From positions 1,178,001-1,242,000 of the forward strand of contig NZ_JACHGY010000001.1 in assembly GCF_014207595.1 (NCBI RefSeq): a DNA stretch of 64,000 nucleotides. The letters run 5' to 3'. Position 1 is the first letter of the stretch; every line of letters begins with the position of its first letter. The position numbers were made by a program, and so were the translations under genes. Source of the DNA: Algisphaera agarilytica (GTDB lineage: Bacteria; Planctomycetota; Phycisphaerae; Phycisphaerales; Phycisphaeraceae). This document shows positions 1-64,000 of the stretch, one piece after another. The notes beneath the pieces were generated by a model. That model ran no database searches. It was not told the DNA's origin and worked only from the letters and a program-made list of their open reading frames with translations.

Positions 1-309
1 GATCACGAGTTCTTCCGGGGCGAGTCGTTCGGCAAGCCGGACCTTGAGCAGCTCTAGCTCCCCGCCCATGTGTTTCAGGCGGCGGGCGTTCTTGACCAGG
101 TCCATCACGGTGCTGTGGCTGTCGAGTTCCAGCTCGACGGCGATTTCCTGGTAGGTGAGGTCTAGCTCTTCGTACATGAGCACCGCGGCGTAGGTCCGGC
201 AGCGGACGAATGAGCTGCCCTGGCTATTGCTGGTGATGATCTTCCGGGGCCACGTCGTGAAGCCCTGGATTACCGCGAAAACGCACGTAATCTGCTCTTC
301 CCGGATCAT
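1..309 (-). CDS. DnaA domain IV-like DNA-binding protein, partial (3' end outside window)
   Basis: Reading leftward from ATG at 309 the frame is open for all 103 codons to the window edge, so the C-terminus is missing. Residues about 38-80 (RTYAAVLMYEELDLTYQEIA...LDSHSTVMDLVKNARRL, abbreviated) resemble the C-terminal helix-turn-helix of DnaA, whose signature is a paired 'EIG..F..RDHSTV..A.' motif. No AAA+ domain precedes it, so this is a stand-alone DNA-binding module. It lies at the distal end of the leftward early operon of a Mu-like prophage, the place where Mu carries mor, the middle-gene activator. A role as transcription activator or replication-linked DNA binder is inference. The start is supported by the absence of another ATG before the in-frame stop at about 412; a GGTGG lies 4 bases upstream. 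Confidence 0.6.
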   Translation of the reverse strand, partial: MIREEQITCVFAVIQGFTTWPRKIITSNSQGSSFVRCRTYAAVLMYEELDLTYQEIAVELELDSHSTVMDLVKNARRLKHMGGELELLKVRLAERLAPEELVI

Positions 310-387
310 GCAGCCACCAGTCTGGTCGTCGAACGAATCCCATTCCCGATTGTTTTCTGCGTCTCCGATCCGCTGTATAAAACAGGG

Positions 388-393
388 GATAAT
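388..393 (+). promoter_or_regulatory. Possible -10 box for the plus-strand cargo gene
   Basis: GATAAT lies 29 bases before the ATG at 423 in a locally AT-rich stretch. No convincing -35 hexamer is seen at the right spacing. The gene needs its own promoter because it opposes the surrounding operon. Confidence 0.3.
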
Positions 394-422
394 CTCCAAA
401 TTTTTCTGGGATCAAATTCAAA

Positions 423-1802
423 ATGCCTAAAGACGAATCCGAACACACCCAAGACAAGTACATCATCAAGGTCCCAGGGGAGGGTGAGAATAGAGAGTAC
501 GTTGTCGATGGAATCGATGAGCTTAAAGAGTTCCTGGTAGCACAGAAGGAATTCGTTCGCCTCATTACTGAGAGTAATCCTCAAGACGGCCGAGATCGGG
601 GCTATGTCAGCCACCCCCTGGTAAACCAGGTCGTCCGGAGGATGCAGTGGATACAACGGTTCGATCGCGACGAGTTCGAGCAAATGCAGGACAAAGGCGA
701 CGGAGACGCCCTGAGCACATACGTCAAGCGTACTCTTATCGAACTTAACTCCTGGCTTAGTGAAACCAAGATGCCAACTAGGGACTCGCTGCTGGGTGAG
801 ACCCTCATCGATATACATGATCGGGCAGGCTTGCCGGGAACGATCAACGCGCTGGCTTATCTTTTGAACGAATCGACTACGCCAATGGTTGCCCACGGAA
901 GACCGTTGGCCGCCTCTGAGATGACTCAGTGGGCTGCTGATGGCGTCGCTTCCATCAAACTTGCACAAATGGGGCTGTCTGAGTCGCTGACTTTGGAGCG
1001 TATGCTCCATCAAAAGCTTGATGATTTTGCGAAGAGAAGCGATGAAGCACTTGGCTCCATTGAGCAGAGCAAAGACACATTTAACGATTTCTATGCCACC
1101 TCGGTGGAGCAGATGAAAGACTTCGGCCGAAACGTTGGCACGGCTTTGAATAATTTCAACAGCGTTTTCGAGGACGAAAAGAAGGCCAGGGCCGATGAAT
1201 TTCAGGCAGCGTCTTCCAATTGGCAAGTGGTTCTCGAAGATATGCAAAAGACACAACAAACTGCCATTAATGACCTCGATGCCTTCATGAGGCTGAGCCC
1301 GGCTACACGGTTTTGGAATCGCCGAGACAAAGAGGCCAGGAAGATTGCGAAGAAGATGTGGAGGGTCTTCTTCGGGTGGCTGGGTGGTGGTGGCTTCATC
1401 GTCCTGAGCGTGGTCATCCTCCTGATGATCGAACACACCATTGCCGACTGGGGTCTCCACATGCTCTCGGGCAGGACCCATACCGAAGTTCCCGAGAGTA
1501 GCTACACCACGGCTCAGCTGATCCAACGCCTCGGCGTGGTCGGTGTTTTTGTGACCGTGTATGTGTTTGGGCTCAGAGTCTTCTCTAAGTTGGCGATGAG
1601 CGCTGAGCACGCAGCGGTTGATGCCCGGGAGCGGGTGTCGCTGATCCGCACCTATCAGGCGCTCGTTCACAAAAACACCGGGTTCAGCGAGGCCTCGTTC
1701 GATGCGGTCGTTAAGCGTCTCACGCGGCCCGTGCCAACAGGCTTGGTGAAGGCCGATCCGATTTCGCCGATCAGCTTCTCGGGCTTCGGCGGCAAGCCGT
1801 AG
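423..1802 (+). CDS. DUF6161-like membrane protein, probable prophage cargo
   Basis: 459 residues. The N-terminal 300 residues are soluble and helical, with a probable coiled coil at about 195-295; two hydrophobic segments follow at about 325-345 and 360-380. After the membrane hairpin comes 'SKLAMSAEHAAVDARERVSLIRTYQAL', shortened here, and a C-terminus rich in 'RPVPTGLVK...P', an arrangement I associate with the DUF6161 family (from memory, not searched). Function of that family is not established. It lies on the opposite strand to the prophage early operon, with its own possible promoter and a terminator at 2383-2410, the usual layout of a moron expressed in the lysogen. Superinfection exclusion or phage defence is a hypothesis only. 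Confidence 0.75.
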   Translation: MPKDESEHTQDKYIIKVPGEGENREYVVDGIDELKEFLVAQKEFVRLITESNPQDGRDRGYVSHPLVNQVVRRMQWIQRFDRDEFEQMQDKGDGDALSTYVKRTLIELNSWLSETKMPTRDSLLGETLIDIHDRAGLPGTINALAYLLNESTTPMVAHGRPLAASEMTQWAADGVASIKLAQMGLSESLTLERMLHQKLDDFAKRSDEALGSIEQSKDTFNDFYATSVEQMKDFGRNVGTALNNFNSVFEDEKKARADEFQAASSNWQVVLEDMQKTQQTAINDLDAFMRLSPATRFWNRRDKEARKIAKKMWRVFFGWLGGGGFIVLSVVILLMIEHTIADWGLHMLSGRTHTEVPESSYTTAQLIQRLGVVGVFVTVYVFGLRVFSKLAMSAEHAAVDARERVSLIRTYQALVHKNTGFSEASFDAVVKRLTRPVPTGLVKADPISPISFSGFGGKP

Positions 1803-1950
1803 GCGGTTTTGAATTCTTAAAGGCATCCGTGCCTCTGTTTTCTCGGTCTTGGGGAAGTTGCTGAGTGTTTGTGTAACGCGGGCTGTGCGTAACCTGGGGT
1901 TCTCGGTCGGCCGTGGGGGTTAATTCCTATCAAGCGGCGAGATTTCCCTT
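1803..1950. other. Short intergenic region
   Basis: About 150 bases between two plus-strand cargo genes. I see no hairpin with a T-run and no convincing promoter hexamers, so the two genes may share a transcript. Confidence 0.4.
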
Positions 1951-1983
1951 GTGGCCGACGCCACGCTGGGCTATGGTCGAGTT

Positions 1984-2319
1984 ATGGACCTCTGGACCCT
2001 GCTCACCGAGTCGCAAGACCTGCTGCACACACTGCTGGAAGTAGTGCTGGGTGCCGCTTTGGCGGTCTGGGTCGTGGATTCGGTAATAAAAAAACGCCAT
2101 GCAGATGACAATTTTTCCACACCCAGTGGTCAGGTGTCGGGCTATAACGGCAGCCAGAGCAACAAGCCTCTTTTGAAAAAGTCCCTTAAAAAAAAGAACC
2201 GAAAACAAGAAGCCCCCGACGAAAAAACCCCAGAACCGTACCCACAAGCGGATCATCGATATTCGCCCGACGGCGTATGGCCCCCTCAAAAAAACAAAGT
2301 GCTTGTGCACGGTCCGTAA
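1984..2319 (+). CDS. Small membrane protein with basic tail
   Basis: From the ATG at 1984 (an in-frame GTG at 1951 is the alternative) the frame encodes 111 residues. An amphipathic start is followed by one hydrophobic segment (about residues 16-33, LEVVLGAALAVWVVDSVI) and then a hydrophilic, lysine- and proline-rich tail. No family recognised. It follows the DUF6161-like gene on the same strand and precedes a rho-independent terminator, so the two probably form one unit. A minus-strand frame (1930-2376) covers the same bases and starts behind a perfect Shine-Dalgarno sequence; I prefer the plus strand because of the terminator and the GC-rich third positions in its first half, but the choice is not certain. 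Confidence 0.45.
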   Translation: MDLWTLLTESQDLLHTLLEVVLGAALAVWVVDSVIKKRHADDNFSTPSGQVSGYNGSQSNKPLLKKSLKKKNRKQEAPDEKTPEPYPQADHRYSPDGVWPPQKNKVLVHGP

Positions 2320-2372
2320 AAATCCTACACTTATCGGTTCGCCTTCTTCCGGTTTGTAGAACCTGCTGAAAT

Positions 2373-3485
2373 TCATTGAATCACCTCCGTGGATATCGCG
2401 GAGGTTTTTCTCATGCCCGCGGCAAGCTGACGGGTAGAATCTAGAAAACCTTCGCGGTCACAACCAAAAGGAACAGTCCTATGGTCGAAGTGATCGCAGC
2501 TACGCTCTCGATCACCGCTTCCATGCTCGCCATCGGCCGATGGTGGGTGACTCGGAAGCCGTGAATGAACTCGCCAGCGGCTTGTTGACCTACGGGCCTG
2601 ACCCAAGGGTGATCGAGATGAATCAGGCCCGTGGACACTTGCCCGCAACTGAAGCAAGTCAGGTGCGGAGGGAATGTTTGCTCTGTTCGCACCCGGCCGC
2701 GAAGGTTTTTTTTCATCAACTACAACCCCGGCGTGCACGGGGTAGGCGTGCGACATCCTCGCCAGCTTGGGCTTGGGCCGGCGAGCCTTCGCCCGCAGCT
2801 CATCGTCGATTCGTTTCTTGGCGACGGCGAAGTTCCCCGGGTCCAGCTCGATCCCGATGAAGCGATAGCCGTGACGCAACGCCGCCACGCCGGTGCTGCC
2901 GCTGCCCATGGTCGGGTCGATCACGATGCCCCCGGAACGGCACAACGCCTTGATGAGGTACGCCATCACTTCGACGGGTTTCTCAGTCGAGTGGTGACGC
3001 TTGCCGGGCGGGATGTTGGCGCAGCGCAGGATGTTGTCGGGCCGTCCGTTGGGTAGGCGCCACCGCCCCTTGCTGGCGATCCACGCCCGTTCGTCACACG
3101 GAGCCAACGCGCGGGCGGTGTCGCCCATGCCGCCGTGGCCTTTGTCCCAGATGAACTGGTTGTGGCAGCGGAAGCCCGCGGTCTCGATCGCCATCTTCCA
3201 CCGGTCCTGCAGGCGTTCGACGTGGAAGCACGCCAGCGCCGCCGAGGGTTTGAGTACGCGGAACGTCTCGCCCAGGAACCAGATGTAAGGGTGCTTATCG
3301 TTGGCGATCGCCGACCGCTGATTCTCAAAGCCGCGGTAGTCCATGCCGTAAGGCGGATCGACCGCGCAGCAGTCGATCACTTCCGGGGGCATGGCCTGCA
3401 ACGCTTCGAGGCAGGAGCCGTTGATCAACAGGTGACGTCGTCGGCCCGCGACTAGGTCTTCAAAATGGGAGCGCCATCTCGGCAT
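2373..3485 (-). CDS. DNA adenine/cytosine-N4 methyltransferase (beta class)
   Basis: Prophage DNA methyltransferase. Motif IV (DPPYG) comes before motif I (DPTMGSGSTG), the order of beta-class N6-adenine/N4-cytosine enzymes; TEKP lies between them and 'IGIELDPGNFAVAKKRI' shortened closes the SAM-binding part. Start ATG 3485 is chosen because longer starts overlap the upstream gene; AAAGGA lies about 10 bases upstream. Homologous catalytic domains end near residue 220; beyond position about 2713 the frame turns Arg/Ser-rich and does not look like a protein, so the true end may be a frameshift at the A8 run. Phage methylases of this type protect phage DNA from restriction. The overlap with the upstream gene is 26 bases. 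Confidence 0.85.
   Translation of the reverse strand: MPRWRSHFEDLVAGRRRHLLINGSCLEALQAMPPEVIDCCAVDPPYGMDYRGFENQRSAIANDKHPYIWFLGETFRVLKPSAALACFHVERLQDRWKMAIETAGFRCHNQFIWDKGHGGMGDTARALAPCDERAWIASKGRWRLPNGRPDNILRCANIPPGKRHHSTEKPVEVMAYLIKALCRSGGIVIDPTMGSGSTGVAALRHGYRFIGIELDPGNFAVAKKRIDDELRAKARRPKPKLARMSHAYPVHAGVVVDEKKPSRPGANRANIPSAPDLLQLRASVHGPDSSRSPLGQARRSTSRWRVHSRLPSHPPSADGEHGSGDRERSCDHFDHRTVPFGCDREGFLDSTRQLAAGMRKTSAISTEVIQ
2383..2410 (+). terminator. Rho-independent terminator after the plus-strand cargo genes
   Basis: ACCTCCG (2383-2389) pairs with CGGAGGT (2399-2405), 9-base loop, followed by TTTT (2406-2409). It ends the plus-strand cargo transcript. The left arm read on the minus strand is GGAGGTGA, which mimics a ribosome binding site. 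Confidence 0.65.
2441..2716 (-). CDS. Possible small protein or frame-shifted tail of the methylase
   Basis: ATG at 2716 opens a 91-residue frame with one CxxC (TCFSCG, about residue 22) and a hydrophobic C-terminus (ESVAAITSTIGLFLLVVTAKVF shortened). It starts inside the methylase reading frame at a run of eight A residues (minus strand, 2706-2713), so it could be an independent gene, or be joined to the methylase by slippage or by an indel. Its composition looks more protein-like than the methylase frame over the same bases. Two plus-strand frames compete here, so strand and existence are uncertain. Confidence 0.35.
   Translation of the reverse strand: MKKNLRGRVRTEQTFPPHLTCFSCGQVSTGLIHLDHPWVRPVGQQAAGEFIHGFRVTHHRPMASMEAVIESVAAITSTIGLFLLVVTAKVF
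2481..2564 (+). CDS. Possible 27-residue membrane peptide
   Basis: ATG at 2481, eight bases after AGGA, opens a 27-codon frame: a hydrophobic stretch (IAATLSITASMLAIG) followed by a basic WWVTRK end, the pattern of a single-pass micropeptide. It lies just past the terminator and overlaps a competing minus-strand frame, so it may be chance. Confidence 0.25.
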   Translation: MVEVIAATLSITASMLAIGRWWVTRKP

Positions 3486-3975
3486 CGGCTGGGGAGTCCT
3501 TTCCCGTAGTGGTGTTGGTGTTGTGCCCGTCGCGGTTGAGGGCGTTGAGGATGTGTTCGAGCTGTCGGGTGTCGCAGTTGTCCAGGTCGCCCGACCAGGG
3601 GCCGATCGCCTTGCGTATGACACCGTCGACATAAGCAGTGCCGTAGGCGTTGGCGAGTTCGTCGGCGCGTTCCTGCACGCAGAAGCGTTTGCGCTTCCAG
3701 TCGCCCTCGCGCTCGGCGTGGTGCCAGTAGAACGGCGGCTGGCCGCCGACGCGGTCGTCGTCCGACGCCTCTTCGCACCGCGCCATGAACCACTCGAAGT
3801 CGCTGTTGGTCAGCTCGCTGCAGCGCGTCGAAAACCGCTCGGCCCGGTCATCCCAAGCCCGGCCGTCGAGCTGCCGCAACAGAAGGTCCTTGCGCGAGGT
3901 GTCTTTGCCTTTGACCAGGCCCGCTTCCCGCGCGGCCTGGTTGGCGATCCGGACTTGTTTGGTCGTCCATCCCAT
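3460..3975 (-). CDS. Early-operon protein, possibly GemA/gp16-like
   Basis: 171 residues, charged and helical, no membrane segment. The C-terminal part (VQERADELANAYGTAYVDGVIRKA shortened, then DTRQLEHILNALNR) recalls the C-terminal helices of the Mu GemA/gp16 family, and the N-terminus (TTKQVRIANQAAREAGL) recalls its first helix. The similarity is weak and judged by eye. Its place between the MuB-like block and the distal early genes agrees with GemA in Mu-like phages. It follows the SANT/MerR-type gene with a one-base overlap (3975), so it is probably translationally coupled. Confidence 0.4.
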   Translation of the reverse strand: MGWTTKQVRIANQAAREAGLVKGKDTSRKDLLLRQLDGRAWDDRAERFSTRCSELTNSDFEWFMARCEEASDDDRVGGQPPFYWHHAEREGDWKRKRFCVQERADELANAYGTAYVDGVIRKAIGPWSGDLDNCDTRQLEHILNALNRDGHNTNTTTGKDSPADAEMALPF

Positions 3976-4646
3976 CAGGCGGCCCCCTTCAATGCGCCGT
4001 TGCTTGTGCCGCCGATCGTCTCCAGGCGGTGACGCTGCGGCTCGGTCAGGCGCTGCCAGGTCGGCATCCGCCGGACGTGGTCGAGCAGGTTGGCGGGATG
4101 GATCAACGCGGCCTTCTGCCCGGCGGGCTCGTGACGAACCGGCAGTCCCCCGGAAACGATCCAGTAGCGAATCGCCTGGACGCTCACGCCACAGAGCTTG
4201 GCCGCCGCGACGGTGGTCAACAGCCCGTCGGCACTACGCGGGGTGATGCCGAGCTGCTTTGCCCGGCTCCGCACCGCGTTGGCACTCCGACCGAGGTGAC
4301 GGCCGATGGTTTGATGCGTCGCCTTCCCGAGGCGGTCTTCGAGGTATTGGTCTTCCTCGACCGACCAACGCCGCTCGCTCATAGGCTTGTAACCCCTGGC
4401 GGCCTTCAACGTCTGGTCGAGCGGCCAGGCGGTCAGCACACCGTTGGGGGCCTTGGAGCTGCGCGGCACTTTGAAGCGCAGCGGTGTGATCTTGCCCAAA
4501 CGAATCCAGCATGTCTGACCGCCCGGCCCGATGCCGATGATCTTCGACGCCACCGACGCGCGGACGTAGCGCACCCCCTCGTGCAGCACCGACGCGTCGG
4601 TGAGCCGCTGCTCGATCATCGTGATGTCGCGGGTCGGTGTGGTCAT
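3975..4646 (-). CDS. DNA-binding protein with SANT/Myb-like and MerR-type helices
   Basis: 223 residues from ATG 4646, two bases after the MuB-like stop. Around residues 100-140 lies a Myb/SANT-like block (RWSVEEDQYLEDRLGK... IGRHLGRSANAVRSRAKQLG, abbreviated), the type that reads DNA in homing and phage regulators. Around 150-195 lies a second helix-turn-helix of MerR/excisionase type (TTVAAAKLCGVSVQAIRYWI). Probable early regulator or recombination accessory protein. No enzymatic motif seen. A much longer frame continues upstream through the MuB-like gene but is its shadow. Confidence 0.65.
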   Translation of the reverse strand: MTTPTRDITMIEQRLTDASVLHEGVRYVRASVASKIIGIGPGGQTCWIRLGKITPLRFKVPRSSKAPNGVLTAWPLDQTLKAARGYKPMSERRWSVEEDQYLEDRLGKATHQTIGRHLGRSANAVRSRAKQLGITPRSADGLLTTVAAAKLCGVSVQAIRYWIVSGGLPVRHEPAGQKAALIHPANLLDHVRRMPTWQRLTEPQRHRLETIGGTSNGALKGAA

Positions 4647-4648
4647 GG

Positions 4649-5809
4649 TCAGGCGGTCATCTGGCGGAGGGACTGCGGGCGTTCGATCGCTTCGGCCTGG
4701 GCGAGGATGTCGTCGGCCTCGTCGGCGGCTTCGTCCAGGACCTGGGCGACGAAGTGGTCGCAGCTCACGACCTCGTCGCGGCCCCAGGCGTCGACGATGC
4801 CTTCGAGTACCGCGTTGGCGAAGCCCAAGGCACCCCAGTCCAGGAGGTTGGCCACCGACCAGACCATCGCCAGCACGTCGTCGTCGGCCAGCTTGATCTG
4901 CTTCATCCGCACGAACTCGCGGATCTCTTCGACTGAGTAGAGCGGGCGGCCAATCCGATTCGGGTCGTCGGGGTGCGCTTCCCGCGCCATGCGGTCGACG
5001 ATGTTGAGCTTCTTGCAGCGTCGGTGGAACTGGCCACCGCCCGACGCGCGGTCGTCGATGAACTCGAAGATCTTGGCCGAGCCGAACATCAGCACCGGGA
5101 CCTTGGTCTCGTCGTGGATCGCCCGCACGATGCCCGCCGCTTCCGGCGGAAGGTTCTGGGCCTCGTTGAGGATCAGCGTGCAGTTCTTGTTCCGCAGCTC
5201 CTCGCAGAGCCGGTCGATCATCTCGGCGCTGCCCCGCCGTTTCTGGGGCATCCCTACCTTGGTGAAGATGGTGCGGACCAGCGCGGTGCCGGTCATCTTC
5301 GAGTTGCAGTTCACCACGTAGCCGTTGAGTTCCTCGGCCAGGTAGTCGATCACCATGTCCTTGCCCGCGCCCGAGGGGGCGACGATCGCGGCCATCCGTT
5401 CGAGGCGGTGGGCGGCGCGGGCGGCCTGCATCATCAGCTCGCAGACCCAGGTGGGGACGTACTCGCGAGTGCTCTTGCTGACCCGGCGTCGGGCCTCGCG
5501 TTCGAGCCAGAGGTTCACCGAGTGGGTGACCTTGTCGACCTTGCCCTTGTACTTGTCGGCCAGCCACTGGCTCAGCGTCGAGGGCTTGTAGTCGATCTGA
5601 TCGGCCAGGGCCGTCAGCGTCACGGGGTCGTCGGTGCCCTCGGTGTCCTCCATCATCTTGCGGAGGCGCGAGCGGACGGATTCGGTTTCGTAACGGGTCA
5701 GTTTGCGGTTCTTGGGCAGCATCCGTGCCTCCACGATGATTCGGTCGTTCTCGACCAGGCGTTCCTTCACCTGGTCACGCAGTCGCGCGTAGGGGTCGCG
5801 CGGGTTCAT
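4649..5809 (-). CDS. MuB-like transposition target-selection ATPase
   Basis: 386 residues. N-terminal helix-turn-helix at about 64-90 (TLTALADQIDYKPSTLSQWL) followed by an AAA+ domain with Walker A APSGAGKD (144-151) and Walker B TLILNEAQ (211-218). This is the MuB layout: a DNA-binding N-terminus plus ATPase that binds target DNA, recruits and activates the transposase and gives target immunity. Asp replaces the usual Thr/Ser after the Walker A lysine and Asn replaces the first acidic residue of Walker B, so nucleotide handling may differ. Its start overlaps the transposase stop (5806-5809), the AB order of Mu. Confidence 0.9.
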   Translation of the reverse strand: MNPRDPYARLRDQVKERLVENDRIIVEARMLPKNRKLTRYETESVRSRLRKMMEDTEGTDDPVTLTALADQIDYKPSTLSQWLADKYKGKVDKVTHSVNLWLEREARRRVSKSTREYVPTWVCELMMQAARAAHRLERMAAIVAPSGAGKDMVIDYLAEELNGYVVNCNSKMTGTALVRTIFTKVGMPQKRRGSAEMIDRLCEELRNKNCTLILNEAQNLPPEAAGIVRAIHDETKVPVLMFGSAKIFEFIDDRASGGGQFHRRCKKLNIVDRMAREAHPDDPNRIGRPLYSVEEIREFVRMKQIKLADDDVLAMVWSVANLLDWGALGFANAVLEGIVDAWGRDEVVSCDHFVAQVLDEAADEADDILAQAEAIERPQSLRQMTA

Positions 5810-7920
5810 TCCTCGGCCCCTCGTTTCGGTCGTTTGAGGTTGGGCATGGCCACCCGGCCCCCGGAAGTGATCCGCCCAGCAGTGCCTTTGGCGGCGGACT
5901 TGGCCCGCGTCTGTTGCAGGTGCGAGACCACATTGCCCCCGGAAACCACCCCGGAAGCATCGGCGGGATCGGGGGCGGCGACCTCAGCGCCTGCGGCTTG
6001 CTTGAAGTCGGGCTTGAACGGGTCTTTCGGGGGCGTGTCGAGGGGCGTTTGAATGCCCTTCAAAAGGTCGGGCTGGGCCTGGGGCTTGCGGTAGGCTTCG
6101 AGCGCCAGCGTCTGCTCGGGCGTGGCGACCCGCCGCGCCGGGCCACGCTTGTTGACCACCTTCATCGCCTTTTCGTACTCGCGCTTCTCACGCATCAGCT
6201 CCTTGACGTTGCTCTCGGCCACCGGGCCGGGCACACCGCCCAGGCGGTTGCTGGCGATGGTGCCGACCAGCTTCATCTGCTGCGTGTAGACGTTGACCGA
6301 GCGGACGTCGGCCGGGTCGTAGGTCACCAGGACCTTCTCGCCGCCCGCCTTGAACTTGCGGAGGCGGTGGTCGTTCATGCCGTAGCGTATGGTCATGCCG
6401 CGGACGCGGATCGACACGCCGCCGCGCCCGACCGTGACCGGGCGGTGCCAACGCTGAAGCAAGAGGTCCAGCACCGACGGGTCGGCCAGGCCCCGGAAGT
6501 GCGTTGTCCAGTTCGCCAGCGCCTGAGCCGGTGACAACAGGCGGCGTTCTTCGTCGCGCAGGTCTTCGATGGTGTGCTCGTTCGAGCGGTTGTAGCCTTC
6601 GATCTGCAGCGCCATCGCCTCGACGACCTCGTCGTAGGCCGGAACCATGCCGGGGGTCTTGAGGATCTTCGCCAATCGCTCGGGCCGGTTCTCGGGCGTG
6701 TTGCCGCTGTAGCTCGCCCAGCTCTTACAGAAGCGTTCGTGCAGCGGGCGGTAGAAGCTCTCCTGGCGTGGCTTGCCGGTCGGGTTGTAGGGCAGGCTGA
6801 AGTGGACCTCGATCCCCAGCATCGCGTAGATGCCCTGGAAGCTGGTCTCATCGATATAGCCCTTGGGGACGACGGTCTTCTGCCGCTCCTGCTTGGTCTG
6901 GCCGTGGAAGATGTACCCCGCGTAGTCTTTGCCGTTGTCGATCCACGCGACGCGAGGCAGCCCCGCGTCGGGGTTGTCGATGATCGCTCGCCGCAGCGCC
7001 GCCAGGATCGTGCTGCCGTCGGGCCCGGTCGAGACGGCATAACCCATGATCTTGCGGGTACGCCAGTCCTGCCAGGTGGTGATCCACGGCCGGACCAGCT
7101 CGTTGCCGAACCAGCACCACATATCGAGTTGGCTGTGGTCGGACACCCAGCACTCGTTGGCCGAGAAACGTTCGGGGTGCTGCTCGATGTACGGGGAGGC
7201 CGAGTTGCGCCACTTCCGGGGCTCGCGGTTCTTGAGCGCCGTCTCCCGGTCGAAGTGTTCCCACATCCGCCGCCGCACCACCGCGAGGCTGGGCCACTGG
7301 AGCTGCTCGGCGCGGGCGTGGTCGCGGACCATGCGCCAGCAGGTCGCGGCGTGGCGTTTGTTCTCGTCGAGGTAGAGCTGCTTGAAGTAGTCCCAGCACG
7401 CCGGGTCGCCGCCGCTGCGGTTGTCGCCGCCGCGGGTGTCGACCAGCGCCCCCATGCCCTTGTCCTTCTTCTGCTTCTCCCACCGCAGCAGCGATCGCGG
7501 CGAAACCTTCAGGCCGTGCTGCTGGCTCAGCTGAGCGCACAGCGGGCCGATCCAATCCTTCTGCGGGACGCTTCGCGTGGACCGCTCGCGGTTGAGCGCC
7601 TCGATGCAGATCAACCGGATGCCCATGTCACGGCGCTGCTTGGCGGTGAGCTGGGCGACACCGTCGGGCATCTGCTCCCCCACCGGGGCTTCGACCAGCG
7701 CCGGGTCGTAGCGGCGATCGATCCACCACCGCACGTTGCCGCCGCCCGGGGGCGGGGCCTGGAACGCCAGGGCCTTGCCCATCAGCTCGCTGGCACACTT
7801 GCGTCGCAACGCGCCGGGGTTCATACCCAGCAGCGGCGCGGCGTCGGCCACCTCGATGAGGTACGGCCAGTCCGGCATCGCGTGGTCGGGCTTCGAGCTG
7901 AGGGGTTGAAGAAGGGACAT
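5806..7920 (-). CDS. MuA-like DDE transposase
   Basis: 704 residues. N-terminal DNA-binding part (HTH-like about 20-60), then an RNase H-fold core: WVSDHSQLD supplies D261 (or D266), WIDNGKD supplies D328, and PRQESFYR supplies E387, almost the same positions as D269, D336 and E392 of MuA. After it comes a Mu-transposase C-terminal beta-barrel (about 500-580) and a basic tail that in MuA contacts MuB. Catalyses strand cleavage and transfer for integration and replicative transposition. No strong ribosome binding site before ATG 7920. Confidence 0.95.
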   Translation of the reverse strand: MSLLQPLSSKPDHAMPDWPYLIEVADAAPLLGMNPGALRRKCASELMGKALAFQAPPPGGGNVRWWIDRRYDPALVEAPVGEQMPDGVAQLTAKQRRDMGIRLICIEALNRERSTRSVPQKDWIGPLCAQLSQQHGLKVSPRSLLRWEKQKKDKGMGALVDTRGGDNRSGGDPACWDYFKQLYLDENKRHAATCWRMVRDHARAEQLQWPSLAVVRRRMWEHFDRETALKNREPRKWRNSASPYIEQHPERFSANECWVSDHSQLDMWCWFGNELVRPWITTWQDWRTRKIMGYAVSTGPDGSTILAALRRAIIDNPDAGLPRVAWIDNGKDYAGYIFHGQTKQERQKTVVPKGYIDETSFQGIYAMLGIEVHFSLPYNPTGKPRQESFYRPLHERFCKSWASYSGNTPENRPERLAKILKTPGMVPAYDEVVEAMALQIEGYNRSNEHTIEDLRDEERRLLSPAQALANWTTHFRGLADPSVLDLLLQRWHRPVTVGRGGVSIRVRGMTIRYGMNDHRLRKFKAGGEKVLVTYDPADVRSVNVYTQQMKLVGTIASNRLGGVPGPVAESNVKELMREKREYEKAMKVVNKRGPARRVATPEQTLALEAYRKPQAQPDLLKGIQTPLDTPPKDPFKPDFKQAAGAEVAAPDPADASGVVSGGNVVSHLQQTRAKSAAKGTAGRITSGGRVAMPNLKRPKRGAEE

Positions 7921-7973
7921 CGTGGGGCTTAGGGTCTTCCGTGGTTCGTGGCTACCGGGGGTCCGGGGGGGGG

Positions 7974-8237
7974 TTAGTCGGCGAGGCGGAGGGTTTGGTC
8001 GAAGGTGCGGCGGTGGGCTTGGAGCTCGCGTTCAACCTTGTGGCTTCGGTAGCGTTCGATGAGGGTGTCGGTGGCGATGTAGACGATCAGGGTGCAGCCG
8101 ATGAGCGTGAGCACGAACGCCTGGGTGAAGTTGCCCACGCCCAGGCGGTGACCGCCAAGCCACATCAACAGGAAGGTGAGGTTGAGCGCCCACACCGCGA
8201 GCGACAGACCGAGGAGGAAATCAACCAGCCTTTTCAT
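7974..8237 (-). CDS. Small two-helix membrane protein
   Basis: 87 residues from ATG 8237, seven bases after a good GAAGGAG. Two hydrophobic segments (about 5-28 and 38-60) are followed by a basic, helical tail (YRSHKVERELQAHRR). The size and topology fit a holin or a small phage inner-membrane protein; the early-operon position does not favour a holin. The start overlaps the end of the preceding gene by 17 bases, so translation is coupled. Confidence 0.7.
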   Translation of the reverse strand: MKRLVDFLLGLSLAVWALNLTFLLMWLGGHRLGVGNFTQAFVLTLIGCTLIVYIATDTLIERYRSHKVERELQAHRRTFDQTLRLAD

Positions 8238-8469
8238 GTTTGGGCTCCTTCTGAAGAACGGGTAGGCGTTCGTGGGGTTTGGCGATGCGCAGGATCTGAT
8301 CGCGGGGGATCGGGCGGATGTACTCGTCGAAGCAGCCCGGCCAGGGCAGCCACGCCTTGGCGTACACCGCGTCACCTTCGACCGAGTCGATCTCGAAGTA
8401 CTCGACCGGATCGTCGGGCCGGAGACCGGCGACGACGATGGTCAGGTTGGGACGCAGCTGGCTCAGCAC
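8221..8469 (-). CDS. Small early-operon protein of unknown function
   Basis: 82 residues from GTG 8469, which overlaps the stop of the zinc-ribbon gene (GTGCTGA). It has no membrane segment; the sequence (NLTIVVAGLRPDDPVEYFEI ...) suggests a small beta-barrel-like domain and ends with a basic tail. No family recognised. Longer in-frame starts exist only inside the upstream gene. Confidence 0.6.
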   Translation of the reverse strand: MLSQLRPNLTIVVAGLRPDDPVEYFEIDSVEGDAVYAKAWLPWPGCFDEYIRPIPRDQILRIAKPHERLPVLQKEPKHEKAG

Positions 8470-8846
8470 ATCACCCCCGCGGCTTCGGGGTAGGCGTTCA
8501 GAAAGGTCTCGACGGCCTTGGGGTCGCTGTAGCGCAGCGGCGCGGTCAGGCGGACGCCGGTGAGTTCGCCGGTCTCGTCGCACTGCTCGAACCAGGAGGT
8601 GACCGTCTCGCAGTGGGGGCAGTAGAAACGCCGAACCACCACCCAGCACTTCGCCTTTCGGTCGAAAGTCGGTGCGCCGTCGAAGACCGCGCCCGGCGCG
8701 AACTTGCGCCCGCAGCCCCGGCCGTTTCCGTCTTCCAGCCCGTTGCAGTACACGCCGAACGGCGTGGCCTCGGGCAGGTGGTTGCGGCGCTGGGGTGCTT
8801 CGGTGGTTTCGACTTCGTCGATCGGGTGGTAGGTCAGCTCAGGCAT
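8463..8846 (-). CDS. Zinc-ribbon-like phage protein
   Basis: 127 residues from ATG 8846, five bases after CGGAG. Two cysteine clusters, at about residues 34-46 (YCNGLEDGNGRGCG) and about 76-79 (YCPHC), could form one zinc site. No catalytic motif. The protein is in the middle of the early operon; it may bind nucleic acid. Family not recognised. Confidence 0.65.
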   Translation of the reverse strand: MPELTYHPIDEVETTEAPQRRNHLPEATPFGVYCNGLEDGNGRGCGRKFAPGAVFDGAPTFDRKAKCWVVVRRFYCPHCETVTSWFEQCDETGELTGVRLTAPLRYSDPKAVETFLNAYPEAAGVMC

Positions 8847-8869
8847 AGCGGCTCCGGAAGGAATCGGGG

Positions 8870-9418
8870 TTAGGGGTGCAGCCCAACCGGACGCCGGACA
8901 CACTTCCGGCGCGGGGGGTTGAGCTTCTTCAGTTCGTTGACGATGTTGCGGGTGATGACCGCTTCGGAGATCAGGTGGTCCAGCTCGAAGCAGATCTCTT
9001 CGGCTTCGCCGTGATCGATGCGGCCGTCCTCGACGGCGCTGTGCAGGCGTCGCACGGTCTCGGCCGAGCGGGCCATCTGATCGATGCCCGCCTTCAGCGC
9101 GTCGTTGGTGTCCACCACGCCGTCACCGTTGATGTCGCGAGCGCTGTCGACCCACTGCACAAAGCAAGGCAGGCCCTGCAAGAGGTTGGCCAGGAAGACT
9201 TCGCGGACGGCGTCGGCTTTGGCCCGGCGGAACAGCGTGCGGAACTGCTCGAAGCTGAGGCTGCTGCGACCGAAGTAGTTGTAGCCCGCGCCGGTGCTGA
9301 TGTTGAAAAGGTCGGCGAGTTCGGCGGCGTCGATCGCGTGTTGTTCACGGAGCTTCTGGAGGAGTTCTGCGCTCATGGGCTGCGGCGGGCTTTCGTTGTT
9401 GGTACTGCGCGGGTCCAT
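8870..9418 (-). CDS. HTH protein with an EF-hand/dockerin-like calcium loop
   Basis: 182 residues. Residues about 28-68 form a probable helix-turn-helix (AAELADLFNISTGAGYNYFG). Residues 95-106 read DINGDGVVDTND, a textbook EF-hand/dockerin calcium loop (D-x-N-x-D-G-x-x-D-x-x-D), followed by a helix (ALKAGIDQMA). The rest is helical and charged. The combination is unusual for a cytoplasmic phage protein. Early-operon position suggests a regulator; calcium binding is inferred from the motif only. Confidence 0.65.
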   Translation of the reverse strand: MDPRSTNNESPPQPMSAELLQKLREQHAIDAAELADLFNISTGAGYNYFGRSSLSFEQFRTLFRRAKADAVREVFLANLLQGLPCFVQWVDSARDINGDGVVDTNDALKAGIDQMARSAETVRRLHSAVEDGRIDHGEAEEICFELDHLISEAVITRNIVNELKKLNPPRRKCVRRPVGLHP

Positions 9419-9506
9419 TGATTCGCATCCATGCTGAACGGGGTGGGGTTAATCTCAGGGGGTGGAATCCGTCACACTCCCAACTACAAACAAAGGTGGT
9501 CATCGC

Positions 9507-9776
9507 TTAGTCCAGGAAGTACTCCAGAAAGCAGAAGACGCCGTGGACCATGCTGTTGCTGCCCGGACACCCGTCGATGTGCGGCTGGACCGATCGGGCC
9601 AGGCGGAGGACGCTTTCGCGGCAAGAGGCAGGTGCCGAGTGCTCGACAGTGATCTTGCCCTGGACGTCGTAGACGTGGACGGTGATGTCGGGGCTGCCGA
9701 TCTCGCGAAACGCCTCGACCCGGTCCTTGCCGGATGTGTTCCATTCAAAGCGTGTGAGTTGCTTGGCGCGGGGCAT
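9507..9776 (-). CDS. Small early protein of unknown function
   Basis: 89 residues from ATG 9776, which has AAAGGA nine bases upstream. Sequence suggests alternating beta strands (DITVHVYDVQGKITVEH) and a helix; two cysteines. No family recognised. It is the first or second gene of the leftward operon, the position of Ner in Mu, but it shows no helix-turn-helix. Confidence 0.55.
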   Translation of the reverse strand: MPRAKQLTRFEWNTSGKDRVEAFREIGSPDITVHVYDVQGKITVEHSAPASCRESVLRLARSVQPHIDGCPGSNSMVHGVFCFLEYFLD

Positions 9777-10013
9777 GGGGTCAGTTCCTTTAAAGAGACG
9801 GGGGCGGCCGGGAGGCCAACCCCCATCCTTCCGGGGGGCGGGGCCAACCCCGTTAAGGGTTGGGTAATGCGCGACAGCTTCAGTCTCCGAGCCCGTCGCA
9901 CGATGAAGGCCGGTGGGCCTCAAAGGTCTCGGCAGGTGTCGGCCCGCCGAGGCCGGGGCGGTGTCGCCCGTTTCAAACTCGCGCCCGGAACGTCCGAGCG
10001 CTGGAAAACAAAC
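9777..10013. other. Intergenic, GC-rich
   Basis: 237 bases between two leftward genes. Contains a short inverted repeat (AACCC...GGGTT near 9847-9862). I see no credible gene or promoter. Confidence 0.4.
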
Positions 10014-10577
10014 TCACGCGGTGTCCCGCATAGGTGTGGTGGATTCGAGGTTGTCTCGACGTTGGCGGCCGGTCGGGGTCAGGCCAACCAGACGGATGTG
10101 TTCGCGGGTGGTGTGCTCTTCACGAAGCTCGCCTTGATCCAGCAGCCGAGCGATCGCGGCGCTGATGGGTTCGCCGCTGATGCGGAAGCCGTAGGTTCGT
10201 TGGATCTGGAGGACGAGGTCGCCCCAGGCGACAAAGGTTCCTTCTCCGCGAGGAGCTGCAAACAAGACAGCACTGTCGAAGGTTGCGTCGGTCGAAGGTA
10301 TAGAGAGACTGTTCTGAGACTGAGAGCAATCGAAGAGGTGAGCATATGGAAGGACGCGTTCATCTATGCCCAGTTCTTCGCAGAGTCGTAGCACATATCT
10401 CTTTTGCACCCCCGCCATGCGATCAAGCGAGCACCAGCGATTGACTGTTGTCGACTTGGTTCCGAGGCGTCGGGCAAGTTCTCTTTGCGAAATGCCCTGG
10501 CTCTTTAGCAGTGCAACCAGCCAGCTACCCCACTTGGGGGGATTATTATTTTTGATCTTTAAAATCAAATTTTGCAT
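10014..10577 (-). CDS. XRE-type transcription regulator (leftward arm of the switch)
   Basis: 187 residues from ATG 10577. Helix-turn-helix at about 20-50 (LLKSQGISQRELARRLGTKSTTVNRW) of the lambda-repressor/Cro class, followed by VLPYAHLF at about 75-82, a motif shared with the divergent regulator at 10713 (LPYAHLLF). The C-terminal half (about 110-185) may be a second winged helix ending in 'LVGLTPTGRQRR'. A 19-bp palindrome overlaps its codons 3-9 and another lies upstream, so it is probably under direct operator control. As first gene of the transposition operon it is the likely Cro/Ner-like factor. Confidence 0.75.
   Translation of the reverse strand: MQNLILKIKNNNPPKWGSWLVALLKSQGISQRELARRLGTKSTTVNRWCSLDRMAGVQKRYVLRLCEELGIDERVLPYAHLFDCSQSQNSLSIPSTDATFDSAVLFAAPRGEGTFVAWGDLVLQIQRTYGFRISGEPISAAIARLLDQGELREEHTTREHIRLVGLTPTGRQRRDNLESTTPMRDTA
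10551..10569. promoter_or_regulatory. Operator copy 1 (19-bp palindrome)
   Basis: TTTGATCTTTAAAATCAAA. Compared with its own reverse complement it differs only at positions 7, 10 and 13, so the consensus is TTTGATNTTNAANATCAAA. It lies within the first codons of the leftward regulator. Confidence 0.8.
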
Positions 10578-10586
10578 TGCATCGAT

Positions 10587-10615
10587 GTTTTACGGCCATT
10601 GCCGCTCGATTGCAA
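10587..10615 (-). promoter_or_regulatory. Possible leftward early promoter
   Basis: On the minus strand TTGCAA (10615-10610) and TAAAAC (10592-10587) are separated by 17 bases; each matches consensus at 4 of 6. Transcription would start near 10580, only three bases before the ATG at 10577, so the mRNA would be nearly leaderless. The two operators flank the element. Confidence 0.45.
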
Positions 10616-10620
10616 TAGTT

Positions 10621-10639
10621 TTTGATCTTTAAAATCAAA
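10621..10639. promoter_or_regulatory. Operator copy 2 (19-bp palindrome)
   Basis: The same 19 bases as copy 1, identical, starting exactly 70 bp further right. It lies between the divergent regulator genes, upstream of the possible leftward -35. Confidence 0.8.
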
Positions 10640-10712
10640 AAACCCTCACCCCGAGTTTCGAGTGCAAATCCGTAACTGTTGAATCAAATGAGGCTTGTGG
10701 TAAAAACAGACT

Positions 10713-11675
10713 GTGACTGAAGGCGAAAAAAAAGATTGGGGCCAATGGGCGAAAGCCCGCCTACGTCACCTTGAGATTGCTCACGGTGATTTAGCAGATC
10801 AATTAGGCGTGCAGCGAGAGACAGTAAGCCGCTGGTTTGCGGTTCCAAAGTATTACGCCAGGGACAAGTACGACGCACCCCTGGCAACTATTCTTTCTGT
10901 CCATCCTGATGACCTCCCCTACGCCCACCTCCTCTTTCAACCCGACGCCGACATCGACCCCACCGTCGCTGCCCACCAACACCTTCAGCCCCTCGACAAC
11001 CTGAAAACCCTTTCCCAACGGGAGTCACGGGGCGGAACGACCTACTCCGGCACCGGCCCACTTGCCGAAGCCTCGCTGCCCGAGTTGCTCTACGAAGCTG
11101 CCCGGCGGCTCATGTTCGACGCCGACCGCACCCGCGAGCGGATCAACCGGGCTGTCGCCCATCCCTGGTACGCCTACGTCCGGGCCATGATCGAGAGCGA
11201 CCCGCCCGAGCCCCAGAAAGACGATCTGCTTCTTCCCGGCGAGATGACTCCTTTGGTGCGAGAGGCCGAGGGCTTGGCCCGCACTTTTGACGTGCCCGGC
11301 CTGGCGACTTCAATGCGTGGCGAAGACCCCTTGGACGGTCTGGTCGACACGATCCGCGGGTTGTGTGGCTCGAAGATCTATCAGCTCTACGATGACCTGA
11401 TGAAAGCCCGCTTGCGGCTCCGCGTGGGCACGATCACGCTCGCCGAATACCACAATGCCGTGGACCCCATCAAGGCCGAACACCGAGAGTTACTGCAATC
11501 CCAGAGCCACGCTGAACTCGATAAAGCGCAGCGGCAATTCGAGGTACACACAACCGGCGAAGCCGAACAAGACGCCCCCGGCACCGGCAGCTTCCGGTTG
11601 ATGATCGACCAGAATACCGAGGGGCGTAAGGCCGCGAAGCGGGCTTTGGAAGACCGTCATTTCCCTTCGAAATAA
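10713..11675 (+). CDS. HTH repressor-like regulator (rightward arm of the switch)
   Basis: 320 residues from GTG 10713; no Shine-Dalgarno is seen. N-terminal helix-turn-helix at about 18-45 (HGDLADQLGVQRETVSRWF) followed by DDLPYAHLLF, the motif shared with the leftward regulator. The remaining 230 residues are helical and charged and lack a LexA/CI-type Ser-Lys peptidase signature that I can recognise. By position (divergent from the transposition operon) it is the probable lysogeny repressor, analogous to Mu c, but larger. The following membrane-protein gene is 29 bases downstream and may share its transcript. Confidence 0.7.
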   Translation: MTEGEKKDWGQWAKARLRHLEIAHGDLADQLGVQRETVSRWFAVPKYYARDKYDAPLATILSVHPDDLPYAHLLFQPDADIDPTVAAHQHLQPLDNLKTLSQRESRGGTTYSGTGPLAEASLPELLYEAARRLMFDADRTRERINRAVAHPWYAYVRAMIESDPPEPQKDDLLLPGEMTPLVREAEGLARTFDVPGLATSMRGEDPLDGLVDTIRGLCGSKIYQLYDDLMKARLRLRVGTITLAEYHNAVDPIKAEHRELLQSQSHAELDKAQRQFEVHTTGEAEQDAPGTGSFRLMIDQNTEGRKAAKRALEDRHFPSK

Positions 11676-11704
11676 TGATTTTTTGATTCCGAGGAGTCCG
11701 AGGC

Positions 11705-12529
11705 ATGTTCAAACATACACCGCGCCGCGTGACGGTGGAAATGCCTGTAAACGAGGAAGATGACAGCACATTTCTCGGTGTGCTTAACAAGCTCGCCCTA
11801 CCTCTTTCTATCGTTGCGGTGCCGCTGATTCTCGGATTTGCTGGTTACATTTATCAAGAGCTGGGGTCGAAGCGTGAGTCAGAACTTCAAGCAGTAATTT
11901 CAAAGCAAGAGATCGCGCTCCAAGAGTTGATCTCAAAGCGTGACGTTGACCTCCAGGAATTGATCTCGAAACGTGAATCTGATCTCAAATATGTCGACCT
12001 TTCGCTAAAGATTTTGGCGGAAGACGCCGAACGGGTTGATGGCCAAATAACTCCAGAAGATCAAAAACTGCGTGAATGGGCCGTATCTGTTCTGGCAAAA
12101 ACGTCTCCTGTTGATTTGCCTGAAGGTCTGGCAGAGATCTTCTCTACGGGCGGGGTTTACCTGCCTCTCACTGAACCCCCGTCCTTTGATCAATCTTCTG
12201 AACAGGATAAATTCGAACATATAAAAGAGTTTGCTATGCAAGCCGCGAAGTCACTTCCGGCTCTCGATGATTTGCCTTGGGGGCACACAGATTACTCTTC
12301 TGCTCTTCGTTTTATTGCTGGCGAGCGAGGGGGCTTGCGTTCTGCTTCTGGATCTCTAGCATCACTGAGGGCACGGGCGAGAATAACTCTAAAAAACGAA
12401 GACTTTCTGCCGGAGCACCACCCGGTACCTTCTCATCAGTACTATCACGCAATTATCTACAAGCTGTATCACTCGGAAGAGGTGAAGGTTGAAGCCGCAA
12501 AAACAGTTGGCTTCTCTACACTTGAGTAG
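11705..12529 (+). CDS. Membrane-anchored coiled-coil protein with 11-residue repeats
   Basis: 274 residues from ATG 11705 (GAGGAG upstream). A hydrophobic segment at about 30-50 is followed at about 55-100 by repeated units near 11 residues long (SKRESELQAVI, SKQEIALQELI, SKRDVDLQELI, SKRESDLKYV), a coiled-coil stalk. The C-terminal 170 residues are globular and acidic with no recognised family. Base composition is more AT-rich than neighbours, suggesting later acquisition. Lying behind the repressor it is likely expressed in the lysogen; superinfection exclusion or defence is inference. Confidence 0.7.
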   Translation: MFKHTPRRVTVEMPVNEEDDSTFLGVLNKLALPLSIVAVPLILGFAGYIYQELGSKRESELQAVISKQEIALQELISKRDVDLQELISKRESDLKYVDLSLKILAEDAERVDGQITPEDQKLREWAVSVLAKTSPVDLPEGLAEIFSTGGVYLPLTEPPSFDQSSEQDKFEHIKEFAMQAAKSLPALDDLPWGHTDYSSALRFIAGERGGLRSASGSLASLRARARITLKNEDFLPEHHPVPSHQYYHAIIYKLYHSEEVKVEAAKTVGFSTLE

Positions 12530-12734
12530 GCCATAACCGAATAGTCAGCAGCAGCACACCATCGCTCTTCCCCGCATTGGACTCAACGCGGCCATATGGG
12601 ATGAACTCATCGCGTGAAGCGGCGTATTGGCAAACGGCTTTGACCAAGTTTTCGGGGGTCAGTTCCACGACACAGGTCGCATCGACGTTGTTCTGAGTGT
12701 GGGTAGAGTTCGGCGGAAAACACTTATATTTCAA
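12516..12734 (-). CDS. Small protein of unknown function
   Basis: 72 residues from TTG 12734, with GGAAGGA about 10 bases upstream. The middle (ELTPENLVKAVCQYAASRDEF) is helical and the end (SDGVLLLTIRLWP) is a strand, a plausible small alpha/beta fold. It follows the HExxH gene by 35 bases on the same strand and overlaps the end of the membrane-protein gene by 14 bases. No family recognised. Confidence 0.55.
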   Translation of the reverse strand: MKYKCFPPNSTHTQNNVDATCVVELTPENLVKAVCQYAASRDEFIPYGRVESNAGKSDGVLLLTIRLWPTQV

Positions 12735-12769
12735 GGGTAAACGATCCTTCCCCGGATTCTTTAGCGGTG

Positions 12770-13423
12770 TTATGTGGCCGGATGAAACGCCGTCTTGTCG
12801 GGGTTACGCTCGCAGAACGCACGCGTCTCTTCCGGGGTGAGGTATTCGGGTTCGAGGCAGCACACGCCGGTCGGATTCCCCGCGGTGTTCGCAAGCTCAC
12901 CCCAGTGCTGGACGTGGTTGCAGTTATCGCAGTAGAAGGCGAGCCCCACCATCGATGAGCCGAGCGTGGGGTGTGGGCGTGGACTGGTCAGAAGCACACT
13001 GCCGGGACCGACGGGTTGTTGGCAGACGTTGCACGCGTGGCGTCGATCAAGCCCGCGTTCCACGAGGGTACCGGTGAACTTCGCCGGGTCGAAGTCGGTG
13101 AGCACGTCCATCTCCATCGCCAGCAACATGCCGGGGCCGCCTTGATCCATGATCTGCTTCAGGATGCAGGCCGTCATCGCTGCATAGTGGTCGGCGTCGC
13201 CTTCGTCGTCGTGTGGCCGAGGGAAGCGATCGTTCCAGGCGTGTCGTAGCTCGTGCAGAAGGACATCGAGCCGTCGGCCGGGTGGGCACTTGGGGCAGAT
13301 CTCGATGAGGTTGCGGTCGCTGTGGTTGAGGCCCCAGCAGTGGTGGCCGTGGTGTTCGAGCGGCTCCTTTGCGAGGGTGGTCTTGATCGTGTCGTGGCCG
13401 ATTTTGAAGCGAGGCAGGTGCAT
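12770..13423 (-). CDS. HExxH zinc protein with a zinc-ribbon, possible metallopeptidase
   Basis: 217 residues from ATG 13423, seven bases after GGGAGAG. The motif LLHELRHAW gives HExxH at 57-61 in a predicted helix, the zincin signature. Downstream two CxxC pairs (CNVC at about 131-134, CDNC at about 164-167) form a likely zinc-ribbon. HExxH proteins beside phage repressors include ImmA/IrrE peptidases that cleave repressors, but the usual neighbouring context and other ImmA motifs are not evident, so the substrate is unknown. Together with the 72-residue gene it forms a leftward two-gene unit. Confidence 0.65.
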   Translation of the reverse strand: MHLPRFKIGHDTIKTTLAKEPLEHHGHHCWGLNHSDRNLIEICPKCPPGRRLDVLLHELRHAWNDRFPRPHDDEGDADHYAAMTACILKQIMDQGGPGMLLAMEMDVLTDFDPAKFTGTLVERGLDRRHACNVCQQPVGPGSVLLTSPRPHPTLGSSMVGLAFYCDNCNHVQHWGELANTAGNPTGVCCLEPEYLTPEETRAFCERNPDKTAFHPAT

Positions 13424-13497
13424 ACGACAGCTCTCCCGGTGAGCAGTGAAGGGTGTTTGAAAGGCCCTTCCGTGGGCGTGTGATGTCCGTTCGGTAG

Positions 13498-13526
13498 AAC
13501 CTTACATTAACCTTACAACATGTCAA
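13498..13526 (-). promoter_or_regulatory. Promoter and direct repeats of the HExxH operon
   Basis: On the minus strand a perfect TTGACA (13526-13521) is followed 16 bases later by TAAGGT (13504-13499), a weak -10. TGTAAGGTT occurs twice, 11 bp apart (within 13498-13517), one helical turn, as expected for two regulator half-sites on one DNA face. Confidence 0.5.
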
Positions 13527-13755
13527 GCCTTACTCCAAAGTACGGAGGTGTAGTGTGGCTGTTTTTCCTTGACCCTACGGCGGGGCAGCGCTTATGGTGC
13601 TTTCTCTGTCGGGCTTAACTCACCCGACTGCACCCGGCCGCCATCCGCCGCCGAACCCCACCCGTTTCAAACTCACAACCGTGTCCCCCGGGCCACGGAT
13701 CGCAACCACGGGCAGTGTCGACCAGCGATCTGTGCGCTCAATTTTGGGCCAAGTT
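13527..13755. other. Intergenic between leftward operon and late genes
   Basis: 229 bases, mostly proline/arginine-coding shadows. Should contain the late promoter, but I see no good hexamers. An in-frame extension of the ACP-like gene upstream to 13594 is possible but reads as low-complexity. Confidence 0.35.
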
Positions 13756-14055
13756 GTGAACCCCTCACCCATCCAACCCCCGGAACTCAGCCGCGACCAC
13801 GTCGCATTGGCGGCTGTCTCGGCCATCGTCGAGGTCACCTCGCTGGTGGTGGCAGACGGCGCGGATGCCGAGGCGATGCGGCTGGCCCAGGACCTGGGCA
13901 TGGACAGCGCCCAACGGATCGAAGTCGCGTTGGAGGTCGAGGACGACTTGGACGTCGCCCTGGATGACCTGCGCGTGGGCGAGATTCGAACCCTCGGTGA
14001 ACTCATCGACCACGTCTGCGCTGCGGTGCTGAACCCCGTCGCGAACGCCGCCTGA
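13756..14055 (+). CDS. Acyl carrier protein-like, phage-borne
   Basis: 99 residues from GTG 13756 (start uncertain; the frame is open to an ATG at 13594). LSRDHVALAAVSAIVEV, then DLGMDSAQRIEVALEVEDDL, then IRTLGELIDHV match the ACP pattern: helix 1, D-L-G-x-D-S phosphopantetheine site with Ser51 followed by the acidic helix 2, and helix 4 'I.T.....D.V'. The usual DSL is DSA here. A stand-alone ACP in a transposable phage is unusual. No adjacent acyltransferase or synthase is seen, so the partner would be the host fatty-acid or polyketide machinery. Family call by eye. Confidence 0.7.
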   Translation: MNPSPIQPPELSRDHVALAAVSAIVEVTSLVVADGADAEAMRLAQDLGMDSAQRIEVALEVEDDLDVALDDLRVGEIRTLGELIDHVCAAVLNPVANAA

Positions 14056-14091
14056 CACCAACCCAAACTCCACACCGGCAAGGACGCCACC

Positions 14092-14541
14092 GTGAAGAAC
14101 TCTCCCGCAAAACAAGCGATCAACGCCAAGCCCGCCGTGGTCACACCCGGCGCGGCTTGTGTGTATTCGCAGACGGGAGACGTCCGCCACGACGGCGAGA
14201 TCGTCACGGTCGACAGCACGCCGGACACCCGTATCGCGGCCAAGCGTGCCCAGTTCATTCCCCTCGGCGAAACACTCTCGCCCGACGCCATGATCCTCAA
14301 GGACGGCGACGTTTTGCTGGTTCCGATCTACGACGAGAGCCGCGAAACCCTACTCGGTCACGTCGAGCAAATCGTTCACGTTGTGTTCTATCCGCGCGTC
14401 AATGTCAGCTCGCTCGAAGCCGATCCAACCCGCCCCGAAGGCGAGCGCGACGAGCTATCGCAAACCGCTTACGTCCACCACCTCGCCACCGCGCCGCAAG
14501 CCGAGCGCAGCCACCCCGTAACCGGAGCTTTGAAACGATGA
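14092..14541 (+). CDS. Late-operon protein of unknown function
   Basis: 149 residues from GTG 14092, seven bases after AAGGA. No membrane segment; mostly strands (GAACVYSQTGDVRHDGEIV). No family recognised. The stop overlaps the start of the lipoprotein gene (ATGATGA), so the two are translationally coupled. Confidence 0.55.
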   Translation: MKNSPAKQAINAKPAVVTPGAACVYSQTGDVRHDGEIVTVDSTPDTRIAAKRAQFIPLGETLSPDAMILKDGDVLLVPIYDESRETLLGHVEQIVHVVFYPRVNVSSLEADPTRPEGERDELSQTAYVHHLATAPQAERSHPVTGALKR

Positions 14542-15188
14542 TGAAACGACGCCCTCCCTGGAAATCCTTCTCTCTTGTCGCCCTCGCGTTTACCGCGTGT
14601 CTGTCTCTGACCGGCTGCAATTCGCAGCAGCTGGAAGATCTGAAAGCCGGTCTCGCCGAGATCCAGCAGGTCTCCACCGAACTCGATGGCACCATCGCCA
14701 AGATCGAGAAGCAAATGCAGGGCGCACCGATCGATCAGGACATCCAGCCATTCATCGACGCGATCGCCAAGGCCCGCGAAAAGAAGGCGGATTACGACGC
14801 GATGGGGCAAGCCTATCTGACCAAAATCCAAGACATCGAAGACCCCGGCGTGTTGTTTGGCGAAACGCTCAAGAGCGTGGGAACGGTTGTGCCTGGGCCA
14901 TGGGGAGCGTGGCTTGGCATCACAAAAACGGCTATCGCCGGGATCGCAGAGACACGGCGGCGACGAACGGTCAAGGCCGCTGAGAACATCGTGATCTCGC
15001 TGGAGCGGTCCAAGACGCCCGACGGTGTGGTCGACTTCCATATCGGTGCCGACGAGCTGCGTAGCCGTATGACCCCCGACGCCAAGGACCTGGTCGAGAA
15101 GGCACAGAACAAGGCGCGACCCCAAGGGCCGGTCCTCGGTGTCCTTGGTGATGTCTCCACCGAGCCGCCCCAAGACATCGCCGCGTAA
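14538..15188 (+). CDS. Phage-encoded lipoprotein
   Basis: 216 residues from ATG 14538. Signal peptide of lipoprotein type: basic start (MMKRRPPWK), hydrophobic core, lipobox LTGC (cysteine near residue 27). After it a helical, coiled region. Phage lipoproteins can be outer-membrane spanin subunits or lysogenic conversion factors. No lysozyme is seen nearby to decide. Precedes the DUF2730-like membrane protein. Confidence 0.6.
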   Translation: MMKRRPPWKSFSLVALAFTACLSLTGCNSQQLEDLKAGLAEIQQVSTELDGTIAKIEKQMQGAPIDQDIQPFIDAIAKAREKKADYDAMGQAYLTKIQDIEDPGVLFGETLKSVGTVVPGPWGAWLGITKTAIAGIAETRRRRTVKAAENIVISLERSKTPDGVVDFHIGADELRSRMTPDAKDLVEKAQNKARPQGPVLGVLGDVSTEPPQDIAA

Positions 15189-15295
15189 TTCACTTTCTTG
15201 CCCCACGCCGCGAACGTGGAGGCGTTGATCCAGCGGTCGGCTTAGCGGCCGACACGCTGGTTTGGTGACCACCCGAGCATTCCGGAATCTGCCCT

Positions 15296-15703
15296 ATGTA
15301 CCCGACACTAGCCATGGATACAGCCCTCACCATCTCGATGTTCGCCGTGAACCTCGTGGTCTCGATCGTGATGGCGATCGGCTTGATGTGGGTCAGACAC
15401 CGCACTAGCAAGATCGACGGCCTAGAAGCCGAAGTGAAGCAGTTCACGGCCAACCTCATCGACACGAAGTTCGAAGCGATCGAGGGATCGATCAAGGCCA
15501 TCGAGAAGAGGCTTGAAGCTGGCGACCACGCGTTCCGCCAAAACCTCAGCCGAGACCACGAGCTTGAGCTGAAGACTCTCCAGGCCGTCACGGAGATCCA
15601 GCGTGACATGGCGACGCGAGAGGACCTGCAGGTCCTGGGGGACAAGGTCAACGAACTCAACAGCCGTGTCACCGTTCTTGAGCAACGCGGGGGTGCCGCA
15701 TGA
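15296..15703 (+). CDS. DUF2730-like membrane/coiled-coil protein
   Basis: 135 residues. One hydrophobic segment at about 8-32 followed by a long heptad-rich helix (about 38-130). This layout and place, just before the small winged-helix protein and terminase genes, is that of the DUF2730 protein of Mu-like phages (Mu gp25 region). Function of the family not established. The next gene starts inside its stop (ATGA). Confidence 0.55.
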   Translation: MYPTLAMDTALTISMFAVNLVVSIVMAIGLMWVRHRTSKIDGLEAEVKQFTANLIDTKFEAIEGSIKAIEKRLEAGDHAFRQNLSRDHELELKTLQAVTEIQRDMATREDLQVLGDKVNELNSRVTVLEQRGGAA

Positions 15704-16044
15704 GCGAAGCAGCCATGAAGCGAGCCCGCCACGCGATCTTGGTGGTCTTGGACGCGCAGAAGATCAACGAGCACGGGGGATGGGTGACCGGGCGTTTCCT
15801 CAGTGATATCGTTGGCAAGCCTCTGACCAGCGCCTCGCCTCGCCTGGATGACGAGCAGATGCTCGGCCTGCTGCGGGATCTGATCGCGGCAGGATACATC
15901 GATGAGGAAGACAACCGCGAAGACCACAGCCAGCCGTTTGGGCTGGATTACCTGACCTACAAAGCCACCGACAAGGGGCTGGGGTTTGTACGCCGGACCG
16001 AACCCGCGGACCCGGATATCGACGACGGGAGGATCGTGCGCTAG
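15700..16044 (+). CDS. Winged-helix-like late protein
   Basis: 114 residues. Helix-strand pattern of a winged helix: residues about 8-20, then LLRDLIAAGYI and a wing ending YKATDKGLGFVRR. Mu-like phages carry a comparable protein between the DUF2730 gene and the terminase genes. Starts by ATGA overlap with the upstream gene; the next start is a one-base overlap (16044). Confidence 0.55.
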   Translation: MSEAAMKRARHAILVVLDAQKINEHGGWVTGRFLSDIVGKPLTSASPRLDDEQMLGLLRDLIAAGYIDEEDNREDHSQPFGLDYLTYKATDKGLGFVRRTEPADPDIDDGRIVR

Positions 16045-16439
16045 TGAGCGAACGCCTCACCGAGTACTGCCGCCTGGCCCGCCGACGTCACGAGCTCAAA
16101 GCGAAGCTCGCTGATGTCGAACGCTTGATGCAATCGTCGCGTCCCGCCGTCGTCGATGAGGTCGAACACCTTCGAGCTATGGGCCGCCCGCGCTTCAGTC
16201 GACACGGTATGGAGCTGCGGCTCACCAACGAAACCAAGGTCAAGGCCATTGGCGACACCGACGATCTGGTCGATGCGCTGCGTAAAGACAAGAAAAAAGA
16301 ACTGATCGGTGTGAACTGGCCCGCGTTGATCGCTTGGGCGAAACGTGTACGCACCGTCCCCGATGCCATCGCCAAGGTGCTGGACGTTCGTGTGGTTCCG
16401 GGCGTCGACGCCAAGCGCGTGAAGCGGGGTGGCAAGTGA
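16044..16439 (+). CDS. Late-operon basic protein of unknown function
   Basis: 131 residues from GTG 16044. Helical and basic, with KAIGDTDDLVDALRKDKKKELI in the middle. No family recognised. It sits between the winged-helix protein and the small terminase, where Mu-like phages have a variable small gene. Confidence 0.5.
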   Translation: MSERLTEYCRLARRRHELKAKLADVERLMQSSRPAVVDEVEHLRAMGRPRFSRHGMELRLTNETKVKAIGDTDDLVDALRKDKKKELIGVNWPALIAWAKRVRTVPDAIAKVLDVRVVPGVDAKRVKRGGK

Positions 16440-17137
16440 GCGATAGCAGCACCCCGATCATGCCTGCGGCCGAGGAACTCGCGGCCCGCACCATCAGCTT
16501 CCTGGCGGCGGACGGTTACACGTCCAGCGTGATGAAACTGCCGCGCCCACTCCTAAACGAGCTAGGGCGTCGACTGGTTGAGCCGGGTGCCAAGCGAAGC
16601 AAGATCATCGACTGGCTGCGTGAGGAAGAGATCGATACGCCCGAGCGTAATCTCGATCGCTTCGCCCAGCGATTCCGCGAAGCCTACAAGGTCGAGTGGG
16701 GCAAGGCCGCCGACGAGTTGCTCATGGCCGAGCGAGCCGCAGCGGGAGACTTTGATCGGCTCAGCTACGAGCGTGTCACCCGCAACCGCGGTGCCGTCCT
16801 CATCGCACAGAAGCTGGCCACAACCAACGTCGCGGATTTGGACATCGGTGATATCCAGCGCATCACCAACGTGCTTTCGTCGATGGACCACGGCGACATC
16901 GAAGCGGCCAAGCTCGCTCTGCAAGAGCGTCAGGCCGATGATCGGGCAACCAAGCTGCAAGCCGAGGTCGATCGCATCAAGCTCGAAACCGAGCAGAAGA
17001 AAGCACGGATCGAAGAGCGTGTGAAGGGGCTTCAAGCCCGCATCGACGATCTGGAAAACCGAGCCAAACGCGGCGGCTCGATCGATCCGACGATCTTCCA
17101 GCAGATCCGTGAAGAGCTGACGGGGGTGGCCGCCTGA
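16436..17137 (+). CDS. Small terminase subunit-like (Mu gp27 / DUF3486-like)
   Basis: 233 residues from GTG 16436 (GTGA overlap with the upstream stop). N-terminal helical DNA-binding-like part and a central coiled coil (about 160-210, EVDRIKLETEQKKARIEERV shortened), the layout of the Mu gp27 small terminase. It immediately precedes the large terminase with a TGATG overlap. Would recognise phage ends and start packaging. Confidence 0.7.
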   Translation: MSDSSTPIMPAAEELAARTISFLAADGYTSSVMKLPRPLLNELGRRLVEPGAKRSKIIDWLREEEIDTPERNLDRFAQRFREAYKVEWGKAADELLMAERAAAGDFDRLSYERVTRNRGAVLIAQKLATTNVADLDIGDIQRITNVLSSMDHGDIEAAKLALQERQADDRATKLQAEVDRIKLETEQKKARIEERVKGLQARIDDLENRAKRGGSIDPTIFQQIREELTGVAA

Positions 17138-18576
17138 TGGTTGCACCTGCCGCCAACTCGATCGGGGTGATCCTCGACCCCGCACAGCAGCGTTTCTTCG
17201 CCGACGACTCGCGGGTTCAGGCGGTCTGTTGGCACCGCCAAAAGGGCAAGGACTTCACCACTGCGGCCAAGGCGGTGCTCAGTGCGATGGAGACCGGCGA
17301 GAGCTGGTTCATCGTCTCGCTGACTCAGCGGCAGGCCGACGCGACCTTCGCCAAGTGCAAGGAATGGGCTCACCGTTTCCGCGACTACATCGGCAACGTG
17401 CGTGAGGTCAATCACGAGGAACGCGAAGAGTGGGACAAAGAGCTGGAGCACATGTTCACGTTCAAGTCGCGTGAGCTGCTCCTACCCAACGGCGGCCGCG
17501 TGGTGTCGCTGCCCGGCCGTGACCCCGACGCCCTGGCGGGTTTGACCGGCAACGTGATCTTCACCGAGTTCGGACTGTTCCCCAAGGGTGGGTATGACCA
17601 CTGGCGTGTGGTGTTCCCCTTGGCCACGCGTGGCTTCCGTGTCATCGCGATCAGCACGCCACGCGGCAAGGAGACCAAGTTCTACGAGCTGGTCAGCCAG
17701 CCCAAGCTATACAGCGTGCACCGCTGCGACATCTACGAGTCGATCGCCGACGGTTATGTCCTCCGTGACCAGAACGGCAAGCCCACCGATGTCGAGACGT
17801 TCAAGGCGCTGTACGGCGACGACATCGGCTGGAAGCGTGAGTATGAGTGTGAGTTCATGGGGGCGCTCGATGCCTTGATCAAGTGGGCATTGATCGAGCA
17901 GGCCGCCGCCCTGGGCAAGGACCGGCCTTTTAACTTCCTGCGCGTGGACAACAACGAGGGCTGGGACGATTCATTCTTCGGCTTCCTCCGCGGTTCCAAG
18001 CAACGCGGCGAGCACGGCTGGGACGTGGCCCGTCGCGGTGACCTTTCGGTGCTATGGACCAACCAGGCTCACGGCGACATGCGGCAGCTACGCAGCCTTG
18101 TGGTTATGAGCAACACCACCTTCGCGATGCAACGCAAGATCGTGAAGGCGGGCATGGACGCAAACCACGCGTCGGTGGGGTGTGGCGACTCGACCGGCCT
18201 GGGCATGGACTCCAACGAAACCCTCGAAGCCGCCTACCCCGATCGATGGGAAGGCGTGAACTTCGGCGGCAAGCGCAAGAGCGATCTGGGCAGCGGCCTC
18301 GCCACCGCGTTCCGCGACAACAGCCAGACCCTGCCCGGCATGGATGAGTTCAAGTTCATCGCCACCGACGTCTACGCGGTACAGCGTGACTCGACGAAGG
18401 AAGGATCAACCGGAGTCGACGGCAAGAGCACTCTCAAGCTTGTCGAATCGCAGAACCCGCTGCTTGACGAGTCGCACTGCGACATCGCCTACGCCGGAGC
18501 CTTGGCGATCCGCGCCGGTCACAACCAACACCTACCGACCCCGCAGATCGGCTTTAGCGCGGAGGTGGCCGCATGA
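17137..18576 (+). CDS. Large terminase (Mu gp28-like)
   Basis: 479 residues. ATPase with a divergent Walker A (WHRQKGKD, residues 32-39, as in Mu gp28 where the P-loop is modified) and Walker B-like VIFTEFG near 133-139; the nuclease part has CGDSTGLGMDSN near 350-360, an RNase H-type aspartate. Packages phage DNA into the prohead by headful cutting. Gene order small terminase - large terminase - portal agrees. Confidence 0.85.
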   Translation: MVAPAANSIGVILDPAQQRFFADDSRVQAVCWHRQKGKDFTTAAKAVLSAMETGESWFIVSLTQRQADATFAKCKEWAHRFRDYIGNVREVNHEEREEWDKELEHMFTFKSRELLLPNGGRVVSLPGRDPDALAGLTGNVIFTEFGLFPKGGYDHWRVVFPLATRGFRVIAISTPRGKETKFYELVSQPKLYSVHRCDIYESIADGYVLRDQNGKPTDVETFKALYGDDIGWKREYECEFMGALDALIKWALIEQAAALGKDRPFNFLRVDNNEGWDDSFFGFLRGSKQRGEHGWDVARRGDLSVLWTNQAHGDMRQLRSLVVMSNTTFAMQRKIVKAGMDANHASVGCGDSTGLGMDSNETLEAAYPDRWEGVNFGGKRKSDLGSGLATAFRDNSQTLPGMDEFKFIATDVYAVQRDSTKEGSTGVDGKSTLKLVESQNPLLDESHCDIAYAGALAIRAGHNQHLPTPQIGFSAEVAA

Positions 18577-20957
18577 GATACCTGAACCGCCTGGTCGCCG
18601 CCGCCCAGCTCCTAGTCCGTGGCCCGGTCCCGTTCAGCCGTTGGCTCAGCCAGGTCGCGGCCGGTGGCAAGGACCGACCAACCGAGGTCTACAACCAGGT
18701 CGCCCCGGTTCGCGTATGCGTTCAATACATCTCGCGGATTGTGGGCTCGATCCCGTTCCGCATCTCGACGCCCGACAGCGAGATCATCGAGACCGGCCCA
18801 CTCGCACAGCTGGCCGTGCGGCCGAACCCCAAGCAGAGCATGGGCCAGTTCATGCGGGACAGCGCTGCGTTCTGGTTGATCTACGGCCGGGTTCATTTCT
18901 GGACCACCGGCCAGACCGTCAACGAACTCGAAAGCATCACGATCAACCCCCTCCAGATGGAAGCCATCGAAGAAGAGGGCGAGCTTGTCGGGTGGTGGTA
19001 CTCGCCCCTGGGTAACGGCGAGCGCGTCCGCCTGCCTCTCGACGAGGTTCACACCTTTGTCGATCCCGACTACCACGCCCCGGACAAGGCCTGGAAGGGG
19101 ATGGGCGCACGCGAAGCGGTGGCCATGGCGATCGCTCAGTACTACAAGGCGGACCTCGCCAACGAAGCCAGCCTGGACAACGATGTCCAGCCGAGCGGAG
19201 CGGTCAGCACCGAGCAGAACCTGTCCCCCGATCAAGAGCGGTCTCTGCTGAAGCAGATCGACGCCGAGTACGCGGGCAGCCGCAACCGTCGCCGCATCAT
19301 GCTCCTACAGGGCGGCCTGAGCTGGCAGCAGATGGCCGCCAACTTCACCGACATGGAGTTCATGGAAGGCCGGGCGTTCAGCCGCGAAGAGATCTGTGCG
19401 GCGTTCGGTTTGAAGGCCATTCTGTTCTACGGCCAATCGGGCAGCGGCCTCAATGACGACCAGGCCCAAAGCGCCGGGGTCACCGCCCACCAGGGCGTGA
19501 TCCGTCCGCTGATGCGGATGCTCGCCGAAGAGTTCAACTGCGCGGTGTTGTCGCGCCTCCAGAACGATCGGAGCATGACTCTCCGCGATGGCTTGAAGCG
19601 TGGCGACTGGTCGCGTCGCAAGATGCTGGACCGACAACGCGGCAGCGACTGCTACCTCCGCGTGCGTGATGCCGCGGTGGCTCAGGACCTGCTTGCCGTC
19701 TCGTGGTTCGATGACACCGGCGAGGCCGTCACCGTTGAGCTGTGGCAGCATCAGGCAACGGGGGCCAAGACCTGGTTCGACATGGGCGTACCGCTCAACG
19801 CCATCATCGACGCCACCGACGCGCCGTTCGAGAAGCTTCCGCACGGCGACATCCCGCGGATCGCGATGGGATTGGTCGCTGCGGATGAGACCGGTGCGGC
19901 CGAGCCCGGCTTCGATGATCCCGATGGCTCGATCTCCCCAGGCGATGAGCTGGGCGACCCGCTGACCGAGCCCGAAGAGGCCTCGGCACAGCCGGTGCAG
20001 CGCGAGCTTTCCGAGTCTCAGCTGACCGCGATGTGGCGGAACCTTCGTGCCCAAGTGACGGGAATCGAGAAGCAGCTCCTGAACCCCTATAAGCGTCACC
20101 TCATGCAGCTCCGGGCCGAGAGCTTGGGCAACATCCGGCGGCTTGATCCCGGCCGCCCCGAGGTCGATCGGTCCGCGGATCTGAAGAACGTCGTCGTGTG
20201 GTACGACGACTTCGACGGCCGCGAACGTCAGGTCAAGGTCCAGCTCAGCCGACAGCAGCGAGATCTCCTCGGCGATCTTCTCTTCGATCTCCGCAAGGCG
20301 ACCGACGGCCGCTGGGCGATCGTCGCCAAGTTCATGCGACAGGGGTTGGCTATCGGGGGCAACCAGTCGATGGCTGAGGCCGCCTCGGCCGAAGATCGTG
20401 ATGAGCCCGATCCGTTCTCCCTGGATGATCCGGGTGTTACCGAAGCGCTGCGCCGCCGAGAGTTCGACATCGCCGGGCTCACCACCGCCCAGCGTGATCG
20501 TCTCCGCGCGGTCTACGCCCAAGCCCTGGCCGATGGCAAGACCACCGCCGAGCTGGTCGAGATCGGACGCAAGCAGTTCAACATCGAGTCGGGCCGCGCC
20601 AAGCTCGTTGCGTTCCAGGAGTCGTCCTCGGCCGTCGAGGAAGGACGGCAGCTCGGTCGTGAGCAGGCGGGCGTTCCGGCGAAGAGCTGGCTGTGGAGCC
20701 GCAAGGAAACCGGGCGATCGGCCCACGCCGCCACCGAACGCGCGACCCTTGCCGACCCCGTGCCCATTGACCAGGACTTCACGATCGCAGGAACCTCCAT
20801 CACCTGCCCCCACCCGCGTGCCACCGGCATCGCCGAGCAGGACATCAACTGCGGCTGCACCACGATCAGCCGCTACCCCGGCGATCGCGTCCGTGATCTG
20901 GCGGTGCTTCGTTTCATAGCCACCGCTCGAACCCCAATGGAAACGAACACCCCATGA
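18573..20957 (+). CDS. Portal protein fused to MuF-like head morphogenesis domain
   Basis: 794 residues. The N-terminal 420 residues are a portal of the HK97/phage portal type (RVCVQYISRIVGSIPFR, then LIYGRVHFWTTG and, near 260, SREEICAAFGLKAILFYGQSGSG). After a linker the C-terminal 200 residues have the MuF/SPP1 gp7 ending: H-rich helix, 'ATGIAEQDINCGCTT' shortened, as in minor head proteins. In most phages portal and MuF are separate genes. Overlaps by ATGA with the terminase and protease genes. Confidence 0.85.
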   Translation: MRYLNRLVAAAQLLVRGPVPFSRWLSQVAAGGKDRPTEVYNQVAPVRVCVQYISRIVGSIPFRISTPDSEIIETGPLAQLAVRPNPKQSMGQFMRDSAAFWLIYGRVHFWTTGQTVNELESITINPLQMEAIEEEGELVGWWYSPLGNGERVRLPLDEVHTFVDPDYHAPDKAWKGMGAREAVAMAIAQYYKADLANEASLDNDVQPSGAVSTEQNLSPDQERSLLKQIDAEYAGSRNRRRIMLLQGGLSWQQMAANFTDMEFMEGRAFSREEICAAFGLKAILFYGQSGSGLNDDQAQSAGVTAHQGVIRPLMRMLAEEFNCAVLSRLQNDRSMTLRDGLKRGDWSRRKMLDRQRGSDCYLRVRDAAVAQDLLAVSWFDDTGEAVTVELWQHQATGAKTWFDMGVPLNAIIDATDAPFEKLPHGDIPRIAMGLVAADETGAAEPGFDDPDGSISPGDELGDPLTEPEEASAQPVQRELSESQLTAMWRNLRAQVTGIEKQLLNPYKRHLMQLRAESLGNIRRLDPGRPEVDRSADLKNVVVWYDDFDGRERQVKVQLSRQQRDLLGDLLFDLRKATDGRWAIVAKFMRQGLAIGGNQSMAEAASAEDRDEPDPFSLDDPGVTEALRRREFDIAGLTTAQRDRLRAVYAQALADGKTTAELVEIGRKQFNIESGRAKLVAFQESSSAVEEGRQLGREQAGVPAKSWLWSRKETGRSAHAATERATLADPVPIDQDFTIAGTSITCPHPRATGIAEQDINCGCTTISRYPGDRVRDLAVLRFIATARTPMETNTP

Positions 20958-21784
20958 AGAACCGCACCCACATCCTGTCCAACGGAAAGCTGGCCGACGC
21001 TCCCGAAGTGAAGTCGAAGGCGTTCGGATACACCGAGCACCGCATCTTGAGCGTTGACCCTGAGACCCGCACGGTCGAAGCCATCGTGAGCACGGCCGCC
21101 CTGGACAGCTACCGCGAGAGTGTGCTGCCCGAGGCGTTCGCCAAACGCCTGCCCGATCGTTTCAACAAGAACGCTCCGCTGCTAGCCGGGCACGTCTACC
21201 ACGCCGAAGACGGCACCCCGGGCAAGATCGGCGAGTGGACCGAGATGTCGGTGAAGACCGTCGAAGGTGTCGGCAAGGCGCTGGTCGGCAAAGCCACGAT
21301 CTTCTCGGGTTACGAGCTGGCCGACACCTGCTGGATGATCATCTCGCAGAGCAAGTCCGTCGCGTTCAGCGTGGGCTGGCTGACCCACGCCTCGGAGCTG
21401 CGCGAGATGGACGTCGAGGGGCAGAAGACCAAGGTCCGCGTCTACACCGACGTCGAGCTGGTCGAGGTGTCGTTCGTCACCGTTCCCGCCAACCCCGAGG
21501 CCGTCGTTCAAGCCTCGATCAAAGCTCAACGGGACGTCACCGTCGCGTGGGGAGCGCCCGAAGAACTCGCCCAATTCATGGCCGATTGGAACCAGCGTTT
21601 CGATCAGCTGACCCAAAGCATTGAAGAACTCCAGGCCGACTTCGACTTCGAGCCCGGAAGCAAAGCGCACGAGCTGGTGAGGCACACCATCCGACAGATG
21701 CGCAGCTCCGGACACCAGGAAGCCGACGACGGCGGTGTGCCACCCACGTCGCACCCGGTGCTAGAGCACCTGGCGCAACAGTAA
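20954..21784 (+). CDS. Prohead protease (S78/HK97-type)
   Basis: 276 residues. LLAGHVY supplies His80 and SVAFSVGW supplies Ser139, comparable to the HK97 protease His/Ser. Processes scaffold and capsid and then itself. A long charged C-terminal extension follows (about 190-276). Starts by ATGA overlap with the portal stop. Confidence 0.85.
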   Translation: MKNRTHILSNGKLADAPEVKSKAFGYTEHRILSVDPETRTVEAIVSTAALDSYRESVLPEAFAKRLPDRFNKNAPLLAGHVYHAEDGTPGKIGEWTEMSVKTVEGVGKALVGKATIFSGYELADTCWMIISQSKSVAFSVGWLTHASELREMDVEGQKTKVRVYTDVELVEVSFVTVPANPEAVVQASIKAQRDVTVAWGAPEELAQFMADWNQRFDQLTQSIEELQADFDFEPGSKAHELVRHTIRQMRSSGHQEADDGGVPPTSHPVLEHLAQQ

Positions 21785-21839
21785 CCCTTCGCCCCGATCG
21801 GGCGTTGCTTTCCCCCACCACCCAAACAGGAATCCACCT
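21785..21839 (+). terminator. Weak hairpin between protease and capsid genes
   Basis: CGCCC/GGGCG at 21790-21804 with TTGCTTT after it. Possibly attenuates readthrough; weak. Confidence 0.3.
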
Positions 21840-23135
21840 ATGAAACTCTCTTCCGCCGCTCAGAAGTTCCTCGACTCGATGATCGAAAAAGTCGAGGACG
21901 GCGACACCTTCCTCGATGTCGTCGGCCGCGCCGTCGGCGAAGTCGAAGACGTCAAGGACCTCGGCGACATGCGTTCTGCGATCAAGCAGCTCGAAACCAA
22001 GGTCGCCGAGGACCACACCAAGGAAATCAAGGATCTGCGCCTCCGCGTCGAGCGGGCCGAGAAGCGGGCCTACAACGGCGTCAATCAGTACCGGGGCGCG
22101 TTCCCCAGTGAGGACGCCGCCCGCACCTTCGGCCTCACCATGATCGGCCGGTTCGCCACCAACAGCGAAACCCGCGACTGGGCCCAGGACGTCCTGAAGA
22201 CCGACCACAAGACCCTCCACGACGGCCTGGCCAAGAACCGGGTCTTCACGACCACCACCGCCGACGCCGTCATCCCCGAGATCTGGCTGACCACGATGGA
22301 AGACCTGCTGGACACCCACGGCGTCTTCGAGCGTGACGCGCTGTCGGTGCCCATGACCTCGGACCTGGTCCACTGGTCGAAGAAGACCGGCCGGGTCTCC
22401 GCGGTTCCCATGGCCGAGGGCGGTTCCCTGGCCAGCAGCCAGCCGACGATCGACGGGCGTGAACTCACCGCCCGCAAGTGGGGTGCCTACACCGAAGTCA
22501 ACAACGAAGCCGCCGAAGACGCGATCATCGCGATCGCCGAGTTCATCGCTGCGGACATGGCCGAGGCCCACGCCTTGGCCGTGGACGAGGCGGGCTTCCT
22601 CGGCGATGGCAGCGGGACCTACAACCAGATCACCGGCGTGCTCAACGCACTGGGGGCCGGTGCCATCGTGAACGCCGGGGACAACGCCTGGGGCGGCTAC
22701 ACCTACGAAGCCCTCACCGCCGGGATCGGCAAGTGCACGGTGAAGACCTTCTCGGGCATCGGCCAGCCCAAGTGGTACTGCTCGCACACGTTCTACTGGA
22801 CGGTGCTGGCTCCGCTCCAGCTGGCGGCCGGTGGCAACACCATCGCCGATATCGGTCGGGGTCCGGTTCCGATGTTCGCGGGCTTCCCGGTGCAGTACAC
22901 CCAAGTGCTGCCGCAGACCGCCGCGGGCACTCAGATCCCGCTGATCTTCGGCAATCTGCGCCGTGGTGCCGCGTTCGGGGATCGCCGCCGCCTGACCTTC
23001 AAGGCCAGTGATCACTTCAAGTTCGCCAACGACCAGACCGCGATGCTCAGCACGCGCCGCTACGACATCGACGTGCACGGCGGTGGTGACGGCAGCAACG
23101 CCGAGACCCTCGTCGGCTTCCGTACCGCCGCGTAA
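21840..23135 (+). CDS. Major capsid protein (HK97 fold)
   Basis: 431 residues. A coiled N-terminal delta/scaffold domain (about 1-85) is followed by a typical HK97 capsid core (RVFTTTTADAVIPEIWL, WGAYTEVNNEAAEDAI, DEAGFLGDGSGTYNQITG, each shortened). Good ribosome binding site (AGGA). A strong hairpin follows at 23166-23194. The delta domain is probably removed by the upstream protease. Confidence 0.85.
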   Translation: MKLSSAAQKFLDSMIEKVEDGDTFLDVVGRAVGEVEDVKDLGDMRSAIKQLETKVAEDHTKEIKDLRLRVERAEKRAYNGVNQYRGAFPSEDAARTFGLTMIGRFATNSETRDWAQDVLKTDHKTLHDGLAKNRVFTTTTADAVIPEIWLTTMEDLLDTHGVFERDALSVPMTSDLVHWSKKTGRVSAVPMAEGGSLASSQPTIDGRELTARKWGAYTEVNNEAAEDAIIAIAEFIAADMAEAHALAVDEAGFLGDGSGTYNQITGVLNALGAGAIVNAGDNAWGGYTYEALTAGIGKCTVKTFSGIGQPKWYCSHTFYWTVLAPLQLAAGGNTIADIGRGPVPMFAGFPVQYTQVLPQTAAGTQIPLIFGNLRRGAAFGDRRRLTFKASDHFKFANDQTAMLSTRRYDIDVHGGGDGSNAETLVGFRTAA

Positions 23136-23165
23136 GCCTCGGCGTCGCTCGACGACCCTTCACAT

Positions 23166-23194
23166 CCCCGCCGAAGACCGATTCGGCGGGGTTT
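23166..23194 (+). terminator. Terminator-like hairpin after the capsid gene
   Basis: CCCCGCCGAA (23166-23175) pairs perfectly with TTCGGCGGGG (23182-23191) over a 6-base loop, then TTT. Probably a partial terminator that gives higher capsid than tail expression. Confidence 0.7.
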
Positions 23195-23237
23195 GAAAGA
23201 CCCTCGAAACCCTCACCCTCCAACCAAGGAACCCAAC

Positions 23238-23486
23238 ATGGCAAAGAAGAAAAGCGAACTCATCGAAGAAGCAAAGAAGCTCGGTATCGAAGGTGCCGAC
23301 GACATGACCGTGGCCCAGCTTGAAGTCGCGATCGAAGAGGCAAGCGAGACCAAGATCAAGATCTTCGTGAAGGACCGTGTGATCACGGCCAACGCGATCG
23401 AGGTCCCCGCGGGCGAGCACGAGCTTTCCGCCCACGAGCTGGCCGCCAGCGGCCTGCGCGAAGACCAGTACACCGTCGTCGAGTAA
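23238..23486 (+). CDS. Small SAP/Rho-N-like protein after the capsid gene
   Basis: 82 residues from ATG 23238, seven bases after AAGGA. The N-terminus (KKSELIEEAKKLGIEGADDM shortened) resembles the SAP/Rho-N helix-turn-helix, and the rest a small beta domain. Such proteins are common just after capsid genes; role unclear (head decoration or connector). Confidence 0.55.
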   Translation: MAKKKSELIEEAKKLGIEGADDMTVAQLEVAIEEASETKIKIFVKDRVITANAIEVPAGEHELSAHELAASGLREDQYTVVE

Positions 23487-23642
23487 TTCCGCCACGGTGA
23501 GCTGTTCGAGCCGAGGGAAGTCCGTCCCTGCTGGCAAGCGCAAACGGCGCGTCATTGAAAAGGGCGTCACGTACTGCCGGTCCACCTCCAGCCGGTGCCC
23601 CATCGACAGCGGAGGCATTTTGCATCAACCACGGAGCAACCT

Positions 23643-23867
23643 ATGCGAATCCAAATGACAAAAACAGTCCGACACAAACGCGGCGGGATCTGGAACCAGC
23701 ACGCCGTCATCGACACCACCGAAGAAGACATCGCCGATCGCGGGGTGCCCGAAGAAGCTTACCGCGTCCTCGGCGAGCAGACCCGCACCTCCGACCTTAA
23801 GCCTGGTCGCACCACGACCAAAAAGACCACCAAGAAGAAGGCCAGCAAAAAGAAACCCAACCGCTAA
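23643..23867 (+). CDS. Small lysine-rich head protein
   Basis: 74 residues from ATG 23643 (GGAG six bases upstream). The last 20 residues are almost all Lys, Thr, Arg. No family. 156 bases of spacer precede it, without a recognisable gene. Confidence 0.5.
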   Translation: MRIQMTKTVRHKRGGIWNQHAVIDTTEEDIADRGVPEEAYRVLGEQTRTSDLKPGRTTTKKTTKKKASKKKPNR

Positions 23868-23870
23868 GCC

Positions 23871-24497
23871 ATGCCCAACGCCCTCGCCAAACTCGACGAC
23901 CTCAAGGCTGCTCTCGGATTCTCCGGGGACAGCGAGGACGCCACATTGACCTCGATGCTCGAAGCCGCCACGGCCTCGGCGGCGCGGCTGGTTGGCGTGG
24001 CCACGCTCATGCGGCAGGTTGACATCGTGGAGTACCCGCGGCCCCGTGGATCGACGGGTAGCCCGCTGGCCTACCTGTCTCACTACCCCGTCGAGTCGAT
24101 CAACCAGATCAAGCTCGCGGGCTACACGTCAGACAGCGACGGCTTCGCCGAGATCGATCCGCTTGAGGCCAACCAATTCGCTCTCCTGCAATCCTTGGGT
24201 GAGATCGAGCTGTTCTTCGGCGAACGGTTTGCGCCGTATCCCTACGCCAACCTCGTCGTCTACACGGCCGGGTACATCGACCCGTCCGAGGCGTCGCCCC
24301 CGGCCACCGCGTTGCAGGCCCCGGCCGATCTCCAGCGTGCGATTGTGGTCGAGGCTACGCGTCTATGGAACACCCGGCGCGACGCAGGGATCGACGAGGT
24401 CGATGCGGGCCAGGGCGACACGCATCGACCGGGAGAGGAATCGGCTCACCCCCAATTGGTAGCGGCGTGCGAAGCGCTGGGGAGGATCAAAGCTTGA
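23871..24497 (+). CDS. Head-tail connector (gp6-like)
   Basis: 208 residues. N-terminal helical part (LAKLDDLKAALGFSGDSEDATLTSMLEAATASAA shortened), typical of gp6-like connectors (HK97 gp6/SPP1 gp15). Forms the ring below the portal. It starts three bases after the previous stop. Confidence 0.65.
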   Translation: MPNALAKLDDLKAALGFSGDSEDATLTSMLEAATASAARLVGVATLMRQVDIVEYPRPRGSTGSPLAYLSHYPVESINQIKLAGYTSDSDGFAEIDPLEANQFALLQSLGEIELFFGERFAPYPYANLVVYTAGYIDPSEASPPATALQAPADLQRAIVVEATRLWNTRRDAGIDEVDAGQGDTHRPGEESAHPQLVAACEALGRIKA

Positions 24498-24529
24498 AGC
24501 CCTCTCGCCTACTGATCGGAGTCCTGCTC

Positions 24530-25213
24530 ATGGCCACCGCCGCCATCTCAATCGCTTTCACCGATGAGTCCACCCGCCTGATGGACGAGTGGCGCAAGTT
24601 CCCGCAGCTGGTTGGTCCGGCGCTGGAACGTGGCGTGATCCAGGTGCTTCAGGAAGCCGAGTCCGAGGTCAAGAACACCCAGTTCGGCCCGGACGGCGTG
24701 ATCAACAACCGCAGCGGCAACCTCCGCCAGGACATCACCCACAAGCGCACCGACCGCATGGAGGGGGTGGTCGGTACGACATCGAGGACCGCGCCGTATG
24801 CCCGGACCATCCTCGGGCCGGGCTCGACCACGATCACGCCGAAGAGCGCAGGCAAGCGCCTGTGGATTCCCGTCGCGGACAACCTCAACCCCAGCGGGGT
24901 AGCTCGTTTCAGCCCGCGGGCGTTCTTCGACACCTTCGACCGAAAACGCATCAAGATCTTCACCAGCAAGAACGGCAATAAAGTCGTTTTCCTGGAAGAC
25001 CGCGACGCCGAGGGCAGGCGTGTTATCCGCAAGCGTGACGGCCGTGGCCGCGCCGAGGGTCGTAAGGCCGGTGAGGTACGCGGCAAGCTGATGTTTGTGC
25101 TCAAGGACCGCGTGGTCATCCAGGGCACCGACGCGCTGGCGTCGGCGGTGCGTGAGTACATGCCCCGCGCCCAGGAAGTCATCACCGAAAAACTCCGGGA
25201 GGTGCTGACATGA
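24530..25213 (+). CDS. Tail-completion/minor tail protein
   Basis: 227 residues from ATG 24530 (GGAG eight bases upstream; a TTG start at 24494 is possible). LGPGSTTITPKSAGKRL and following basic strands fit tail-completion proteins of the HK97 gp10/SPP1 gp17 type. Stop overlaps the next start by ATGA. Confidence 0.5.
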   Translation: MATAAISIAFTDESTRLMDEWRKFPQLVGPALERGVIQVLQEAESEVKNTQFGPDGVINNRSGNLRQDITHKRTDRMEGVVGTTSRTAPYARTILGPGSTTITPKSAGKRLWIPVADNLNPSGVARFSPRAFFDTFDRKRIKIFTSKNGNKVVFLEDRDAEGRRVIRKRDGRGRAEGRKAGEVRGKLMFVLKDRVVIQGTDALASAVREYMPRAQEVITEKLREVLT

Positions 25214-25662
25214 GCCGCGTGACCCGCAACGACGTCCTTAAGGCGTTCGTCGCCGTCGTGGAGTCCACCGGTGTCACCACCGAGGCGGACGCCAAGAAGA
25301 AGGGCAAAGACGACAAGACGCGTGCGATGGTGTTCTTTCATCGGCACGTCCAGACCCAAGCCGACGGCATGGAACGCCACAACATGATCGTGGTGGTGAC
25401 GCTCCGCCACCTAGACGACCCCACGCTTGACGGTGCCGAGCAGACCGAACTGCTCCGATTGTCCGACGCCTTCCAGGCCATCGAAGACGCGATCGATGCG
25501 GCAAACGAAGATCCCGCTGGGACGCCCTTTGAAAGTGTGAAGATCGCCGTCTCCAACAACCCCAACAAACCCGGCACCGAAGCCGACGGCTACGACGACG
25601 ACGATCGGCGTGCTCGAATCGGCCAACAGTACGACGTGACCTGGAAAACCACCTCCGAGTAA
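25210..25662 (+). CDS. Tail terminator-like protein
   Basis: 150 residues. Acidic alpha/beta protein placed between the tail-completion and tail-tube genes, where siphophages have the tail terminator. Assigned by order, not by a motif. Confidence 0.45.
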   Translation: MSRVTRNDVLKAFVAVVESTGVTTEADAKKKGKDDKTRAMVFFHRHVQTQADGMERHNMIVVVTLRHLDDPTLDGAEQTELLRLSDAFQAIEDAIDAANEDPAGTPFESVKIAVSNNPNKPGTEADGYDDDDRRARIGQQYDVTWKTTSE

Positions 25663-25694
25663 CCCACCCGCACCCCAATCCGCAAGGAGAACCC

Positions 25695-26102
25695 ATGCCC
25701 GATATCGAAGAGAAGCAGATCATGAAGCCCCGCAACCTGACGATGGGTGGCGACGTTCACAAGGGCGTCACCAACATCAGCTTCAGGCTGAACAAGAAGA
25801 ACCTCTACCCGGTCTTCAAGGAAGACGACCTCACCCCCTCGGCCTACGAGCAGGTCCGCTCCAACCAGCCCGCTGTCACCGTTCGCATCACCACCATGAG
25901 TCGCGAGGCTTTGGAAGGACTGGTTGACCTGGTCGGCGACATGACTGTCGAGGGCAAAGAGCCCGGCACCAGCAACAAAACCGTCTTCACCTTCACCAGC
26001 GCCCAGTTCCTCGGCGGCGAGGGAAGCATCCAGAACGAACGCGCTGGCGAGTTCACGCTCGAAGCCCAGGCGATCGGCTACAGCACCGCGCCCAAAGCCT
26101 GA
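25695..26102 (+). CDS. Major tail tube protein-like
   Basis: 135 residues, preceded by AAGGAG. Beta-rich, with a rich N-terminal 'MKPRNLTMGGDVHKGVTNISF' shortened. Position before the tape-measure gene and size fit a siphophage tail tube. Confidence 0.55.
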   Translation: MPDIEEKQIMKPRNLTMGGDVHKGVTNISFRLNKKNLYPVFKEDDLTPSAYEQVRSNQPAVTVRITTMSREALEGLVDLVGDMTVEGKEPGTSNKTVFTFTSAQFLGGEGSIQNERAGEFTLEAQAIGYSTAPKA

Positions 26103-26143
26103 TCCGTCCGCTGATTCGACTTACCCGCCTCGCCTGATTCGTC

Positions 26144-27997
26144 ATGACCACCAACCCCCAGCCCATCGAGCAGCAGATCAAGGTCACCGCCGACACCGGC
26201 GGTGTGGCCGAGACGTCGCAGGCGCTGGAGCAGTTGACGGCACAGAACGAGCAGGCCAGTCAGGAAGACCAGCTCCGCGAGCAGCAGATTCTTTCGATGC
26301 GTATCGAGCTGAAGAATCTGATCCGCGAGCAGCGTGAAGCGGAGCGGGCGGTCGAGGCGGGCGAGCAGGCCACCGAGGAAACGAGACGGGCTGAAGAGCA
26401 GCGCCGTCAGAAGATCCGCGTGCTCAGCCAGGAGATCGCACGGGCCGAAGACGAGCAGGAACAGCTCAACCGTCGTCTTGACCAGGGCGTGGCTGCGCAT
26501 CGACGACTGGGCCAAGCAAACGACGGCACCACTCAAGGCGTTAGCAGGCTCGATGATGTGGTCAACGCGGCAACAGGTCGACTTGCCGGAATGGTCGGGG
26601 GCATCCTCGGAGCTGGTGGGCTAGTCCGAGCGTTGCAGGTCCTGGGGGAGGAACTAGATCGCCGCATCGAGCAGACTCGGGAGTTCGCCGAGGCCCAGCT
26701 CAACCTGCAGTTCTTGGACACGTCGTTCAATGAACAGGAGCGTGAGTTCCTCGGTCAGGCGGCCCAACTGGGTGGCCGTAGTCCCGCCGAGATCGCACGT
26801 GCATACACGTCGCTCCGTAGCCGTTTCCCGGATCGATCCAACACTGAGTTGCAGGGGTTGTTCCTTGAGATCGTTGAAACAGGCGTTACCACCGACGCCG
26901 ACCTCGGCACGCTGACCGATGCCTTTGCGGGTTTGTTTGCGGAGAACGGCGATTCTCAACGCTCCCAGAACATCCTCCGTGAAACCATCACGCAAGCGGG
27001 CGTGGGCGACCCGGGTGTGATCTCTCGGCTCCTGGGCAAGTTCCTCGGCCCCGGTCAGCAGATCGGTAATGTCAGCGAAGCCGAAGCGGCGGGCCTTGTC
27101 GCGGGCGCTACGGGCCTGGATACCCGACAGCCCGAGGAGCAAATCACCGGGCTGCGTAGTGTGCTCCTCTCGCTCCTGGGCAGCCTCAGCGACGAGCAGT
27201 TGGAGATTGCCCAGGGCGCGGGTATAGATCGGAGTTCGATCAACACTGCGCTGCTCACACTGGGGCAGGCAATCGAGGCAGGCCGCATCGACGCGGCGGG
27301 TCTTGAGCAGCTTGTTGGTGCCGAGGGCGTGACTACTGCGACTGCCTTGGGTGATCCGGCCAAGCGCGGCGCCTTCTTCGAGAAACAAGCCGCCGTCGTC
27401 AGAGCGGCAGATTCCGAGGAAGACCTGACGGGGTTGGCGATCGATAACATCTTCGCGCAAGACGAGGTACAAGCCCTCAACTTTGCCATCAAGCAAGTCG
27501 ATGCCCGCACGGCAGTCGCCGAGAGTCAGGACGTCGATGCGCTGCGTGGTGAGCTGGCGATCAAACTTCAACAGGCCGAACAGCGCGATGCCGGTGTGGG
27601 GGCCATCGGCCGCTCGATCTCCGGTCTGACGAACCGAATAGCACGGCTTCTAGGCGCGGATGCAGACACATCCATCACCGCGGGCGAGGTGGCTCTGGAT
27701 TACACCGACGCCTTCGGCCCCGCGTTGCTTGGGCTTTCGGCTGATCAGTCTGATCGCTATGCCGGTGAGCAACGAGCCCGCGAACAGCTGCAGCGTGTGA
27801 GAGAGACCGGCCGTATCGATGAACCGGAGATTGCATCGCCCGCCCAACTCAACGCTGATGCGGTGGAAGTCCTGGGCGAGATCCGTGATGAACTCAAGAA
27901 TGGCTCACGCGGTGACATCACGATTCACGGCGATGTATATGGCGACCAGGACCCCGCGCTTAAGGGGCTAGGGGGGGCGTACGGCAATGCCCGATAG
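26144..27997 (+). CDS. Tape-measure protein
   Basis: 617 residues. N-terminal coiled coil of about 110 residues (AEETRRAEEQRRQKIRVLSQ), then long alpha-helical Ala/Gly-rich repeats, with a hydrophobic segment near 145-165 (GRLAGMVGGILGAGGLVRAL) and more at the end; typical of a tape-measure protein. It is short, so the tail is probably short to medium length. Overlaps the next gene by 11 bases. Confidence 0.7.
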   Translation: MTTNPQPIEQQIKVTADTGGVAETSQALEQLTAQNEQASQEDQLREQQILSMRIELKNLIREQREAERAVEAGEQATEETRRAEEQRRQKIRVLSQEIARAEDEQEQLNRRLDQGVAAHRRLGQANDGTTQGVSRLDDVVNAATGRLAGMVGGILGAGGLVRALQVLGEELDRRIEQTREFAEAQLNLQFLDTSFNEQEREFLGQAAQLGGRSPAEIARAYTSLRSRFPDRSNTELQGLFLEIVETGVTTDADLGTLTDAFAGLFAENGDSQRSQNILRETITQAGVGDPGVISRLLGKFLGPGQQIGNVSEAEAAGLVAGATGLDTRQPEEQITGLRSVLLSLLGSLSDEQLEIAQGAGIDRSSINTALLTLGQAIEAGRIDAAGLEQLVGAEGVTTATALGDPAKRGAFFEKQAAVVRAADSEEDLTGLAIDNIFAQDEVQALNFAIKQVDARTAVAESQDVDALRGELAIKLQQAEQRDAGVGAIGRSISGLTNRIARLLGADADTSITAGEVALDYTDAFGPALLGLSADQSDRYAGEQRAREQLQRVRETGRIDEPEIASPAQLNADAVEVLGEIRDELKNGSRGDITIHGDVYGDQDPALKGLGGAYGNAR

Positions 27998-28409
27998 CGT
28001 CTACCTCATAGACAACGATCCCGTTAACGACCGGCAGGATTGGACGAATCGGCCCGCGGTGTCGGCGACTGGGCCGGTGCGTCAGGAGGCTTTCCCTGGT
28101 TCAGGGATCACCTACACCATGACCGGGCCGAAGCGTGGGGCTCGCGTAATTGTCGAGGGCTGGCTAGAAGCAGAAACCAGCGCCGCCTTGCGTGCTCTCG
28201 TAGAAGAGCAAGACGATCTGCGATTCGATGCGGCCACCCATGCGGTGGAGATCCTTGGCACGACCTACAACGACTGCCAGCTCGCCGAACCCCTTCGTGT
28301 GGTTGGTGACCCTGTTCCCTTCGTAGCCGTGGGCAACTCCAACAGGATGCGGCAAAAGGTCCGCTACGTCTGGCAGCAGCTGAGCGCCGAGGGAGGGACC
28401 ACGTCATGA
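27987..28409 (+). CDS. Distal tail protein-like
   Basis: 140 residues, beta-rich, no motif. After the tape-measure gene and before the large hub, the usual position of the distal tail protein. Starts inside the tape-measure gene (11-base overlap). Confidence 0.4.
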   Translation: MPDSVYLIDNDPVNDRQDWTNRPAVSATGPVRQEAFPGSGITYTMTGPKRGARVIVEGWLEAETSAALRALVEEQDDLRFDAATHAVEILGTTYNDCQLAEPLRVVGDPVPFVAVGNSNRMRQKVRYVWQQLSAEGGTTS

Positions 28410-30607
28410 GTGGAAACATCGGCCCCCTCACCCACAGCGTCTACGTAAAGAAGGTCCGCACCCCCGGTAGTTCGTTCGATGGTTCGCCGGTGGGCGCACC
28501 GACCGACGGCGGCTTCACGATCGACTACAGCATCCGCTGCCTCATGTTCTCGTGCATCCTGGGCGCATCGGTCGGCCGGGCCGACTTCGACTTCATCTCA
28601 CAGGACGGCGGCCTGCCTGAGTTTGAGCATGTGCTCAATACCTACACCACCGACGACCAGATCCGTGTCACGGTCTCGCCGATGGATCACGAGGTCCTGG
28701 GCGTCGAGCTGCCCGACGGCGTGAGTGAGTTGACCGTCTTCGAGGGCGTGATCGAACGCATGCCCTTCTCGGTTGGCCTGCCTGGTGCACGCGATGACGA
28801 GCGGGTGGACTTCATCGCCATGCCGCTGCCCGCTTTGGACAACGTCGCGCCCGAGCACTTGATCACCGGCCGATGGGTCGCCGTCGATCCCACCGCCCAA
28901 ACCATCGAGCCCGCGGTCATCGAGTCGCTGGACCTGCCCGCGGCGTTCAACCTGGGCGGCAAACCCAACCGCAGCGACCAGACCGTCAACGCCACCCTCA
29001 GCGGCCTGGCCGGCCACGTCTTCACTCATGATCGCGACCCCAACGGTTCCTACTGGACCGTGGCCGAGGCGATCCGATCGATCCTGGTGATGTGGGGCTT
29101 TGGCCCCGACTCCGCGACGGCACTGCCCCGCGGCTTCGACCTGGATAAGGAAACGCTCGCCGCGATCATGGCCGACACCGCCCCCGAGGGCCGCCGCTGG
29201 GAAGGGCTCGACGCGATGCTGCCCGAGATCAACGTCCACGGCATGGGCGTCCTGGAGGCCATCGACGCCGTCTGTGACGCGGCCGGGTTCGAGCTGGCGG
29301 TTATGCCACACTACGGCCTCAAGACCGAGTACGACCGGCTCTACGTCCTCGGCATCAACCGCATCGGCGGAGGCACCGAGGCGTTCTTCAAGCTCGAACC
29401 GCGCGGGGCGTTTGCCAGCGACGACCACAACGAAGTACTGCGCAACAACTCGGTGTCTACCTTCCGGGGTACGCGTGACGCGGCGCGGATTCGCAACCAG
29501 ATTATGAGCGTGGGCCACGCCTACGTCGAGGCGGCGCTGCAGCTCAAGCCGTTGTGGCTCCCGTCCCAGGTCACCCAGGACACGACCGACACCAACTACA
29601 CCGCCCGTCACGTCCGCGGTGGTGCCGAGTTCGCAGCCTATCGGCGTGTGGGCCGCGCCTGGGGCATCGACTGCCTGGGCACCTGGGCGGCAACCGCGGG
29701 CGGCTACAGCAACGCGATCTACCAGCACCCCAGCGGCGGCTTTGACTGGGTGAGCGAGCTGGGCCTGACGGGCGGCGGCTCGGAACTGGTCGCCGATCGC
29801 CTGGCCAACGGCAACGCGACGCCGATCGTGTGGACCCGCAAGATGCGCAACCTGCTCCCGCTCAAACGGGCGGAGGCCCAGGCCAACGGCCAGCAGTACA
29901 TCGTGGAGGTCACCGAAGACGGCGGCTCGACGTGGACGGAGGTGGACATCCAGATCACCACACTCCAGGAAGAGTGCGGGCTGCAGTTGGGTATCCAGGA
30001 CCTGTCGAAGATCAACCTGGCCAGCCTCGAAAACCCGAGCCTAATCCCCGCGCCCGAAGACAGCTGGTGGGGCCTGATGTTCCCAACTTCCGGGGGCGGT
30101 CAGCCGCAGTTTGCGGTTCGCGTGACCTGCTGCGTTGCGGCCGACCACGGCGCGACCGCGTTGGCCCCGCGGCGATCGTCGGCCGGTTCGGTCTACCCAC
30201 GCCAACGCCTGGTCCGCTCGGCCACCGAAGAAGTCTGGTCGGTCCCCGGAAGCATCCTCAACACCTCGGGCGAACTGCAGCGGATCGAGGGATGGGGCAC
30301 CACCGCGTACACCGATCGGCTGCCTCCCTTGGACCTGGCCGAGCGCGAACGCGACGCCCACGAGACCCTCCGCGTCTCGGCCGCCGCGACGACCTGGGCG
30401 ATGGACTTCTGGCTGTGGTTCTTGGGCGACCGTGTGAGCCAGCTGCAGGGGCGCAACTACCGCTTCGACATCTCGGCCGACGGCGACCGCAGCCCGTCGA
30501 TCGCGGGCATCTACGTCACGCTGTCGGGCAAGGGCGAAGAGCCCGAGAAGGACCAGAACATCCGCCTGGCGTTGAGTGACACCAGCTACATCGGGGGGCG
30601 GCGCTGA
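28406..30607 (+). CDS. Large tail hub/baseplate protein
   Basis: 733 residues, mostly beta. Contains no catalytic motif I recognise. Position after the tape measure suggests the tail-associated hub of a siphophage. Overlaps by ATGA upstream and by TGATG downstream. Confidence 0.5.
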   Translation: MSGNIGPLTHSVYVKKVRTPGSSFDGSPVGAPTDGGFTIDYSIRCLMFSCILGASVGRADFDFISQDGGLPEFEHVLNTYTTDDQIRVTVSPMDHEVLGVELPDGVSELTVFEGVIERMPFSVGLPGARDDERVDFIAMPLPALDNVAPEHLITGRWVAVDPTAQTIEPAVIESLDLPAAFNLGGKPNRSDQTVNATLSGLAGHVFTHDRDPNGSYWTVAEAIRSILVMWGFGPDSATALPRGFDLDKETLAAIMADTAPEGRRWEGLDAMLPEINVHGMGVLEAIDAVCDAAGFELAVMPHYGLKTEYDRLYVLGINRIGGGTEAFFKLEPRGAFASDDHNEVLRNNSVSTFRGTRDAARIRNQIMSVGHAYVEAALQLKPLWLPSQVTQDTTDTNYTARHVRGGAEFAAYRRVGRAWGIDCLGTWAATAGGYSNAIYQHPSGGFDWVSELGLTGGGSELVADRLANGNATPIVWTRKMRNLLPLKRAEAQANGQQYIVEVTEDGGSTWTEVDIQITTLQEECGLQLGIQDLSKINLASLENPSLIPAPEDSWWGLMFPTSGGGQPQFAVRVTCCVAADHGATALAPRRSSAGSVYPRQRLVRSATEEVWSVPGSILNTSGELQRIEGWGTTAYTDRLPPLDLAERERDAHETLRVSAAATTWAMDFWLWFLGDRVSQLQGRNYRFDISADGDRSPSIAGIYVTLSGKGEEPEKDQNIRLALSDTSYIGGRR

Positions 30608-31002
30608 TGGCACAGATTTCCTGCAACGTCCAGCTCAACCTGAGCCACGAGCCCACCGACAAGCTCCTGCTGTTCATCGGCACCGGCCACGGTCTGACCC
30701 TCGCCGAGTCCGGCGGCGGCAAGCTCCTGGCCGACCAGGTCATCGGAGCGCAGGCCGACGCGAGCCCCGCCGCTGTGATCGTGCTTAGCGGTTCGCACCG
30801 GCCGCCCAACGGCTGCGCCGTGCTCGCCCTGGGCGTGTCGGTCCAGGACGAGGTGGGCAACGTCTCGGAGCTCTTCGAGACGTTCGTCGAGGTCGTCGAT
30901 CACCCGCGTGGTGTGGACACCAACCCCGTCGAAGCCACCGCCAACACCAACGAAGCGATTTTTAACTGGACCGAATCCCCCGACCTTGAAGGAGTTTCAT
31001 GA
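30607..31002 (+). CDS. Tail-tip-associated small beta protein
   Basis: 131 residues, mainly beta (ISCNVQLNLSHEPTDKLLLFIG). Coupled to both neighbours by overlapping stop/start. No family recognised. Confidence 0.4.
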   Translation: MAQISCNVQLNLSHEPTDKLLLFIGTGHGLTLAESGGGKLLADQVIGAQADASPAAVIVLSGSHRPPNGCAVLALGVSVQDEVGNVSELFETFVEVVDHPRGVDTNPVEATANTNEAIFNWTESPDLEGVS

Positions 31003-32039
31003 TGCGATTGAAGACGTTTCAAATGCTGTTCGTGAGTGCTGTGATGCTGGCCACCTTCCCCGCGTTGGGCCAGGCCACCGAGGGCACGATCACGATCGAA
31101 GAGCCCGACTTCGTCCAGCCGATGAACGACAAGCTCGACGCGATTCAAGAACAGAACAAGTTGATCATCGATCTACTGCGTAGTCTCGGGCAGATCGAGG
31201 ATGAGCCCGGCGTGGTAACGCCTCCCGTGGTTGAGCCTGGCCCCGCCGTCGAGCTTGAGCCGTCCGGCCCGATTCGCATCATCGCCGCACCGGGTGAAGA
31301 CGTTGTGATTCGAGGCAAGCGAATCCAAAACGACGGCCGCCCCGGAATTGATGGGCCGCAGCACGGCATCTATGTGGGCGGTCAACCCAACTCGGTGCTG
31401 GTGGAGGACGTCGAGGTTTCGGGGTTCCCGTATGGGATTGCAGTGGAGTCGCGTCGGCAGTCTGCGGACGAGCCGTTCCCCGATCCGGTCCCCGTGGTCA
31501 CGACGCGTAGGGTCTATGCCCACGATAACTACAACGCGGGGGAAGGCGACGCTCACGACCGGCGTGGCAGCGGCATGTTCGGCTTCAATATCGAACACTG
31601 GATCATCGAAGACAGCTTCTTTGAGAACAACGGCTTCAAGCCCGGAGTTCACCCCGCCAACACGTTCAGCCACAACCTCTACATCGTGAACCGTGTCGGC
31701 CTGCTGACCCTCAACCGCGTCTTGCTGAAGGACGGGTCGAGCCATGGCATCAACGGCGGCGCGGTGAGATTCGACGGTGTGATCGCCTCGGGCAATGCGG
31801 TGAACTTCGGCGTCAAGGAGAACGTCGAACCCCAGCGTGATGGTTGGTCGCTTGCGGTGTCCGACCGAGAGCTGCGTGGTTACGGCAACCAGGTCGTTGC
31901 ACCGGCGTGGCATTGGTACAACTCGAATCCGCTTGACGGAAAGGTGCAGACCCGCGAGCAAGACCCGATCGAATGGGATCTGATCCGCCGCCTTCCGCCT
32001 GCCGATCGCTGGCCCGCAGCAAGGGGGATGTTGGATTGA
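30999..32039 (+). CDS. Beta-helix protein with a signal peptide in the tail operon
   Basis: 346 residues. N-terminal signal peptide: basic start, hydrophobic core LFVSAVMLATFPALGQA with probable cleavage after Ala25-Ala26. Then a coiled stalk and, from about 80, right-handed parallel beta-helix-like repeats (VLVEDVEVSGFPYGIAVES, TRRVYAHDNYNAGEGDAHDRRGSG shortened). Beta-helices occur in tailspikes and in polysaccharide lyases. A signal peptide is unexpected for a virion protein, suggesting either export from the host or an adapted host gene. Confidence 0.55.
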   Translation: MMRLKTFQMLFVSAVMLATFPALGQATEGTITIEEPDFVQPMNDKLDAIQEQNKLIIDLLRSLGQIEDEPGVVTPPVVEPGPAVELEPSGPIRIIAAPGEDVVIRGKRIQNDGRPGIDGPQHGIYVGGQPNSVLVEDVEVSGFPYGIAVESRRQSADEPFPDPVPVVTTRRVYAHDNYNAGEGDAHDRRGSGMFGFNIEHWIIEDSFFENNGFKPGVHPANTFSHNLYIVNRVGLLTLNRVLLKDGSSHGINGGAVRFDGVIASGNAVNFGVKENVEPQRDGWSLAVSDRELRGYGNQVVAPAWHWYNSNPLDGKVQTREQDPIEWDLIRRLPPADRWPAARGMLD

Positions 32040-32794
32040 TCGCCCCTACCCAAGCCTATCTCCTTCAGTGTGCCAGCCACGGCAGCGGCCCCGAAACGCT
32101 GTTCGCCTCGTGGAGCATCCACCATGGATGGCAGCGTCAGATCGATCGGATGCAAGCGATCGTCGATCAATACGGCCCGCGTGTGATCGATTGGCATCTC
32201 CCCTTCGGCCACACGGGCGACTGGCCCTATCTATTCTCGCAGGCTCGCTCTAACCGCTACACCAAGACTGCGCCCGAATCGATGAAACCCAAGGCCGTCG
32301 AGGCGGTCTTATCCTCGTGGCACAAACGCAACCCCGACTCGCCGATCCGCGTCTACATCGGCGATATGGAACACGACCCTGCCTTGCGCGACGCGAATAA
32401 CCCCGACCAACGCAACACGGTGATCACCGACTCCCTCAAGCCGCTGTATGACAGCGGCGTGCGGATGATTGGTCTGGACCGATCAGCGACTTACGCGGCT
32501 GGCACATGGATGGCTGAGACGATCCAGGCCCAGGCTGCCAACGGGGCAAACATCTACCTTGAGGCCTGGCCCGAGCACGAGTGGCAGTCCGGTTACAACG
32601 TCATCGGTGCGGCCTCCACGCTGGCGCGGATGGACCCCTCTGTACATGCCGACTCAGCGGCATTGGGCCGATTGCAACCCGACAAACTGGGGGAGGTGGT
32701 CGCCTACTGTTTTGATACGAGGCACGTTGAGGCTGCGGTTACACGGGGCTGGATTCCATCGGCAAACATTTATGTTTGGCAGGGGGGTGCGTGA
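32036..32794 (+). CDS. Possible TIM-barrel (glycosidase-like) phage protein
   Basis: 252 residues from TTG 32036 (AAGGGGG upstream, overlapping the previous stop). Alternating strands and helices with acidic residues at strand ends (VYIGDMEHDP, MIGLDRS, NIYLEAWPEHEW) suggest a TIM barrel; a glycosidase acting on surface polysaccharide, or the missing endolysin, is possible. Not a recognised family. It ends in a 25-base overlap with the convergent PEP-CTERM gene. Confidence 0.4.
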   Translation: MIAPTQAYLLQCASHGSGPETLFASWSIHHGWQRQIDRMQAIVDQYGPRVIDWHLPFGHTGDWPYLFSQARSNRYTKTAPESMKPKAVEAVLSSWHKRNPDSPIRVYIGDMEHDPALRDANNPDQRNTVITDSLKPLYDSGVRMIGLDRSATYAAGTWMAETIQAQAANGANIYLEAWPEHEWQSGYNVIGAASTLARMDPSVHADSAALGRLQPDKLGEVVAYCFDTRHVEAAVTRGWIPSANIYVWQGGA

Positions 32795-33690
32795 TGTTGC
32801 TTGTTGCGACGAAGGGCAAGCAAACTGCAGCTGCCAAGGATAATTGCCGCCGAGGTGGGCTCTGGAACACCGTGCCTCGCCATATCGGCGTACAGGGTAT
32901 CGAGCACAATTTCGTTGACTATCGCGGAGGTCGAGGCCCCGAGGGCTTCGGAGTAGACCCCGTCGAGGTCGTCACCGTACAGCGTGGCGAACGTCGTGAC
33001 CGAAGCAGCGTATCGGCCGAGACCATAGCTGGCGTGGATGTGGTCGCGGAAAAGATCGGTGTGGGAGGTGTAGCCGGGAAGGTCACCGGCAGTGATCGCC
33101 AGCGCCAGCTCATACATGACCTCGCCGACGGGAATCACGAAGACCTCGGCGTCGGTGGAGGCTGCAACACGCTCGTAAACCAGTTGGGAGTGCCCGAGCC
33201 CGTAGCCAAACGCCGTGTCGTCATCGTCGACCACCGGGCTGTTCCAGTGGCTGAACACTTGGTACCGCAGACCCCATGCGGAGTAGATGTAGAACCGCGT
33301 GTCTGCGTTCGCGGAGTTCGACCTGGCGTCAGCGATCAGGCCCAAGGCGGCGTCGGCCTCACTGCCGAGCGTAGCGCCACCGGCCGCAAAGGGTTGGAGC
33401 GTAACCGCGTCCCATTCATGCCCGGACAAAGCGGAATCGTACTTGCCAAAGCTCGTCGGGCCGACGCAGGTTGTGATCGGGTCGGCCACGATCTGGCCCA
33501 GCGAAGAGTTGCATCGGATGTGATGGCCAAAATTGTGGTCGTAGCCCTGGCTGGTGGCGAGCGAATCGATGGATTCAGGCTGCGAGTCCCACGTCAGGCT
33601 GTTGCCGACATGGTAGACCGAGATGGCATGCGCGCTGGTCGCGCACAAGCACAACCCCAATATTCCGCCGAAGCGGGTGGAACGGTTCAT
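32770..33690 (-). CDS. PEP-CTERM surface protein with SGNH-like hydrolase domain (prophage cargo)
   Basis: 306 residues. N-terminal signal peptide to about Ala22. HVGNSLTWD near 27-35 and DHIH at 216-219 fit SGNH-hydrolase blocks I and V (Ser in GNS, Asp-x-x-His). The C-terminus VPEPTSAAIILGSCSLLALRRNK (275-297, shortened) is a PEP-CTERM sorting signal: PEP, hydrophobic stretch, basic end. These signals are host exosortase substrates, so the protein is meant for the host surface in the lysogen. It opposes the surrounding tail genes and lies directly next to a tail SGNH gene. Confidence 0.75.
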   Translation of the reverse strand: MNRSTRFGGILGLCLCATSAHAISVYHVGNSLTWDSQPESIDSLATSQGYDHNFGHHIRCNSSLGQIVADPITTCVGPTSFGKYDSALSGHEWDAVTLQPFAAGGATLGSEADAALGLIADARSNSANADTRFYIYSAWGLRYQVFSHWNSPVVDDDDTAFGYGLGHSQLVYERVAASTDAEVFVIPVGEVMYELALAITAGDLPGYTSHTDLFRDHIHASYGLGRYAASVTTFATLYGDDLDGVYSEALGASTSAIVNEIVLDTLYADMARHGVPEPTSAAIILGSCSLLALRRNKQHHAPPCQT

Positions 33691-33768
33691 GGTTTTTCTT
33701 CCCAGAAGGCCCGGAATTGGGGTACTTCTGAGATGAACCTACCTCACAAATTCACGGAAGGCAAGTAA

Positions 33769-35055
33769 ATGGCAGCTCCACGCACCTACAAACTTGGGGA
33801 CGCGGCCCGGCATATTGCCAGTGGCGAGCGATGTGATCTTCTGTGGTTGGGAGACAGCCAAAGCGCTCCGTCTAACTCGCCCCGCTGGGCGCAGGGGATC
33901 ATGAAGCAGTGGGATGTGGACTGGCGTGAGCGCGTACTCGCCAGTGCTGCCCCCATCAGCGCTGGTGTAGAAGGCTGGCAGAGTTTTAAAACGCCGGGTA
34001 TCGCTACATCTTCAGGGGACTTGTTGCCCGATGGCGTAACGGTATGCCCCCCTGGATTTAACGCAAACACGAGATGGGACACAGGAAGTCCTAGTGCCTT
34101 CACGCAGGTTGCTAGGTACGCGTCGTCATTCCTTGGCACTTACCTCAACGGAGACTGGACGGTCAACAACGCCATCAACTGGCGTTTTGCAATGACCAAG
34201 CTTTCGGGCAATAGCCCGTGTCGCTTTTTACGTCGCCGTGCGAACGGGAACTTGGCAACGACAGCGGTCGATTTTGAAACCACCCTCGTCCCGTCAAGCG
34301 ATTGGCAGGCGGTGGATTTCTCTGGCGCTGCGAGCGGCGTAGTCGCATCGGGCGTTAACGGTGAGGAGTGGTTCCTCGATCTTAACTTCGGCGACAAGAC
34401 CAACAAAGGTGTCTGCCTGGGCGGTTACGCAATATCGATTGACGGAAAGGCCGATGGCTTTGGCCTTCGCTTCAGTGCGGCGGGTGGCTGGACGGCTCTC
34501 GACCACCTTCCCGTATCCTTGGGTGGAACGAATACTCTCGTCGATCTAGATGATTTGCAAGCGAGAAACGGGGTCTTTGGCTGGCCAACCGCCATCTTCA
34601 TCCAGCTTGGTCAGAACGATGCCGGACTCACCGATGGGACCACGCCGACAGGTATAGCAAACTACAAATCGCGCTTGCTGCAGCTCATCGATCACTACAA
34701 CATCGCTTACGCCGCGTCGGCGCAGCCCACGCCGATGTTCGTCCTGGTGTGCAACTGGGAGACCTCGGGGCTCGGCGCTTACTGGCCCAGCATTGCGACT
34801 TCCCTTCAGGAGATTTGCGACGAGCGATCGAACTGCGGCCTTCTCAATCTGTATCAGATCGTCAATGAAGAGCACGGAAGCTTCGCATCTTGGCAAGGCA
34901 CTTACCTTGCCGACGGAGTGCATCAGAATACGGCTGGGGCTAGCGAGTTTGCTCGTCTGGCGTGGAATGAATTACAAGTCGCAGCCGTTACGGGGATTGT
35001 GGTGTTGACTAATGGAATCGGATCATTTGGATACACCAAGAGCTGGGGATATTGA
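33769..35055 (+). CDS. Tail-associated SGNH hydrolase/esterase
   Basis: 428 residues from ATG 33769 (GGAAGG upstream). LLWLGDSQS gives block I Ser30; IQLGQNDAG (281-284) block III; DGVHQNTAG supplies Asp382/His385. This is an SGNH esterase, likely deacetylating surface polysaccharide during adsorption. The central 200 residues are beta-rich, perhaps binding the virion or sugar. The last bases overlap the next start by one base (35055). Confidence 0.75.
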   Translation: MAAPRTYKLGDAARHIASGERCDLLWLGDSQSAPSNSPRWAQGIMKQWDVDWRERVLASAAPISAGVEGWQSFKTPGIATSSGDLLPDGVTVCPPGFNANTRWDTGSPSAFTQVARYASSFLGTYLNGDWTVNNAINWRFAMTKLSGNSPCRFLRRRANGNLATTAVDFETTLVPSSDWQAVDFSGAASGVVASGVNGEEWFLDLNFGDKTNKGVCLGGYAISIDGKADGFGLRFSAAGGWTALDHLPVSLGGTNTLVDLDDLQARNGVFGWPTAIFIQLGQNDAGLTDGTTPTGIANYKSRLLQLIDHYNIAYAASAQPTPMFVLVCNWETSGLGAYWPSIATSLQEICDERSNCGLLNLYQIVNEEHGSFASWQGTYLADGVHQNTAGASEFARLAWNELQVAAVTGIVVLTNGIGSFGYTKSWGY

Positions 35056-35516
35056 TGATGTTGCAATTTCAACAGAACGACACCACGCAGCCGCACCGCT
35101 TCCGGCTTCTGGATACCAGCGGCGATGTGGTCACCGGCGCGACTCCAGCCGTGGAGATCATGAAACCCGGGCAAAGTGCCTACTCGGCTGCGTCTGGGGC
35201 GGTGACCGAGTTGAGCGAGGGCAACTACAGCTTTGCGGGTCACGCGGGCGACCGTGACACTCTGGGTGTGATGCTCGTTCGAATCACGGCCGCCGGTGCC
35301 GAAACGCTGGAGGGGCCGGTCACCATAGTTGGGCATGACCCACAGCAGGCTCTCGCTTTAGTGGCCGCGGTACTCACGGGCGTTCGCACCGTTACGGACA
35401 ACGGAGATGCCACCAAGACTGTGCGATGTATGGCCTCGGATGGCGTCACACCCAAGGTAGACCTTACCCACAACGCCAATGGAGAGCTGACCGCCGTCGT
35501 GATTGACCCCACGTGA
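35055..35516 (+). CDS. Tail-fibre-linked beta protein
   Basis: 153 residues from ATG 35055 (TGATG overlap). Short beta repeats (FRLLDTSGDVVTGATPAVEIMKPG shortened) resemble small carbohydrate-binding or baseplate-attachment domains next to fibres. No family recognised. Confidence 0.45.
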   Translation: MMLQFQQNDTTQPHRFRLLDTSGDVVTGATPAVEIMKPGQSAYSAASGAVTELSEGNYSFAGHAGDRDTLGVMLVRITAAGAETLEGPVTIVGHDPQQALALVAAVLTGVRTVTDNGDATKTVRCMASDGVTPKVDLTHNANGELTAVVIDPT

Positions 35517-36163
35517 TCATGCTGTTCTTTCCTCACCAGTTCTGGCCTGCTGGGTTGATGCCCCGCGGATTCTTCCCCGACGATGCGAGCCGGTACGAGG
35601 TCATGCGCCGGGTGTCCGGCGGCGACGATGTCGTTTCGGCGGTCTTGGAGCCCGGCACCATCCAGGCCAGTTTGACCGGCGTGGATAATTCGGACGAGGA
35701 CTACTACGTCCGCGTCTACAACCGCTGCAACCTGCCAGACCAGGACCCGATCGAACTGGATCTCAAGCGAGTGGCGTTCGACAACGACGGGGATCTGATC
35801 CTGCCCGTTCCCCCGGCACCTACGGGCCTCAGCCTGGTCGCGGGTCCCGGCGGCCTGGTCACGGCCAAGTGGGTCAAGCTCAACCGCCGCGGGCGAACCA
35901 ACGCCCAGAGCTTCAACGTCTACTTCGCAACAGGAGCGACCCCGATCGACTTCACCACCGTCTCGGCCACTTCTTCCGGGGGCGGCCGTCCGGTCAGCCA
36001 GGCCCTGGGCACGTTCGCCCACGGCACCACGGTCCGGGTGGTGGTCCGCGCCGTGTCGGCCGACGGGACCGAGGAAACCAACACGATCGAGGCCAGCGTA
36101 GTCGCCGATGCTCAGGCCCCTGATGCCGTCGCGTCGCTTAGCGTAGAGGTGACCGCGCAATGA
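35513..36163 (+). CDS. Fibronectin type III-like tail protein
   Basis: 216 residues from GTG 35513 or ATG 35519. Residues about 110-190 resemble a fibronectin type III domain (PPAPTGLSLVAGPGGLVTAKW, then FNVYFATG and VRVVVRAVSADG). Such domains are common on phage tails and bind surfaces weakly. Coupled to both neighbours. Confidence 0.5.
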   Translation: MIMLFFPHQFWPAGLMPRGFFPDDASRYEVMRRVSGGDDVVSAVLEPGTIQASLTGVDNSDEDYYVRVYNRCNLPDQDPIELDLKRVAFDNDGDLILPVPPAPTGLSLVAGPGGLVTAKWVKLNRRGRTNAQSFNVYFATGATPIDFTTVSATSSGGGRPVSQALGTFAHGTTVRVVVRAVSADGTEETNTIEASVVADAQAPDAVASLSVEVTAQ

Positions 36164-36555
36164 ACCGCCGCCCCGATCCATTTGGTGACTCGTTGATGCG
36201 TGAGGTCGAGAACCGCCGCCTGGTGGATAGCCAGGCACGCCACGAAGGCAGCGACCCACCCCCTCCGCCCGGCGTGGCCGTCGAGCTGTTCGAGGTCGTG
36301 AGCCAAACCGCGGGCGACAAGGTCGTGGGCAAGCAGATCATCGACGGCGAGGTGCCCGAGGGTGCGGCCGAGGTGGATCTGCTCGCTCCGTTCACGGCCT
36401 GGAAAGTCAACCAGGGCGACACGGTGGCGGCGTACTCGTTGGCGGACGGGACCTGGCGTTTGCTGAGCGAACCGCCCACCGGTGCCGCTGAGTACCAGGT
36501 GCCGATGGCGGATGCGGACGGGCTTTTGATCTTCAGCTACCCGAGGGCCCACTAA
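36160..36555 (+). CDS. Small tail protein of unknown function
   Basis: 131 residues. Charged start, proline-rich linker at about 30-40, then a small beta domain. Starts by ATGA overlap and ends with a one-base overlap with the next gene. Confidence 0.45.
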   Translation: MNRRPDPFGDSLMREVENRRLVDSQARHEGSDPPPPPGVAVELFEVVSQTAGDKVVGKQIIDGEVPEGAAEVDLLAPFTAWKVNQGDTVAAYSLADGTWRLLSEPPTGAAEYQVPMADADGLLIFSYPRAH

Positions 36556-37706
36556 TGCCGTGGAGCGGTTTCCCATTACAGGTCAATGATGAGTGGGCCT
36601 CGCTGGTCTACCTCGATCAGATCTCGGCCGCGTTCGCGGAGCGGGTCACCGCGATGGACCCGCCCGGTTTCACCGTGAGCCCGCTCGTCGCGTTTGCTGC
36701 CGGGGATGTACTGGCAGATCGACTGGCCGACTACCAGACCGGAGTCGAGGGGCTGGTCTTCTTCTACGGCCGATGGCTGGACCACATTGCTCACAGCGTC
36801 CAGGATGTCACCACCTACGTGGAAGCCATGACAGACCTGCCCGGCACGTTCCGGCGGTTCATGCCTCGGACCATCTCCGACGTGGGAGATTCGGGCACGT
36901 CGGGCGAGCGAGCCTACCTGGGCGTCTACAACTCGGAAGACAACGGGCGGGCGGATTCCGCATCGAGCGACATCTATGAACACGACGGCGTGAGCTGGAC
37001 ACTGTCGGCCGACCAGGTGTCGCCGGTCTCACAAACCGAGGCGGCGGGCAAGATCCAGGCGGGTGACCGCCTCGGCTATTGGCTGGTTAACGACCTCTAC
37101 ACGATGCTCAACCTGGTGCACACCTGCCGGATTCAGCTACGCCTGGCCACCGTCGAGCGGTACACCGGCCAGGCCAACGGCGAGGCGAGCGAAGCGGCGG
37201 CGATCGCAGCGGCCGAGGAGGATTACGCCCAGGTGATCGCCCCAACCTACGTCGGGACCGGTGGTGTGGACGCGCTCGCATTCGCCAGCCTCACCCGCTC
37301 GGGCTCGTCCTACGACGCTTTGATCTCCAGGGTCACGCGACTGGTTCGTGAGACTTTCGGCCCGAGCGTGATGCTCAACAGCTCGCTGAGCCACATCGTC
37401 GAGTTCTTTGGGGTCGCCGACGAAGCCAACAACGACCGCCAGGGGAGCACCGCGGGCCAGGTCCGGCTCGACGGTGAGGACATCTACACACCGCGCTGGC
37501 GGCCGAGCCTGCCCCTGGACATGACCAACGGCGAACCGGTGGGCGGCATCGCGGATACATCGAGCACGCCCCCCAACTGGCCGACCCTGCCCGCCAGTGG
37601 CAACGCCAGTGATATCCTGCAATGGACCGGAGGTGATGAGCTTGATGGGCTGATCACCTTTTCGTTTGAGTACAACGACGGCCTGCCGGGAGGCGGCCTG
37701 ACATGA
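36555..37706 (+). CDS. Last late-operon tail protein
   Basis: 383 residues, helical first half, no hydrophobic segment. No family recognised. Being last in the tail operon it is probably a fibre or chaperone. Its stop is shared with a small ATGA-coupled frame at 37703. Confidence 0.45.
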   Translation: MPWSGFPLQVNDEWASLVYLDQISAAFAERVTAMDPPGFTVSPLVAFAAGDVLADRLADYQTGVEGLVFFYGRWLDHIAHSVQDVTTYVEAMTDLPGTFRRFMPRTISDVGDSGTSGERAYLGVYNSEDNGRADSASSDIYEHDGVSWTLSADQVSPVSQTEAAGKIQAGDRLGYWLVNDLYTMLNLVHTCRIQLRLATVERYTGQANGEASEAAAIAAAEEDYAQVIAPTYVGTGGVDALAFASLTRSGSSYDALISRVTRLVRETFGPSVMLNSSLSHIVEFFGVADEANNDRQGSTAGQVRLDGEDIYTPRWRPSLPLDMTNGEPVGGIADTSSTPPNWPTLPASGNASDILQWTGGDELDGLITFSFEYNDGLPGGGLT

Positions 37707-37804
37707 CAGATTCATCCTGTGGAGATTGCCCGCCGTTAATGGAACGCGGCGGGTCTTCGAAGCAGGATGACCGGCCGTTCGACGGCTGTGTAAACGATCT
37801 TTGA
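37703..37804 (+). CDS. Possible 33-residue cysteine-containing peptide
   Basis: ATGA overlap with the preceding stop opens a 33-codon frame with CGDCPP near the start and a further Cys near the end. Mu has a small zinc-finger protein, Com, near its right end, but this peptide is shorter and has only three Cys. Probably chance or an unknown micropeptide. Confidence 0.25.
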   Translation: MTDSSCGDCPPLMERGGSSKQDDRPFDGCVNDL

Positions 37805-38370
37805 AAACCAAATAAACCCACCTCAAACCTACGGCCAGGCCCCGAGTCTGGACCCTGCCAATCCCCGTCGGTAGTCCCCTCGATCCGAGGGGCGGGTGAG
37901 ACGCTCCCCCTGGAGTCCTTACAAGCGTGGTGGCGGCCACGCTTATCTAGTGCGCATGGCGGCGTTGCCATTTAGTGTTGCAAATTGCCATTTCGATTGA
38001 CCCTCTACAAGGGTGCCGAAAAATCTCCTCTCCATACAGGTGCGACAAGTCACCAGCGCGCGCACATACGCGACCCCGGAATCCCAAAACCCATGTAGGT
38101 GCAATGGATAGATCGCAAAAATTTTTTTGATCGGCGATGTTCGGGCGTGATCAGTCGTGCGCACCGAAGTGTCGTCGATGCCGGGTGGCGGGGAAGAGCA
38201 AAGTGATGCCCCGGCCAGCCATCGGAATTTATGCTCCACCTTTTCTGCCGCCGGTGAGCAATGTCGTGACAAAAGTTTGCCAAGCCACAACATCACCCGT
38301 TCAATATTTAGTCACTAATTGACTTCATCGTGATGCTTTTGAATTACGTCTTTGCGTGAAGCAATGCAAT
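37805..38370. other. Prophage right-end junction region
   Basis: About 570 bases without a credible gene. AAGCGTGG/CCACGCTT (37923-37944) is a terminator-like hairpin. TTGCCATTT occurs at 37965-37973 and again at 37985-37993, spaced 20 bp, like end-binding sites for a MuA-type transposase. From about 38,240 the sequence is AT-rich host intergenic DNA. The exact prophage end cannot be set without the left end. Confidence 0.45.
37965..37993. repeat. Direct repeat, possible transposase-binding sites
   Basis: TTGCCATTT twice, 20 bp apart, immediately after the prophage late operon. Comparable to the tandem R1-R2 sites of Mu. Binding is inference. Confidence 0.4.
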
Positions 38371-38403
38371 AAAAACCCGCGGAAGGCTTTGCCATCCGCG
38401 GGC
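38371..38403 (-). terminator. Terminator of the XylR-type regulator
   Basis: CCCGCGG (38376-38382) pairs with CCGCGGG (38396-38402); on the minus strand it is followed by TTTTTATT. It lies 44 bases after the regulator stop. Confidence 0.8.
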
Positions 38404-38446
38404 TTTAGTTTGTAGTTCGATTTATTCCTACTCCCGACTCCCTGCC

Positions 38447-39655
38447 TCATACATCCCGCATGCGCTTGCGATACCCCGCGGGGGTTTCGTCGAGCATCTT
38501 GCGGAAGACCTGGCTGAGGTAGGCGTAGGAGTTGAGGCCCGACGCTTTGGCCACGTCTTCGAGGTCCATGTTGGTCTCGGCGAGCAGCTTCCGGGCCTGG
38601 TGCACACGGCGCCAACGGATTTCCTCGGCAGGGGTCTTGCCGAACGCGTCTTTGAAGTGACGCTCGAGCGTACGGCGAGACATCGGGACCTGTTCGAGCA
38701 CATCTTCCATCTGGATCGGCTCGAAGGCGTTGCGCTCGATGAACTGCATCGCGGTGATCAGGTTCTTGTCCTTCACCGCGTAGGTGTTGGTCGACGGATT
38801 GCTGTGGATGTTCACGGGGGCCAAGACGGTTTTGCGCGCCTCGACTTCTTCGCCTTGCATCATCCGGCTCAGTACTTCGGCCGCCTCGTACCCGATGCGT
38901 TGGCTGGCGGTCACCACCGCAGACATCGGCGGGTCGCAGGCCTCGCAGAGCACGTCGTCGTAATCACCGCCGAGCACCGCGACCTCGTGGGGCACCACCA
39001 CATCGGCCATCCGGCAGGCCTCGAGCAGATCGACGCCGCGCTGCGTACCAAACGAGAACACCGCGCAGGGCTTGGGCAGAGCCTTGACCCATTCGACCAG
39101 GTGCTGCATCAGCTCGGCGTAGTTGGCTGCGGGGTCGTGAGAGACGGGATCGGGATCGGTGATCACCTCGAAGCCGTGCTTGCGGACCTCGGCCTCGAAG
39201 TCTTCACGCTGGGCTTTGACGTAAGGAAGGTCGTCTTCGCCGGAGTAGGCGAAGTGGCTGAAGCCGCGCTCGAGGAAGTGCTGGGTAGCGATCTCGGCGA
39301 TGGCTCGTTTGTCCGAGGTGATCATGGGGGCGCGTTTGTCGGACGCGATGCTGGAGACGTTGACGTAGGGGACGCCGAAGGACTTGACGTGCTCGACGAT
39401 TTCCGGGGTCGCCAGCCGGGCGATGATGCCGTCGCCGGTCCAGCCCTCGGGGATGCGGACCTCGCCCTGAGGGTAGCGGGCCCGGACGTCGAGGTGCCAG
39501 CGGCCGTGGCGGTGGCCGTATTGAAAGACGCCTTGGATCAGCCGTCGGCCCCAACCCGTCGCGGTGTCGACCAGAACCGCCACCCGGGGGGCACCGGACG
39601 CGGTCGATAAGTCTTTCTTTGACTGCGAGTTGGAATCAGATTGCGGATCGGTCAT
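38447..39655 (-). CDS. XylR-type regulator (periplasmic-binding-protein-like + AraC HTH)
   Basis: 402 residues. Residues about 25-300 form a LacI/RbsB-like sugar-sensing domain (APRVAVLVDTATGWGRRLI, GVPYVNVSS, VPHEVAVLGGDYDDVLCE). The last 100 residues are an AraC/XylS DNA-binding domain with two helix-turn-helix blocks (EDVLEQVPMSRRTLERHF and EDVAKASGLNSYAYLSQVFR). This is the E. coli XylR layout. It probably controls a sugar regulon; the GH105 enzyme 1.3 kb away is a candidate target. Confidence 0.85.
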   Translation of the reverse strand: MTDPQSDSNSQSKKDLSTASGAPRVAVLVDTATGWGRRLIQGVFQYGHRHGRWHLDVRARYPQGEVRIPEGWTGDGIIARLATPEIVEHVKSFGVPYVNVSSIASDKRAPMITSDKRAIAEIATQHFLERGFSHFAYSGEDDLPYVKAQREDFEAEVRKHGFEVITDPDPVSHDPAANYAELMQHLVEWVKALPKPCAVFSFGTQRGVDLLEACRMADVVVPHEVAVLGGDYDDVLCEACDPPMSAVVTASQRIGYEAAEVLSRMMQGEEVEARKTVLAPVNIHSNPSTNTYAVKDKNLITAMQFIERNAFEPIQMEDVLEQVPMSRRTLERHFKDAFGKTPAEEIRWRRVHQARKLLAETNMDLEDVAKASGLNSYAYLSQVFRKMLDETPAGYRKRMRDV

Positions 39656-39801
39656 GTCGAAATTGGGCCGGGAGCAGGCGAAAGGACAAGCAGTTTAGCG
39701 TATCGCGGTGGCCGCGCTCCCTCCGAGGGGCGGATTTAGAGGGTGAAATGGCTGGTGACGGGCCCGGGAGGAACTGAGTTCAAAAAATCTTTCTTGAAGT
39801 A

Positions 39802-39829
39802 TTGACATGGGGCTGGACGATCTTATGAT
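39802..39829 (+). promoter_or_regulatory. Promoter of the sigma factor gene
   Basis: TTGACA (39802-39807), 16 bases, TATGAT (39824-39829). It is the best sigma-70-type promoter in the window. Confidence 0.75.
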
Positions 39830-39845
39830 CGATATGAACGTTTTG

Positions 39846-39860
39846 AACGATTTGATCGTT
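39846..39860 (+). promoter_or_regulatory. Small palindrome in the leader
   Basis: AACGAT TTG ATCGTT, followed by TTTTTT. Lies in the 5' leader of the sigma factor gene. May be an operator or attenuator; the stem is only 6 bp. Confidence 0.35.
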
Positions 39861-39887
39861 TTTTGAATCCGAGAGAAGGATGACGCC

Positions 39888-40910
39888 ATGACCATGATCG
39901 ATACGCCGGAAATCCCCGATACCCCCTCATCCGCCGCGGAAACCGAGATCAAATGGCCCAAAGCCCTCAAACGGCACGAGCGTCGCGAGCTCGCCCCCCT
40001 TCTTCTCGACCCGATCGACTTCATTGACGATGAACGTTTTTACGAGCCCCAAGCCTGGCGGACGATCCTCGATCCCAAGGAAGACATCCCCCGGGCGAGC
40101 GTCGGCTGGTACACCCGCCTCGCCCACGAACGGGCCAACGACCCCCGCCTGAAGAACGCCAAGCTGCCCCTGCTGACCGCCGCTCAGGAGCGGGTGATCT
40201 TCCTGCGTTTCAACTACGCCCGCTTCCGGGCCGAGCAGGTCCGCGAATCGATCAACCCCAAACGCTTCGGCGTCACCAAGGCCCGCGAGCTGCTCAAGTG
40301 GCACCGCATGGCCATGCAGCTCCGCGAGCAGATCGCCGAGTACAACCTCGCCCTCGTCCTGGCGATGGCCAAGCGTCTGCCCCCCGGCAGCGTCGACTTC
40401 CCCGAAATGATCAGCGAGGGCAACATGGCCCTCTTGCGCGGCATCGACAAGTTCAACGTGTCGAAGGGCTTCAAGTTCTCTACCTACGCCTGCCGGGCGA
40501 TCCTCAAGGCGTTCAGCCGGCTGGGCATGAAGACCACGCGTTACCGCTCGCTGTTCCCCGTGGGCTTCGAGCCGGACCTGGAGCGGTCCAACTACTCGGC
40601 CGAGAAGGCGGCGTTCGAAGAAGAAGGCTGCGTCGAACAGGTCAGCATGATCTTCCACGAGAACCGATCCAACCTGACCGACCTTGAGCTCGACATCATC
40701 AACAAGCGCTTCGCCTTCGATAACCCCGACGGCGGCAAGGGCATGACCCTCCAGGAAGTTGGCAAGCTCGTGGGCCTGACCAAAGAACGCGTCCGCCAGA
40801 TCCAGATCCACGCGTTAGCGAAGATGCGAAGCACCCTGGAAACCTCGTACCTCAACGGCCCGTCGCTGGGCCAAGCGCTCGAAGACTCCGACGTCGCCGT
40901 CGGGGCCTGA
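39888..40910 (+). CDS. Sigma-70 family RNA polymerase sigma factor
   Basis: 340 residues, ATG 39888, AAGGA seven bases upstream. Region 2 is seen near 170-215 (NMALLRGIDKFNVSKGFKFSTYA shortened, with the -10 reading FSTYACRAI) and region 4 near 275-315 (TLQEVGKLVGLTKERVRQIQIHALAKMR shortened). Region 1.1 is absent and a long N-terminal extension (about 90 residues) replaces it; region 3 is short. This marks an alternative, RpoD-related (not ECF) factor. Target genes unknown. Confidence 0.85.
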   Translation: MTMIDTPEIPDTPSSAAETEIKWPKALKRHERRELAPLLLDPIDFIDDERFYEPQAWRTILDPKEDIPRASVGWYTRLAHERANDPRLKNAKLPLLTAAQERVIFLRFNYARFRAEQVRESINPKRFGVTKARELLKWHRMAMQLREQIAEYNLALVLAMAKRLPPGSVDFPEMISEGNMALLRGIDKFNVSKGFKFSTYACRAILKAFSRLGMKTTRYRSLFPVGFEPDLERSNYSAEKAAFEEEGCVEQVSMIFHENRSNLTDLELDIINKRFAFDNPDGGKGMTLQEVGKLVGLTKERVRQIQIHALAKMRSTLETSYLNGPSLGQALEDSDVAVGA

Positions 40911-40941
40911 GCTTCATCCTCCTGACCATTACCCCCTAGAG

Positions 40942-40976
40942 CCCGACCGGCATTCTGCTGGCCGGGTTCTTTTTTA
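40942..40976 (+). terminator. Terminator of the sigma factor gene
   Basis: CCCGACCGGCA and TGCTGGCCGGG form a stem with a 3-base loop and one mismatch pair, then TTCTTTTTT. Confidence 0.75.
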
Positions 40977-41020
40977 TATGCGTGTCACGGTCATGTCACG
41001 CCAACACCGGCGGCATTGCA

Positions 41021-43462
41021 TCAGTATCCGAAGCTGGCCATCACCTTGCAGCGGTAATCGGCGTAGGTGGCGTACTCGCCCGCAAACCACACCAGCGTCT
41101 CCGGGCGGTCGCGGACCAGAACCGGACGGAGCTGGTGGTTGACCGGGTCGAAGGTGAGCTGCTCCCAATCCCAATCACCGTTTTCCGACTTGGTGCCTTT
41201 GAAGAGTTGATACACCCGGCCGGGCAGGGGCTCGTTGGTGGCGGGGTGCACGTCGGCGGACACCACGACCCGCTGATCGTCGTGCGGGTCCAGCGCGATC
41301 CCGCCGGCGTAGTGTTGTTCCTTGGGGTAGAGGTTGCTGCCGGCAAAGGCGATTTCTTCGGTCTGCCATTCGCCGTCGATCAGCCGAGCGGTCCAGTACC
41401 GCATGTCGGTGCCGATGTCGCCGCTGGGCGAAGAGATGAACGCCCCGTAGGGTTGGCCGGCCCGATCGTATTCCAGATCCCAGACCCATCCGCGTCCGCT
41501 GGCGCCGCTGCCGTCGAACACCAGCGTCCCTTCCTCGGCCGCCAGTGAATCCCCGGCCACGATCTGATCCATCGTGCGGATCACCGTGCCGTCGCTGCGG
41601 CGGAAGGCCCCGTCGAAGTAGTACAGGTGGTAGACGTTGTTGGCTTTGAGGTCGCGCGGGTGGCCGTCGGTGTAGAGCAGGTCGAAGCGGTCCTTGCCGT
41701 TGTGGACGTACTTCACGTAGGGCCGTTGGTTGCTGTTCTCCCCGGCCGAGACCAGCAGGTGCGGGTCGCTCCAGGTCTCACCCAGGTCGTCGGAGGTGAC
41801 GAAGTTGGGGTTGAAGTTGTTGCCGCGGAAAAAGTTGTAGATGCGTCCGCCCTCGTCGGAGAGCGGGAAGAGGTTCTGATAGGTCAGGCCCCGCTTAGTC
41901 TTGGTGACCTCAAACGCGCGCTCGTCCGAGACCACGGGCGGGTTCCACCACTTGGGCGTGATATATCGCTGGTAGAACGATTTGCTGGTTCCGTGCTTGG
42001 CGTAGGTCGCCAGCAGCCGGCCGTCGGGCAGGGGCAGCAGCGAACCGTTGTTGTGGTCGTCTTTTTCGGTCCACGTACTCAGCAAGACCTCCCGCTTCGC
42101 GTTGGGGGCCGGAGGTTTCTCAATGTCGGTACTCACCGCAAAGGACGACAGCGCCGTCATGCCGTCCCGCTTGACGTAGTTGACATAGAGCAGGTTGCCC
42201 ATCACCACCGCACGCTCGTCGTTGTACCAAGTGAACGCGCCGTCCTCGGCAACGACGCGGGGCAGGAACTCCCCGGGCGGCGGGTTGGTCGGCAAACCGT
42301 CCTCACGCCACCCGGCCACGGCCGCCGCCGCCAGCAACAACGCACCGGCGCCATAGTCCATCGTGTCCCACGGCCGGACCGCCGTGGGCGCATAACCCAC
42401 CATCTGGGCGTGGGTCACCCGCCCCTCGGGGGTCACACAACTCAACAGCCCCGTCCAGCCGCGGAGGATCGCCGACTCGTAATACCCCTGCGGCAGCCAG
42501 CCCTCGCTCACGCCCTTCGCCAAGCCGTATACGAAAAACGCCGAACCCGTCGACTCCTTCGTCGGGTGTTGCGCGGGGTTGTTCATCCACGAACGCCACA
42601 ACCCGTCGTCCTGCTGCAGCGACACGATCCGCATCGCCATGTCGCGGAACAGTTCGAGGTAACGCTGCCGCTGCGGGTCGTCTTCGGGCAGGTGTTCGAG
42701 TATCCGCACCAGCCCGGCGAACACCCATCCGTTGCCCCGGCTCCAGAAGACCTTCTCGGCCTGCTCATCGGTGCCGTCGCCCTTGGGCAGGTATCGGCCG
42801 TCGCGGTAGAACAGGTGCTCATTCGGGTCATACAGATAGTCGGCCGTGTCCCAGAACAGCTCGTGCATCGCTTCGTGATAGGCACGATCACCCGTCGCGG
42901 TGCCCAGCCGGGCGTACACCGGCGGGGCCATGTACAACGCATCGCACCACCACCACAGGTTCCGCCCGGTCCACGGCTTGGCCTCTTTCTGCCACGCATT
43001 CAATTCGCCCGGCTCAATCGTCTCGCGCTCCAACAACGGCTCCATCGCCTCGACCAGCGGCGTCAACATCGCCGGGTCTTCGTCGATGAAGTACAGCTCG
43101 AGATACGTCTGACCCGGGCACACGTCGTCGGCGTGGACCGGGTTGTTGATCCCCCAGCCCGACCGCTCGCCCCACGCGCGCGACTCTTCGAGATACCACG
43201 CGTCGCCCGTGGCGTGATACGCCTCGATCATCCCGGTGAAGAACGTGCCGACGAGCCAGTTCCGCGTGGGCGGCTCGGGGCCGTAGCGATCGAGTTGGTA
43301 CTCGGCCACACGTCGCATCGTGTCTCGGACCGCTTCGGGCGACGCCGACTGCACCTGCAACTGACTCACCATACCGGGCTGAGCCTCGGCCGGGCGATCC
43401 GCCAAGCACACGACACCGCCCCACGTCGCGGCCAACAAAACCACAGCAGCAAACTTCGCCAT
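41021..43462 (-). CDS. GH105 unsaturated glucuronyl/galacturonyl hydrolase fused to a BNR_4 domain
   Basis: 813 residues with a signal peptide (to about residue 28). The N-terminal 370 residues are a GH88/105 alpha-barrel: WWWCDALYMAPP (Asp174 or 175 is the likely catalytic residue) and WSRGNGW near 242-247. The C-terminal 400 residues are a beta-propeller of BNR_4 type (VAEDGAFTWYNDERAVVM). Releases unsaturated uronic acids from lyase products such as ulvan or rhamnogalacturonan; the fused propeller may be a second lyase or a binding module. ATG 43462 is preferred because GAGG is seven bases upstream; ATG 43465 is the alternative. Confidence 0.8.
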   Translation of the reverse strand: MAKFAAVVLLAATWGGVVCLADRPAEAQPGMVSQLQVQSASPEAVRDTMRRVAEYQLDRYGPEPPTRNWLVGTFFTGMIEAYHATGDAWYLEESRAWGERSGWGINNPVHADDVCPGQTYLELYFIDEDPAMLTPLVEAMEPLLERETIEPGELNAWQKEAKPWTGRNLWWWCDALYMAPPVYARLGTATGDRAYHEAMHELFWDTADYLYDPNEHLFYRDGRYLPKGDGTDEQAEKVFWSRGNGWVFAGLVRILEHLPEDDPQRQRYLELFRDMAMRIVSLQQDDGLWRSWMNNPAQHPTKESTGSAFFVYGLAKGVSEGWLPQGYYESAILRGWTGLLSCVTPEGRVTHAQMVGYAPTAVRPWDTMDYGAGALLLAAAAVAGWREDGLPTNPPPGEFLPRVVAEDGAFTWYNDERAVVMGNLLYVNYVKRDGMTALSSFAVSTDIEKPPAPNAKREVLLSTWTEKDDHNNGSLLPLPDGRLLATYAKHGTSKSFYQRYITPKWWNPPVVSDERAFEVTKTKRGLTYQNLFPLSDEGGRIYNFFRGNNFNPNFVTSDDLGETWSDPHLLVSAGENSNQRPYVKYVHNGKDRFDLLYTDGHPRDLKANNVYHLYYFDGAFRRSDGTVIRTMDQIVAGDSLAAEEGTLVFDGSGASGRGWVWDLEYDRAGQPYGAFISSPSGDIGTDMRYWTARLIDGEWQTEEIAFAGSNLYPKEQHYAGGIALDPHDDQRVVVSADVHPATNEPLPGRVYQLFKGTKSENGDWDWEQLTFDPVNHQLRPVLVRDRPETLVWFAGEYATYADYRCKVMASFGY

Positions 43463-43776
43463 CATTCAACCTCGTTTTGAACCTCGGAGCGGACCAGAAT
43501 CCACCGAAGCATGAGTCAATCCACACGAAACAGGAGAATCACAAAAACAATCACAAACCAAAATGATCATAACCCCGAACAGTTATCTTTTCAGGACGAA
43601 CCCCCAGCTCACAAATCAGACGTTTTAACTTTTATTTGTTTGATAATCACAGAATCTCGCCTGCCTGCCAGCCCGAACCGTCCCCAACCCCCCGGCCAAA
43701 CACCATTTGACGTTAACGACCACACAACGAGTCCCACGGAATCCGGATGCAGCCCGACTGCCGCCCTATCCGATAG
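43463..43776. promoter_or_regulatory. GH105 promoter region with repeated AATCACAAA motifs
   Basis: 314-base AT-rich gap. AATCACAAA occurs at 43537-43545 and 43549-43557 (12 bp apart), with TCACAAA at 43609-43615 and a variant near 43645. Such repeats are expected for a XylR/AraC operator. No other gene seen. Confidence 0.45.
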
Positions 43777-44268
43777 ATGGGCATGTCGAAGCATTTCATC
43801 CTGACCGGATTGTTGATCGCCGCGCTCTTCCTGGGCGTGGCACTGGGCCGATGGACCGCCCCGCCAACCGCCGATGCGGTGGCTCCGGCACCGACCGCAG
43901 CGCCCGTCTTGACCGAAACCGAAGACACCCGCGTCATCACCGCACGCTCGTACGAAGTCGTCCGGGTGATCGATGGCGACACTTTCAAAGTGCTCTACGA
44001 CGGCGACCTCACCTCGGTCCGCCTGCTGGACATCAACGCCCCCGAACGAGGCGACCCGAAGGCCGACGCCGCAACGAATGAACTACGCCGCATGATCGAT
44101 GGGCAGACCGTTGAATTAGAATTTGCCGCTGCGCGCCGCCGGGACAACTTCGGCCGACTGCTCTGCCGGGTCACCGTGGATGGCGTAGACGTCGGGCAGC
44201 ACCTGCTGGATGCAGGCCTGGTGAGCGTGTATCAGCCCGGGCCGCGACGCAGCAACGCTTCGCAGTGA
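43777..44268 (+). CDS. Thermonuclease (SNase family), membrane-anchored or exported
   Basis: 163 residues. Hydrophobic N-terminus (about 7-24) may be a signal anchor. SNase signature: VVRVIDGDTFKV, VRLLDINAPERG, RRDNFGRLLCRV (shortened) supplying the Asp/Arg/Glu active site. Cleaves nucleic acids in the periplasm or at the surface, for DNA nutrition or defence. Confidence 0.8.
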   Translation: MGMSKHFILTGLLIAALFLGVALGRWTAPPTADAVAPAPTAAPVLTETEDTRVITARSYEVVRVIDGDTFKVLYDGDLTSVRLLDINAPERGDPKADAATNELRRMIDGQTVELEFAAARRRDNFGRLLCRVTVDGVDVGQHLLDAGLVSVYQPGPRRSNASQ

Positions 44269-44278
44269 GTGACTCGCT

Positions 44279-44878
44279 TTAGCCTTGGGGCTCAGAGTGT
44301 TTGCCGGGCCTTGCGGGATAAATCAGCGCCGCAACGACCGCGCCCAGGAGGGCCATCGCGATCAGGCGGTCGACGGCCATGGCGATGGCGTAGTCGGTGG
44401 GGATGCGCATCCAGTTCCAGCCCATGACGTCGGTGGCCAAGACGGTCACGACGCCCAGGCCCACCACGAACACCCAGCGTTTGAAGAAGCCCTTGAGTTT
44501 CGACATCGCGACGAGGAGGCAGGCGGCGAGCGCGATGGCGAGGTTGGTGACGCCGGCGATGGCCATCATGCTCGGGGGCATGGGTTCCTGGCCGGCGGGG
44601 GCGACGATGAGGTGGCCGATGGGCATCGAGGCGTGGCGTTCTTCGTAGGCGGCCATCGCCTCGGCGTCGCCCCAGTCCTCGGGCATCGCCGGCCAGTAGT
44701 ACCAGCCCGAGTCTTTCAGGTCGGCCTTCTCGATGAGCGCCGCCAGCGCGTCTTCCGTTGCCGGGTCGCCCAGGTCGTTGAAGGTCGCGTCGTGCATCCC
44801 CAGCACCATCCACGACGCGAAGCCCCAGGCCTGCAGCACGACCCCGCCCAACACCACCGCGATCACCACACGCAACAT
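44279..44878 (-). CDS. Four-helix membrane protein of unknown function
   Basis: 199 residues from ATG 44878 (AAAGGG six bases upstream). Four hydrophobic segments, at about 3-25, 100-125, 133-150 and 165-190, with a periplasmic-looking loop of 70 residues. No family recognised. Convergent with the nuclease gene, ten bases apart. Confidence 0.6.
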   Translation of the reverse strand: MLRVVIAVVLGGVVLQAWGFASWMVLGMHDATFNDLGDPATEDALAALIEKADLKDSGWYYWPAMPEDWGDAEAMAAYEERHASMPIGHLIVAPAGQEPMPPSMMAIAGVTNLAIALAACLLVAMSKLKGFFKRWVFVVGLGVVTVLATDVMGWNWMRIPTDYAIAMAVDRLIAMALLGAVVAALIYPARPGKHSEPQG

Positions 44879-44980
44879 GTCCAACCCTTTCGGAAAGATT
44901 CGAGATGCGTTCATTGTCCGCCGGTCCCGGCTGTGCGGCAAGCCCAGCGATACCCCTAGCTCGCGGATCAGCCTGGATTG

Positions 44981-45065
44981 GGTGCCGTGGTCAAACGATC
45001 GCAGCGAGTGCCGGCCACGCGGAGCCACAGTTATCGTGGCCGGCGCTTCGCTTGACCACGGCACC
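44981..45065. repeat. Long imperfect hairpin upstream of uvrC
   Basis: Outer arms GGTGCCGTGGTCAA (44981-44994) and TTGACCACGGCACC (45052-45065) are perfect complements. Inner arms AGTGCCGGCCACG (45007-45019) and CGTGGCCGGCGCT (45035-45047) pair with one G-U. A 15-base loop and a bulge complete an 85-base structure, ending 53 bases before the uvrC start. Confidence 0.7.
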
Positions 45066-45104
45066 CGCGATGTATTTCACACGGATCGGGCACAGAGCGT
45101 GGCG

Positions 45105-45110
45105 TACAAT
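45105..45110 (+). promoter_or_regulatory. -10 box of uvrC, leaderless start
   Basis: TACAAT ends eight bases before the ATG at 45119, so the transcript would begin at the start codon. No -35 hexamer with 17-base spacing and no ribosome binding site are seen. Confidence 0.5.
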
Positions 45111-45118
45111 CCGTTCTG

Positions 45119-46465
45119 ATGCCCGAACGACGCGAGAAACTCGATGAGCTGCTGAAAAAAGCGCGGCAGCTCCCCAAAGTGCCGGGCGTCTATCTCATGA
45201 AAGATGCCGCGGGCGTTGTGGTGTACGTCGGCAAGGCGTCGAAGCTGCCCGACCGGGTGTCTTCGTACTTCGTGCCGTCTGCTGACCTCGGCCCCAAGAA
45301 GCAGCCCATGCTCGACATCGTCGACGACTTCGACACCATCGAGTGCGAAGGCGAGTGGGAAGCGTTGCTCACCGAGAACCGGCTGATCAAGGACATCCAC
45401 CCCAAGTTCAACGCCCGGCTGATCGACGACAAGACGTTTCCGTATCTCGCGATCACCCTGAAGGACGACTTCCCGGGGGTGTTCATCACACGCAACCCGC
45501 AGGGCGAGGAGTTCAAAGGCGCGAAAATTTTTGGGCCGTTCACAAGCGTGTATGCGTTGCGGGAGTCGGTGCAGATCTTGCAGAAGGTGTTCAAGTTCCG
45601 GACGTGTCACCTGGACATCCGCGAGGACGATGATCAGCGGAAGCACTTTCGGCCGTGCCTGCTGTATCCGATCAAGCAGTGCACCGCGCCGTGCGGCGCG
45701 AAGATCGACCAGGCCGAGTACCGGGCGGACATCGACCGGTTTGTGCGGTTCCTCGGGTCGAAGCGATCGGTGATGCTGCGCGAACTCAAGCGCGACATGG
45801 AACGCGCCAGCGAAGACCAGCGCTACGAGCAGGCGGCGACGATCCGCGACCAGATCAAGGCCATCGAAAAGCTCGACGAGCGCGGCACGACCAAACAGAA
45901 CTGGCAGCCCGAGAGCGAATCGTTCTACGTCGATCCAGAAAAGGGCTTGGAGTCGCTGCGTAAAACGCTGGGCCTGGAAGAACCGATCCGCTGCATCGAG
46001 TGCATCGATATCGCCCACCTCCAGGGAGGGGAGACCGTGGGCAGCAAGGTGTGTTTCGTCGACGGTCGGCCACTCAAGAACGAATACCGCCGATACAAGA
46101 TCCAGACCGTGAAGGGTGGCAACGACGACTACGCCAGCATCCGCGAGGTCGTGTCGCGCCGGTATCGCGAGGCGGGTCAGGGCCACGAGCTGTACCCGGA
46201 TGTGATCATCATCGACGGCGGGCTGGGTCAGTTGCACGCGGCGCAGGAGGTCTTTGAGGAATTGGATGTGAAGCCGCCGATGGTGATTTCGCTGGCGAAG
46301 AAGGAAGAATTGATCTATGTCCAGGCGAAGAAGGAGCCGATCCGGCTCAGCCGACAGAACCTGGGTTTAAAACTCTGCCAGGCGGCGCGGGACGAAGCGC
46401 ACCGCTTTGCCCAGCACTACCACCACATCCTTCGTCGTAAGAAGGTGCTCGGCGAAAAGGGGTGA
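45119..46465 (+). CDS. uvrC: UvrC excinuclease subunit, short form without HhH domain
   Basis: 448 residues, about 150 shorter than E. coli UvrC. GIY-YIG nuclease at 20-95 (PGVYLMKD...VVVYVGKASKLPDRV), a UvrB-binding UVR motif near 220-255, then the RNase H-like endonuclease (ECIDIAHLQGGETVGS, IIDGGLGQL, ARDEAHRFAQHYH). The C-terminal helix-hairpin-helix DNA-binding domain is absent and the stop is not followed by it in any frame, since the amidase gene begins five bases later. Performs the dual incision in nucleotide excision repair. The key Asp and His of the second nuclease are present. Confidence 0.85.
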   Translation: MPERREKLDELLKKARQLPKVPGVYLMKDAAGVVVYVGKASKLPDRVSSYFVPSADLGPKKQPMLDIVDDFDTIECEGEWEALLTENRLIKDIHPKFNARLIDDKTFPYLAITLKDDFPGVFITRNPQGEEFKGAKIFGPFTSVYALRESVQILQKVFKFRTCHLDIREDDDQRKHFRPCLLYPIKQCTAPCGAKIDQAEYRADIDRFVRFLGSKRSVMLRELKRDMERASEDQRYEQAATIRDQIKAIEKLDERGTTKQNWQPESESFYVDPEKGLESLRKTLGLEEPIRCIECIDIAHLQGGETVGSKVCFVDGRPLKNEYRRYKIQTVKGGNDDYASIREVVSRRYREAGQGHELYPDVIIIDGGLGQLHAAQEVFEELDVKPPMVISLAKKEELIYVQAKKEPIRLSRQNLGLKLCQAARDEAHRFAQHYHHILRRKKVLGEKG

Positions 46466-46469
46466 GGCG

Positions 46470-47447
46470 ATGCAGGTCGGGTTGCTGCTGCTGGTTTTGG
46501 TTGTGTTGGTCACGGGTTGCCGGATGTCTCCGGGGACGCCGGTGGCGCGGCACTTCGACGAGATCGTGGTGGCCGGGGAGCGGTTCCGCACGGGCACGCC
46601 GGTGGTGCTGTGGACCGACCCGGGCGGGTACGACGCCTACCGCGTGGACAAACGCTTCGGCAGTTTTGATCACCGCGAACCCGAACACTGGCCCGCGCCC
46701 AAGGGTGATGCGCAGCGTTACGGCCTGCGCGACCACAACCTGACCGAGGAACAACTGCACGCGGTGCGCGGCGGCGGGTGGACGCTCGAGCAGCTCCAGC
46801 AAGTCGTCGACCAGTTCGTCATCCACTACGACGCCTGCGGCACCTCGCGGCGGTGCTTCGAGGTGTTGCACGACCACCGCCACCTCTCGGCCCACTTCCT
46901 GCTCGACCTGGACGGCACCATCTACCAGACGCTAGACGTGAAGGAACGCGCCTGGCATGCGGCCCACGCTAACTCGCGGTCGGTCGGGATCGAGATCGCC
47001 CACATCGGGGCGTACGCCCGGGATGAAGCCAATCCGTTTGACCGCTGGTACGCGACCGATGCGGATGGGCGGACGCGCATCACGATCCCCGACGCCACCG
47101 AGCGCCAGAGCATCCGCACGCCGGGTTTCGTGGGTCGGCCGAGCCGTGACGCGGTGGTGGTGGGCAACCTCCAGGGCCGGGACCTCGAACAGTACGACTT
47201 CACGGACGAGCAGTACGACGCGTTGATCAAGCTGACCGCGGCGCTCCACCGCGTGCTGCCGAAGATCGAGCTCGACGCCCCGCGAGGCGCCGACGGCGGG
47301 GTCGTCCCCCACCTGCTCACGCCTGACGCCCAGGACCAACACCAGGGCCTGATCGGGCACTACCACCTGTCCGAGGTCAAGGTCGACCCCGGCCCGGCGT
47401 TCGACTGGGGCCGGGTGATCCAAGGCGCACGGGACCTGGTGCCCTAG
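46470..47447 (+). CDS. Lipoprotein N-acetylmuramoyl-L-alanine amidase (amidase_2)
   Basis: 325 residues from ATG 46470. Lipobox LVTGC (cysteine 17) after a leucine-rich signal. Amidase_2 fold: FVIHYDACG supplies the first zinc His, then HFLLDLDG, 'ARSVGIEIAHIG' shortened, and the signature GHYHLSEVKVDPGPAFDW near 285-305. Cleaves the amide bond between muramic acid and peptide; role in cell-wall remodelling. Follows uvrC by five bases. Confidence 0.8.
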   Translation: MQVGLLLLVLVVLVTGCRMSPGTPVARHFDEIVVAGERFRTGTPVVLWTDPGGYDAYRVDKRFGSFDHREPEHWPAPKGDAQRYGLRDHNLTEEQLHAVRGGGWTLEQLQQVVDQFVIHYDACGTSRRCFEVLHDHRHLSAHFLLDLDGTIYQTLDVKERAWHAAHANSRSVGIEIAHIGAYARDEANPFDRWYATDADGRTRITIPDATERQSIRTPGFVGRPSRDAVVVGNLQGRDLEQYDFTDEQYDALIKLTAALHRVLPKIELDAPRGADGGVVPHLLTPDAQDQHQGLIGHYHLSEVKVDPGPAFDWGRVIQGARDLVP

Positions 47448-47880
47448 CCCTTCTCCCGCCCCATTTCTAGGGGTTTACGCGTGCCCATCCAAGTGCCTCC
47501 CCCGGGCTCCCCGGCGATCCCCGAGCCGTGGTGTGTGCAGAACACATAAATTCGCAAGTGAATGGCATTCTTGTCTTTACTCACGTTTGATCGGTGATAT
47601 ATTCCAGCGAGAGAGGGTGAGTGATCGCTTGGCCACGACGGCCGGGCATCCCTATGAAATTGAGGCGGCCCACTCCTCGTCGCAGCACGGAGGCTGGAAT
47701 CGGTCAGCGACACCTGTCGTAAGTCGTTTGTCTGATTGAGATTGCCCGCAACCGACCGAGACTGCCTCGGCATTGTCGGGCGAGCGATCCCTGGTCCCGG
47801 CTGCGTTTCACCGGGACATGGCCATTTTTACCCAAAGCAGTCAGGGGGCGGGCGGAGTGCCGCAGCAGGAATCGAGAGAT
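47448..47880. promoter_or_regulatory. Promoter and leader of the giant protein gene
   Basis: Contains TTTACT (47576-47581), 16 bases, TATATT (47598-47603), a fair sigma-70-type promoter giving a leader of about 270 bases. Reading frames in the leader extend the gene upstream to 47773 or 47818, but they read as low-complexity. Confidence 0.5.
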
Positions 47881-50800
47881 ATGAGCGGAGAACGAGACAC
47901 CCCCCGGCCGACCACGCCCGCGCCCCACGCGGCGCTGGACCCCGCGCTGGGCGGGCTGACCCGCCGGCGGATGCGGCGTGATCAGCGGCAAGCCAAACCC
48001 TCGCCCGCCTCGACCCTGCAGTCGCTCGAGCCCCGGCTGCTGTTGGCGGGTGATGTGGTGTACGCACTCAACGCCGGCGGGATCGCCTTCACCGACGCCA
48101 ACGGCGTGGCCTGGGTCAACGACACGACCTTCACCAACGAGGCGGCCGCGGACAGCCAGCCGTACACCTCGACCGACACCATCAACCTCACCGACGCTTC
48201 GGTGCCGGCCAATACCGACGAGCAGATCTTCCAGAGCGAGCGGTGGGACAACGACGCCGGCGCGGAGATGCTCTACAGCCTCGCAGTGGACAACGGCGAG
48301 TACGAGATCGGGCTCTACTTCGCCGACATCTACTCGGGCACACAGGGCGTGGGGCAGCGCGTGTTCGACGTGCAGCTCGAAGGCAACACGGTCCTGGACG
48401 ACTACGACATCTTTGCCGACGTCGGGGGATATACCGGCGTCGTGAAGACCTTCAATGTCGAGGTGCTCGACGGCACGCTCAACATCGAGTTTATCCACGA
48501 AGTCGAGAACCCCGCGGTCAAGGCGATCCTGGTCCGCACCGTGGGCGATCCCACACCCGACCCGATCGCGCCGGTGCTCGACCTGAACGGTGCGGAGGCC
48601 GGGACCGAGGCGTCCGCCACGTTCACGGGCGGGTTGCCGGTGAATGCCACCGCGGCCGACGCGCTGCTGACCGACGCCGACTCGGCCACGCTCACGTCGC
48701 TCACCGTTACGCTGGGCAACACGCCCGACGGCGGCGCGGAGTTTCTGCTGGCCAGCACGGTCGGCACGGGCCTGACCTCGACCTACGACTTCGGCAGCCG
48801 CACCCTGTCTATCGCCGGCTCGGGCAGCGTGGCCGACTACCAGACGGCGCTGCGCACCGTCGCCTACTTCAACACCGCGACCAACCCCGACACAACCCCG
48901 CGCACGCTCACGTTCGTCGCTAACGACGGCGCGGTGTCCAGCACTCCCGCGACGGCGACCATCGACTTCGACCTGCCCGCGCCCGACCCGGTAGCGCCCG
49001 AGCTCGACCTCAACGGCAGCGACTCGGGGGTCAACACCACGGCCACGTTTAGTGTGGGCCAGGGCCCGGTTTCGATCGTGCCCGCCGAGGCGACGCTGAC
49101 CGACGCCGACTCGTCCACGCTTTCTTCGCTGACCGTCACCCTGGACAGCATCCCCGACGGCGCGGACGAATCGCTCGCCGCCGATACCACCGGGACCGCC
49201 CTTTCGGCGACGTACACGGCCGGCACCGGTGTGCTGAGCATCACGGGCACGGCGTCCGTGGCCGACTACCAGGCGGTATTGCGCACGGTCACCTACGACA
49301 ACGCCGCAGCAGAGCCCAACCCGTTGACGCGGACGGCGGTGTTCGTCGCCAACGACGGCGTCATGACCAGCAGCTCCGCCAGCTCGATCGTCCTGATCCA
49401 GCCCCCCGACGGCGAGCCCGGCCAACTCGTCTACGCGATCAACGCCGGCGGCTCCGCCCTGACCGACCCGAACGGCATCGATTGGTCCACCGACCAAGGC
49501 TTCACCAACGACCTCGCCGCGATCAGCTACGGCTACATCACCGGCAGCAGCATCGACCTGTCCGACCCCTCGGTCCCCACCAACACCACCGATCAGATCT
49601 TCAAGTCCGAACGCTGGGACTTCATCGGCGGCGACGAGATGTCGTTCGACCTGAACGTCGACAACGGCAGCTACCAAGTCGACCTGTACTTCGCCGACAT
49701 CTATTCCGGTACGCAGGGCGTGGGTCTGCGCGTGTTCGACGTGCAGCTTGAAGGCGTCACCGTACTCGACGACTACGACATCTTTGCCGACGTCGGCGGG
49801 TATGCCGGGGTGGTCAAGAGCTTCGACATCGCGGTGGTGGATGGCGTGATCGACATCGACTTCCTCCGCGGCGTGGAGAACCCCGCGATCAAGGGCATCG
49901 TGGTGCGGACGGCCGAGCCGATCGTGCCCGACCCGATCGCGCCGGTGCTCGATCTCGACGCGGTCGCGGGCGGCACGGGATATACCGCCGAGTTCCTCGC
50001 GGGTGACGGCCCGGTGAATATCGCGGCGGCCGATGCCACGCTGAGCGACGCCGACTCGGCGGTGATCGAATCAATCACGGTCGTCCTGGCCAGCACGCCC
50101 GATGGCGCTTCGGAACGCCTCGATGCCGACGTAACCGGCACGGGGATCAGCAAGGCGTTTGCGGGCGGCACGCTGAGCCTGACCGGCGTGGCGACCGTGG
50201 CCGAGTACCAGGCCGTGCTCCGCACCGTGACCTACGACAACCTCGCGTCCGAACCCGACCTGACGCCGCGGACGGTCAACTTCGTCGCCAACGACGGGCA
50301 GCTCGACAGCAATACCGCCAGCGCGACGGTCAACCTCACGCCCAACAACCAGCCCCAGCCCGGCACGCTGGTGTCGAACGTGATCAGCACGCTGGACTTC
50401 AACAACGCCCAGACCGGCGTGGTCGAACGCATCACCGTCACCCTCACCCACCCGGGCGATGCGATCGACGACCCCGTCGTCGTCACCGGCACCAACATCA
50501 CCGGGATCAACGCCGCCGACTTCGGCGACCTGTTCGCCAGCACCTACGGCAGCTCGGTCACCATGAACCCCGGCGAGAGCATCGACCTGACCTTCTACGT
50601 CCTGCCCGGCAGCACGGGCGCGAAGTTCGCCAGCGTCGAGATCCTGCACTCGGGCACCAACACGCTGAGCTTCGGCCTCGAGGCCAACGCGGTTGATCCC
50701 GTCGCGGTCGGCTTCGGGACGACGACCGTGAACGGGCTCGACGCGACCTCGCCCACCACCCTGCAGTGGGGCCCGGACAACCGCCTCTACGTCGGCACGC

Positions 50801-53800
50801 TCGACGGGCTGATCCACGCCTACACCATCACCCGCAACGGCGCGAACGACTACGCCGTCACCGACAGCGAGACGATCACCCTCGTCCAAGAGATACCCAA
50901 CCACGAAGACGACGGCACGCTCAACCCCAGCGTGGACACCCGCCTGATCACCGGCATCAAAGTCGTCGGCACCGCGAGCGACCCGGTGATCTACGTCACC
51001 TCCAGCGACCCGCGCCTGACCAACGGCACCAACTCCAGCATCGATACCAACTCCGGCATCGTCAGCAAACTCACGCAGAATCCGGATGACTCGTGGAGCA
51101 AGGTCGACCTGGTCCGCGGGCTGCCGCGCTCCACCGTGGACCACGCGCCCCACGGCCTGCAGCTGATCGAAGACTCCAACACGCTGCTCGTCGCCGTCGG
51201 CGGCCTGACCAATGCCGGCGCACCTGCGGAGTTCTTCGGCAACCTGCCCGAGTACGCCCTGTCCGCTGCGATCCTCAGCCTCGACCTCGACGCGATCGAA
51301 GCCCTGCCCACGCAGACCGACGCCAACGGCCAGCAGTTCAAACACAACCTGCCCACGCTCGACGACGAAGACCGCGCCACCAATAACGACGCGAACGACC
51401 CCTTCGGCGGCAACGCGGGCAAGAACCAGGCGATCCTCGAAGAGAACGGCCTGGTCGACATCTTCGCCTCGGGTCTGCGCAACCCCTACGACTTTGTGTT
51501 CACTCAGTTCGGACAGGTGTACGTCGCCGATAACGGGCCGAACTCTTCGATCGGCGACGTCCCGATTCTCGACCCCAACGGCCTGCCCACCAACCAGCCC
51601 AACCCCGGCGGCACCACCGCCATGGACGCGCTGCACCTGGTGACCGAGGGCTCGTACTCCGGCCACCCCAACCCGACCCGGGCCAACACCAACAACACCT
51701 TCAACCCCACCAACCCCCAGTCGCCGGTCTACAACGGCTACACCGAGGCCTTCGACTATCAGGAGAACGGCTCGGACGGCGCGCTGGCCCTCTTCGACAC
51801 CTCGACCAACGGCATCGTCGAGTACACCGCCAGCGGCTTCGACGGCGCACTCAACGGCGACCTGCTCACCGTCTCCATCGACGGCAAGCTGACCCGACTC
51901 AAGCTCTCGCCCGACGGCACCACCGTGATCAGCAGCGAGGTGCTGTTCAACAGCGTGGGCAACTACCCCCTCGACGTGACCGCGGTGGGTGACGGCCACC
52001 CGTTTGCCGGAACCATCTGGGTCGCCGACCTCTTCGGCGGAACCCAGGAAACCATCCGCGTCTACGAACCCGACGCTGGCAGCGGCCAGGGCACCCCCGA
52101 CGACCTCGACGGCGACGGCTACTCCAACGACGACGAGATCGACAACGGCACCAACCCCAACTCCGCCGGCGACACCCCGCCGGACAACGACACCGACTTC
52201 GTCTCCGACCTCAACGACCCCGACGACGACAACGACACCATCGACGACGTCAACGACCCGTTCCAGGTCGACGACACCAACGGCAACAACACCGACGCGC
52301 CCTACCTCCTGAGCTTCGACAACGACGACCTCAACCGCGGCGGCCTGCTCGACCTGGGCTTCACCGGCGTGATGGCCAACGGCTCGACCAGCTACCTCGA
52401 CCAGTTCGACTTCGCCAACCTCACCGCAGGCTCGGCCGCGGGCGTGCTGACCATCGACGCCGTCGACGCCGGTACCGCCCTGGGCAACGCCAACACGCAG
52501 AACAACGCGTTCCAGTTCGGCATCAACCTCAACGCCGACTCGTCCCCCGTCACCATCCAGACCAACATCAACTCGGTCTTCGACAACGCCACGCCCGTTG
52601 CCGGTCAGCGCGCCGGGCTCTACTTCGGCACCGGCGATCAGGACAACTACATCGCGGTGTTCATCGAGGGCGACGGCACCATCAACACCGTCACCGAGGT
52701 CAACGGCGTCGCCACCCTCGGCACGCCCGTCAACGTCGGCAACAACTTCACCAACCTCAACCTGTACCTCACCGTCGACCCCGACACGCTGACCGTCCAG
52801 GCCGCGTACTCCTACGGCACCGGCGCGATCACCGACATCCCCGGCACGCTCGCCTTCCCCGCGAGTTGGCTGACCGCCACCACCGCCCCGGCCGTGGGCG
52901 TCATCGCGACCACCGGCGGAGCCGAGGCCTACTCGGTCACCTACGACTTCATCCGCGTCGACCCCGCCACGATCGACGACGGCCAGGCCCCGTTCAACAA
53001 CACGCCCCACCTCGCCAACCAGCGTGTCGAGGCCGAGCACTTCGACCTCGGCGGCAACGGCATCGCCTACCTCGACCTCACCGCGTTCAACGAAGGTCCG
53101 GCAAACACCCGGCCCGGCGAGTTCGTGGATATCGAACCCACCACCGACACCGACGGCGGCGTGAACGTCGGCTGGATCGAAGCGGGCGAATGGCTCGAGT
53201 ACACCTTCGACCTCGAAAACGCCGGCACCTACAGCGCCGACTTCCGCGTCGCCATGGAGAGCGGCACCGGCAGCACGTTCCACCTGGAGATCAACGGCCA
53301 GAACATCTCCGGCCCGATCGACCTGCCCGTCACCGGCGGCTGGCAGAACTGGCAGACCGTGACCGCCAACGACCTGCAGCTCGAAGCCGGCCCGATGGTC
53401 CTGCGGGTCGTGTTCGACACGCCCAGCCTCGGCCGATTCGTGGGCAACCTCAACTGGCTGCAACTGAACTACGAAGCTCCTTCGGAAGGCAACCCGCCGA
53501 CGGTGAACGCCGGCGTCGATGCCGCTTTCGCCGGCCCCAGTGGCACCGCCGCCCTGGACGGCACCGTCACCGACGACAGCACCAACAACGTGCCGCTCCG
53601 CACCTACTGGAACCTGGTCACCGGGCCCGCGGCCGTCACCTTCGACGACCCCTACGCCGTGGACACCAACGCCAACTTCACCGCGCCGGGCGTGTACATC
53701 CTGCGCCTCTCGGCGGACAACGGCATCGGCGGCGTGATCAGCGACGACATTCGCGTCACGGTCAACCCGCAGAACAGCGGCATCGTCTACGAACTCGATG

Positions 53801-56424
53801 TGCTCAACGAAGCCGACAGCAGCACCCTCGGCACCCTCGCGACCAATCCGCTCGACCCCGGCGACATCGTGTGGAACACCATCCTCATCGACGAGTCGCA
53901 GATCAAGAACTTCATGGGCAACCCCGATGGCTCGACCGACAGCCCCGCCACCGGCAGCGCCACGTTCTCATACGACGCCTCGACCAACGAGCTGTCTTAC
54001 GAGATCACCTATTCCGGCCTCACTGCCGACCTGACCAACATCCACATCCACGGCCCCGCCAACGCCGGCACCAGCAACATGGCCCACATCTTCGATGTGT
54101 TCTCCGGCGAGCAGGACGTGATCGACTCGGGTGTCGACCGACGCAACGCCACCGTCACCGGCGTGGTCAACCTCACCAGCCACACCCACGGCGGCAACAA
54201 CCCCACGCCCACGCTGGCCGAGGCGCTCGAAGCGCTCACCACCGGCCAGGCCTACGTCAACGTCCACACCACCGCCTTCCCCATGGGCGAGATCCGCGGC
54301 AACGTGCCCGTGGCGGTGCCCGCCGAGGACCCGTTCTTCGATCTGGGTGTGATCAACGCCACGACGCTCCGCTTCTCGCCGACCACGACCAGCGGTGTGG
54401 ACACGGTCCGCTACTTCCTCAACGGCGTCGAGCTCACCGACGGCAACGGGCCCGGCCGTGAGGTGACCTGGCAGGCCACCACCGGCGACCACACGCTGGT
54501 GGCCATCCCGAGCGACGGGCAGAACGACGGCCCGGCGATGACCTTCAAGTTCTCGGTCCGTGCCGACCCCGGCGAGACGCGTCTCGCCGAATGGCAACAA
54601 CTCGCCAACTCGCCCTACGCCCAGTTTGAAGGCCAGGGCATCGACGCGGGTGGCAAGCTGTATCTCTTCGGCGGCTTCATCAATGGCGGGCTTCAGGTCA
54701 CCGATCGTTTCGCGGTCTACGACCCCGCCACCGATACGTGGACCGACCTCGCCGACGTGCCGCTGCAGCTGACCCACGCCAACCACGTCGTGGACGGCGA
54801 CAACATCTACGTGCTTGGCGGCTACGTCGGCACGCACCCGGGCGGCAGCACCGATGCGGTCTGGGTCTACAACATCCCGACCGACACCTGGTCCGCCGGG
54901 CCGTCGCTGCCCGAAGACCGCGCCGGCGCCGGCGCCGCCATCCTTGGCCGCACGCTCTACTACTTCGGCGGGGCCACCCGCACCCAGGGCAGCGTCGCCA
55001 GCACCGTCGACCACGGCGACGTCTGGACGCTCGACCTCGGCGCCACCGACAGCACCGGCGACGACGCGGCGAGCTGGACCACCGGCACCGTCGCCGACAT
55101 GCCCGAGCCGCGCAACCACATGGCCGGCGTCTCGCTCAACGGCTTCCTCTACGCCATCGGCGGCCAGATCGGCGAAGACGAGTTCAACGGCAACTCCGAA
55201 AGCGTCCACCGCTACGACCCGAACACCGACACGTGGACCAGCGTGGCCGACCTTCCGATCAAGATCGGACACATCACCGCCTCGACCTTCACCGCCAACG
55301 GCCGCATCTTCGTGGTCACCGGCGTGACGCAGAACTCGGTGTCCACCGACACATTCTTCATGTACGACCCGACGACCGACACGTGGACCTCGCTGCCGCC
55401 CGCCCCGGTCGCCTCGCAGTCGCCGATCGTCGCGCACATCGACGGCAAGATCTACCTCACCGGCGGCGACGACTCGCCCGGCGGCATCTCCAACAAGACC
55501 TACGTCCTGGACCTCAACGAGTCCTGGTTCAACCTACCGTCCATGCCCGCCGCCATGGGTGAAGTCGCCGCTGGCATCATCGGCGACACGCTCTACATTG
55601 TCGGCGAAAGCAACAATTCCACGCTGGCCTACAACATCGCCACCGGCACATGGTCCGGGCTCAACGACCTGGCCCAGCGTCCGTTCATCGGCCACCACCA
55701 CGCCGCCGAGGTGATCGACGGCAAGCTCTACCTCTTCGGCGGGCTCGGCGGCGGCAGCAACGGCAAGGTCCAGATCTACGACCCCGTCGCCGACTCATGG
55801 ACCACCGGCACCGACATCCCGTTTGCCACCGGCTCGGCCTCGTCCGCGCTGATCGACGGCAAGGTCTACCTCGCCAGCGGCATCATCGGCAGCTCGACCA
55901 CCCAGCAGGCCGCGGTCTACGACCCCGTGCTGGATTCGTGGACGTCGATCGCCAACATCCCCGACGACGCCAACCACGCCGCCGCCGCGACCGACGGCAG
56001 CAAGTTCTACGTCTTCGGCGGCCGCACCGGCGGCAACGTCGTGGGCGACGGCTTCAACACCGTCCAGGTCTACGACCCCAACACCAACACCTGGGAGTCC
56101 AGCAGCAACCCCGGCTCGTTCCTGACGCCGATGCCCGAAGCCCGCGGCGGCACGGGCAAGGCCGTGTTCCTCAACGGCGAGTTCTACGTCTTCGGCGGCG
56201 AGACCCTCACCAGCGCCGCTGCCGACGCCAACGGCGTCTACGACCGTGTGGATATCTACAACCCCGTCACCAACACCTGGCGCAGCGGCACGCCGATCCC
56301 CACCGCCCGCCACGGCATCTTCCCGCTCGAACACGCCGGGGTGATCTACCTCGCCGGCGGCGGCACCCAGGCGGGCTTCTCCGCCTCGAACCTGCTCGAG
56401 GCGTACTACGTAGACGTGCTCTGA
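47881..56424 (+). CDS. Giant LEPR-XLL surface protein: malectin, cadherin-like, sorbosone-dehydrogenase-like, TSP3, CBM6, CHRD and Kelch domains
   Basis: 2847 residues from ATG 47881. The N-terminus LQSLEPRLLLAGD is the LEPR-XLL motif of planctomycete-type surface proteins. Then, by nucleotide position: malectin 48050-48560; cadherin-like repeats 48560-48980 and 48990-49410; second malectin 49420-49930; third cadherin-like 49930-50340; a beta domain; sorbosone/glucose-dehydrogenase-like propeller 50700-52080; thrombospondin-3-type calcium repeats (DLDGDGYSNDDE) 52090-52290; LamG-like 52300-52980; CBM6 (VEAEHFDLGG) 53010-53480; PKD-like 53490-53770; CHRD 53785-54310; six or more Kelch repeats (YxFGG) 54590-56424. 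No PEP-CTERM end. A carbohydrate-binding exoprotein. Confidence 0.85.
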   Translation: MSGERDTPRPTTPAPHAALDPALGGLTRRRMRRDQRQAKPSPASTLQSLEPRLLLAGDVVYALNAGGIAFTDANGVAWVNDTTFTNEAAADSQPYTSTDTINLTDASVPANTDEQIFQSERWDNDAGAEMLYSLAVDNGEYEIGLYFADIYSGTQGVGQRVFDVQLEGNTVLDDYDIFADVGGYTGVVKTFNVEVLDGTLNIEFIHEVENPAVKAILVRTVGDPTPDPIAPVLDLNGAEAGTEASATFTGGLPVNATAADALLTDADSATLTSLTVTLGNTPDGGAEFLLASTVGTGLTSTYDFGSRTLSIAGSGSVADYQTALRTVAYFNTATNPDTTPRTLTFVANDGAVSSTPATATIDFDLPAPDPVAPELDLNGSDSGVNTTATFSVGQGPVSIVPAEATLTDADSSTLSSLTVTLDSIPDGADESLAADTTGTALSATYTAGTGVLSITGTASVADYQAVLRTVTYDNAAAEPNPLTRTAVFVANDGVMTSSSASSIVLIQPPDGEPGQLVYAINAGGSALTDPNGIDWSTDQGFTNDLAAISYGYITGSSIDLSDPSVPTNTTDQIFKSERWDFIGGDEMSFDLNVDNGSYQVDLYFADIYSGTQGVGLRVFDVQLEGVTVLDDYDIFADVGGYAGVVKSFDIAVVDGVIDIDFLRGVENPAIKGIVVRTAEPIVPDPIAPVLDLDAVAGGTGYTAEFLAGDGPVNIAAADATLSDADSAVIESITVVLASTPDGASERLDADVTGTGISKAFAGGTLSLTGVATVAEYQAVLRTVTYDNLASEPDLTPRTVNFVANDGQLDSNTASATVNLTPNNQPQPGTLVSNVISTLDFNNAQTGVVERITVTLTHPGDAIDDPVVVTGTNITGINAADFGDLFASTYGSSVTMNPGESIDLTFYVLPGSTGAKFASVEILHSGTNTLSFGLEANAVDPVAVGFGTTTVNGLDATSPTTLQWGPDNRLYVGTLDGLIHAYTITRNGANDYAVTDSETITLVQEIPNHEDDGTLNPSVDTRLITGIKVVGTASDPVIYVTSSDPRLTNGTNSSIDTNSGIVSKLTQNPDDSWSKVDLVRGLPRSTVDHAPHGLQLIEDSNTLLVAVGGLTNAGAPAEFFGNLPEYALSAAILSLDLDAIEALPTQTDANGQQFKHNLPTLDDEDRATNNDANDPFGGNAGKNQAILEENGLVDIFASGLRNPYDFVFTQFGQVYVADNGPNSSIGDVPILDPNGLPTNQPNPGGTTAMDALHLVTEGSYSGHPNPTRANTNNTFNPTNPQSPVYNGYTEAFDYQENGSDGALALFDTSTNGIVEYTASGFDGALNGDLLTVSIDGKLTRLKLSPDGTTVISSEVLFNSVGNYPLDVTAVGDGHPFAGTIWVADLFGGTQETIRVYEPDAGSGQGTPDDLDGDGYSNDDEIDNGTNPNSAGDTPPDNDTDFVSDLNDPDDDNDTIDDVNDPFQVDDTNGNNTDAPYLLSFDNDDLNRGGLLDLGFTGVMANGSTSYLDQFDFANLTAGSAAGVLTIDAVDAGTALGNANTQNNAFQFGINLNADSSPVTIQTNINSVFDNATPVAGQRAGLYFGTGDQDNYIAVFIEGDGTINTVTEVNGVATLGTPVNVGNNFTNLNLYLTVDPDTLTVQAAYSYGTGAITDIPGTLAFPASWLTATTAPAVGVIATTGGAEAYSVTYDFIRVDPATIDDGQAPFNNTPHLANQRVEAEHFDLGGNGIAYLDLTAFNEGPANTRPGEFVDIEPTTDTDGGVNVGWIEAGEWLEYTFDLENAGTYSADFRVAMESGTGSTFHLEINGQNISGPIDLPVTGGWQNWQTVTANDLQLEAGPMVLRVVFDTPSLGRFVGNLNWLQLNYEAPSEGNPPTVNAGVDAAFAGPSGTAALDGTVTDDSTNNVPLRTYWNLVTGPAAVTFDDPYAVDTNANFTAPGVYILRLSADNGIGGVISDDIRVTVNPQNSGIVYELDVLNEADSSTLGTLATNPLDPGDIVWNTILIDESQIKNFMGNPDGSTDSPATGSATFSYDASTNELSYEITYSGLTADLTNIHIHGPANAGTSNMAHIFDVFSGEQDVIDSGVDRRNATVTGVVNLTSHTHGGNNPTPTLAEALEALTTGQAYVNVHTTAFPMGEIRGNVPVAVPAEDPFFDLGVINATTLRFSPTTTSGVDTVRYFLNGVELTDGNGPGREVTWQATTGDHTLVAIPSDGQNDGPAMTFKFSVRADPGETRLAEWQQLANSPYAQFEGQGIDAGGKLYLFGGFINGGLQVTDRFAVYDPATDTWTDLADVPLQLTHANHVVDGDNIYVLGGYVGTHPGGSTDAVWVYNIPTDTWSAGPSLPEDRAGAGAAILGRTLYYFGGATRTQGSVASTVDHGDVWTLDLGATDSTGDDAASWTTGTVADMPEPRNHMAGVSLNGFLYAIGGQIGEDEFNGNSESVHRYDPNTDTWTSVADLPIKIGHITASTFTANGRIFVVTGVTQNSVSTDTFFMYDPTTDTWTSLPPAPVASQSPIVAHIDGKIYLTGGDDSPGGISNKTYVLDLNESWFNLPSMPAAMGEVAAGIIGDTLYIVGESNNSTLAYNIATGTWSGLNDLAQRPFIGHHHAAEVIDGKLYLFGGLGGGSNGKVQIYDPVADSWTTGTDIPFATGSASSALIDGKVYLASGIIGSSTTQQAAVYDPVLDSWTSIANIPDDANHAAAATDGSKFYVFGGRTGGNVVGDGFNTVQVYDPNTNTWESSSNPGSFLTPMPEARGGTGKAVFLNGEFYVFGGETLTSAAADANGVYDRVDIYNPVTNTWRSGTPIPTARHGIFPLEHAGVIYLAGGGTQAGFSASNLLEAYYVDVL

Positions 56425-56447
56425 TCAGGGCCCGCCCTTCTGAATCG

Positions 56448-56493
56448 CCGCTTGCGGCTTAGCGTGGAGTACACAGCGCTAAGCCGCAAGCGG
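56448..56493. terminator. 17-bp-arm inverted repeat between convergent genes
   Basis: CCGCTTGCGGCTTAGCG (56448-56464) and CGCTAAGCCGCAAGCGG (56477-56493) are perfect complements over a 12-base loop. It lies between the giant gene and the convergent pyrophosphatase gene and is a likely bidirectional terminator, or a dispersed palindrome, since no T-run follows. Confidence 0.6.
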
Positions 56494-56500
56494 CAAACGT

Positions 56501-57139
56501 TTATTGACCGAACGCTTCCTGGTAATCGGCCAACGACGCCTCGATCACCTTCATCGCGTGTTCGTGGCCATAGGTCATCTCGACCGACATCTCCGACTCG
56601 CCGCCGGGCACCATCTTGTAGGTGCCGAAGTAGTGACGCAGCCGTTCGATGAGCACCGAAGGCAGGTCGTTGATGTCGTCCACGTCGGCGTACATGTTGT
56701 CGTTTTCGATGACCGCGACGATCTTGTCGTCCGCCTCGTCGCCATCGACACACTGCAGCCCGCCGATGACGTGGGTGTTCACGAGGATGTCGGCCCGGTT
56801 GATCGGGCGTTCGCTGATGACGCAGACGTCCAGCGGGTCGCCGTCGCCGACCTTGGCTTTGGGCGAGAGCGAGGTGACGCGGTCGCCGCAGTAGGTGCGC
56901 GGGATGAAGCCGTACAGCGCGGGCGGCTGGGAGCTGCTGCGCTGCGGGCGGTCGACGCGGAGGTAGCCGGTGGTCTTGCTGCTCTCGTACTTCACGAGGT
57001 CGAACGGCGTGATCTCGATGTAGGCCTGCATGTACTCGGGGGGGTTACGCCCGGGTTCGAGGCCGTGCCAGGGGTGGGGCCGCCAGCGGTAGAACGGCGG
57101 GGGGAAGGCGTTGGGGGGATGGTTGCCGCGGTGAGCCAT
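56501..57139 (-). CDS. ppa: Inorganic pyrophosphatase (class I, soluble)
   Basis: 212 residues from ATG 57139; the frame extends upstream but reads as low-complexity. Class I signature [13 protein letters not shown] with the metal-binding Asp residues, and [10 protein letters not shown] near 95. Hydrolyses pyrophosphate to drive biosynthesis. Shine-Dalgarno not evident. The N-terminal extension of about 40 residues ([13 protein letters not shown]) is longer than in E. coli Ppa. Confidence 0.85.
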
Positions 57140-57250
57140 GAGATCAATTTCGTTAGGAGGAATCTTGGCGGGGCCCCGCGGACGCGCTGCCCGCAGGGGC
57201 CGATAGGTTAATCGAATCCCTGGGCTCTGGTGTTTGAAGCGGGTAAAAAC

Positions 57251-57283
57251 AAAACGCCCCGCGAGAGAGGATCGCGGGGCACG
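57251..57283 (-). terminator. Terminator-like hairpin
   Basis: GCCCCGCG pairs with CGCGGGGC (about 57256-57282), and on the minus strand TTTTGTTTTT follows. It lies between the tRNA and the pyrophosphatase gene and probably ends leftward transcription from the tRNA side. Confidence 0.55.
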
Positions 57284-57314
57284 ATTTTCAGATGAATGGG
57301 TAGCTTTTGCCTTT

Positions 57315-57413
57315 ACCCCTCCCCCTTGAGGGGGAGGCCGGGTGGGGGTGCCCGCTGGTGACGAGCCTCGGGTCCTCGGCACCCTCCCCTAACCCCTCCC
57401 TCAAGGAAGGGGG
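57315..57413. repeat. GC-rich repeat element, copy 1
   Basis: Outer ACCCCTCCCCCTTGAGGGGG and CCCTAACCCCTCCCTCAAGG (shortened) are nearly the same as in copy 2. Non-coding, in a minus-strand leader region. Repetitive extragenic palindrome type. Confidence 0.65.
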
Positions 57414-57419
57414 ATAAAG

Positions 57420-57448
57420 AAAAAACCCGCGGCGGTAAGTCGCGGGAG
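57420..57448 (-). terminator. Terminator of tRNA-Pro
   Basis: CCCGCG and CGCGGG arms, on the minus strand followed by TTTTTTC. It lies seven bases after the tRNA 3' end. Confidence 0.65.
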
Positions 57449-57454
57449 AATTAA

Positions 57455-57528
57455 TCGGGGTGACAGGATTTGAACCTGCGGCCTTTCGGTCCCAAACCGA
57501 ACGCTCTACCAAGCTGAGCTACACCCCG
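57455..57528 (-). tRNA. tRNA-Pro (anticodon UGG)
   Basis: 74 bases. 5' arm CGGGGTG pairs with CACCCCG; D loop AGCTCAGCTTGGTAGAGC; anticodon stem-loop TCGGTTTGGGACCGA with anticodon TGG (decodes proline CCN, mainly CCA); T loop GGTTCAAATCC. Discriminator base A; the CCA end is not encoded. All arms pair well. Confidence 0.95.
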
Positions 57529-57589
57529 AGGTGTGCCGAGCGGGACAGTGTACCCGAAGTCGCCGATACGCAAAGGGATCATGCGCACC

Positions 57590-57718
57590 CGCTCCCCCGC
57601 CGGGGGAGCTGTCGCCGAAGGCGGCTGAGGGGGAATGCGAGTCCTCTGCCACAGGTTTATGGGCTTGTGCCCCCTGCGACCCGCTGCGCGGGCCACCTCC
57701 CCCGATGGGGGAGGGGTT
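57590..57718. repeat. GC-rich repeat element of a related type
   Basis: Inverted GC-rich blocks GCTCCCCCGCCGGGGGAGC at 57590 and CCTCCCCCGATGGGGGAGG at the end, with GGGCCACC and CGCTGCGCGGG between them. Overall similar to extragenic repeats in other GC-rich bacteria. Non-coding. Confidence 0.6.
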
Positions 57719-57728
57719 TCGCAGACGA

Positions 57729-58790
57729 TTACTTCACATCCGCCAGATACGCCGCCATCAGGTCCCGGCAGGCGTGCAGGTCGTCGATGTGGACCATCTC
57801 GACCACGGTGTGGATGTACCGCGTCGGGCAGGACAGCGTGAACGCCCGGGTGCCGCCCGCCGCCCGCTGGATGCCGGCCGTGTCCGTGCCGCCGCGGGAC
57901 AGGATCGAGCGCTGGGTCTTGATCGACTTCTGCTCAGCGACCCGTTCCATGTCTTCGAGGATGCCCACGTCGCCGATGGATGCGCCGTCCATCACGGTGA
58001 GCGCTGCACCCTCGCCCTGCACGGTGCACCGCTGGTCTTCGGGGCTGCCGGGGGTATCGACGCAGAGGGTGACGTCGATGCCGATGCCGATGTCGGGCTG
58101 GACGGTGTAGGACGAGGTGATCGCGCCGCGGAGGCCGACCTCTTCCTGGACGGTGAAGACGCAGTGGATCTCGCAGGCGTGTTTGGTGTCGTCCGCGACG
58201 AGCTTGCGCATCGCCTCGATCGCGACCCAGCAGGCAACGCGGTTGTCCATGCATTGGCTGACGATCGTGTTGCCGACCATGGTGTAGGGCGACTTGAGCG
58301 TGACCATGTCGCCGATCTTCACGCGCTCTTTGACCTGTTCCTTGGGCAGGCCCAGGTCGATGAGCAGGTCGTGCACCTCGGGGATCTTTTTGCGTTCTTC
58401 GGGCGTGGCGGTGTGGACGGGTTTGCCGCCGGGGTTGAGCACGCCGGGCAGATCGCCGTCGGCCGTGGCGACCGTGACGAGTCGGGCGAAGAGGTTGCGG
58501 GTATCGAACCCGCCGACGTTTTGCACGCGCAGGAAACCGTCTTCGCCGACGTGGCGGACGAGGAAGCCGATCTGGTCCATGTGGGCCGCGAGCATGACGC
58601 GGGTCGGCACCCCGGAATCTGCTTCATCCGCCCCACTCGCCGTGGGCTTACGCACCGCGATAATCGAGCCCATCGGGTCGATGCTGATGTCGTCGAACAG
58701 CCCTTCGATCTCCGAAATAATCAAGTCACGCACCCGGCCCTCACGGCCCGGCACGCCCGGCGTCTGCGTCAGTTTTTCAAGGAGTTCCAT
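57729..58790 (-). CDS. M42-family aminopeptidase
   Basis: 353 residues from ATG 58790. M42 metal ligands and base: AAHMDQIGF (His), CMDNR (Asp), VQEEVGLRG (Glu-Glu), DVT (Asp) and TRYIHTVVEM (His). Cytoplasmic co-catalytic zinc/cobalt peptidase that trims peptides, often as a large tetrahedral complex. Separate transcript from the neighbouring pterin gene, 29 bases apart. Confidence 0.85.
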   Translation of the reverse strand: MELLEKLTQTPGVPGREGRVRDLIISEIEGLFDDISIDPMGSIIAVRKPTASGADEADSGVPTRVMLAAHMDQIGFLVRHVGEDGFLRVQNVGGFDTRNLFARLVTVATADGDLPGVLNPGGKPVHTATPEERKKIPEVHDLLIDLGLPKEQVKERVKIGDMVTLKSPYTMVGNTIVSQCMDNRVACWVAIEAMRKLVADDTKHACEIHCVFTVQEEVGLRGAITSSYTVQPDIGIGIDVTLCVDTPGSPEDQRCTVQGEGAALTVMDGASIGDVGILEDMERVAEQKSIKTQRSILSRGGTDTAGIQRAAGGTRAFTLSCPTRYIHTVVEMVHIDDLHACRDLMAAYLADVK

Positions 58791-58819
58791 GTGCGGATGA
58801 TAGCGTCCAGGCGTCAAAC

Positions 58820-59104
58820 TTACGCAAGCTGTTCAATCGCACCCGCAAGCTGTACATCCTTCTCCGTCACCCGGCCGTCGGCGTCGTGGGTGTTGAGCTT
58901 GATCTCCACGGTGTTGTACACGTTGAAGATCTCGGGGTGGTGGTTGGCCGACTCGGCCGCATCGCCGACGCGGTTGATGAACGCAAGCGCTGCTTTGAAG
59001 TCGGCGAAGCCGAAGCGTTTGCCGAGCTTGTCGTCGGCGTAGGACCAGCCGGGCAGGGTTTGGAGGGCGGTTTCGATGGCTTGCAAACTCAGGGGCTCGG
59101 ACAT
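58820..59104 (-). CDS. Pterin-4a-carbinolamine dehydratase
   Basis: 94 residues, ATG 59104, AGAGGA upstream. Signature NHHPEIFNVYNTVEIKLNTHD (shortened) matches the active site (two His, Pro, Glu) of PCD/DCoH. Dehydrates 4a-hydroxytetrahydropterin after aromatic-residue hydroxylation. The upstream in-frame extension is the repeat element. Confidence 0.9.
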   Translation of the reverse strand: MSEPLSLQAIETALQTLPGWSYADDKLGKRFGFADFKAALAFINRVGDAAESANHHPEIFNVYNTVEIKLNTHDADGRVTEKDVQLAGAIEQLA

Positions 59105-59166
59105 GGGATATTTCCTCTTTGGTTGAACTTCGAAGCACTCGGGGCGATCGGTTATTCGTTTCTTAC

Positions 59167-59267
59167 CCCTCCCCCTTGAGGGGGAGGCTGGGTGGGGGTG
59201 CCCGCCTGTCGCAGGCTTACAAATGCTCGGCACCCTCCCCTAACCCCTCCCTCAAGGGAGGGGGATC
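59167..59267. repeat. GC-rich repeat element, copy 2
   Basis: About 100 bases, nearly identical at both ends to 57315-57413; the middle differs. Located between the pterin-dehydratase and FMN-reductase genes. Confidence 0.65.
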
Positions 59268-59275
59268 AAGCCAAA

Positions 59276-59851
59276 TCAGCCGACGTGTTTGGCGAGGAAC
59301 GCCGCGAGGCTGCTGCCCAGGTCGGCCACGCGGGCCGCGGTCTTCTCGTCCTTCAGCTTGCCCTCGTCGTCAAACGCCTCGAACGCTTTGGACAGCGCGA
59401 ACTGCTGAGGCAAAACCGTCACTTGGATATTGCCCAGGATCGCCTTGAGGTGCACCAGGCCACGCAACCCACCGAGCGCACCCGGGGAGGCGGCCATCAG
59501 CACCGCGGCCTTGCCCGCAAACGCCGCGAGCATCGGCTCGCCCTCGGCCGGACGCGACGCCCAGTCGATCGCGTTCTTCAGCGCCGCCGACACCGACGAG
59601 TTGTACTCCGGCGAAGCGATCAGGAAGCCGTCCGCTTCCCGCATCAACGCCTTGAGCTTCGTGGCGTTCTCCGGCGTGCCCTCTTTCTCCAGGTCTTCAT
59701 CAAACACCGGCAACGCGTAATCATCCAGGTTGATGATCGTCACCTTGGTCCCGGCAGCCTCAGCCGCGCTCGCGGCGCAGCGGACCAGCTTCTTGTTGAA
59801 CGAACCCGCCCGGAGGCTGCCAGCGAACGCAAGGATGTGTGGTGTACTCAT
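59276..59851 (-). CDS. NADPH-dependent FMN reductase (flavodoxin-like)
   Basis: 191 residues from ATG 59851. FAGSLRAGSFNKKL is the FMN-binding loop and 'SPEYNSSVSAALKNAIDWAS' (shortened) the second signature of the NADPH-dependent FMN reductase/azoreductase family. Reduces FMN or quinones; redox maintenance. Longer in-frame starts exist but lie in the promoter region of the divergent gene. Confidence 0.85.
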   Translation of the reverse strand: MSTPHILAFAGSLRAGSFNKKLVRCAASAAEAAGTKVTIINLDDYALPVFDEDLEKEGTPENATKLKALMREADGFLIASPEYNSSVSAALKNAIDWASRPAEGEPMLAAFAGKAAVLMAASPGALGGLRGLVHLKAILGNIQVTVLPQQFALSKAFEAFDDEGKLKDEKTAARVADLGSSLAAFLAKHVG

Positions 59852-59908
59852 GTGCGTAATGTAGGTCTCGCCCGGGCGGGCTTCCACGTGAGTTTGCGGT
59901 GAATCGGG

Positions 59909-59914
59909 TATACT
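59909..59914 (+). promoter_or_regulatory. -10 box of the Gfo/Idh gene
   Basis: TATACT, 48 bases before the ATG at 59962; a -35 at 17 bases is not clear. Confidence 0.4.
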
Positions 59915-59961
59915 CCCCCACCCTCGGTTTACGTTTTCGCTCATCCTCAAGGATCCCCGCC

Positions 59962-61044
59962 ATGGCCAGCAACGACGGCATGAACTACGCCCCCACCGGC
60001 AAACCCGACCCCGTGGTCGAGCCCGGCGAATTCTGTTTTGCCGTCACCGCCATGGATCACGGCCACATCATCGGCCAGGCCAACGGGCTCACCGAGGCCG
60101 GGGCGACGCTCAAATACGTCTTCGACCCCAACCACCCCGAAGCCGCACAATCGCTCGCCGAGCAGCACAACGCCACCGTCCCCGACAGCCTGCAAACCAT
60201 CCTCGACGACCCCGAGGTCCAGCTCGTCGCCGCCGCCGCGATCCCCAACGAGCGCGCCCCGCTGGGCATCAAGTGCATGGACGCGGGCAAGCACTACTTC
60301 ACCGACAAGACGCCGCTGGTCAGCCTCGAGCAGCTCGAACACGTCAAGGCCGCCGTCGCCCGCACCGGCAAAAAGTACATGGTGTATTTCTCCGAACGGC
60401 TGCACGTCGAGTGCGCCATGCACGCCACCACGCTCGTCGAGCAAGGCGCCATCGGCAAGGTCATCCAGGTCACCGGCTTCGGCCCCCACCGCCTCGGCCC
60501 GCCCGAGAACCGCCCCGACTGGTTCTACAAACACGAGCAGTACGGCGGCATCCTCTGCGACATCGGCTCACACCAGATCGAGCAGTTCCTCACCTACGCC
60601 GGCTGCAAAGACGCCACCATCCAGGCATCCAAGGTCGCCAACTACAACCACCCGGGTTATCCGGAACTCGAAGACTTCGGCGACTGCACTCTCATCGGGG
60701 ACAACGGCGCGACCATGTACTTCCGCGTCGACTGGTTCACCCCCGACAAGCTCCGCACCTGGGGCGACGGCCGGACGTTTATTACCGGAACCGAGGGCAC
60801 CATCGAGTTGCGCAAATACGTCGACGTCGCCCAGCCCGATCACATCAGCGACGTGCTCATCCTGGTCAACAGCGACGGCGAGCAACGCATGGAACTCTCC
60901 GGCAAGGTCGGCTTCAAGTTCTTCGGCCAGCTCATCCGCGACCTGCTGGACGGCACGGAAAACGCGATGACCCAGGAACACGCCCTCAAAGCCGCCGAGC
61001 TCTGCGTGCGGGCACAGATGCAGGCCCAGCACCTGACCGCCTGA
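59962..61044 (+). CDS. Gfo/Idh/MocA-family oxidoreductase
   Basis: 360 residues from ATG 59962, AAGGA eight bases upstream. N-terminal Rossmann domain (FAVTAMDHGHIIGQANGLTEAGATLKYVFD shortened; no classic GxGxxG), TDKTPLVS where other members have EKP, and C-terminal alpha/beta domain with 'GGILCDIGSHQIEQFL'. NAD(P)-dependent sugar or cyclitol dehydrogenase. Ligand unknown. Confidence 0.8.
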   Translation: MASNDGMNYAPTGKPDPVVEPGEFCFAVTAMDHGHIIGQANGLTEAGATLKYVFDPNHPEAAQSLAEQHNATVPDSLQTILDDPEVQLVAAAAIPNERAPLGIKCMDAGKHYFTDKTPLVSLEQLEHVKAAVARTGKKYMVYFSERLHVECAMHATTLVEQGAIGKVIQVTGFGPHRLGPPENRPDWFYKHEQYGGILCDIGSHQIEQFLTYAGCKDATIQASKVANYNHPGYPELEDFGDCTLIGDNGATMYFRVDWFTPDKLRTWGDGRTFITGTEGTIELRKYVDVAQPDHISDVLILVNSDGEQRMELSGKVGFKFFGQLIRDLLDGTENAMTQEHALKAAELCVRAQMQAQHLTA

Positions 61045-61191
61045 TCCGCTGCTCCTTGGAGCAACCCCAAACAAGCGACCGATAACCGCGCGTCTCGGCG
61101 GAATCCCCGCCACGCAGGCGGTGTTGCGCTTGAATCCGGCCTCTTTCCTGTCGATAGCCCCGATGAACAGGGAGAACTCGGAGGCCAATCC

Positions 61192-62685
61192 ATGGGACCC
61201 AACACGTCCCCACCGACATCAAACCCCGGGCGACCGCCTAGGGCATCGCTGCGCCTGCTCGCCGGCGCCACGGCGGCCCTTGCGCTCGTCTCTTGTGGCG
61301 TCCTGGTCGCGGCCTGGCTGCCCGACGCGCTGAGCCACGGCTTCCTCCAGGACAAACACCTCTTCGCCGGCGGGTTGTGCGTGGTTCTGCTGGGCCTTCA
61401 GGGCCTCACGCTGCGGTCCATGCTCAAGCGCAGCCGCACCCTCGAACATGTCGGCGGTGCGCTGTCCGCCTGGTCGCACGGCGAGCCGGACCTGCACACC
61501 ATGCGCATCACCGCCACGCCCGACGCGATCAGCCAGCAATGGAACCGGCTGATCGACGAACTCGAAGAAGCCCGCCAAGCCACGCGAGACGCCGAGGCGT
61601 TGCAAGAGCTGACCCTGTCGGCGACCGGCAGCCAGGACCACAGCGATACGTTCGACGCATTGCCCCACGGCGTGGTCCTGATCAACCCCGACGCCACGAT
61701 CGCCGCCGCGAACGGCGCCGCGTCCCGTGTGCTCATGCGCAGCCGCGACCGACTCGTCGGCGCCCCGATGGACAAGGTCCTGCCCAAAGCCCAGCCGCTC
61801 ATGGAGCGGGTGCAGCTCGTGCTGGATCAAACCGACAGTCGCGGCGGCTCGGTCGAGATTGAGGTCGCGGCCGACGAAGAAGAAACGACCATCATGCGCG
61901 CGACCATCCGCCCCGTCGGCAAGCCCGGCCAGCTGCGCAGCGCCCTGGTCTTCTTCGAAGACGTCACCCAGCAACGCACCGCCGACCAATCGCGCAACCT
62001 GTTCGTCGCACAGGCCACGCACGAGCTGCGGACCCCGCTGACCAACATCGGGCTGTACCTCGAACGCGCGATCGACCTCGACGACGACGAAACCGCCGAC
62101 CGCGCCGAGTGCCTCAACGTCATCAACCAGGAAGTCCTCCGGCTCGGCCGGGTGGTCGAGGAAGTGCTGTCGGTCTCGGAGATCGAAGCCGGCTCGCTGA
62201 AGGTGCGCCACGACGACGTGCGTGTCGACCAGATCATGCAGAGCCTCGAACACGAATACCAGCCGCAGGCTAGGGAAAAAGACATCGACTTGCTGTTCGA
62301 TCTGCCGCCGAAGCTTTCGGTGGTGCAGGGCGACCGCGAGAAGATCACCCTCGCACTGCACAACCTGCTGGGCAATGCGATCAAGTACACGCCCGCCGAG
62401 GGCAAGGTCCGCGTGCAGCTGCTGGAAGTCGACAACGACATCACCGTCAGCGTCACCGACACCGGCATCGGGATCAACGAAGACGAGCTCAGCAAGGTCT
62501 TCGAGAAGTTCTACCGCGCACAGGACGACCGCTTGCAAGGCATCGGCGGCAGCGGGCTCGGGCTCGCGCTGGCACGCGACGTCATCCGCCTGCACGGCGG
62601 GGACATCACCGTCGAATCCGAACTCAACAAAGGCAGCACCTTCACGCTGCGTCTGCCGATCAACGCCGCCGTCAGTTCGACCTAA
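61192..62685 (+). CDS. Membrane-bound PAS sensor histidine kinase
   Basis: 497 residues. Two membrane segments (about 24-42 and 55-75), HAMP-like linker, PAS domain at about 150-260, HisKA with ATHELRTPLTN (H near 284) and HATPase_c (N-box 'LHNLLGNAIKYTP', G1 DTGIGI, G2 GGSGLGLALA). Classic sensor kinase with all boxes. GGAGG precedes the ATG. It precedes a STAS gene and a PilB ATPase, suggesting it controls a surface or motility function; no response regulator is beside it. Confidence 0.9.
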   Translation: MGPNTSPPTSNPGRPPRASLRLLAGATAALALVSCGVLVAAWLPDALSHGFLQDKHLFAGGLCVVLLGLQGLTLRSMLKRSRTLEHVGGALSAWSHGEPDLHTMRITATPDAISQQWNRLIDELEEARQATRDAEALQELTLSATGSQDHSDTFDALPHGVVLINPDATIAAANGAASRVLMRSRDRLVGAPMDKVLPKAQPLMERVQLVLDQTDSRGGSVEIEVAADEEETTIMRATIRPVGKPGQLRSALVFFEDVTQQRTADQSRNLFVAQATHELRTPLTNIGLYLERAIDLDDDETADRAECLNVINQEVLRLGRVVEEVLSVSEIEAGSLKVRHDDVRVDQIMQSLEHEYQPQAREKDIDLLFDLPPKLSVVQGDREKITLALHNLLGNAIKYTPAEGKVRVQLLEVDNDITVSVTDTGIGINEDELSKVFEKFYRAQDDRLQGIGGSGLGLALARDVIRLHGGDITVESELNKGSTFTLRLPINAAVSST

Positions 62686-62706
62686 CCCCGAGGAAGCCGC
62701 CACGCG

Positions 62707-63042
62707 ATGCGTATCGACACGCAAAAAGTCGGGGCCGTCACGGTGTTTGAACCCCACGGCCCGATCATCCAGGACGACGCCGAAGTCTTCGGCGGCCGCC
62801 TCGACCAGACCCTGCGCTCCAGCATGGGCCGGCTGGTCTTGGACGTCTCGGGCGTGCCGTACCTGGACAGCGCCGGCCTGGAGATCCTCGCCGACGCCGC
62901 CAAGTCGCTGCAGCAGACCGGCCAGTCGCTGCGTCTTTCGGGCGCTAACGAAACCCTCCGCACCGTGTTCGACCTCACCGAACTCGCGGGCATGTTCGAC
63001 CACTACCAGGACGTCAACACGGCGGTGAGGAGCTTCCTGTGA
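62707..63042 (+). CDS. STAS-domain anti-anti-sigma factor
   Basis: 111 residues. GVPYLDSAGLEILADA (Ser in DSAG) is the phosphorylated-site signature of anti-sigma factor antagonists (SpoIIAA-like). Would bind an anti-sigma kinase. Overlaps the next gene by GTGA, so is coupled to the PilB-type ATPase. Confidence 0.85.
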   Translation: MRIDTQKVGAVTVFEPHGPIIQDDAEVFGGRLDQTLRSSMGRLVLDVSGVPYLDSAGLEILADAAKSLQQTGQSLRLSGANETLRTVFDLTELAGMFDHYQDVNTAVRSFL

Positions 63043-64000
63043 GCACCCCACCGACCCCACCGAGTTCTGAAACCTCGCGTTCACCGCGAAACGCCGCGGC
63101 CCGTGCCCGCATCGGGGACCTGCTGCTGCGCGACGGTGCCGTGACGCAGGAACAGCTGCAGGAAGCGCTGGGCAAACAGAAATCCAGCGGCAAGCTGCTG
63201 GGCGAGGTGATGGTCGAGGCGGGCCTGATCAACTCCGGCCAGCTCGTGCACACCCTCGCCGAATCGCTCGGCGTCAAGGGCGTGCAACTCCGCCACGGCC
63301 TGATGGACCCGGCGCTGCTGAAAGTCATCGGGCAAGACGAAGCCGAGCGTCTGCGCGTGATGCCGCTGTTCAAGGTGCACGGCACGATGACGGTCGCGAT
63401 GGCCGAGCCGCAGTCGCTGCCGACGATCGACCGCCTCCGTCAGCTCACGGGTTGCCGGGTGCGTCCGGTGCTCGCGCTCGAGGCCGAGATCCGCGACTTC
63501 ATCAAGCGTTACGCCGGGGACGATGTGGACGTCGATGCGTTTCTGACTTCGTTGGCCGAGACGGACGTCGAGGTCGTCGAACGCGAACAGATCGACGAAG
63601 ACCCCGACGCCAGCCTGGACCGCATGGTCGAGGGCAGCCCGATCGTGAACCTGGTCAACGTGGCGATGCTCACCGCGATCAAGGACGGCGCGAGCGACCT
63701 GCACATCGAGCCCGACAAGAAATCGACGCGCATCCGCTACCGCGTGGACGGCGTGCTGCGAGACCTGATGTCGCCCCCGCCGGGCATGCACAGCGCGATC
63801 GTCTCGCGGGTGAAGGTCATCGGGAAGATGGACATCGCCGAGAAACGCCTGCCGCAGGAAGGCCGGGTGCGCCTCGTCGCCGACGGGCAGGACATCGACC
63901 TGCGTGTGTCGAGCATGCCCACGCTGCTGGGCGAAAAGCTCGTCGTCCGCGTGCTGGACAAGCGCAACCTCCGCGTGCGCATGGAAGACCTGGGCTTCCG
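63039..64000 (+). CDS. PilB/GspE-type ATPase, partial (3' end outside window)
   Basis: 320 codons from GTG 63039, open to the window edge. The N-terminal part is an MshEN domain (RIGDLLLRDGAVTQEQLQEAL, residues 30-50) and the following one reads SPIVNLVNVAMLTAIKDGASDLHIEP, the start of the secretion-ATPase domain, with MPTLLGEKLVVRVLDK (shortened) near the end. Powers type IV pilus extension or type II secretion. The Walker A is expected just beyond the window. Confidence 0.9.
   Translation, partial: MSTPPTPPSSETSRSPRNAAARARIGDLLLRDGAVTQEQLQEALGKQKSSGKLLGEVMVEAGLINSGQLVHTLAESLGVKGVQLRHGLMDPALLKVIGQDEAERLRVMPLFKVHGTMTVAMAEPQSLPTIDRLRQLTGCRVRPVLALEAEIRDFIKRYAGDDVDVDAFLTSLAETDVEVVEREQIDEDPDASLDRMVEGSPIVNLVNVAMLTAIKDGASDLHIEPDKKSTRIRYRVDGVLRDLMSPPPGMHSAIVSRVKVIGKMDIAEKRLPQEGRVRLVADGQDIDLRVSSMPTLLGEKLVVRVLDKRNLRVRMEDLGF

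Follow-up and report, generated by a model that had tools for sequence, protein, structure and literature searches.

In the 64,000-nucleotide stretch of Algisphaera agarilytica DNA that we analyzed (hereafter the window, whose numbering is used throughout), a Mu-like prophage carries, on the minus strand of its tail region, a gene for an SGNH hydrolase that begins like a secreted protein and ends in a PEP-CTERM sorting signal of the host type. We lean, with some reserve, towards regarding this gene as host-derived, moron-like phage cargo for a surface-anchored polysaccharide esterase that would serve lysogenic conversion. Because the enzyme is tagged with a host surface-anchoring signal, the prophage may, as judged from sequence, remodel the host coat through it. 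The initial annotation had paired the enzyme with a neighboring SGNH tail protein, proposing that the lysogen modifies its own surface polysaccharide with the chemistry that the virion uses to enter; as a whole, this interpretation is partly supported.

The prophage and its variable slot

Both SGNH genes lie inside a Mu-like prophage, in which MuA and MuB are both present. The features of the prophage, apart from the two genes themselves, are as follows:

4649-5809, minus strand: MuB-like transposition ATPase (Pfam; phrog_296, E 3e-37)
5806-7920, minus strand: MuA-like transposase (Pfam; phrog_310, E 2.8e-79)
17137-18576, plus strand: large terminase, distant (25-28% identity) to those of SfMu, D108, B3 and others
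18573-20957, plus strand: portal protein with a fused Mu F-like domain (profile matches)
20954-21784, plus strand: prohead protease (profile matches)
21840-23135, plus strand: HK97-type major capsid protein (profile matches)
26144-27997, plus strand: tape measure-like protein (phrog_167, E 0.0013; homologues in L082 and L083)
28406-30607, plus strand: large conserved tail-region protein of 733 aa (no Pfam or PHROG family at E < 0.1)
30607-31002, plus strand: gene bordering the variable slot on the left, shared with the related prophages L081 and L083
30999-32039, plus strand: slot gene, signal-peptide-like at its N-terminus and, by eye, resembling a beta-helix (weakly related to large ORFs in other genomes; no Pfam hit)
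31973-32794, plus strand: slot gene convergent with the minus-strand SGNH gene
35052-35516, plus strand: slot gene (no homologue in L081 or L083 at E 1e-4)
35513-36163, plus strand: gene bordering the variable slot on the right, shared with L081 and L083 (46-49% identity)
36555-37706, plus strand: last phage-side gene, matched by gene order, with no sequence match, to the last gene in L081 before a gene that by eye resembles metF

A host-type AraC/LacI-like regulator starts at 38447, beyond the last phage-side gene. No clear terminal inverted repeat was found at the prophage ends and no empty insertion site in the relatives searched, and tblastn of the capsid protein against phage records gave no useful match. 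The initial annotation had allowed that the minus-strand gene might prove to be host DNA outside the prophage; we rejected this, since conserved phage genes flank the gene on both sides. The terminase, portal, protease, capsid, tape measure-like and MuA/MuB genes around the slot speak for phage cargo.

In the two related prophages compared, L081 and L083, the slot holds other genes without a PEP-CTERM tail (by a scan that recovers 20/20 controls), and no relative of the minus-strand gene was found in either prophage; judged by these two relatives, it is an additional gene that related phages lack at this position, as expected of a moron. From 15.3 to 37.7 kb, it is also the only one on the minus strand among the genes that we chose from the ORF lists, which fits the expectation for a separately transcribed cargo gene. 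Its position in the late region, where the slot gene at 30999-32039 also begins with a signal-peptide-like N-terminus, could suggest instead an enzyme secreted late in infection that loosens the host coat at lysis and frees the virions. We consider such a role highly improbable: late transcription would not give its mRNA, as the gene runs antisense to the late operon, and PEP-CTERM anchoring would presumably fit a standing cell better than a lysing one.

The minus-strand hydrolase

The two SGNH genes are adjacent and divergent, exactly where the initial annotation had placed them:

32770-33690, minus strand: secreted SGNH (DUF4886-like) hydrolase with a PEP-CTERM tail (Ser31/Asp216/His219; from profiles, alignments and fold)
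33625-33690, minus strand: putative N-terminal signal peptide, codons 1-22, with AHA before residue 23 (n-, h- and c-regions visible by eye in the translation)
32797-32868, minus strand: PEP-CTERM sorting signal VPEP...RRN (TIGR02595; G000:C1:1210797-1210868 in the whole-genome scan)
33691-33768, no strand assigned: divergent intergenic region that sets the two start codons 78 nt apart, each gene having a purine tract close to its start
33769-35055, plus strand: SGNH hydrolase of 428 aa with no visible signal peptide, probably a tail enzyme (Ser30/Asp382/His385)

The minus-strand ORF encodes 306 aa, beginning with MNRSTRFGGILGLCLCATSAHA, which by eye resembles a signal peptide and shares its layout with the relative L092. 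The motifs G29-N30-S31-L-T33 and D216-H-I-H219 supply the Ser nucleophile motif and the DxxH of the SGNH superfamily, and alignments of the family show the catalytic Ser, Asp and His to be fully or almost fully conserved; GNSLT and DHIH had both been read correctly at the outset. Against DUF4886 (PF16227), the protein scores 22.5 bits versus a gathering cut-off of 26.7, and because it falls below that value we term it DUF4886-like and do not file it as a member; its relative L093 passes with 29.7 bits, and L092, L096 and L097 remain below. The predicted model, built with an alignment of 21 of the 79 loci (L108, L118, L167 and L128 were left out), reached a pLDDT of 86.9. Its best fold match is the DUF4886 structure 4i8i (Z 22.1, rmsd 2.7 over 223 residues), followed by CE3, Axe2 and other (carbohydrate) esterases at Z 14-15.

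That the ORF could be a shadow of an overlapping plus-strand ORF at 32776-33768 was rejected on the strength of codon-position composition, family matches and fold: GC at the three codon positions is 0.59/0.49/0.77 in the minus frame, the pattern of the neighboring genes, versus 0.74/0.49/0.59 in the plus frame. A foreign origin by composition was likewise rejected. The GC3 of the gene is 0.765, a value that 6 of the 20 sampled host PEP-CTERM genes do not exceed, so that it is not set apart from them; the slot genes (0.63-0.77), other phage genes (reaching 0.69-0.72) and the 20 host PEP-CTERM genes (0.51-0.93) overlap in range, and GC3 is therefore not diagnostic of foreign origin. A mobile element around the gene was also considered and dropped, there being nearby only one direct and one inverted repeat of 12 nt each. 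The interval 33691-33768 gave no match to a sigma-70-like promoter in a scan of that type only, which leaves room for promoters of other types.

The sorting signal and the host exosortases

The C-terminal tail, VPEPTSAAIILGSCSLLALRR, scores 17.3 bits against TIGR02595, over the cut-off of 16, which bears out the PEP-CTERM signal first noticed by eye. In the whole-genome scan the same tail scores 20.6 bits and ranks 69th of 92 rows, low among those of the host itself; the host genome holds 85 PEP-CTERM frames over the cut-off, this gene included, by a short model of limited specificity whose cut-off is exceeded in 2 of 14 control genomes as well. After the RR the tail continues for 11 residues (NKQHHAPPCQT), more than in any of the 20 host tails compared. 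Across the whole window, a pattern scan for PEP-CTERM-type tails that recovers 20/20 host control loci found the minus-strand gene only. Bare PEP-CTERM tails, one searched against phages and another against plasmids, matched nothing in either, in searches that the low-complexity filter probably blinds.

The host is equipped to use such a signal, as had been supposed: three of its genes exceed the PF09721 cut-off for exosortases (1 of 14 control genomes does so), and two of the three also exceed that of TIGR02602. The conserved slot borders, the intact Ser/Asp/His, the esterase-like fold and the three exosortases speak for phage cargo.

We propose that a Mu-like planctomycete phage carries, in the variable slot among its tail genes, a host-derived gene, the product of which would be expressed in the lysogen, exported by Sec and then anchored to the cell surface, or released there, by a host exosortase acting on the PEP-CTERM tail. 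At the surface, the enzyme would remove ester groups, most likely acetyl, from the host extracellular polysaccharide, to the possible benefit of the phage; it would act in the lysogen, and the neighboring plus-strand SGNH protein would act in the virion at first contact. A bolder proposal, which we offer tentatively and consider rather doubtful, is that the phage uses the exosortase pathway in such a way that the displayed PEP-CTERM esterase and the virion SGNH enzyme, working on the same coat, together set cell entry.

Relatives and origin

From 97 confirmed stretches, the best 80 (79 loci) were retained as relatives of the minus-strand gene, and among these the nearest share only 40-45% identity. 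The genome of the host itself has no close copy, the next match being at E 0.04. These two observations give no sign of a very recent local capture. Within the class, matches occur in 16 of 397 genomes, including G092 with a match to the tail only; rows L022 and L025, which match mainly the C-terminal tail, and L023, the second piece of L015, were dropped. The relatives found look like host genes. Of six loci examined, L092 has a glycosyltransferase nearby and L093 a sulfatase, which we count in favor of the preferred reading. Viral contigs yielded no relative in searches that were pattern-based (one used a single nine-residue pattern) and therefore blind to divergent relatives, and neither SGNH protein found a tblastn match in phage records.

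For the family tree, 94 loci were taken and 4 duplicates removed, leaving 90, of which 34 score at least 60 bits and 56 less. The phage gene falls on the side that holds all 14 Planctomycetota-titled rows (support 98/97); genomes of the same class occur on both sides, and the gene is placed by side only, not within it. By pattern, a PEP-CTERM-type tail is recognized in 11 of the 34 close homologues, a set in which contig ends truncate 5, and in 1 of the 56 more distant ones (2 truncated), namely L024, which passes the TIGR02595 cut-off. Only 2 of the 11, L096 and L016, do so, and L010, L011, L014, L015, L092, L093, L097, L103 and L110 fail; L104, with IPEPS in its aligned part, was not counted as PEP-CTERM-type and has no TIGR02595 score. 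The expectation that the signal is conserved in homologues is thus only half borne out: the tail recurs by pattern in 11 of 34, and most of these fail by profile. The remaining homologues end in dockerin-like repeats or in nothing, and some carry a dockerin together with a PEP-CTERM-type tail. The lack of a promoter match, the low rank and extension of the tail and the 2 of 11 homologues over the cut-off count against phage cargo, as do a GC3 within the range of host PEP-CTERM genes and the want of any DUF4886 member with known activity.

A captured host gene could also be a mere passenger that brings the phage no benefit and is possibly little expressed, its ORF kept intact by the short time elapsed or by use to the host only. 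We judge this unlikely, while giving it real weight: the gene occurs once, with no homologue found in phages or in the two related prophages, and its extended C-terminus reads into the antisense of the end of the neighboring phage gene, the 3' ends of the two convergent genes overlapping by 25 nt. The 40-45% identity of the nearest relatives found and the lack of a close host copy argue against it, as does the intact state of the signal-peptide-like start, the catalytic triad and the sorting tail. A single case without phage relatives may be a chance pick-up without function, a point against phage cargo.

The plus-strand protein and the proposed pair

The neighboring protein contains the blocks G28-D29-S30-Q, G281-Q-N283-D and D382-G-V-H385-Q-N, that is, the GDS, GxND and DxxH of SGNH enzymes, and its gene lies among conserved tail-region genes, between those starting at 30607 and 35513, both as first described. 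It matches phrog_15881 ("tail protein") at E 9e-4 and scores 24.3 bits against Lipase_GDSL_2 (PF13472), below the gathering cut-off of 32.9. In its family alignment Asp and His are invariant, and the Ser block is covered by 3 of 8 rows only; the model, built without an alignment, had a pLDDT of 32 and was kept out of the fold comparison. In L086 a homologue adjoins the gene for a tail tubular protein. Against a tail role, three further relatives that we examined (L085, L087 and L090) start with signal-peptide-like sequences, and their surroundings showed no phage genes; by its sequence and setting, the protein is probably a tail enzyme.

The claim that the two enzymes share the same chemistry is not supported by the comparison: their family profiles align with a probability of 0.2%, which places them in different SGNH families, and their likeness is one of the SGNH superfamily only. 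Since the profiles do not align, we also rejected the two genes as duplicates. Nor is the pair a conserved unit, both genes occurring together in 1 of 397 class genomes, that of the window. These results weigh against the idea of superinfection exclusion or receptor change, in which the enzyme made by the lysogen strips the ester group recognized by the virion SGNH protein, so that related phages cannot adsorb. The adjacent, divergent arrangement would suit it, as would the SGNH tail esterases of temperate Klebsiella phages, for which a role of capsule (de)acetylation in phage competition is proposed in the available part of PMC13123978; with two different families and an unconserved pair, we hold it to be improbable.

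Comparison with known systems

Prophages are known to change the cell surface mainly via transferases that act in glycan synthesis, the gtr-type and O-acetylase converters, unlike the secreted hydrolase with a host protein-sorting signal described here. The gtr genes of P22 and BTP1 exemplify lysogenic conversion of surface polysaccharide (available parts of PMC10883804 and PMC4413052), and the likeness is that the surface glycan of the lysogen is changed, or presumably changed, by a prophage gene. If our preferred reading as phage cargo is true, a prophage product addressed to the surface by the protein-sorting code of the host would be another route of surface change, in a group, the planctomycetes, with poorly known phages and surface glycans. 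The gene, present or absent with the prophage, would offer a concrete single-gene handle on the role of an exosortase-anchored enzyme. Among the titles and abstracts of open PMC papers retrieved on PEP-CTERM or exosortase and phage, none describes a phage-encoded case, and the product might be the first described phage-encoded exosortase substrate.

The plus-strand gene resembles the SGNH receptor-binding proteins of temperate Klebsiella phages and G7C gp63.1, as reported in PMC13123978, in being a tail-module SGNH esterase of a temperate phage; two of the Klebsiella proteins are shown there to be esterases, and surface polysaccharide is deacetylated at entry. That system differs in its enterobacterial hosts, and its available text mentions no host-sorted companion enzyme; the SGNH proteins of the window differ further in matching no phage record by tblastn.

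With the DUF4886 hydrolases, none of which has a known activity according to the available part of PMC9487903, the minus-strand protein shares fold, catalytic residues and motif order; it differs in its Pfam score, its location in a phage and its PEP-CTERM tail. The planctomycete SGNH proteins L092, L093, L096 and L097 resemble it in having 32-41% identity over the enzyme domain, the GNSLTWD motif and a PEP-CTERM-type tail by pattern. These are chromosomal, with no phage hallmarks seen, and carry dockerin domains, which the phage copy lacks; only L096 among them exceeds the TIGR02595 cut-off, as the phage copy does. Finally, a polysaccharide deacetylase with PEP-CTERM in a bacterial exopolysaccharide cluster (PMC6491731) is, like the minus-strand protein, a PEP-CTERM enzyme expected to act on exopolysaccharide substituents; it belongs to a bacterial gene cluster and, in the available text, is not reported as a phage gene.

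Sequence and predicted fold of the minus-strand hydrolase

The two SGNH genes are divergent, with starts 78 nt apart, and lie exactly where the initial annotation had placed both ORFs:

32770-33690 (-): minus gene, SGNH (DUF4886-like) hydrolase with a PEP-CTERM tail, 306 aa
33769-35055 (+): plus gene, second SGNH protein, 428 aa

GC content per codon position favors the minus frame over the long overlapping plus-strand ORF. The minus-gene protein has a signal-peptide-like N-terminus, GNSLT at 29-33, D216-H-I-H219, and the C-terminal end VPEPTSAAIILGSCSLLALRRNKQHHAPPCQT, which scored 17.3 bits with the NCBIfam PEP-CTERM model (cut-off, 16); its reading as a PEP-CTERM-tagged SGNH protein is therefore borne out. 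Pfam DUF4886 scored 22.5, below the cut-off of 26.7. The top structural match to our model of the protein (pLDDT 86.9, built with 21 homologues) was the DUF4886 protein 4i8i (Z 22.1, rmsd 2.7 over 223 residues), which was also the top solved relative in sequence comparison (E 1.7e-10); CE3, Axe2, and other esterases followed at Z 14-15, many of them carbohydrate acetyl-esterases. The family alignment shows little or no variation at Ser31, Asp216, and His219. In the portion of PMC9487903 consulted, DUF4886 is described as lacking any member of known activity; judging from the fold, a carbohydrate ester is the likely substrate of the enzyme.

A variable slot in a Mu-like prophage

The surrounding prophage carries a terminase, a portal with a Mu F-like domain, a prohead protease, an HK97-type capsid, and a tape measure-like gene. 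To the left of these genes, the minus strand encodes a MuA-like transposase (phrog_310, E 2.8e-79) and a MuB-like ATPase (phrog_296, E 3e-37), and distant matches to the terminase were found in SfMu, D108, and B3 among the 70 phage records searched. These genes and matches identify a Mu-like transposable phage, which would also explain why no integrase was found among the genes scanned. The exact prophage ends were sought and not found. Three further genes were noted:

2373-3632 (-): phage-type DNA methyltransferase adjoining the transposition genes (phrog_67, E 3e-53)
12770-13423 (-): putative metallopeptidase (DUF6782, E 1e-4, below cut-off) close to two HTH-type regulator genes; at a guess, possibly an ImmA-like repressor protease
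13594-14055 (+): phosphopantetheine attachment (acyl-carrier) domain (E 5e-6, above cut-off), in or beside the prophage early region

Two related prophages in other genomes, L083 (genome G414) and L081 (genome G060), share the order of the genes at 27987, 28406, and 30607 (left) and at 35513 (right), each represented by a homologue. At L083, counterparts of the portal, protease, capsid, and tape measure genes come before these border genes on one contig; in G060, head-gene homologues (L082) lie on the same contig (C11) as the tail genes (L081), about 100 kb away and in opposite orientation, and this Mu-like prophage is either rearranged or misassembled. Between the borders, both L081 and L083 hold genes other than those of the window. 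Because the borders are conserved and the contents differ, the SGNH genes occupy a variable slot inside the phage, which places the minus gene within the prophage and not in host DNA outside it. Other slot genes are as follows:

30999-32039 (+): late-operon gene whose product has a convincing signal-peptide-like N-terminus (MMRLKTFQMLFVSAVMLATFPALGQA) and looks beta-helical by eye; 9 of 298 class genomes, its own included, have weak relatives within large ORFs; possibly a second secreted product
31973-32794 (+): relatives in 2 of 298 genomes, its own included; distant relative in its own genome (G000:C1:2317138-2317617, E 2e-4)
L081:11048-11476 (+): QueC-like PP-loop protein (E 2e-6) in the corresponding slot of the G060 prophage

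Origin and sorting signal of the minus gene

Matches to the minus gene were present in 16 of 397 class genomes (its own counted, and one genome by the tail alone), and in a larger genome collection at 79 loci (the best 80 of 97 confirmed stretches). None of the flanks of these best-ranked 79 loci contained a protein of the window's phage at E 1e-4, the only other match being an AraC-type regulator. Six of the seven best-ranked loci were inspected (L095, a 3-kb contig, was left out), and by eye their listed ORFs showed no phage hallmarks. Ten neighbors, two from each of five inspected loci, were compared with PHROG: seven had no match, two matched families of unknown function, and one, at L093, matched head-protease families and is NfeD in Pfam. 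A glycosyltransferase is encoded near L092 and a sulfatase near L093. The nearest relatives of the phage copy share 40-45% identity, and the host's own genome contains no close copy. Most likely, the slot gained a gene of host origin, inserted in reverse orientation.

Of 34 non-redundant homologues scoring at least 60 bits (five of them cut off), 11 show the sorting signal by pattern, but only two of these 11, L096 (19.7 bits) and L016 (17.9), pass the curated model TIGR02595; other homologues end in dockerin-like repeats. The tail is thus recurrent and not constant in the family, and the stricter count weakens its conservation there, not its presence in the minus-gene protein. A pattern scan that recovered 20 of 20 host controls detected a single gene with such a tail in the window; 11 partly overlapping stretches, ten from related phages and the other L086 (a plus-gene locus), yielded none.

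With three exosortase genes above cut-off, two of them also above the stricter TIGR02602 cut-off, and 85 PEP-CTERM frames above cut-off (minus gene counted), the host could read this tail. The tail scores low among those of the host (69th of 92 rows), and 11 residues extend beyond the RR, partly antisense to the end of the neighboring phage gene, as if its own stop had been lost on capture.

The plus gene as a putative virion esterase

The plus gene has the SGNH motifs previously assigned to it (GDSQ, GQND, and DGVHQN), with GDSL scores that are weak and below cut-off and a weak match to a PHROG tail family (E 9e-4). Since no signal peptide was seen and the gene lies amid tail genes, it most likely encodes a virion esterase. 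Counting its own, 9 of 397 class genomes contain relatives. The three inspected at L085, L087, and L090 resemble secreted host proteins, and that at L086 adjoins a tail tubular protein gene (Pfam Tube, E 1.6e-18; phrog_446, E 4.4e-29), which marks its contig as phage. In the protein at L085:9245-11509 (-), a domain related to the plus-gene SGNH domain is combined with a signal-peptide-like N-terminus and a weak match to a beta-helix (E 0.019, below cut-off), as though genes of the window's slot were elsewhere joined into one secreted protein.

The initial annotation had attributed the same chemistry to both SGNH proteins. Their family profiles do not align to each other, so this likeness reaches only the level of the SGNH superfamily. 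Among the 397 class genomes, the window's own is the only one with both genes; the pair is therefore a single case and not a conserved unit.

Proposed role and comparison with known systems

We propose, as the most likely reading, that the minus-gene enzyme, if expressed and processed, would be exported and anchored through host exosortase, and that it would then edit the coat of the lysogen, presumably to the benefit of the phage. The main rival explanation is that the minus gene is a passenger. The superinfection exclusion suggested initially would be a putative special case of such editing.

No phage gene with a PEP-CTERM signal was found in the titles and abstract openings of the papers listed by our searches on PEP-CTERM or exosortase and phage, nor is one described in the portions consulted of PMC13123978, PMC9487903, PMC12642866, PMC4886054, PMC6491731, and PMC12288469. 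Lysogenic conversion on its own is already known, as are tail SGNH enzymes and PEP-CTERM enzymes. A bacterial polysaccharide deacetylase with PEP-CTERM is on record (PMC6491731, in part), and virion SGNH esterases are described for temperate Klebsiella phages in the part of PMC13123978 consulted; the plus gene resembles the latter, its role here being read from sequence and position.
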